From IMG/VR virus record IMGVR_UViG_3300031758_000630, positions 1 through 22,332 of that record: a DNA stretch of 22,332 bases; one strand, written 5' to 3'. This document shows, piece after piece, positions 1 through 22,332 of the stretch; the first letter of the stretch is position 1, and each line of letters begins with the position of its first letter. The notes under the pieces are model-generated. The model was not told the DNA's origin and did no database searches. It saw nothing but the letters and a program-made list of their open reading frames with translations. The DNA is from a virus. A program made the position numbers and the translations under genes.

Positions 1-2
1 CC

Positions 3-136
3 TAACAATTTGGTAACGCTCTGGCGTGTCGGCCTTGACAGCCGGAGAGAGAGAGGGTAGGCTACGCGCCGGCCAGTCGGCCATTGTAACGATTTGGTAA
101 CGGCTATTGCCCTTTCCGCCATAGAGAGAGTAGACT
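3..136 (+). promoter_or_regulatory. Tandem sigma-70/SigA-like promoters P1 and P2 with upstream direct repeats
   Basis: P1 has TTGACA at 35-40, a 17-nt GA-rich spacer and TAGGCT at 58-63. P2 has TTGCCC at 108-113, a 17-nt spacer that also ends in GAGAGAG, and TAGACT at 131-136. Each lies downstream of a near-identical 16-mer, TAACAATTTGGTAACG at 3-18 and TAACGATTTGGTAACG at 87-102 (one mismatch). The 16-mers look like binding sites for an activator or repressor, or like duplicated promoter units. Both promoters point at the rightward MoxR-VWA operon, which starts about 380-460 nt downstream. Promoter assignment is by consensus match only. Confidence 0.55.
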
Positions 137-160
137 ACTCCACCGCGAGCGCGGAAAGAG

Positions 161-340
161 CCTAATAAGCCTATTAGCCAGAGCCACTTAGGCTACTGCC
201 TAATAAGCCTGACAAGCACGCAGGGATAAGCCCAGATGTGGGCTAGGTTCGCAGGCTTATTAGCAACTAAGAGATTGGCAAGCCTGTTCTGCTACAACCA
301 ATACGAACTCTCTATGTTTATCTATCTCTATTAGTTGCTA
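161..340 (+). promoter_or_regulatory. Structured leader with competing stems upstream of the MoxR-VWA operon
   Basis: No gene is seen in 1-426. This stretch holds CCTAATAAGCCT twice (161-172 and 199-210). CTAATAAGCCTG at 200-211 is perfectly complementary to CAGGCTTATTAG at 252-263, giving a 12-bp stem. That stem encloses a second perfect hairpin, AGCCCA-GATG-TGGGCT (229-244). TAGCAACTAA at 261-270 is in turn complementary to TTAGTTGCTA at 331-340. The 161-172 copy could replace the 199-210 copy in the long stem, and 261-263 is shared between two stems, so the pairings compete. This fits a regulatory leader RNA or a protein-bound operator array. No known riboswitch class was recognised. Confidence 0.45.
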
Positions 341-468
341 GTGGTCGAATTGACCAAGCGCCCCATTTTTACTCTTTCCGCAAGCGTTCGCAGGTGGCTT
401 GGCTTAGGTTAATTTTAGGTGAACAAATGGGTAAACCCCTATTTAGTTGTCGGGTGATGTGCTTAGAA

Positions 469-498
469 TTGACCCGAGGCAACCGCCCCATTTATCTA
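469..498 (+). promoter_or_regulatory. Possible proximal promoter P3 of the MoxR-like gene
   Basis: TTGACC at 469-474 is followed after 18 nt by TATCTA at 493-498, 22 nt before the start codon at 521. The element sits in a degenerate direct repeat: GAATTGACC plus a nearby CGCCCCATTT occurs at about 347-368 and again at 467-493. Only the second copy has a plausible -10. The match is modest. Confidence 0.35.
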
Positions 499-520
499 CA
501 AGAAAGCGAGATTACCGCAG

Positions 521-1912
521 ATGTCCATAGCACTAATGATTGAGAGCGAGGTTGAGAATGGCAAAGAGCAAACTCTGGTCGTTCCAACAAACACCGAAGT
601 CCTTATGTTTCACCGCCTATCGAATGGTCAGCGAGGTCGTGGTCAGCGCTGGCAGTCAGTCAAGACGACTGATGAACTACCTATGACCTTTATCACTCAC
701 GAACCAAAGGCAGTCCTAATCAGCGCCCGAGATGTAGCAAGCGCAGAGATTGGGAATGTCACAGCCCTAGCCGTCAAGTTGCTTGCCGTAGTTAGCAAGC
801 CTGTCAATGAGCAGTTTCCTATCGCTCACGCTGAAATGGTCGGCGAGGTCGTTGAGCAACTAATGGCTGGCGACCCTGAACTGAACGCCTACATTAGTGA
901 CGGCAGACTACGCAATCCTATTACCTTTGCCCCTATCGGCAGTCCTGAATTGGAAACCGCTTTTTACCCTGTCCTAGCCCCAGAGGTTAGCAAGCCTGTT
1001 GAGGTAGCACCTGCCCCAACTGCCAAAGCGCCAATTCCTGCCCCAACCGCACAGAGCGCACAGGTCGAACTTGCTCGTATCCCAGACCGAAAGTGGGCTG
1101 ACGATTACATCAACCGCAAGATTGACGGCAAGATTACTGACTTTGACTTGCTTGATGTTGCCAAGACTAATAAGCAGAATGTCCTAATCCGAGGTCACGC
1201 TGGCTCGGGTAAGACAATGTGTGTGCTTGCTTGGGCAAGCGCTCGGGGATACCGCTACTACAACATCAGCGCCAATGTCGGCTTAGAACCAAGTCACCTA
1301 TTCGGCGCTTGGACACCTACCGAAACCGCAGGTGTCTTTAAGTGGCAAGACGGCGCTGTGACTGACTTGGTAAGACACGGCGGAGTGCTGTTGCTCAACG
1401 AAATTGACTTTATGCCAGAGCGAATTACCACAGTCCTATTTGGCTTGCTTGACGACAGGCGAGAAATCCAACTGCTCGAAAATGGTGGCGAGGTAATCAA
1501 GGCGCACCCTGACCTAGTTGTAATCGGCGACCACAACCCGAACTACCGAGGCAGTCGCCCAATGAACCAAGCGTGGAAAGACCGCTTTGCTCACAAGTTG
1601 GAGTTTGACTACGACAAGTCAATCGAAAAGAAACTTATTAAGAACGCCTCTCTGCTTGATGTAGCGCAGAAACTCCGTGACCAAGCGCACAAGGGCGAGA
1701 TTGACACCCCTATCTCTACCCGAGGTCTAATGGCATTTACCAAGAATGTTGAGAATGTCGGGCTTAACTACGCTATTAACTCTTACATCAACGGCTTTGC
1801 TGATGATGAACGAGAGGCAGTCAAGTTGGTCTTTGACACCGCCAAGTCTGGTATCGCTACCGACTTTGGTATCGAAATCGCAACCGCACCTATTCAGAGT
1901 GACGAGGTTTAA
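521..1912 (+). CDS. MoxR/CobS-like AAA+ ATPase
   Basis: A 463-residue AAA+ ATPase of the MoxR/CobS type, which uses ATP hydrolysis to remodel a partner, usually a VWA-domain protein. Residues 1-160 form an unassigned N-terminal domain. A Pro/Ala-rich linker (about 160-180) leads into the ATPase core: Walker A GHAGSGKT (225-232), Walker B LLLNEID (290-296), a sensor-1 Asn in DHNPNYRG (337-344), a probable arginine finger R355 in KDRF, and a sensor-2 region near R401. The next gene encodes the expected VWA partner and begins 4 nt after this stop. Start chosen at the first ATG; it has only a weak purine-rich ribosome site, and an in-frame ATG at 536 is the alternative. Phage copies are often labelled cobaltochelatase CobS. 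Nothing here shows cobalamin synthesis, so I keep the general remodelling ATPase call. Confidence 0.85.
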   Translation: MSIALMIESEVENGKEQTLVVPTNTEVLMFHRLSNGQRGRGQRWQSVKTTDELPMTFITHEPKAVLISARDVASAEIGNVTALAVKLLAVVSKPVNEQFPIAHAEMVGEVVEQLMAGDPELNAYISDGRLRNPITFAPIGSPELETAFYPVLAPEVSKPVEVAPAPTAKAPIPAPTAQSAQVELARIPDRKWADDYINRKIDGKITDFDLLDVAKTNKQNVLIRGHAGSGKTMCVLAWASARGYRYYNISANVGLEPSHLFGAWTPTETAGVFKWQDGAVTDLVRHGGVLLLNEIDFMPERITTVLFGLLDDRREIQLLENGGEVIKAHPDLVVIGDHNPNYRGSRPMNQAWKDRFAHKLEFDYDKSIEKKLIKNASLLDVAQKLRDQAHKGEIDTPISTRGLMAFTKNVENVGLNYAINSYINGFADDEREAVKLVFDTAKSGIATDFGIEIATAPIQSDEV

Positions 1913-1916
1913 TAAA

Positions 1917-3965
1917 ATGGCTAAACACATTCGCAATACAGGTGAGTATAACCACAACCTAGCGTGGCACAGGTGGTATGAGTGGCAGAACGAGAACGCT
2001 GACCTAATGGCAGACATAGGGTTCGACACCGAAACCATTCAGAAAGTCGCAAAGGAAACAGGGCGAGAGGTCGCCGAGATTTACCAAGAGCGCTCAATGC
2101 GCTACTACGAACTCAAAGAGCAGTTTAACCGAGAGGAATACGCTCGGCAGTCGCAAGACGGACAGCACCTAATCATCAGGAATAACAGCCTTGATAGCGC
2201 TTGCTCTATTTACCAGAAAGCAGACCGCATTTTAACTAACTTGCCTATTCAGGTATTTTTAAATGATGATGTGGCAAGCGCACCTGCTCACAATGACGGC
2301 AAGAATGTCACCTTTAACGCCACGCAGATTAAGGCGCTTGATGATGATACAGTCAGGTCGCTACACGGACTTAACTATCACGAACTAGCGCACCTGCTCT
2401 ACACCCCTCGTATCGGCACAGCGCTTGGCAAGTGGGTAATGGAAAAGGCTACCAAGACTGAAAAGCACACAGGTCGCAGGTTTAATCACGATACACAGCA
2501 GGTAGAGGACTACGACTACGAGTTTAAGGTTGAGGCGCTAGTTGAGGAACGCCGACTGCTTGCCTTTAACATCTTAGAGGACAGCCGAGCCGAGCGACTG
2601 CTGACAATCAAGTATCCAAGTGTCAAGCCGTTTCTAATCGCCACAGTCAGCGATTACATAGCCGACCACGCCGACACCCTCGCTGATAGTTTTGTTTTGC
2701 TTGCTGGTCGTATGTATCTTGACCGAGAACTACGAGCCTTATCAGCCCTGCTATACGCACAGAAACACGGCGAGGACAGGGCGAGGGCAATCTACGAACT
2801 GACCGCAGAGTATCGCAAACTTGTTTTCCCTCGGGATTACACTCGGGCAGAGCAACTAATCACACTCTTAGTAGCCCTATTACCAGAGGGCGCAGGAAAG
2901 CCTGACCCTCACGGCTGTCACGAACGCCCAATGATGAGGAACGGCAAGCCCCAGAGCGAGAAAGCCCAAGACGAAATCAACTCACAAGACCCCGAGGAAA
3001 ATGAAAAGGGTCTATTCCCCGAGGCTGGCACACAGGTCGGCACGAACACAGGCGAGATTGACAAAGACCACGCTCACTTTAACGAACACAGCGAGGCGCT
3101 TATCAAGAAAGCCCAAGAGGTCGCCGAGAGGGCTAAGGCTGATAAGCAACTCCAACAGAAAGTCCGTGACACAGTTGGCGCAATCGCTAGGGATAACTCA
3201 ACCAAGTCTATTTTAGGACAATCTCGATTTACGAGGGCTACGCCTGAACAGCGTGAGGTCACAGCAAGTCGCCTATTCGCACAAGAGTTGGAACGCCTAC
3301 GAATTGACTGCGACCCTCTATGGATACAGGACAAGCCGACAGGCAAACTCAATGTTGCTAAGGCTATGAACGCCGACATCAACGACATCAACAAATTATT
3401 TAATCGTTGGGAATTGGGTAATGACGACTACAACATAGAGGCTTGTATCCTTATGGACAGGTCAGGCTCTATGTGGTCTGAAATGGGCGCAGTCTGCCGT
3501 AGCGCTTGGGCAATCAAGAGGGCTGTTGAGAAAATCAACGGCAGAGTGTCGGTTATGACATTCAGCGATACATCACGCACCCTCATAGACGGCGATACCA
3601 AAGCAAAAGCAACCGAGGTGCTAATGGTCGAAAGTAGTGGTGGAACTGACCCGACCTACGCCCTTAAAGAAACCGAGCGCATAATGGGCTTATCAACTGC
3701 CAAGACAAAGTTGGTCTTTGTCCTGACTGACGGCGCATTTAATAGCAACGCAGATAAATCTATTAAAGCCCTTCGTGACAATGGAGTATTTACCTCTATC
3801 GTATTTTTAGCGAACGGCGATTGGATAGACAAAATCAAAGACGACCCTGCTCAAATCGCACAACTACAACACGGCGCTAACGACCTACAATTTATCGGCA
3901 ACCCTAACGACCTTGTTAAAGTTGCTAAGGGTGTAGTGCGCCACAACATCAAAGGAACGAGGTAA
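1917..3965 (+). CDS. CobT-like VWA-domain protein with HExxH metallopeptidase-like motif
   Basis: A 682-residue protein, the likely partner of the AAA+ ATPase just upstream. The C-terminal von Willebrand factor A domain (about 505-675) has a complete MIDAS metal site: D514-x-S516-x-S518, T577 in GGTDP and D605 in TDGAF. The N-terminal half carries H155-E-L-A-H159 and, about 60 residues on, LEDSRAE (220-226). This arrangement resembles zinc metallopeptidase-like domains fused to VWA modules, in which the downstream acidic residue can be the third ligand. A charged helical stretch (about 380-420) separates the halves. The start is ATG 1917, after GAGG at 1904-1907, inside the end of the ATPase gene. 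The open frame continues upstream to 1746, but that part overlaps the ATPase and lacks a ribosome site. Whether it is a protease or only a metal-binding scaffold cannot be read from sequence. Confidence 0.85.
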   Translation: MAKHIRNTGEYNHNLAWHRWYEWQNENADLMADIGFDTETIQKVAKETGREVAEIYQERSMRYYELKEQFNREEYARQSQDGQHLIIRNNSLDSACSIYQKADRILTNLPIQVFLNDDVASAPAHNDGKNVTFNATQIKALDDDTVRSLHGLNYHELAHLLYTPRIGTALGKWVMEKATKTEKHTGRRFNHDTQQVEDYDYEFKVEALVEERRLLAFNILEDSRAERLLTIKYPSVKPFLIATVSDYIADHADTLADSFVLLAGRMYLDRELRALSALLYAQKHGEDRARAIYELTAEYRKLVFPRDYTRAEQLITLLVALLPEGAGKPDPHGCHERPMMRNGKPQSEKAQDEINSQDPEENEKGLFPEAGTQVGTNTGEIDKDHAHFNEHSEALIKKAQEVAERAKADKQLQQKVRDTVGAIARDNSTKSILGQSRFTRATPEQREVTASRLFAQELERLRIDCDPLWIQDKPTGKLNVAKAMNADINDINKLFNRWELGNDDYNIEACILMDRSGSMWSEMGAVCRSAWAIKRAVEKINGRVSVMTFSDTSRTLIDGDTKAKATEVLMVESSGGTDPTYALKETERIMGLSTAKTKLVFVLTDGAFNSNADKSIKALRDNGVFTSIVFLANGDWIDKIKDDPAQIAQLQHGANDLQFIGNPNDLVKVAKGVVRHNIKGTR

Positions 3966-3967
3966 AA

Positions 3968-4180
3968 ATGGGCAAGAAACTAGCAGAGGATTACTGCTGT
4001 AAAGACTGTGGTGCTACCACAAGCACCCCTGTTAGCGAGTGTTGCGATTGGTGCTTGCTCACTTTGTATAGTGGCGAACATTCACCAATGCTTGACCTAG
4101 CACTACACCGATACAAAAGCGTAGCGGATTGGGTAAATGACCAGACCGACTACTCTGACGAGGAAACCGAGGATAACTAA
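3968..4180 (+). CDS. Small zinc-ribbon protein
   Basis: A 70-residue protein with two paired-cysteine knuckles, C11-x2-C14 and C26-x2-C29, plus extra cysteines C10 and C25. It ends in an acidic tail (DEETEDN). The pattern predicts one structural zinc. The start lies 2 nt after the VWA gene stop, with GGAACGAGG as a strong ribosome site, so it is almost certainly co-translated with the MoxR-VWA pair. It could be an adaptor or substrate-recognition subunit; that is inference from position only. No family was recognised. Confidence 0.7.
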   Translation: MGKKLAEDYCCKDCGATTSTPVSECCDWCLLTLYSGEHSPMLDLALHRYKSVADWVNDQTDYSDEETEDN

Positions 4181-4456
4181 ATGGATAACTACAAACCGCA
4201 GACAGTATCAGATTGGATAAAGATACTGAAAGACCTGAACCCTGACGAGATTGTTATTGGCTCGTTCTTTACGGCAGAGGACTTGGAGTTTTACCCTGAC
4301 CTAGACGAATACGCTGACGACTACGAGGCAATCACGCCCTCGCAGGAACTAATGGCAAAGGTCGCAGAGTGCTACGACAACTCTGACGAGGCTATGTTTC
4401 TATCAGAAACCTTGACAGGCTGGATAACCGAGAACTACGAGGGGGTGAAAGAATGA
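4181..4456 (+). CDS. Small acidic protein of unknown function
   Basis: A 91-residue, strongly acidic protein (many Asp and Glu, for example around 45-60 and the Glu-rich C-terminus) with a predicted helical N-terminus. ATG follows the previous stop directly, with GAGGA 8 nt upstream. It overlaps the next gene by the 4-nt ATGA junction, which suggests translational coupling. I do not recognise a family. The acidic composition, shared with the next gene, would suit a DNA mimic or a binding partner of a basic protein, but no residue pattern proves this. Confidence 0.65.
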   Translation: MDNYKPQTVSDWIKILKDLNPDEIVIGSFFTAEDLEFYPDLDEYADDYEAITPSQELMAKVAECYDNSDEAMFLSETLTGWITENYEGVKE

Positions 4457-4653
4457 GCGAACAGTTTAGAGTTGGATTTAGCAACGAGGAATACGGCTGG
4501 TATTATTTTAGCGCCGACAGCAAAGAGCAGGCTGAGGAACTAATTGAGCAACTCCAAGAGGGAATGATTGACCCCGAGGAACTGCCTGACTTTTACAAGA
4601 AAACGAACGGCGGTTCTGACGAGATTATCTCAGTAGTTGAGGAAATGAATTAG
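4453..4653 (+). CDS. Small acidic protein of unknown function
   Basis: A 66-residue acidic protein and the last gene of the operon. Start ATG lies in an ATGA overlap with the preceding gene and has an excellent ribosome site (GAGGGGGTG, about 7 nt upstream). It has aromatic residues in the N-terminal third (EYGWYYF) and a Glu-rich helix (about 25-40). The stop is followed 22 nt later by an intrinsic terminator, so the operon ends here. No family was recognised. Confidence 0.65.
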   Translation: MSEQFRVGFSNEEYGWYYFSADSKEQAEELIEQLQEGMIDPEELPDFYKKTNGGSDEIISVVEEMN

Positions 4654-4675
4654 AACTAAATACCAAAAAAGCATT

Positions 4676-4703
4676 AAGGCGGTCAGAAATGACCGCCTTT
4701 TTT
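4676..4703 (+). terminator. Intrinsic terminator of the rightward MoxR-VWA operon
   Basis: A perfect 10-bp stem AAGGCGGTCA (4676-4685) / TGACCGCCTT (4690-4699) closed by a GAAA tetraloop, with a run of T that extends to 4703 and A residues before the stem. It is a textbook rho-independent terminator 22 nt after the last gene of the operon. The A tract upstream could also give some activity in the opposite direction. Confidence 0.9.
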
Positions 4704-5064
4704 GCTACCTGCTACCCTGTCATACATCAAAGCGTAAGCACCGGCTGGCACTCGTAGAGCAAGAGTGCTAACGATTTAAATAGGTAATTAGGTATTAGCC
4801 AAGAAAACTAATAGCCACCTGAAACGAGGGCGTGGAACATCACGCGTGATTTTTCTTGCTGCGGCAGGGTAAGCATACACCTAAACTTTGAGAGCATTAA
4901 TAGGTAATTAGGTATTTAAATGCTTGCTGCGGCAGGAATAGCCTAGCGCTATGAAACTACCGAAGGCGGAGTTATTAAATACCGAATTAGGTATTAGCCA
5001 AGAGAACCCAGAGCCACCTGCGAACCACCCACCGACATTCACGCGGGTTGCGACACGCCGAGGT
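4704..5064. repeat. Non-coding repeat region, possible origin or control region
   Basis: No convincing gene lies between the terminator and the Pyr_excise gene. The region holds spaced direct repeats. The core AATTAGGTATT occurs at 4786, 4906 and 4985; the first and third copies extend into TAGCCAAGA and then a nearby AGCCACCTG. CTTGCTGCGGCAGG occurs perfectly at 4855-4868 and 4923-4936. There is also a perfect 12-bp palindrome ATCACGCGTGAT at 4839-4850, just inside an 8-bp inverted repeat CAAGAAAA / TTTTCTTG (4800-4807 and 4851-4858). The motif TATTAGCCA followed by AGCCAC also occurs in the 1-520 leader (about 172-187). Iteron-like spacing and local AT-richness suit a replication origin or a regulator-binding array; neither is shown. 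Confidence 0.5.
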
Positions 5065-5117
5065 TTGACTACTAGATGTAGTGGTATAGGCTAAGGCTAA
5101 CCACAAGATGTAGTGGT
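5065..5117 (+). promoter_or_regulatory. Promoter P4 with twin AGATGTAGTGGT operator-like repeats
   Basis: TTGACT (5065-5070), a 16-nt spacer and TAGGCT (5087-5092) form a promoter with the same -10 hexamer as P1. AGATGTAGTGGT occurs at 5074-5085, inside the spacer, and at 5106-5117, just after the expected start of transcription. Each copy overlaps a dyad: ACTAC-TAGAT-GTAGT (5068-5082) and ACCAC-N8-GTGGT (5100-5117). Two operators bracketing a -10 is a common repressor layout. It drives the Pyr_excise gene. Confidence 0.5.
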
Positions 5118-5138
5118 CATAGCAGAGAGGCATTTATC

Positions 5139-5561
5139 ATTCAGACTTTCTTGCCCTATCCCAACCTAGCAAAAACAGCACAAGTGCTGGACTATCGCAG
5201 GCTTGGTAAGCAGCGGATAGAAACATTACAGATACTCAACACCCTCACAGGCATAAGCCACGGCTGGCAGAACCACCCTGCGGTCAAGATGTGGCGAGGG
5301 AGTGAGATAGTCCTAGCCGACTACGGCATAGCGATGTGCGAGGAGTGGATAGCGAGAGGATACAGAGATACAACCCTGCCTCGCCTGCGAGAGATACAGG
5401 AGAACTTAGAGAACCAGACGAGAGAACTGCCGAGCTGGTGGGGAGAGCAGGCGCTACATATCTCGCACCAGAGCAACTTAATTCGCAAAGACCCTATTTT
5501 CTATGGGCAATTATTTAGTGGAGTGCCAGACAATCTGGAATACTACTGGCCTACGCATTAG
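5139..5561 (+). CDS. MSMEG_6728-type Pyr_excise family protein (putative pyrimidine dimer glycosylase)
   Basis: A protein of about 140 residues resembling the actinobacterial/phage MSMEG_6728 branch of the pyrimidine-dimer DNA glycosylase (endonuclease V-like) family, which would cut UV-damaged DNA. Family signatures visible: QTFLPYPNL at the N-terminus, DYRRLGKQRIETLQIL, NHPAVKMWRG, CEEWIARGYRD, HQSNLIRKDPIFY, and a Tyr-Trp-Pro near the C-terminus. The family normally begins MQTFLP. Here the matching codon is ATT at 5139, 8 nt after AGAGAGG, and no in-frame ATG or GTG exists back to the stop at 5079. TTG at 5151 is possible but would remove conserved residues and sits 20 nt from the ribosome site. 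I therefore annotate an ATT start. The glycosylase activity is inferred from the family only. Confidence 0.7.
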   Translation: MQTFLPYPNLAKTAQVLDYRRLGKQRIETLQILNTLTGISHGWQNHPAVKMWRGSEIVLADYGIAMCEEWIARGYRDTTLPRLREIQENLENQTRELPSWWGEQALHISHQSNLIRKDPIFYGQLFSGVPDNLEYYWPTH

Positions 5562-5592
5562 TGCCGGAAGGAAAAGAGAGAGAGAGAGAGAA

Positions 5593-5625
5593 CTTTTTGA
5601 GAGAGAGCCATTTCACTCAAAAAAG
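5593..5625. terminator. Weak inverted repeat in the convergent junction
   Basis: CTTTTTGAG (5593-5601) and CTCAAAAAAG (5616-5625) can pair with one bulge around a 14-nt loop, between the ends of the rightward Pyr_excise gene and the leftward 5640-7091 gene. Just before it lies an (AG)8 tract at 5575-5590. The stem is AT-rich, so a bidirectional terminator is only a possibility. Confidence 0.3.
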
Positions 5626-5639
5626 AGCGCTATTAGTAA

Positions 5640-7091
5640 CTAACTCTGCTCTGGATTAATCTGCTCAATAATGCTATTTGTCTGCTGTTCGTTTAGCCCA
5701 CCATTGGGCAATTCGTTAAGAACTTGCGCCCTATCTCCAAAGAGAGCAGAGAGAACTCCTGAACTCCCAGAGCGTTCAGCGGTGATTCTAATGGTCTCTT
5801 TTGACTGGTCTAACTTGTTAATTTGTTCCAGCATTTTAAAGAACCTGTCGATTTCTTGACCCACATTCGGGTCAGGATAACCACCATTTAAGTCCTCTGT
5901 AAACTTGGCGAATGCCACTCGCTGCCCTTGTATTTCAAGGAAAGCGTTGATTAGAGCCTTAAGTTGTTCCTTAGTCTTTAACTCCACAGGTAGGTTAAAA
6001 GCGCACACGCTATCAGGCTTGGCAGCAGGGCAAGTGTCCTTGACAAAACAGGTGTTACATTGACGCAGGCTCGTGCCATTAGAACGCGTGACCGGCACTT
6101 CTTTAAGGACATCAACGCCCTTGTCATCGGTCTCTATTACCCTATTAAAATCTATATTTAAGACGGGCAAAGTGGTAATTTCGTCTGGGTTTCGTGGATT
6201 AAGTTTCCGCATACCAGACCCCCTCTTAGTAACATCATTAGTAGGTGTTTCCGCTTTTTGTGGGGGTAGTGAATCATCACTATTAGTAACTAACTCCATT
6301 TTATTATTCCAAGCCTCTAACTGTTGATACGACCAAATTGCTAACCTAGATACCTCTACAGCGTCATCGGCTAATATTTTATCAAAGTCTAAGCCAGCCT
6401 GTTCGTATACAGCCTTGTATCTACTGCGGGCTTGTTCTTTCATACGCTTCGGGTAGCGAGTCAAGGTGTTGGCGTGCCACACAATAGTCTCGCCCCTCAT
6501 CATAGGCGACAGCCAAGCCAGCGTGCCAGCGGTTTTAAATGGCGAATTACGCATTAAATCGGGCTTTGCCATACCTACTGTGTGAAACTGTGTCCCGTGG
6601 CGCTCAGAATACAGTCTCATCTTTGCTGCCATACTAGGGTCTGTTTCGTATTCTGAGGCAGGAATTAGGACATTTAAATACCTAGTTGCTAGGCTTTCTA
6701 GGTCTCCGCCGTCATATACAACCGCCAGCTTCTCCTCCTGGACTTCTGCCCAGCACGACTGCCGCTGCTCTTCTTTGAAGCCCTCGGGCAAAAGTGGGTG
6801 CGACACCTCTGTAAATAGGGTAATCCTATCTAGGTTCTCCGCAATAAAAGTTTCATAGTCAGCGCTGAACTCAACCAGCTCTGATTCGGTCAGCGTAGCG
6901 GTGGCAGGGATTCCAGGATAGACATAAATATCGGTGTTTTCAGCAAAATAGTTGCTTAATAAATACTGTTTTGTCTTTGGCAAGCCGCGTTTAATTAATC
7001 CCCAGACGCTTACGCCCACCGCGGATGCGGCCGCCTTCTCGAGTATCTGTCGGTTGCTAGGTATCTCAGCACCTAAATATATTATTTTCAA
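5640..7091 (-). CDS. Unknown two-part protein: possible TIM-barrel-like N-terminus plus C-terminal cysteine cluster
   Basis: A 483-residue soluble protein. Residues 1-260 show alternating hydrophobic strands and helices (strand-like segments near 54-58, 89-94, 121-126, 168-173 and 190-205). They remind me of the beta/alpha barrels of phage tRNA-guanine-transglycosylase-like proteins, but no catalytic motif is certain. A low-complexity linker (about 265-300) leads to a four-cysteine cluster, C345-x2-C348-x5-C354-x8-C363, able to bind zinc or an Fe-S cluster. A helical tail follows, with GQRVAF and GSSGVLSALFG. The start is TTG in a TTGA overlap with the upstream HAD-like gene, with GGGAGA about 10 nt before it. 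It is the last gene of the leftward operon, after a nucleotidyltransferase and a HAD-like protein, which suggests a nucleotide-related pathway. Function unknown. Confidence 0.75.
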   Translation of the reverse strand: MKIIYLGAEIPSNRQILEKAAASAVGVSVWGLIKRGLPKTKQYLLSNYFAENTDIYVYPGIPATATLTESELVEFSADYETFIAENLDRITLFTEVSHPLLPEGFKEEQRQSCWAEVQEEKLAVVYDGGDLESLATRYLNVLIPASEYETDPSMAAKMRLYSERHGTQFHTVGMAKPDLMRNSPFKTAGTLAWLSPMMRGETIVWHANTLTRYPKRMKEQARSRYKAVYEQAGLDFDKILADDAVEVSRLAIWSYQQLEAWNNKMELVTNSDDSLPPQKAETPTNDVTKRGSGMRKLNPRNPDEITTLPVLNIDFNRVIETDDKGVDVLKEVPVTRSNGTSLRQCNTCFVKDTCPAAKPDSVCAFNLPVELKTKEQLKALINAFLEIQGQRVAFAKFTEDLNGGYPDPNVGQEIDRFFKMLEQINKLDQSKETIRITAERSGSSGVLSALFGDRAQVLNELPNGGLNEQQTNSIIEQINPEQS

Positions 7092-7543
7092 ACCCTTTTA
7101 TCTCCCATTAGTAGGTCTACCTGTCGGTCTAACTCACCTACGAGCTCATCCCACTTCTTCTTGCCATCCCGACCATCTGGGCGGAACTTAGCACTTAGGT
7201 ATATTGGGTGTAGGAATAATAGGGTTTTAACGCCCTTTTCTAATAATTGTTTAGCCAAGTCCACGTCGGCTGTGATAACCAGATGCACTGGCCCCTGGGC
7301 CTGCTGGTGCTGCACCTTGAGGATATCCTTGTCCTCATACTCACCTACAGTAGCGTTAGATATAAAGTTGTCTACCGATACTAATTTGTGTTCTTTACAC
7401 CAGCGAGCGGCTTCTTCTGCGTCATCGCACGCTATAGATACGATACCGTTTACATCAAGGGATTTGTAAAGCGAGATGCCCTCAAAGATTGGGACTTTGG
7501 TCTCTGAACGCATTACCCCGTCTAAAAATACAACTATTGCCAC
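7088..7543 (-). CDS. HAD-like protein lacking the nucleophilic aspartate
   Basis: A 151-residue protein whose opening VVFLDGV matches motif I of the HAD superfamily (hhDxDGV), but the first Asp, the nucleophile, is Phe (F6); D8 is kept. A downstream HLVITADVDLA segment (about 87-97), GVKTLLFLHP and FRPDGRDGKKKWDEL are consistent with later parts of a small HAD fold. A phosphatase needs the first Asp, so this protein is probably non-catalytic or acts differently. It overlaps the downstream 5640-7091 gene by TTGA and starts at ATG 16 nt after the nucleotidyltransferase gene. The frame is clearly coding; the HAD call is moderate. Confidence 0.65.
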   Translation of the reverse strand: MAIVVFLDGVMRSETKVPIFEGISLYKSLDVNGIVSIACDDAEEAARWCKEHKLVSVDNFISNATVGEYEDKDILKVQHQQAQGPVHLVITADVDLAKQLLEKGVKTLLFLHPIYLSAKFRPDGRDGKKKWDELVGELDRQVDLLMGDKRV

Positions 7544-7559
7544 GACTATTTATTTCTTT

Positions 7560-8450
7560 CTACTGGTTGTAGGTTGCTGCTCGCCTAATCAGCGTAGCGG
7601 CATCTGGTAAGTCCACTCCGTATGTGGAGCGCTGTGCTTCTGCGTCACGGGCTTCCATCTCTTTTTTTATAGCCCGAAGCGCATTGACTACGCCTAGTTT
7701 TTTACCTGATTGCCAGCGGTAATTGGCAAAGTCTGAATATCCCTTGCCATTTGGGCCGAAAGCATTAGCCCTGTTGCCGTGTATGTCTTCATACAGCGTG
7801 ATGGCCTGCGACGAAGCAATACGCATTTCTGAGCGAGCATTAGCCTTTACAGCATCGTTGGTTGCTTGGTCATATTTATTTCTAGCGGCTATGAACTTAG
7901 TCATAATATTAATTGCCGCTTCTCTGTCTTTATTAGAAAAAGCGTCAAACTCTGGGATTGCCTGTTGCCCCTGTAGTGATGGGGCTACTACCCACTCGTC
8001 ATCTAACAGTGCGTAGGCAGCGTATGGCTTGCTCTCGATAATATTTGCGTTAAGTATGGCAAAGAAGGTTAGTTCAAAGGTGTCTAGGAACAACTCGCTA
8101 ATAGGGTGCAGGTCTTGTCTAAAACCCTCGTTAATCTCATCGGCAATCTCTTTGTCACTAAAGCCTCGGAACTTATTATTTGAGGCGCGAAAGCGGGTGA
8201 AATCAATAGCGACTTGGCAGTCCAAGTCTCCCGGCTCTCTGTTAGCGGCCCACTGATACGAGACTCCGGAGCCGGTTAGCCAGGCAGTCATCCAACCATC
8301 AGCGCCAGTGTAGTTAGCGTTTAAATGGTTTAATAGCAACTGCAAAATAGCAGAACGAATTGAACTATCTAGTTTTCCGTTGCGGAACAGCCGCGGGTCT
8401 AGCGTGGATGACGGCTCACTAAAATAGGAGGTCTCTGTTTCTTGTAGCAA
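7560..8450 (-). CDS. Nucleotidyltransferase-fold protein
   Basis: A 296-residue protein with the signature of the DNA polymerase beta-like nucleotidyltransferase superfamily: G60-S61 in LTGSGVSYQW, then D75-L-D77 in REPGDLDCQVAIDF. The second half is largely helical (EFDAFSNKDREAAINIM onward). Such enzymes transfer a nucleotide to RNA, protein or small molecules; the substrate here is unknown. Translation starts at TTG 8450, right after the TAA of the previous gene, with GAGG 5 nt upstream. No closer in-frame ATG has a ribosome site. It is the first of three genes (with the HAD-like and barrel/cysteine proteins) that form the left end of the leftward transcript. Confidence 0.7.
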   Translation of the reverse strand: MLQETETSYFSEPSSTLDPRLFRNGKLDSSIRSAILQLLLNHLNANYTGADGWMTAWLTGSGVSYQWAANREPGDLDCQVAIDFTRFRASNNKFRGFSDKEIADEINEGFRQDLHPISELFLDTFELTFFAILNANIIESKPYAAYALLDDEWVVAPSLQGQQAIPEFDAFSNKDREAAINIMTKFIAARNKYDQATNDAVKANARSEMRIASSQAITLYEDIHGNRANAFGPNGKGYSDFANYRWQSGKKLGVVNALRAIKKEMEARDAEAQRSTYGVDLPDAATLIRRAATYNQ

Positions 8451-8654
8451 TTAATCCTCATCGTCTTCTTTTAACGCCTTTGGTTTTGGCGCTTCACGTC
8501 GTGCTGGTTTCTCGGGGTCGTCTGTAATTGGTGTAACATATCCACAAGCCGTGTGGGAATTAGCAAAGCGGTTTGCCATTAACAAGGTAAAGGTGTCATT
8601 GACACCATCTAGCTGCAATATAGCACCGCATTGGCAAGACATTTCAACAAACAT
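8451..8654 (-). CDS. Small Cys/His protein with charged tail
   Basis: A 67-residue protein with C7-x-C9 in the first ten residues and H34-x2-C37-G near the middle, a possible zinc site. It then has a Pro/Lys-rich linker and an acidic end (KEDDED). ATG 8654 has AGGA about 10 nt upstream. The TAA stop abuts the TTG start of the nucleotidyltransferase gene, so the two are probably co-translated. Family not recognised. Confidence 0.6.
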   Translation of the reverse strand: MFVEMSCQCGAILQLDGVNDTFTLLMANRFANSHTACGYVTPITDDPEKPARREAPKPKALKEDDED

Positions 8655-8674
8655 TTGTGGGCATCCTAACGCTA

Positions 8675-8941
8675 TTATTTGGCTTTTCGCCTATTAATAG
8701 CATCTCTCATACTGGCACTAATCCGCTGGCTATCCTCGACATAACCTTGCTTTATTTCTCGTAGAATCAAGTCAGCAATCTCCTGCGCTGTAACGACATC
8801 TAGGACCTGCTGGCAGGCGTGCTTGATGTCTAGGACGCTAGCCAGCCGCTCAGTCTCAAACGGCTGAGTGATATCGCTAACCGCTGTCCAAGACCCGTCC
8901 TGCTCTTGAACCATTAGAAAGGCAGCCTTGTAGTTAGACAT
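8675..8941 (-). CDS. Hypothetical protein
   Basis: An 88-residue soluble protein, mostly helical after an N-terminal stretch with FLMVQEQDGSW. The C-terminus is basic (INRRKAK). ATG shares its A with the TAA stop of the upstream gene (TAATG), a coupled junction. No family was recognised; coding status rests on gene packing and a normal amino-acid profile. Confidence 0.6.
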   Translation of the reverse strand: MSNYKAAFLMVQEQDGSWTAVSDITQPFETERLASVLDIKHACQQVLDVVTAQEIADLILREIKQGYVEDSQRISASMRDAINRRKAK

Positions 8942-9453
8942 TAGTTATACAGCCCGCCAGCCTCGTAGGCCTTCTTTTGGTTAAACATCTTTACAGGGCA
9001 GAAGTCGCAAAGGTAAACCTTTGGGCCGCTGCCGATAGTAGGCAGGCCAGCGTCTCTACGCTCTTTCTCAGTCTTAGGTGACAGCCACTTCTTCTCAGAC
9101 TTGTAGTCTGGGCACTGACCCTTAGGGCGCTGGTGGTCTCTGAAGCAGTTCATAGCGTCTTCAGCAAACTGGCTCTTGGTCTCGTAGAACTTGGTTCCAA
9201 ACGAGTTAAGTCCCGAGCCTACTCTGTCGTGGATTTGCTCGATTACGGCCTTCTTCATCTCTGGAGCCATCCAGATACCCTTTGGAACGTTCCACAGCAC
9301 GCCATAGTGGGTGTCGCTGTGACGCTCGGCCGCAATAGTTAGAAGGACGTCGCCAGGGTCTTCGTCAGCACCGGGCAGCTCCTCAATAGTCGAGCAGGTA
9401 CGGCAGACTAATAGGCGAAAATGGGGTTCTTGTTCAGCAAGTGGATTGTTCAT
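8941..9453 (-). CDS. Hypothetical cysteine/histidine-rich metal-binding protein
   Basis: A 170-residue protein with several metal-ligand pairs: C17-x2-C20, H45 and H49, C103-x3-H107-x6-C114, and C149-x2-C152. A central conserved-looking stretch includes VLWNVPKGIW. The number of ligands suggests two zinc sites, or a zinc and an Fe-S site. ATG 9453 has an excellent ribosome site (TAGGAG, 7 nt), and a 62-nt AT-rich gap precedes it, the longest gap nearby. A TAGGCT at 9480-9485 on this strand could be a -10, but no good -35 is present. The first GTAC of the window lies in this gene (9398). Family not recognised. Confidence 0.65.
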   Translation of the reverse strand: MNNPLAEQEPHFRLLVCRTCSTIEELPGADEDPGDVLLTIAAERHSDTHYGVLWNVPKGIWMAPEMKKAVIEQIHDRVGSGLNSFGTKFYETKSQFAEDAMNCFRDHQRPKGQCPDYKSEKKWLSPKTEKERRDAGLPTIGSGPKVYLCDFCPVKMFNQKKAYEAGGLYN

Positions 9454-9515
9454 ATTGTGCTCCTAACAGATAGACCGTCAGCCTATCACATAACTACAAA
9501 TAATAAAAATTAAAA

Positions 9516-10217
9516 CTAGGCTGCGCCTTGTCTTAATCCTTCCTGCAACTCGGCATTTCTTGAGGCTTTTGCAGCGGTTCTTTGAACGGCACGCTCACCT
9601 GGGGCGTCGCGGTAATTCTTACCCGCTGGGTCTCCCTTAGCAGTGCAGTCTGTGCAAGTAATCTCTGAGGTGTTGTTGTTACAACCCGGGGTAGCACAAC
9701 GCTGGCTGTCTAGGCCACTTCCGCCGCCGTATTGGGATATAACGCCAATAGTTGAGCGGTCTTTCTCTTCCTGAGACGTAGTGTTCTTTGTAATTCTTCC
9801 GCCGCCTTCTCTAGTCTTTTTGACTACATCTAGGCGCCTCTGGGCGGCTGCGGCTTCAGATAGCTGTCGTGATGTGGCTCTAGGTAGTGGGGCGTCATCG
9901 CCTTTAAATACTTTAGGGTCTTCGACGACGCCTTTTTCAATGTCTCTAGCCTGTGGCTTGTAAGGTGTCCAGTCTACTCGTCGTGTTCTAGACGCAAATG
10001 GGTCGCCTTCTTTTGCCATCATAGCCCTAAAGTCTGCCCTAGCCGATGACTCAATGTCCTCCTGGCTCTGACCACGGCGGCTTGGGTCCACGTTCTCAAT
10101 GAGGTCCTCGGACGCAACTAGAGTATTTTGCTTTTTCTTGTTACCCTTGGCAATTAGGTGGCGCTCGTACTCGCTAGGGGTTCCTCGCCTAGTCGCTGAA
10201 GTTTTTCTAACTGCCAT
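9516..10217 (-). CDS. Basic, mostly disordered protein with a zinc knuckle
   Basis: A 233-residue hydrophilic protein, very rich in Arg, Lys, Ala and Gly and likely unstructured over residues 1-165. A four-cysteine knuckle follows, C174-x4-C179-x8-C188-x2-C191, then a basic tail. Start ATG has AAGGAAAG 6 nt upstream. It belongs to a run of seven or eight small, low-complexity basic or Ala/Gly-rich proteins on this strand (9516-12513). Such proteins could be internal virion or DNA-condensing components; that is inference. Family not recognised. Confidence 0.6.
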   Translation of the reverse strand: MAVRKTSATRRGTPSEYERHLIAKGNKKKQNTLVASEDLIENVDPSRRGQSQEDIESSARADFRAMMAKEGDPFASRTRRVDWTPYKPQARDIEKGVVEDPKVFKGDDAPLPRATSRQLSEAAAAQRRLDVVKKTREGGGRITKNTTSQEEKDRSTIGVISQYGGGSGLDSQRCATPGCNNNTSEITCTDCTAKGDPAGKNYRDAPGERAVQRTAAKASRNAELQEGLRQGAA

Positions 10218-10261
10218 GATTACTTTCCTTGGTTATGTTTGCGCGATGCTTATTAAGTTTA

Positions 10262-10624
10262 TTACTTCTGAGCTGCTCTTTGTGCGGCAATTTTTTTTGC
10301 CATATAGAAACTCATTTTTTTCTTTGGTTTAGGTGGGGCTTGCATTGCTGCTATTTGAGTCGCGTTATCTTGGATGAATTGTTTAGCCGCCGCAGACTTC
10401 TCAGCGTCTTTTGCTTTATCTGCTCTAATTTCAGCAATTTCAGCCTTAGTATCGACTTCTTTTACGTTACCCGGCTTCGTTGCCGTATACCTGCCTGTAG
10501 CAGGGTCGGGGCTTAATTCGTCTAAAGTTACTCGTCTTGGTTTAGCAAAATCAAACCCGATGGAGTCAGCTGACCGTCGTGCTGACGCACTATCGGTGTT
10601 TAGCTGGGGCTCCTTGGGTTCCAC
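10262..10624 (-). CDS. Small basic, helical, Ala/Lys-rich protein
   Basis: A 120-residue protein with a long charged helix (about 60-95: EIAEIRADKAKDAEKSAAA) and a Lys-rich end containing PPKPKKK and MAKKIAAQRAAQK. The start is GTG 10624, 2 nt after the previous stop; the ribosome site is weak, so re-initiation is likely. Composition suggests a nucleic-acid-binding or virion protein. No family recognised, and start uncertain. Confidence 0.5.
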   Translation of the reverse strand: MEPKEPQLNTDSASARRSADSIGFDFAKPRRVTLDELSPDPATGRYTATKPGNVKEVDTKAEIAEIRADKAKDAEKSAAAKQFIQDNATQIAAMQAPPKPKKKMSFYMAKKIAAQRAAQK

Positions 10625-10626
10625 AA

Positions 10627-10833
10627 TTACTTGCCTGGGTTTACCTTGTTTGGGTCTTCGCTGTTTACAAAACCGTAGTTCATGTATGGGTGTAGACCCG
10701 CACGGTTTGCCTTTACGGTCTGGTCGCCTGCGCCAGGCTGTACCTGGGTGTTAGGGCGTGCCTTGCGGTACTTGCCGTCAGTTGCGCCTTCTAGTAGGCC
10801 CTGGTTCTCTGAACGTGACTGGTTTACTGCCAT
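10627..10833 (-). CDS. Small hydrophilic protein
   Basis: A 68-residue hydrophilic, Asn/Gly/Pro-rich protein with no predicted membrane segment and little predicted structure. ATG has a very good ribosome site, AAGGAG with 7-nt spacing. Its C-terminal PYMNYGFVNSEDPNK has the look of a short structural or peptide-like segment. No family recognised. Confidence 0.6.
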   Translation of the reverse strand: MAVNQSRSENQGLLEGATDGKYRKARPNTQVQPGAGDQTVKANRAGLHPYMNYGFVNSEDPNKVNPGK

Positions 10834-10843
10834 GATTTTCTCC

Positions 10844-11056
10844 TTACGCCATCCTGTTGGCGATTTGGTTTGCTGCCTTACGTCGTGAACAACTCTGGCA
10901 GAGGTCGGAATTTAATGCCTGAACTGGGTTTAAATACACTCCACAGTCTGGACATGGCTTGCTGCCGTTGTAGACAGTTTTGTCTAGGCCAGCTGGATAA
11001 GGCGTAGGATAAGCAACGCCGTCGCCTTCTGGGTCTATGTATTTTAACTGGGCCAT
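10844..11056 (-). CDS. Small zinc-ribbon protein
   Basis: A 70-residue protein with C35-x2-C38 and C53-x2-C56 (KPCPDCG and LCQSCSRRK), a simple zinc ribbon, after a Pro/Tyr-rich start. The ATG lacks a purine-rich ribosome site and is preceded by the AT-rich stretch AAAATATTTAA, so translation may depend on coupling to the upstream gene that ends 9 nt earlier. Function unknown. Confidence 0.55.
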   Translation of the reverse strand: MAQLKYIDPEGDGVAYPTPYPAGLDKTVYNGSKPCPDCGVYLNPVQALNSDLCQSCSRRKAANQIANRMA

Positions 11057-11065
11057 TTAAATATT

Positions 11066-11410
11066 TTACACTGTTCCTAGGGTATTGCGGCTCGTAGACT
11101 GAATAACATTTGGAACCTGCGAGTAATCGGTACGTTCCTGCGAGCGGCCCGAAACCTCGATGATATCCCTAACTCCGTAGGCTGATTTGATATAACCATA
11201 TTTTTTAGGGAACTTAGCTATTTGTGGCAGGTTAGGACGAACGTACTCCTGGACCTCTGCGGGTGTCATCCTGGCCACTTCCATGGCCTGGGTTAGTAAG
11301 CGCTCCTGATTGCTAGCGAACGGGCCAATGTACGCCTGCGGTGGGTACGCGGCGTACGGGTGTGCTTGCCATGGCCTGTTGCCATAGACACCGTTTGGAA
11401 TATTAGCCAC
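11066..11410 (-). CDS. Hypothetical Tyr/Pro-rich protein
   Basis: A 114-residue protein with a Tyr/Pro/Ala-rich first third (PYAAYPPQAY) and a helical middle containing MTPAEVQEYVRPNLPQI. Start GTG 11410 overlaps the stop of the upstream gene by 8 nt and has AGAGG 6 nt before it. The position inside the run of small low-complexity proteins suggests a shared role, possibly structural. No family recognised. Confidence 0.55.
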   Translation of the reverse strand: MANIPNGVYGNRPWQAHPYAAYPPQAYIGPFASNQERLLTQAMEVARMTPAEVQEYVRPNLPQIAKFPKKYGYIKSAYGVRDIIEVSGRSQERTDYSQVPNVIQSTSRNTLGTV

Positions 11411-11675
11411 CGTAGCCTCTACCTACCTGAAACTCTGCTACTTTTGCAACTGACTGGGATAGGTCTTCAGGGGCGGCTGCTTGCACTGGTTTGGGTGACG
11501 GCGCAGGCTTGTCTCCATCGCTGCTAACTGCTGCGCGGGTAATCATACGGCCTGTCGCGTTACCGGCGGTTTCTGTAAAGGCTGCGGTTCTAGACGCTCC
11601 CTGTGCAATCTTAGGCGCGGCTCCAACAATTCCTCGGCCTACTCCGGCTAGTATTGCTGCTATTGGTAATGCCAT
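11403..11675 (-). CDS. Ala/Gly-rich small protein, possibly amphipathic
   Basis: A 90-residue protein that opens with a hydrophobic, Gly-rich stretch (IAAILAGVGRGIVGAA) too polar and Gly-rich for a certain membrane helix. It continues with Ala/Thr/Gly repeats and ends in a Pro/Ala linker. ATG 11675 has AGAAAGG 8 nt upstream. It resembles its neighbour at 11690-11977 in composition. Such sequences occur in phage internal or membrane-active virion proteins, but I recognise no family. Confidence 0.55.
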   Translation of the reverse strand: MALPIAAILAGVGRGIVGAAPKIAQGASRTAAFTETAGNATGRMITRAAVSSDGDKPAPSPKPVQAAAPEDLSQSVAKVAEFQVGRGYGG

Positions 11676-11689
11676 TGGTTATTACCTTT

Positions 11690-11977
11690 CTAGGCGTTGT
11701 CGTCTTTTTTGCCGATGCCGTGTATAAAGTTCTGGGTTCTACCGATGGCTTCTTGCACTGCCCCAGTAATTGCTGGCTTTGCTTTCCTTATTCCAGATGC
11801 GGCTGCGTCATACGCCTGGCCTACTACTCGGTCTCTAGCACCACCAAAACTTGGTACACCAGCACCGCCGACTGCGGCTTGGGTAATCTCCCTACCCGTT
11901 CCGCCTTCTTTTGCCTTTTTAATTCCGGCTGTTACAGCTCCTGCGGCTGCGGCTGCGATATTTTTCTTAATTGGCAT
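11690..11977 (-). CDS. Ala/Gly-rich small protein with an internal pseudo-repeat
   Basis: A 95-residue basic protein. A segment near residues 13-23 (AGAVTAGIKKAK) resembles one near 58-66 (AAASGIRKAK), each followed by a Gly-containing helix, so the protein may consist of two related amphipathic units. It starts 2 nt after the preceding gene's TAA with a poor ribosome site (GGGTG), probably by re-initiation. Function unknown; a membrane-interacting or DNA-binding virion role is only a guess. Confidence 0.55.
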   Translation of the reverse strand: MPIKKNIAAAAAGAVTAGIKKAKEGGTGREITQAAVGGAGVPSFGGARDRVVGQAYDAAASGIRKAKPAITGAVQEAIGRTQNFIHGIGKKDDNA

Positions 11978-11979
11978 AC

Positions 11980-12513
11980 TTACACCCAGTTCGGTCTCAT
12001 GCTTCGCAACTGTGACTGTCGCTTGCTGTTTAGTTCATACGGCGCGTTAGATTTTACTGACGGCCCGGCCTTACCGTCATTAGGAAGGTGGGGGGCAGGG
12101 GCTAATCTAAAATCTGGTGTAAATCGTGGGGCAGCCATGCCTTTTCGAGCTGCTGACATCTGGCGCTTAATTCCTCGGTCCATAGATAGTTCGCGAGGTA
12201 GGTAATAGTCGTTGGGGTCAATACGCTCACCGCGGTGAACACCACGCTGGTATCCACGCTGGGTTGCTCGAACTTTTAGCCCGTTTAGTACCTGCTCAGA
12301 TACGCTGTTAGGGCGGCCACGGTCATCGCGGCGTGTGCGGATAGTTCCTAGGTAACCATCTGGGTATTCTGCAGATGGTTCGCGTCCCACACCCATGCGT
12401 AGGAAATCCATCTCGGAACGCGCGACAGGCGTACCACCGCCACCATAGTTGGTGTAAGTGCCATAAAGGCCATTAGCGCCTAGGGATTGTACGTTCTGAT
12501 GTGGTCCAGCCAT
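11980..12513 (-). CDS. Basic Gly/Arg-rich protein
   Basis: A 177-residue protein, Arg- and Gly-rich (for example TRRDDRGRPN and RGYQRGVHRGER), with little hydrophobic core and a C-terminal basic tail. The first ATG, 12513, has no ribosome site: the upstream 17 nt are AT-only in their centre. This is unusual next to genes with strong sites. The next in-frame ATG would remove 35 residues. First of the run of low-complexity proteins in transcription order, directly after the metallophosphoesterase. Family not recognised. Confidence 0.55.
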   Translation of the reverse strand: MAGPHQNVQSLGANGLYGTYTNYGGGGTPVARSEMDFLRMGVGREPSAEYPDGYLGTIRTRRDDRGRPNSVSEQVLNGLKVRATQRGYQRGVHRGERIDPNDYYLPRELSMDRGIKRQMSAARKGMAAPRFTPDFRLAPAPHLPNDGKAGPSVKSNAPYELNSKRQSQLRSMRPNWV

Positions 12514-12530
12514 ATCATAAGTTTATTAAT

Positions 12531-13559
12531 TTATTTAGGTTCTTGTGCCCTAAACTCACGTCCCATAAACACTGCCCAGTCATCAATAATGGGGACCGAT
12601 AGCAGGGTAAACTCTCCGCTGTCCTTATACCAGGCGAATCCGATACCCTGTTGCCAGTTCTCCCAGTATTTTACTGGCTTTTCATTAGGGGTCACGCCGC
12701 CCTTGACGCTTGGCACTGAACCATCAACACGGCACAAACAACCAGGGCTGAATGCCGCGTTTCTGGCTGGGCCTGTACTCGTGTGGTTTGTGTGGTACAG
12801 CATTTCAATTCGGTGAATGTGCCCATAGACCACAGATACGTGGTGGTTCGAATTAATGTACTTCATCGCGGTGCTGCCGCTCGAGTTTACCCTGTCACCG
12901 TGGATGCATCGTAGGTTTTCGTTTAGCCAGTACTCACCGGCTGGGTAACCGCTGGCGTATACAATACCCAGCTCATCCATGCGTAGGAGGTGTGGCAAAC
13001 TGTTAACTGGCCATGACGGCTCACTGACGGCATCATCAACTGCTCGGCGCATGTTTACTACTGCTGGGGCGTTTTCTGCCAAGTACTTATAGATACGGCA
13101 ATCGTGGTTTCCTTCTAGGAATACAATCTCGGCGTCAGGCACAGTTGCTCTCTGTTGCGCTAGGTACTCATAGCCGCGCTGAATTGCTAGGTTGGTCGAG
13201 TTTTGGAATGCGATTTCCTGATGGTGTCGGCTCTGCGCTGGCAGGTCGATGGTATCACCTAGGTTCACGATTGTTTCCACGCCGAATTGCTCATTAGCGT
13301 ATGCCACAATTTGCATCGCAATCTCAATGGCCTTTTCGTCGTGGAACTCTATTACTGACCCGTCCTCATAGACGCGGTATCCGATTTGGGTATCGGGTAG
13401 CAGGGCGGCTAATTTCCAGCCGTCTTTCTTTTTTGGCTTAGTGATGTTGGCCGGTTTAATTACCATCTTCTCTGCCTGTTTAATTATTGGCAGTGGGGCG
13501 GAGTAATCCTGTTCTAGGAATTCCTTCAAAACTTTGGCTAGGCTGTCGGACACGTGCAT
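12531..13559 (-). CDS. Calcineurin-like metallophosphoesterase
   Basis: A 342-residue enzyme of the calcineurin-like superfamily, which uses two metal ions to cleave phosphomono- or diesters. Motifs in order: D56-T-Q58 (usually D-x-H), GDTID (101-105), GNHD (150-153), HGD (220-222) and GHIH (246-249). A Lys-rich linker (about 34-46) separates a short N-terminal helix region from the catalytic domain. Phage relatives are often called SbcD-like or DNA-repair phosphoesterases; the substrate is not predictable. ATG 13559 overlaps the previous gene by 22 nt and lies only 3 nt from GAGAGG. GTG 13553 has a better 9-nt spacing and may be the real start. Confidence 0.85.
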   Translation of the reverse strand: MHVSDSLAKVLKEFLEQDYSAPLPIIKQAEKMVIKPANITKPKKKDGWKLAALLPDTQIGYRVYEDGSVIEFHDEKAIEIAMQIVAYANEQFGVETIVNLGDTIDLPAQSRHHQEIAFQNSTNLAIQRGYEYLAQQRATVPDAEIVFLEGNHDCRIYKYLAENAPAVVNMRRAVDDAVSEPSWPVNSLPHLLRMDELGIVYASGYPAGEYWLNENLRCIHGDRVNSSGSTAMKYINSNHHVSVVYGHIHRIEMLYHTNHTSTGPARNAAFSPGCLCRVDGSVPSVKGGVTPNEKPVKYWENWQQGIGFAWYKDSGEFTLLSVPIIDDWAVFMGREFRAQEPK

Positions 13560-13780
13560 GTTCCTCTCATGTGGGCAACAAATGCCGTACGTTTAAATGG
13601 AATATCTGGGTAGTGTGACTTGATTAGATTTAGGGTTTGGGTCAGATTTAGATTTGGCTTACTTCGTAGGGAAGTAAAAACTTCTTGAAACTCCTGGTCT
13701 TGGCTTACTGCCCAAACACCTACAACACAGCCTTCTATCTCGGCTGATTTGGCTAACGCCTTTAGTTCATCGATTAGCAT
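13538..13780 (-). CDS. Hypothetical protein upstream of the phosphoesterase
   Basis: An 80-residue protein with a hydrophobic core (GCVVGVWAVSQD) and helices on both sides, ending in a Cys-containing tail (HMRGTCTCP). ATG has a good ribosome site (AAGGAG, 5 nt). It overlaps the metallophosphoesterase start by up to 22 nt, so the two are probably co-expressed. A 95-nt leader with a dyad (13807-13819) precedes it. No family recognised. Confidence 0.6.
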   Translation of the reverse strand: MLIDELKALAKSAEIEGCVVGVWAVSQDQEFQEVFTSLRSKPNLNLTQTLNLIKSHYPDIPFKRTAFVAHMRGTCTCPTA

Positions 13781-13806
13781 TTCTCTCCTTGTGGTTGCTA
13801 TCTACG

Positions 13807-13819
13807 GTTACACTGTAAC
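13807..13819. promoter_or_regulatory. Dyad GTTACA-C-TGTAAC upstream of the phosphoesterase pair
   Basis: A perfect 6-bp inverted repeat with one central base, 27 nt upstream of the start at 13780. A perfect TTGACA on the minus strand lies further up (within 13864-13870), but no good -10 follows at the right distance. The TTACA/TGTAA half-sites recur in front of the 13916-14236 gene (14265-14288), which suggests a shared regulator site. Confidence 0.35.
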
Positions 13820-13874
13820 ACACAACACCGCGAATTACCACAACTTGTCGAGACAAAATAATCGTGTCAAAAAC

Positions 13875-13900
13875 AAAAAACCCGCCATCTCTGGCGGGTT
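13875..13900 (-). terminator. Intrinsic terminator of the 13916-14236 gene
   Basis: Read on the minus strand, AACCCGCCA (13900-13892), loop GAGA, then TGGCGGGTT (13887-13879), followed by TTTTTT. A 9-bp GC-rich stem with a U tract, 16 nt after the stop of the 13916-14236 gene. Strong candidate. Confidence 0.9.
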
Positions 13901-13915
13901 AATTGCTAAGGCTAT

Positions 13916-14236
13916 TTAGTTGTAGTTGGTGGTACCAGCGTCGAAGTTTGGCTTGGTGCGGTTTAGCGCAGCGGTGAACAAACGGCCGTTGCCCTGTGTT
14001 GCTCCAATGCTTGGGTCTTTCCAAGCAGGCATACCAGTACGGATACCGTATGCAGCGCCTCCGGTTGCCTTAACAAAGCCACGAACAGGCTTTGCCTGTA
14101 CATATGGGTCGGTCCCGCCTTTGGCGTTACCTTTCTTCTTCATTACTGTGCCGCGAAGGTTCTCTGCAGATGCGTTTCTAGCAGTAGTTGCGGCACTGTT
14201 TCCCATGGTAGGGAACTTGCTTTTTGGTTGTTCCAT
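13916..14236 (-). CDS. Small basic protein, independently terminated, probably highly expressed
   Basis: A 106-residue basic, Gly/Ala/Asn-rich protein with Lys clusters (MKKKGNAKGG) and no membrane segment. I choose ATG 14236, with AGAGG 7 nt upstream. The frame extends to a TTG at 14275, but that start has no ribosome site and lies in a dyad. The gene has its own 63-nt leader, a strong ribosome site and a strong terminator immediately downstream, a layout typical of abundant products such as small virion or nucleic-acid-binding proteins. It is compositionally like the 9516-12513 proteins. Family not recognised. Confidence 0.6.
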   Translation of the reverse strand: MEQPKSKFPTMGNSAATTARNASAENLRGTVMKKKGNAKGGTDPYVQAKPVRGFVKATGGAAYGIRTGMPAWKDPSIGATQGNGRLFTAALNRTKPNFDAGTTNYN

Positions 14237-14264
14237 GATTTTACCTCTTTGGCCTAAAGGTGGA

Positions 14265-14288
14265 CAATTACACAATACCCTGTAATTG
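14265..14288. promoter_or_regulatory. Dyad CAATTACA-N8-TGTAATTG in the leader of the 13916-14236 gene
   Basis: A perfect 8-bp inverted repeat (14265-14272 and 14281-14288) about 30 nt upstream of ATG 14236. On the minus strand its centre contains TATTGT, a possible -10. It shares TTACA/TGTAA half-sites with the dyad at 13807-13819. It could be an operator or a 5' mRNA hairpin. Confidence 0.4.
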
Positions 14289-14299
14289 GGGGTTAGCGC

Positions 14300-14581
14300 T
14301 TACTTAACTGCGTTTACTTTAAACACAATTGCACTAATTTTTTCGCCGTCGCTCTCTACAGATGCAAACCCAGGGATGGAAACTAGGCTGATGCCTCGTG
14401 GGGCTGTGTATCCGCTGGCGATGGCAATGGCCTTTACGGCCTGGTTTACGGCTCCTGCGCCTACCGCCCGTAGCTTTACGGTGCCATTTTCATAAATAGC
14501 GTGGGCAATAGCAGATGCCAGCGCGATTGGGCTGCTTCCAGCCCCTACGCGTAGGATGTTTTCTTCTTGTGTGTCAGACAT
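14300..14581 (-). CDS. SpoVS-family protein
   Basis: A 93-residue protein that matches stage V sporulation protein S over almost its whole length (ILRVGAGSSPIALASAIAHA, AVGAGAVNQAVKAIAIA, GYTAPRGISL, IPGF, then SDGEKISAIVFKV). SpoVS is a small Alba-like fold protein that affects sporulation and septation in Bacillus and is found in several other phyla; it probably binds nucleic acid. Start is ATG 14581 with AGAGGA about 4 nt upstream. The frame continues to a TTG at 14644, but that part covers the predicted promoter. The gene has its own promoter-like element and may serve as a regulator or nucleoid-type protein in infected cells. Confidence 0.85.
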   Translation of the reverse strand: MSDTQEENILRVGAGSSPIALASAIAHAIYENGTVKLRAVGAGAVNQAVKAIAIASGYTAPRGISLVSIPGFASVESDGEKISAIVFKVNAVK

Positions 14582-14620
14582 TATTCCTCTAATTATGGTT
14601 GGGGTTCTCCCGCTATTACC

Positions 14621-14648
14621 ACTATAGAGGTATTTAGCCGCCAACTAA
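14621..14648 (-). promoter_or_regulatory. Possible promoter of the SpoVS gene
   Basis: On the minus strand TTAGTT (14648-14643), a 16-nt spacer and TATAGT (14626-14621, one mismatch from TATAAT). The expected transcript start is about 33 nt upstream of ATG 14581, within the 80-nt gap after the Nmad1 gene. Confidence 0.45.
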
Positions 14649-14661
14649 GGGGCTAAACGGA

Positions 14662-15042
14662 TTATTTTTCTGGCCAGTCCCCGTCAATTACCATAAGGGC
14701 GATAATGGCATAATTTGCCATGTCCAGGAAGGAATCACGCAGACTCTCGTTTTTAGGCTCAACGCCGCTGTCTAGCAGGTGATTGATGCGAGCACTCTTG
14801 TCGTGGATACGGACGCGTAAACCGTTTAGCGGGCCGCCTGGGGCGTTTGAGATATTAGTAGGCCCGTAGTCTTCGTGCTTCTGAAGTAGCAGGGACTTGG
14901 CCTCTTGAAACTTAAACTGTAACGCGTCGTTAAACCGCTTATTAAAGCCGTTTCCGCGTATGTTCTCTAATACTTTTGGTGACACCTCTGGGATTGGGCG
15001 CGGGGAATCAAAGATGCTTGAAAAATCTTCATAGTTTGACAT
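14662..15042 (-). CDS. Nmad1/DUF1599-type nucleotide-modification-associated protein
   Basis: A 126-residue helical protein with the pattern of nucleotide modification associated domain 1 (DUF1599): KHEDYGPTNIS, then GGPLNGLRVRIHDKSARI, then ESLRDSFLDMANYAIIALMV. The conserved Glu, Lys and Asp residues fit a metal-dependent, MazG-like all-alpha nucleotide-binding fold. Phage members are thought to act on modified or excess nucleotides; the actual reaction is not established. ATG has AAAGGAAAG about 9 nt upstream. The start overlaps the end of a tiny Cys/His gene by 14 nt. It sits in the replication operon, consistent with a nucleotide-pool role. Confidence 0.75.
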   Translation of the reverse strand: MSNYEDFSSIFDSPRPIPEVSPKVLENIRGNGFNKRFNDALQFKFQEAKSLLLQKHEDYGPTNISNAPGGPLNGLRVRIHDKSARINHLLDSGVEPKNESLRDSFLDMANYAIIALMVIDGDWPEK

Positions 15043-15199
15043 TTGGTATCTTTCCTTTTGGTTTAGTTGTGGAGGCTAGCTTAGGCCCCTGGTCTGTGGT
15101 GCTGTGGCAGTGGCACATGCACTGCGGTCGACTATCAGTGTGGCCAGGGCACACGTCGTGATACCCTGTGTCACAGTATCCAGTGTTAGTCAGTGTCAC
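15029..15199 (-). CDS. Tiny Cys/His-rich protein
   Basis: A 56-residue reading frame from GTG 15199 to TGA 15029. It has a striking set of ligands, C9, C17, H20, C27, C29, H30, C31 and H32 (motif QCMCHCH), then a Lys/Pro tail. This pattern resembles small zinc-binding proteins common in actinophages. It overlaps the end of the upstream membrane-peptide gene by 14 nt and the Nmad1 start by 14 nt, exactly as packed phage genes do. The GTG has no ribosome site, so the start depends on coupling and is uncertain. Without this gene the 140-nt stretch would be an unexplained gap in a dense operon. Confidence 0.5.
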   Translation of the reverse strand: MTLTNTGYCDTGYHDVCPGHTDSRPQCMCHCHSTTDQGPKLASTTKPKGKIPNVKL

Positions 15200-15314
15200 G
15201 GATATCGTCGTAGTCGTCTGGGCTAAAAATAACTGATAGTACCATCGCTACGCCCATGCCTATTAAAATAACGAGGGTAAGTGCGGTCAGCACCGCAATA
15301 GTATTTGCAACCAT
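15186..15314 (-). CDS. Tiny single-span membrane protein
   Basis: A 42-residue frame from ATG 15314 to TAA 15186. Residues 5-30 form one hydrophobic helix (IAVLTALTLVILIGMGVAMV and on), followed by a strongly acidic tail (PDDYDDIRDTD). The ATG is next to the TAA stop of the RuvC-like gene and has AGGGAG 6 nt upstream, an excellent coupled start. Charge distribution does not settle topology. Small one-span proteins in phages can be holin-like, membrane anchors or superinfection-exclusion factors; none can be claimed here. Confidence 0.6.
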   Translation of the reverse strand: MVANTIAVLTALTLVILIGMGVAMVLSVIFSPDDYDDIRDTD

Positions 15315-15905
15315 TTATTTCTCCCTGTACTTGGGGTCTTGTATATTGTGATAGATTTCGCGCTCATATGTCAAGTCGCACTTTCCTGCAACTAGGTGCG
15401 CTAGTGCGTAGGAGTCCGCGGCATTATCGTCGTTGAACTCGATACCCCACTTCTTAAATACGTGCAACAGCATTTGGTTCTTTTGCACGCCAGTTCCTTT
15501 GCCTGTTACATACTTTTTAAGGACGGTTGGAGGAATTATATAAGGGTATCTGCCGGCGTAAGACTCAAATTCTTGCCAGCAAAACCACTTGACTATAGCG
15601 CCGAGTTCCCCGGCCATGTTGGCCATCTGCGAGCCAAAGGCATATCCCTCCATAGCCACCGTGATTTGTGACTTAACATCAAAGGTTACGTGCCTGTCGA
15701 TAATTTCGCCAAGTCTGTCGTAGACGTAGTTTAGGCGTTCAATTCCCGTGCCCTCGGCCTTAAACACTGTGGTTGCATACCCGCCGGTTTTTACATCCAT
15801 AACTGTAATTCCGAAGCCAGAGTAAGATTGGTCTATGCCAATCGCGTAATTTTTACAGGATGACGGTACGCCTGGGCCAAATACTTTGTCTGCTTTTTTT
15901 GACAT
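15315..15905 (-). CDS. RuvC-like Holliday junction resolvase
   Basis: A 196-residue protein of the RuvC/RNase H-like nuclease fold, which would cut branched DNA during recombination and before packaging. The four expected acidic residues are visible: D25 in AIGIDQSYSGFG, E86 in VAMEGYAFG, and D159 or D160 with D164 in NDDNAADSYALA. K135-G and K142 (TGKGTGVQKNQM) fit the conserved basic segment. ATG shares its A with the upstream stop (TAATG). It sits among recombination genes. A second, unrelated resolvase-like gene is at 17733-18077. Confidence 0.85.
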   Translation of the reverse strand: MSKKADKVFGPGVPSSCKNYAIGIDQSYSGFGITVMDVKTGGYATTVFKAEGTGIERLNYVYDRLGEIIDRHVTFDVKSQITVAMEGYAFGSQMANMAGELGAIVKWFCWQEFESYAGRYPYIIPPTVLKKYVTGKGTGVQKNQMLLHVFKKWGIEFNDDNAADSYALAHLVAGKCDLTYEREIYHNIQDPKYREK

Positions 15906-16408
15906 TAGATGTTGAACTTTCGGCTGCGAGTCTTGAAGTTGTCGCTCGAGGTTCTGCGTGTCAGCTCACGGCTGCACACGGAGCTACTACGCTCGCAGTT
16001 ATTTGCCATAGTCTCTAGTACCTTGCGGTACGCGTACTTGTTCATGTGCTCCTTTTTTAAGGAGTTAATCGACTCTTCGGAGTCTGCCATGGCTTTTAGT
16101 GATGTGACAGTAGACTTTGGGTTTTCACTCTGAAGTCTGAGTAGGGCCACCGATTCTTCGTAAGAAATCTGGCGCTCCAGTTCCTTCTCGTCTACGACTG
16201 CACATGACAGCTGGGTGTTCACAAAGTCGCTGTACATAGAAAACCTGGTGTACAAAAGCATTAGGTCTTCGTCGTTTAGCGCGGTAATGTCTTCCGGCAT
16301 AGACGGGCGGTCTAACTCAACCTCTCGGTCTACACTAAGCCCCTGCTTATCTAGCGAGTCTAGGACGTACTTGCTTGTGGTTTCTGTTATTAGGGTACTC
16401 TTGGTCAT
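15905..16408 (-). CDS. Hypothetical helical protein of the recombination cluster
   Basis: A 167-residue, largely alpha-helical protein with the segment MPEDITALNDEDLMLLYTRFSMYSDFVNTQL cut here into its parts: an ITALNDEDLM start-of-helix, a YTRFSMYSDF aromatic patch, then a Glu-rich coiled-coil-like stretch (about 70-120). The tail is basic (RRTSSDNFKTRSRKF). It starts by ATGA overlap with the Cas4-like gene (AAGGA 8 nt upstream) and ends by TAATG overlap with the RuvC-like gene. I associate this type with actinophage replication modules but know no function. Confidence 0.65.
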   Translation of the reverse strand: MTKSTLITETTSKYVLDSLDKQGLSVDREVELDRPSMPEDITALNDEDLMLLYTRFSMYSDFVNTQLSCAVVDEKELERQISYEESVALLRLQSENPKSTVTSLKAMADSEESINSLKKEHMNKYAYRKVLETMANNCERSSSVCSRELTRRTSSDNFKTRSRKFNI

Positions 16409-17280
16409 TCGTTAAATCCTTCGCACTGTTTGCACTTTAGCGCTCCACCGACATTGCAGTCAGGCGCTGTGTTCTTAGATAACGAGTCTACCACAAGTTT
16501 TGCACCGTCAATAATGTGCTGAACTCCCCACGCATCTCTGCGTACGATGAACTCTTTTACTTCCTGAGTAGGCTTGGCTTCGTATAGGACAACTGCCTCG
16601 TTAGGCACATCAGTAACCCCAGATAGGTTTAGCACTTCCATGTAAAGCTGAATCTGAGAAACGTGCGACTCAAACGGGGCGGTTAGACCCTTCCAAGCGG
16701 AATCAAAACTCTGGTCTCCGGCGAACCATGCTGACTTGTCGAGCCACATAAATGTACCGGCACCAACTGACTTAATCTCAAGCATTAGGTCATCGCCAAA
16801 TCCCTTTAGCCAACCATCCGAATGACCGGTAATCATAAGCTCGTTGTTGATGACCGGCACCTCTTTGTATTTTACCTTGGTAGAACCGCAGGTAATGCAG
16901 CGGAAGGGGCTAAGGTCAGTCCAGTAGTATGAACATTCTCTACACTGCCACGAGCCGTACAAGGTGCCCATCTCGTAAAACCAGTTCTGCCACGTTTGGT
17001 GGATAGCGTGTCCCTGAGCAAAGATAAGCTCGGTCTTAAACTTACGGGCTTCTGGGGCCGGGTGGTTGCCCTTTAGATGAAAGTACGAGGCTCTGTGGCA
17101 CCAGTACTTGCTTACCATGGCAGACGGGTGCAGGCCATCGAATGACCTGGAGTTGTCTACGGGCTTTGATAAAACGTGTCTCTCTACTCGTCCTATGACC
17201 CTAGTAGTTGACTTACCCGCATCGACAAAGTTCTTTAGTTTTCCAGCGGTAATCTTTTGCAGCTTGTTTGTTTTTGGCAT
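16405..17280 (-). CDS. Cas4/RecB-like PD-(D/E)XK nuclease with zinc-finger insertion
   Basis: A 291-residue nuclease. The PD-(D/E)XK site is visible as H91, D155 in TGHSDGW, and E168-x-K170 in LEIK, with a downstream SQIQLYM motif of the RecB/Cas4 group. One Cys after the N-terminal motif (C61 in KYWCHR) and three near the C-terminus (C275, C283, C286) match the Fe-S cluster layout of Cas4/AddB nucleases. A zinc-finger-like insert, C113-x2-C116 and C128-x2-C131, lies before the active site. Start ATG 17280 follows AAGGAAGG; a GTG 30 nt earlier is less likely. It probably resects DNA ends for phage recombination with the RecA-like protein. No CRISPR array or other cas genes are present. Confidence 0.8.
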   Translation of the reverse strand: MPKTNKLQKITAGKLKNFVDAGKSTTRVIGRVERHVLSKPVDNSRSFDGLHPSAMVSKYWCHRASYFHLKGNHPAPEARKFKTELIFAQGHAIHQTWQNWFYEMGTLYGSWQCRECSYYWTDLSPFRCITCGSTKVKYKEVPVINNELMITGHSDGWLKGFGDDLMLEIKSVGAGTFMWLDKSAWFAGDQSFDSAWKGLTAPFESHVSQIQLYMEVLNLSGVTDVPNEAVVLYEAKPTQEVKEFIVRRDAWGVQHIIDGAKLVVDSLSKNTAPDCNVGGALKCKQCEGFNE

Positions 17281-17326
17281 GTGTACCTTCCTTGCGTATG
17301 ACGCTAGCACACATTATTCCAAATGT

Positions 17327-17710
17327 CTACTTGCCTTTTTTTGCTAATTCTTCCAAGGTCTTACCCTGTCGAATAGCTTTTCTTTTTAGCGCTGCTCGTT
17401 CTCTGTGGCTCATGCCGCCCCAGATACCGTGAACCAAATCTTCTTTGTCTGCAAAAAGTAGACACTTCATTCTAGCGGGGCATTCTCCACGACCGTCTTT
17501 ACCATAGCAAATTGATTTAGCTTTATCTGCGATTGGTTTGTAGAGGGACTTATCTCTGGGAGGAAACCAAAGGTCTGGTGGGTACAGATTTTTAGTCTCA
17601 GTTGAGCCCTTTATCTGGACCTGCTCAGCACACTTGGCCTCCTCCATCCAGTCTAGGAATTGGATACCTAATGAGGTGTTTTCTGGTGTCGGTTCATATG
17701 GTGAACGCAC
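17327..17710 (-). CDS. WhiB-family transcriptional regulator
   Basis: A 127-residue WhiB-like protein. WhiB proteins bind a [4Fe-4S] cluster through four cysteines and act with the primary sigma factor in actinobacteria; phage versions can modify host transcription and superinfection. Visible: C27, C68, C77 and C83, the GIWGG turn (95-99) and the basic tail (HRERAALKRKAIRQGKT) that binds DNA. The usual C-x2-C pair is replaced by C68-x8-C77. Start is GTG 17710 with GGAG 5 nt upstream. It sits between two nuclease genes and may control this operon or host genes. Confidence 0.88.
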   Translation of the reverse strand: MRSPYEPTPENTSLGIQFLDWMEEAKCAEQVQIKGSTETKNLYPPDLWFPPRDKSLYKPIADKAKSICYGKDGRGECPARMKCLLFADKEDLVHGIWGGMSHRERAALKRKAIRQGKTLEELAKKGK

Positions 17711-17732
17711 GGGTGCTCCGAAAGTAGTAGGG

Positions 17733-18077
17733 CTACGACTCTCCCGTGTGCTCCTCTAAACATTGTAGCACAAACTCCCGCATAGTTAAGAAATCGTTTT
17801 CGTCCATTACAACATAGTTAATGTCATTTAGGCTGATTCCTAGTACCGGGGTTCTGCTCTCAATCAGTGCCTCGGTCGTAATTTTTTCTAAAATGCTTGA
17901 CTTTAAAGTAAATGACTTTTTACCAGTCCACTTGTGCTCAATCAAAAGGTCCTTTGACCGAACGTCTCCTTTGCGAAACCAGAACGCGCCAGAGGCCACG
18001 CTTCTCTGACCGCCTATGGTTTTAGCTAGCCTCTTTTCGTGCTTCTGGGACTGCTTTTGGCCCTCTGATTTAGGCAA
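17733..18077 (-). CDS. Hjc-like PD-(D/E)XK nuclease (putative Holliday junction resolvase)
   Basis: A 114-residue protein resembling archaeal Hjc-type and phage resolvases: E14 in QKHEKRLAKTIGG, S29-G in VASGAF, D38 in KGDVRS, and E47-x-K49 in LIEHKWT. These form the PD-(D/E)XK metal site. It would cut four-way or other branched DNA. It starts at TTG 18077, inside the end of the zinc-finger gene (8-nt overlap), with AAAGAG about 7 nt upstream. The operon also encodes a RuvC-type enzyme. A restriction-like function is possible but less likely at this size and position. Confidence 0.75.
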   Translation of the reverse strand: MPKSEGQKQSQKHEKRLAKTIGGQRSVASGAFWFRKGDVRSKDLLIEHKWTGKKSFTLKSSILEKITTEALIESRTPVLGISLNDINYVVMDENDFLTMREFVLQCLEEHTGES

Positions 18078-18264
18078 TATTTAGCTCTTTCTTAACAAAC
18101 TCCCAGAAGTCATCCTTGTCTAGTTGAGCCGACTTCGGTTTTGGATTAATACTTGGATTAAATCGGTCTTTATTAACTGCCATGTAGTGTCGCTTGCATA
18201 GGCCTTTTGCGTAGTGCCCTTCTCCGCACTCTTCGCATTCTTTATTTACTTTTGGCCTAGCCAT
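18070..18264 (-). CDS. Small zinc-finger protein
   Basis: A 64-residue protein with C10-x2-C13 and then GLC23-x2-H26-Y, a finger type seen in phage proteins and next to HNH nucleases. It continues with a Lys/Pro linker and a short acidic/aromatic helix (DKDDFWEFVKKEL). ATG shares its A with the RecA stop (TAATG). It likely binds DNA or a partner near RecA and the Hjc-like nuclease. No nuclease motif is present in the protein itself. Confidence 0.7.
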   Translation of the reverse strand: MARPKVNKECEECGEGHYAKGLCKRHYMAVNKDRFNPSINPKPKSAQLDKDDFWEFVKKELNIA

Positions 18265-19280
18265 TATACAGCCAGCTTAAGTGTCCCAAGAACGTCTTTT
18301 TGCAGCATTTCCTGTAGGTCTACCTCTTCACGAATCGAAGATAGTAAAGCGTCTGCGCCCTGCCACTGGCGTTCTGCGTACCGATAGTATGCACCAGCTC
18401 TGGTAATAATCTTGTTTAAGATTCCTAGTGACACAATTTCTTTGGCGTAGTCGTACTCGCCTTTGTCAATCCCGGTCCCGTCATCGAAGTAAAAATCAGT
18501 AAAGGCAACCTGGCCCGGAGGCGCTGATTTGTTCTTCTTAGTAGTGAACTTAATAGACTGACCGACTTTACGCTTTTCTTGGCCAGTGCCGACCTCAATC
18601 CAGTCGTCACGCTTTACTTCTACTCGTGTAAAGAAGAAATAGTTCTTAGCCTCTCCGCCAGGGGTGGTTCGTGGGTCACCGTACATGACACCAATCTTCA
18701 TACGCCACTGGTTAATAATAATACCGATGAATGGGCGCTCTCCGCCTAGTAGGTCGCGCTTTCCGGCCTTCTCCATTTTACGGAAGAACTTGCCCATCAA
18801 CTGTGCGCCACGGCCTACAGTAAACTCGTCCATCTCTTTCTCATCTTCAGCAGATGGGACTAGGGCAGGCAACGAGTCAATAACTACGCAGTCTACTTCC
18901 TGGGTCTCTACAAACTCTAGAACTGCTGTAAGAGCTACCTCCATAATGTTGCTTGTAAACACGTGAACTCTAGAAGGGTCTACCCCGCACATCTCTGCGT
19001 ACTCCGGTACCCACTCCTCAGCAGCAATCCATATAGTCGTGAAGTTAGGGTCTCGTTTTTGGTTGGCTGCGATGGTCTTAAGGGCGAGCGCCGTCTTACC
19101 ATTACTGGCCTCGCCAATAATCTCGTGCCACTGATTAGTAGGCCACCCTCCGCCGAGAATCATGTCTAGCGATAACGAGCCGGACGTAAACCGTGTAGGA
19201 GCAACAATCTCTGATGCTAGTACTATGGTGTTTTCGCCGTACTTCTTGTTGATTGATGCGAGTAGTTTTTGAAGTGACAT
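18264..19280 (-). CDS. RecA/UvsX-like recombinase
   Basis: A 338-residue RecA-family ATPase that would form filaments on single-stranded DNA and drive strand exchange. Walker A is GEASNGKT (56-63; bacterial RecA has GPESSGKT), Walker B is CVVIDS (131-136), and TTPGGEAKNYFF (205-216) matches the RecA segment following the L2 region. The divergent Walker A and the short C-terminus point to a phage recombinase, not a host gene. ATG is coupled to the upstream stop (TAATG) with AGGA 8 nt before it. It acts with the Cas4-like nuclease and the resolvases encoded downstream. Confidence 0.88.
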   Translation of the reverse strand: MSLQKLLASINKKYGENTIVLASEIVAPTRFTSGSLSLDMILGGGWPTNQWHEIIGEASNGKTALALKTIAANQKRDPNFTTIWIAAEEWVPEYAEMCGVDPSRVHVFTSNIMEVALTAVLEFVETQEVDCVVIDSLPALVPSAEDEKEMDEFTVGRGAQLMGKFFRKMEKAGKRDLLGGERPFIGIIINQWRMKIGVMYGDPRTTPGGEAKNYFFFTRVEVKRDDWIEVGTGQEKRKVGQSIKFTTKKNKSAPPGQVAFTDFYFDDGTGIDKGEYDYAKEIVSLGILNKIITRAGAYYRYAERQWQGADALLSSIREEVDLQEMLQKDVLGTLKLAV

Positions 19281-19645
19281 TAGCCAATCCTGTCGATAAT
19301 TACGCCTGGGTTAAAGTTGTTTGCTGTATTAATTTGTGTCGCCGCTACAGTGTTGCCGTTAGATGGAATGTGCATTCCCGGCATACCTGTACCTGACTGG
19401 GTCAGTGGGTAGCCACAATCATAGCACCTAGCTTTAGCCTCTGGGAACCCCGGCATCTTGCCGTAGTTGCCGCTGGCACAGTTAGGGCATCGGTCATACG
19501 ACTGGGCACTGCTGGGTAGCCTCTGACCCTGCTGAGGCACTTGCTGCTGAGGCACCTGCTGTTGTGGGGATACCGGGGGAAGGTAGTTTTGTGCCTGCTG
19601 AGGCGGCTGGTTACCGAGCTTGTTAGCCCACCATGAATTTGACAT
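19280..19645 (-). CDS. Pro/Gln-rich protein with zinc ribbon
   Basis: A 121-residue protein. It starts with a short motif SNSWWANKLG. A Pro/Gln tract with QQQVP repeats (about 13-42) leads to a zinc ribbon, C53-x2-C56 and C74-x2-C77, and then an Asn/Gly/Thr tail. The tandem Gln/Pro repeats suggest a flexible tether. It lies between the polymerase accessory gene and RecA, starts with AAAGGA 5 nt upstream, and couples to RecA by TAATG. A loader or single-strand DNA-binding role next to RecA is inference. Confidence 0.7.
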   Translation of the reverse strand: MSNSWWANKLGNQPPQQAQNYLPPVSPQQQVPQQQVPQQGQRLPSSAQSYDRCPNCASGNYGKMPGFPEAKARCYDCGYPLTQSGTGMPGMHIPSNGNTVAATQINTANNFNPGVIIDRIG

Positions 19646-19646
19646 A

Positions 19647-20108
19647 TTATTCCTTTATCTCGTCTACGTCAATTAATGAACCCTCTGTAGATAGGATTCC
19701 TAGCTCTACTGCGCTAGACAGCATTGTCATAAGCGCTGAAAGAGAAATTAGTTTGTAAAACTGCTTCATCTTGTTTGAATCTTTTTCTAGCTTCTCAGCA
19801 ATCTCAGGTGATACCTCGTCTATGACCTCTCGCTTTTGCATCTCAAAAACGTACTGAGCGGTCATGGTTGAGTACAGATTCATAAGTGGAAGAAGCTCTT
19901 GAATCTGCTCCATTCTGAGCCTCGACTCTTCCTGCTCCTTTTCGTCACCCTCATCGCTTACCGCTGTTATTTTAAATATGTCAACGTGGTTGTTTGGGTT
20001 TTCTGTGTGTATGTCATACATAAACCAGCGGTATAGGGTAGTAAGCGGAATCTTGCTAAGGTAGTGACCCTCAGAGAAGTCGTGCTCGTGGTCCTCGTGC
20101 TCACTCAT
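19647..20108 (-). CDS. Hypothetical acidic helical protein next to DNA polymerase
   Basis: A 153-residue acidic protein with a His/Glu-rich N-terminus (MSEHEDHEHDF). Helices follow: LTTLYRWFMYDIH, a Glu-rich coiled-coil-like segment (about 55-75), and a hydrophobic C-terminal helix (LISLSALMTMLSSAVELGIL) that looks more like a core helix than a membrane span. It is coupled to the polymerase gene by ATGA, with GGGGTGAGG upstream. A polymerase accessory factor is plausible from position only. Confidence 0.65.
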   Translation of the reverse strand: MSEHEDHEHDFSEGHYLSKIPLTTLYRWFMYDIHTENPNNHVDIFKITAVSDEGDEKEQEESRLRMEQIQELLPLMNLYSTMTAQYVFEMQKREVIDEVSPEIAEKLEKDSNKMKQFYKLISLSALMTMLSSAVELGILSTEGSLIDVDEIKE

Positions 20109-22087
20109 TTAGCCTCACCCCATCTGTCAACAATCTTTACGTCTGCTACTAGCGGTACTTTTAACACTTGAATGTCCTCCATAGCCTCTCTTAGTTTTTC
20201 TGCAGTTTCCTCTGCCATATCGGCCGGAGTAGTTAATACGAGTTCATCGTGAACTGTGAGGATAATCTTACTCTCTTTTGGAATCATAGTGTGCGCCCTT
20301 ACCATAGCAATCTTGATGATGTCAGCGGCGCTGCCTTGAATCTTAGTGTTAAATGCCTGCCTCTCAGCACCGGCCCTAAAGCTATTGTCACGCGACATAA
20401 TCTCTGGTAAGTATCTGCGACGTCCAGTGATGGTTTTTACACAGGGTACAGGCTTTGCCATTTTAGTTGAGCCGATTACTTTTGCGCGGTACTTTGATAT
20501 AGAACTAAACTCAGAGGCAAACCGGTCAAGCAAATCTTTAGCCTCAGTCCTAGTACACCCGATGCTTGCAGCAATCTTGTCTGGCCCTACACCGTATGCC
20601 ATGGCTAGCACAAGGACCTTGCCTGCCTTGCGGTCCACTCCCATGGTGTCTCCTACAGTGGTGTAGATGTCCTTACCGTTTAGGTAGTTGTCCATCATAA
20701 TTGGGTCTTCAGAGAAAGAGGCAATAACTCGCGGCTCAATTTGCGAGTAGTCAGCGACCACTAACTTGTGCCCTGGCGGAGCCACGAAAAGATTACGAAT
20801 AGCCTTACCGTGCGGCGTGTGAGGAGCGGGTACATTCTGCAAGTTTGGGTTACGGCTAGAGAACCTGCCGGTCTCTGCACCTATCTGAATGAAGTCTCCG
20901 TGAATTCTGCCATTTATTAGGATGCTTTCTTTAGTCTCAGTCTTGGTCTTTCCCCCGACTGTTTTCTCGATGTCACCGCCTAGATAAGGAATTACATACG
21001 TAGAAAGAAGTTTGTTGTAGTCGGCATACTCCAGCATGGCAGTTACTAGCGGGTCCTTGTCACGGTATGGCTCTAATGCTTCAGCTGATACCGAGTAGTC
21101 GGACAGCGCCAACTCCTCTTCACCGCGCGACTTGGTGTTCCCCTTTGGGGTTAGCACCTGAGCCTTTAGCCCTCGACCCCCCTCTGACTTAGGGCCGTAA
21201 AGTAGAGCCTGCTTCTCTGGGTTTGAGTTGATGTTAAACTCTCGACCAGCTGCTTTGTAGATGTTGCCGCGGGCCTCTTCTACCTTTGCCTCGAGGTCAA
21301 TCTTTAGTTGCTTTAGAGAATCGGTGTCGATAGTTGCGCCAGTTAGTTTCATGTCGCATAGAACTGCTAGGACATCCATCTCTAGCGAGAACACGCGACC
21401 TAGGTCTCCGGCCTCTAGCTTTGGCACTAGCGACTTCCACAATAGGAACGTGTACTTTGAGTCTAGGTATGCGTACTTCGCAACGGTATTAAAGTCGTAA
21501 GCCTCGACCTCTTTACCTACTCCCTTGGCCATCTCGTAGCCAAACTCTCGCTTAAGGCAATCAGCAAGACCGCACTTGTTCTTGTTGCGGTTATCGGATA
21601 TAAAAGACGCCACCATCGTGTCAAAGTAGGGAGCAGTAGGTATTCTGCCGCCGTAGTATTTTGATATTGAGGTTACGTCAAACATTAGATTGTGACCGAT
21701 AGTTAGAATCTGGTCATTAAACATTAGAGGCTCTATCGCCTTAAAAACCTCGGCTGGGTATAGTTGCTTGGGCGCTGGGCCAAATACCTTGGTGGCTTTC
21801 TTGGCATCGCGGCTGTAGTCACTTGGTCGAAGTGACAGGCCCTTCTGTTTTCTAAGTTCACCCTGGCCGGTTAGAGGAAATACCTCTTCAATAAAGTCTC
21901 CGTGCGGGTGCCCCATCGGGATAACGTCGCACCTACCGTGAGTAGCAAACGTAATCCATAAGACTTCGTTTACTGGAGTAAGCCCTCTAAATGGGCCTAC
22001 AGTTTCAACGTCAAAAGCAAAGGCATCTTGGGCAAGGTAGTACTCTACCATGTCAGAAAGTTGTTCGGCAGTTGTAATAATGTTCAT
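20105..22087 (-). CDS. Family A DNA polymerase with 3'-5' exonuclease
   Basis: A 660-residue Pol I-type replicative polymerase without a 5'-nuclease domain. Proofreading motifs: D26-x-E28 in AFDVET, N133-x3-D137 in GHNLMFD, and Y205-x3-D209 in YAYLD. Polymerase motifs: A, D446 in VVADYSQIE; O-helix, R486-x3-K490-x3-L494-x3-Y498; B, AFNTKIQGSAADI (578-590); C, H613-D614-E615. L494 aligns with E. coli F762. Start is ATG 22087 with AGGA upstream; an ATG 15 nt earlier lacks a ribosome site. It heads the replication operon, just after a terminator. It should copy the phage genome. Confidence 0.95.
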   Translation of the reverse strand: MNIITTAEQLSDMVEYYLAQDAFAFDVETVGPFRGLTPVNEVLWITFATHGRCDVIPMGHPHGDFIEEVFPLTGQGELRKQKGLSLRPSDYSRDAKKATKVFGPAPKQLYPAEVFKAIEPLMFNDQILTIGHNLMFDVTSISKYYGGRIPTAPYFDTMVASFISDNRNKNKCGLADCLKREFGYEMAKGVGKEVEAYDFNTVAKYAYLDSKYTFLLWKSLVPKLEAGDLGRVFSLEMDVLAVLCDMKLTGATIDTDSLKQLKIDLEAKVEEARGNIYKAAGREFNINSNPEKQALLYGPKSEGGRGLKAQVLTPKGNTKSRGEEELALSDYSVSAEALEPYRDKDPLVTAMLEYADYNKLLSTYVIPYLGGDIEKTVGGKTKTETKESILINGRIHGDFIQIGAETGRFSSRNPNLQNVPAPHTPHGKAIRNLFVAPPGHKLVVADYSQIEPRVIASFSEDPIMMDNYLNGKDIYTTVGDTMGVDRKAGKVLVLAMAYGVGPDKIAASIGCTRTEAKDLLDRFASEFSSISKYRAKVIGSTKMAKPVPCVKTITGRRRYLPEIMSRDNSFRAGAERQAFNTKIQGSAADIIKIAMVRAHTMIPKESKIILTVHDELVLTTPADMAEETAEKLREAMEDIQVLKVPLVADVKIVDRWGEAK

Positions 22088-22108
22088 TTGGCATCCTGGC
22101 ATTGACGC

Positions 22109-22135
22109 AAAAGGCGGGGGCGCTAAGCCCCCGCC
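22109..22135 (-). terminator. GC-rich intrinsic terminator after the partial gene, before DNA polymerase
   Basis: On the minus strand GGCGGGGGC (22135-22127), loop TTAGC, GCCCCCGCC (22121-22113), then TTTT. A 9-bp, almost all-GC stem. It ends the transcript of the 22151-22332 gene only about 21 nt before the polymerase ATG, so polymerase expression depends on read-through or on an unseen promoter. Confidence 0.8.
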
Positions 22136-22150
22136 AATCGCTAGGGTTAT

Positions 22151-22332
22151 CTAGATAAGGGCTTCGGCAATCTCGGTGAGCTCCTCTAGTGAGTGCTCCT
22201 TGATGAGATTGCGGGTGTAGACCTCAGACGAGGCTACAGAAGAGGCTGCCTTTTCGGCATCAATCTTCCAGTCTTCCTCTAGGTCACGCTCTTTGATAGG
22301 GGTAACTGTGTATGCAGTCTGTGGGCCTTTGC
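22151..22332 (-). CDS. Partial unknown protein (C-terminal 60 residues)
   Basis: The window cuts this gene; about 60 C-terminal residues are seen, ending at TAG 22151. They are charged and helical (KERDLEEDWKIDAEKAA, then LIKEHSLEELTEIAEALI). The gene is followed 15 nt later by a very stable terminator, suggesting high or separate expression. No family can be assigned from this fragment. Confidence 0.65.
   Translation of the reverse strand, partial: KGPQTAYTVTPIKERDLEEDWKIDAEKAASSVASSEVYTRNLIKEHSLEELTEIAEALI

Follow-up and report, generated by a model that had tools for sequence, protein, structure and literature searches.

Gene layout of the early block

The window, i.e., the whole 22,332-nt stretch of phage DNA analyzed here, harbors part of a rightward early gene block and a leftward DNA-metabolism operon, which converge near 5.6 kb. 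Its features are given below with coordinates, strand, and basis.

1..520, plus strand: non-coding leader preceding the MoxR gene (sequence; aligned contig starts)
521..1912, plus strand: MoxR-like AAA+ ATPase gene (PF07728, E 1.5e-18)
1917..3965, plus strand: von Willebrand A (VWA)/CobT-like gene (PF00092/PF13519; tblastn matches to Gordonia phage genes annotated as CobT-like)
3968..4180, plus strand: small early ORF of 70 aa (ORF list; one ortholog among relatives, in L119)
4181..4456, plus strand: small acidic early ORF of 91 aa (ORF list; ortholog in L119)
4453..4653, plus strand: small acidic early ORF of 66 aa (ORF list; ortholog in L119)
5151..5561, plus strand: pyrimidine dimer DNA glycosylase-like gene, last of the rightward block (PF03013, E 6e-20)
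5562..5639, no strand: convergent junction of the rightward early block and the leftward DNA-metabolism operon (ORF layout)
5640..7091, minus strand: first leftward gene (483 aa), with a DpdA-like/TGT annotation in distant phages (phrog_887, E 3e-39)
5640..22102, minus strand: leftward operon including DNA polymerase A, RecA-like, and WhiB genes (Pfam; palindrome content ordinary except for GATC)
160..5600, no strand: core restriction-site-free zone, the window's share of the rightward early block (tetramer loss, observed/expected ratios, CDS shuffle)
5640..10215, no strand: graded tail, reaching 7.3 kb for ACGT/TGCA, 9.4 kb for GTAC, and 10.2 kb for CATG (first occurrences and step fits)

Some CCGG, CGCG, and GGCC copies are retained in the first 160 nt of the leader, and three 11-bp direct repeats lie near positions 400–440. 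Pfam searches identified WhiB, family A DNA polymerase, and RecA-like genes in this lineage, which is distantly related to Streptomyces and Gordonia phages and belongs to an uncultured, probably actinobacterial phage group. A host search in genome contigs returned only a distant Streptomyces locus, 49% identical. Contig G001 represents the same phage over 43.7 kb, and G009 is a complete relative of 87.3 kb that assembles as a circle and carries tail-sheath and baseplate-like genes (named from reading of the sequences). The G009 block sits between leftward structural genes, with the terminase at 31.7–33.3 kb, and leftward DNA-metabolism genes. Gene content suggests that the block is expressed early. 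Next to the MoxR and VWA proteins, it encodes small acidic ORFs typical of the early block in relatives; small proteins of the G009 block have a median pI of 4.35 vs. 6.88 for the other small proteins of this phage (p 6.5e-4). A DUF932 protein and a DUF1281-like protein are encoded in the block of G004. Homology identified no anti-restriction gene, and the acidic 91-aa product of ORF 4181..4456 is a candidate for such a function.

The window starts ~520 bp upstream of the MoxR gene, at an arm of an inverted repeat. Contig G002 starts slightly farther out, within the loop of the same repeat, and a homologous inverted repeat is found in G009 and G004. Among 47 MoxR-bearing contigs ending at most 10 kb upstream, 18 end within 0.8 kb of the MoxR gene. 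Comparable repeats separate most of the small genes in the G009 block; assembly breaks at such repeats can therefore explain the contig ends. Together with the circular G009 assembly, the clustering of contig ends at inverted repeats leaves room for circularly permuted genomes. A scan for contigs spanning the left end of the window returned only two, both already known. An integron-like reading of the repeats in the G009 block was rejected, as no tyrosine recombinase was found.

Recognition words missing from the zone

Between positions 160 and 5400, the window has no or almost no copies of 10 of the 16 four-base palindromes. Under a Markov model, palindromes as a class have an observed/expected ratio (O/E) of 0.32 in this stretch vs. 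0.82 elsewhere, so that depletion is unequal along the window; non-palindromic tetramers of the same stretch are at 1.04, and GC content is similar across the window. AGCT does not occur before 5433 and ATAT not before 5458, CCGG, CGCG, and GGCC are essentially missing from ~160 to 4700, and the earliest copies of ACGT, TGCA, GTAC, and CATG lie at 7263, 7284, 9398, and 10215, respectively. For each of six graded words, a local Markov model predicts 13–31 copies in its own empty stretch (P 1e-6 to 5e-14), and scaling by the right-hand rate predicts 13–42 copies of each word in the empty zones. For ACGT, TGCA, GTAC, CATG, and AGCT, the Markov expectation is 15–31, and a complete lack has a probability of 3e-7 to 5e-14 per word. 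GCGC and TTAA are fully spared in the zone, and CTAG, AATT, and TCGA are reduced but present (O/E 0.53, 0.53, and 0.32). GATC has no copy in the entire 22.3 kb (57 expected, P 2e-25, local Markov model), nor in the 43.7 kb of G001; this loss is genome-wide in the window lineage and forms a tier separate from the block-limited depletion.

Graded palindrome loss at the left had been described in the initial annotation, and counting confirms it with a larger extent than was claimed. The recount agrees with the first positions given there for ACGT, GTAC, and CATG and with the missing GATC, and it shifts the first TGCA from 7275 to 7284. AGCT was said to be rare before 5433, which is the correct position, but there is no copy at all before it. 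CTAG, TCGA, and AATT, taken to be common throughout, are indeed present, yet spared only in part. The expectation of 28–40 copies per empty zone was somewhat high, and the conclusion drawn from it holds.

Synonymous-codon shuffling of the five genes at 521–4653, with protein sequence and codon usage held constant, yielded 219 expected palindromes vs. 81 observed (z −11.5), compared with z −2.2 for the right-hand genes. In this test, 10 tetramers and 17 other words are at zero in the five genes. Interrupted palindromes without a single copy there are CCNGG, GGNCC, GCNGC, GANTC, GGNNCC, GTNNAC, and CTNNAG, joined by the asymmetric words GCAGC, GACGC, GAGTC, GTCTC, GAAGA, CCATC, CAGTG, GGATG, GCATC, and ACTGG; in most right-hand genes these words are near expectation. 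By both the Markov and the shuffle tests, recognition words are thus rarer than composition and protein sequence allow. Type IIS words missing from the window zone comprise those of FokI, SfaNI, BccI, BbvI, and MboII, and six-base sites are missing as well.

Pooling of ten phages that share the zone (see below) placed GCATC (0.05), GGATG (0.08), and CCATC (0.10), which we take to be the SfaNI, FokI, and BccI sites, respectively, as the lowest three of 422 asymmetric 5-mers. An AUC of 0.83 was obtained for 10 known type IIS words among the asymmetric 5-mers of the pool. The interrupted palindromes AGNCT and TGNCA, for which we know of no enzyme, are not depleted (1.0–1.6), and palindromes with a three-base gap have a median of 0.95. 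Six-base sites are low around tolerated cores (XbaI 0.28 vs. 1.09 for its core, MfeI 0.03 vs. 0.47). Asymmetric words are depleted in both orientations, as determined by sense and antisense counts, which identifies duplex DNA as the target. The fit is imperfect: GGTGA, ACTGG, and GTNAC, which are known specificities (HphI, BsrI, and MaeIII), are not depleted in the pool, and ATAT, plus CTTC and TTGAA in the window, are depleted and correspond to no enzyme known to us. Depleted words nevertheless match enzyme specificities, whereas similar words lacking a known enzyme are unaffected; such a pattern is the mark left by many restriction enzymes that read duplex DNA. These data strongly support restriction avoidance confined to one part of the genome, with restriction enzymes as the likely cause of the depletion.

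The zone and its edges in related phages

The same zone is present in nine other phages (G002, G004, G007, G008, G009, G013, G019, G020, and G029), and in all ten it coincides with one rightward early block. AGCT, TGCA, GCNGC, CCNGG, and GCATC are lost in every one of them, and each has its own set of spared words. CATG and ACGT are retained from the contig start in G002 and G003, which are 99.9% identical to each other; G008 additionally lacks AATT in the zone, and CCGG is near-absent from its entire genome (5 in 63 kb). Words that all but vanish from the block occur at ~40–70 copies per kb in the bulk of the zone-phage genomes. Among more distant relatives that share this gene block, depletion is moderate in G027, G028, and G032 and weak or absent in G021–G024 and G031. 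For the latter five, which lack the zone, the reading favored below would require a different exposure history. G015 has a zone for AGCT only and has lost CCGG and GATC genome-wide and GGCC almost totally.

The fitted main step of depletion lies at most 80 bp from the convergent junction in five of the ten phages and 0.26–1.6 kb past it in the other five; in the window, it is found at or ~1 kb beyond the junction near 5.6 kb. Hence, the zone shared by the nine relatives has its edge at or just past the convergent junction. The boundary had initially been placed inside the leftward operon, which is correct for ACGT/TGCA, GTAC, and CATG but not for this main step. Normalized depletion values of the ten phages are ~zero along the MoxR/VWA stretch to the convergent junction, 0.3–0.6 in the next kb, and 1 by 4–5 kb; as the word set of each phage was picked from the MoxR/VWA stretch, values there are low by construction, and those elsewhere in the block and beyond are free of this choice. 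Changes at the divergent junction are immediate (1.18 to 0.62 in G009, 1.23 to 0.28 in G007, and 1.14 to 0.45 in G004).

In G009, the zone comprises the entire rightward block from 40.35 to 55.87 kb, which runs ~10 kb farther left than in the window. Depletion is weakest beside the divergent junction (0.6) and strongest ~10 kb in, at MoxR/CobT. Depletion may be weak near the divergent junction because accessory genes can be lost more cheaply. Recent acquisition was rejected as an explanation for the weaker left part of this block, since the GATC excess that had pointed to it lies mostly in intergenic repeat elements and hence is no evidence. With sharp steps at both junctions and weaker depletion near the divergent junction of G009, the zone tracks the rightward block and does not simply decay from the window end, so that we can only infer the order of entry. 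The left end had been proposed to be most exposed to restriction. Restriction avoidance in part of the genome and the comparison with phage T5 remain apt, whereas neither the left end as the end of the molecule nor a simple decay is supported, given that the G009 block extends leftward and that the window stops at an inverted repeat.

Probable selection for restriction avoidance and alternative explanations

The initial annotation considered a mosaic origin as its main alternative, in which the left part would be a recent acquisition from a lineage that had faced other restriction systems, and an abrupt boundary near a gene-module junction would be in line with that. Comparison of the MoxR gene in the window and in G002 (85% DNA identity) contradicts it: all 15 CATG/ACGT sites of the G002 gene are gone in the window, 13 of them with amino acids unchanged, although five other palindromes retain 17 of their 25 sites. 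This site-by-site synonymous loss indicates selection rather than ancestry. Synteny of the block, moreover, extends to all close relatives, each of which spares its own words, GC content stays similar across the window, and the graded tail offers no clean joint; we therefore reject a mosaic origin as hardly credible. A cause other than restriction, be it a general palindrome or hairpin effect, RNA-level selection, or early-gene codon usage, is very improbable. Early genes may face special expression constraints, and for some of the depleted words (ATAT, CTTC) we know of no enzyme, but the strand and spacing controls contradict a generic effect of palindromes or at the RNA level: both orientations of asymmetric words are lost, interrupted palindromes without known enzymes are undepleted, and the median for three-base spacing is 0.95. 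The depletion also survives synonymous shuffling, and the block is rich in long perfect inverted repeats. A replication origin or another essential cis element in the MoxR leader, making nearby sites lethal, would agree with the G009 minimum at MoxR/CobT, adjoining the repeat-rich leader. This we judge improbable as well, because a distance effect would not end at most 80 bp from the junction in five phages with differing leader-to-junction distances.

Restriction avoidance might also act without staged entry, an account that we regard as unlikely but as deserving serious weight. Here, the whole genome would enter, and only the early block would be reachable or have to stay uncut, the rest being shielded by base modification, virion proteins, or a compartment, or cuts being tolerated once early genes act. 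Zone edges that correspond to transcription-unit junctions on both sides are consistent with this, as is the circular G009 assembly with the room it leaves for permuted genomes. The first leftward gene, which adjoins the junction and is annotated in distant phages as DpdA-like (7-deazaguanine DNA modification), may mark a base modification. The model of its 483-aa product is weak (pLDDT 53) with an alternating beta/alpha N-terminal part, and a Foldseek search with it yielded many barrel-type PDB matches, tRNA-guanine transglycosylase appearing only at rank 39. Orthologs of this gene are, however, found in all relatives, zone-less ones included, and a search for the preQ0-synthesis genes QueC and QueD found neither, so DpdA-like modification was rejected as the cause of the zone. 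Phage methyltransferases were likewise discarded, with PF01555 present in G009 alone and PF00145 in the zone-less G014 alone. No basis is known for a shield that extends over 70 kb and leaves out precisely one block, and since a single four-cutter would find ~3 sites per kb, the bulk would be beyond repair once cut.

A proposed first-exposed segment and its relation to known systems

We favor a reading in which the early block is a first-exposed segment from which selection has purged the sites of many enzymes, i.e., multi-specific restriction avoidance, at a probability of roughly 0.6. Its restriction-avoidance part is well supported, and staged entry is what the distribution of sites suggests. 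As the bulk carries ~40–70 such sites per kb, it can hardly be exposed to the same enzymes while they are active; the simplest account is that it stays outside the cytoplasm, or is unreachable, as long as they act. The early block would then be the sole part of the genome inside the cell while restriction enzymes are still active. It would enter first and be transcribed from leader and cassette promoters, entry would slow or pause near the convergent junction, block products (many small acidic proteins, and MoxR with the VWA protein) would neutralize restriction, and the remaining genome could enter safely thereafter. Both the early entry of the block and the shutdown of restriction by its genes are predictions of this scheme. 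The tail past the junction, longer for GTAC and CATG, may indicate how much DNA has come in by the time protection is complete, with words of fast, common, or poorly neutralized enzymes excluded some kb past the junction (GTAC, CATG) or genome-wide (GATC). Systems that escape neutralization would accordingly account for the lack of GATC throughout the genome in the window lineage and for the near-total lack of CCGG in G008. The position of the G009 minimum, ~10 kb from the divergent junction, speaks against a plain model of "first in, longest exposed", by which the DNA beside that junction should be the cleanest if the end of the molecule is there. For the strict version, in which the block is a restriction-proof entry segment and no other DNA is exposed before block products have disabled many unrelated enzymes at once, the missing words being a record of the enzyme repertoire, we see about even odds.

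If this reading is true, the first-entering part of a genome and the point at which entry pauses could be read from sequence alone, and the missing words would disclose, per phage lineage, the restriction systems of an uncultured host population. Avoidance limited to the block as opposed to genome-wide avoidance would distinguish systems that the phage can and cannot switch off, and a broad anti-restriction function is predicted among the small acidic proteins of the block or for the MoxR/VWA pair.

The closest parallel is the first-step-transfer (pre-early) DNA of T5, like the zone an early segment, ~10 kb long, that is poor in restriction sites. In a T5-like phage, the pre-early region has no EcoRI sites and EcoRI has a weak effect (PMC13250531); efficient restriction of T5 by Cas9 requires targets in the first 4.5 kb (PMC8108384). 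The first 10.2 kb of the T5 record contain no GAATTC, GATATC, AAGCTT, GGATCC, or CTGCAG, and in the ten zone phages the zone shares with this type of segment the coincidence with an early gene block. The T5 segment enters first from a physical end, whereas for the zone, known from sequence, this order of entry is proposed; T5 has only a slight tetramer deficit (O/E 0.83 vs. 0.97), whereas in the zone phages ~25 words from several classes have all but disappeared. The early region of T7 also enters first, and most GATC sites are missing from T7 overall, yet no position effect is seen (0.75 vs. 0.74), nor is one seen in Gordonia phage DalanDe, which carries a CobT-like gene block (0.91–0.95). 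At the tetramer level, T5, T7, and DalanDe thus harbor nothing comparable to the zone. The leading region of conjugative plasmids is transferred first and carries defense-countering genes (PMC11541004), and plasmid genomes avoid restriction targets (PMC10359461). Plasmid DNA enters single-stranded, unlike the duplex target deduced for the zone, and no plasmid leading region purged of so many site classes was found in the literature covered.

Virulent phages lose type II recognition sites at the level of the whole genome (Rusinov 2018, PMC6286503), and removal of recognition sites in phages is covered in a section of a review (PMC12707154). The absence of GATC in the window lineage resembles the genome-wide avoidance described in PMC6286503 and in that section of PMC12707154; these accounts concern whole genomes, whereas the zone phages confine avoidance of most words to one early block. 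Whole-genome site avoidance and the site-poor first-step segment of T5 are well known, and no description of an early block purged of so many specificities was found in the open-access literature. Here, a single gene block lacks some two dozen specificities, including type IIS sites, and has its edge fixed at a gene junction. An old expectation, that the phage DNA entering first would be poor in restriction sites, thereby becomes a strong pattern that is both comparative and quantitative.

Genes at the convergent junction

Two genes meet where the rightward early block gives way to leftward transcription:

Window 5151-5561, rightward: pyrimidine dimer DNA glycosylase-like gene, the last of the rightward block
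Window 5640-7091, minus strand: gene for a conserved 483-aa protein

The 483-aa protein is annotated as DpdA-like in a Streptomyces phage. In a weak model, its N-terminal part alternates beta and alpha elements with barrel-type matches, and its conserved C-terminal part is cysteine-rich. The glycosylase-like gene would perhaps fit life in sunlit water.

Unusual word usage in the window and its relatives

Across the five rightward genes at window 521-4653, CTTC/GAAG occurs twice against 32 expected and TTGAA is absent (8 expected); CCTC and ACGGC are commoner than expected. We know of no short enzyme specificity that matches CTTC/GAAG or TTGAA. Whole word sets are lost genome-wide in two relatives: G015 (66.8 kb), which has the AGCT zone only, contains no CCGG, no GATC and a single GGCC, and G008 (63 kb), which shares the depleted zone, contains five CCGG and no GATC. 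In the left block of G009, a relative with a circular assembly of 87.3 kb, 11 of the 14 GATC copies lie within intergenic repeat elements; the phage otherwise avoids GATC, which behaves in these elements as though it were functional.

Repeats of the early block

Direct repeats of the form GTTCACCTGTT, two or three with 11-bp spacing, lie upstream of early genes:

Locations of the GTTCACCTGTT-form direct repeats: near 400-440 in the window, and between genes in the block of G009

As they look like actinobacterial PHO boxes, to which PhoP binds, the host's phosphate regulation might act on the early genes.

Small acidic ORFs form an array at 40.3-50.5 kb of G009 (oriented), with similar arrays in the related phages G004, G013 and G020. 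Downstream of many array ORFs come a hairpin resembling an intrinsic terminator and a long inverted repeat that is nearly perfect; the outer arms of this repeat are constant (GCCAACTCAACAAA...TTTGTTGAGTTGGC), and its inner arms vary yet stay complementary. The outer arms happen to match the core pattern of integron attC sites, but a search for a tyrosine recombinase found none.
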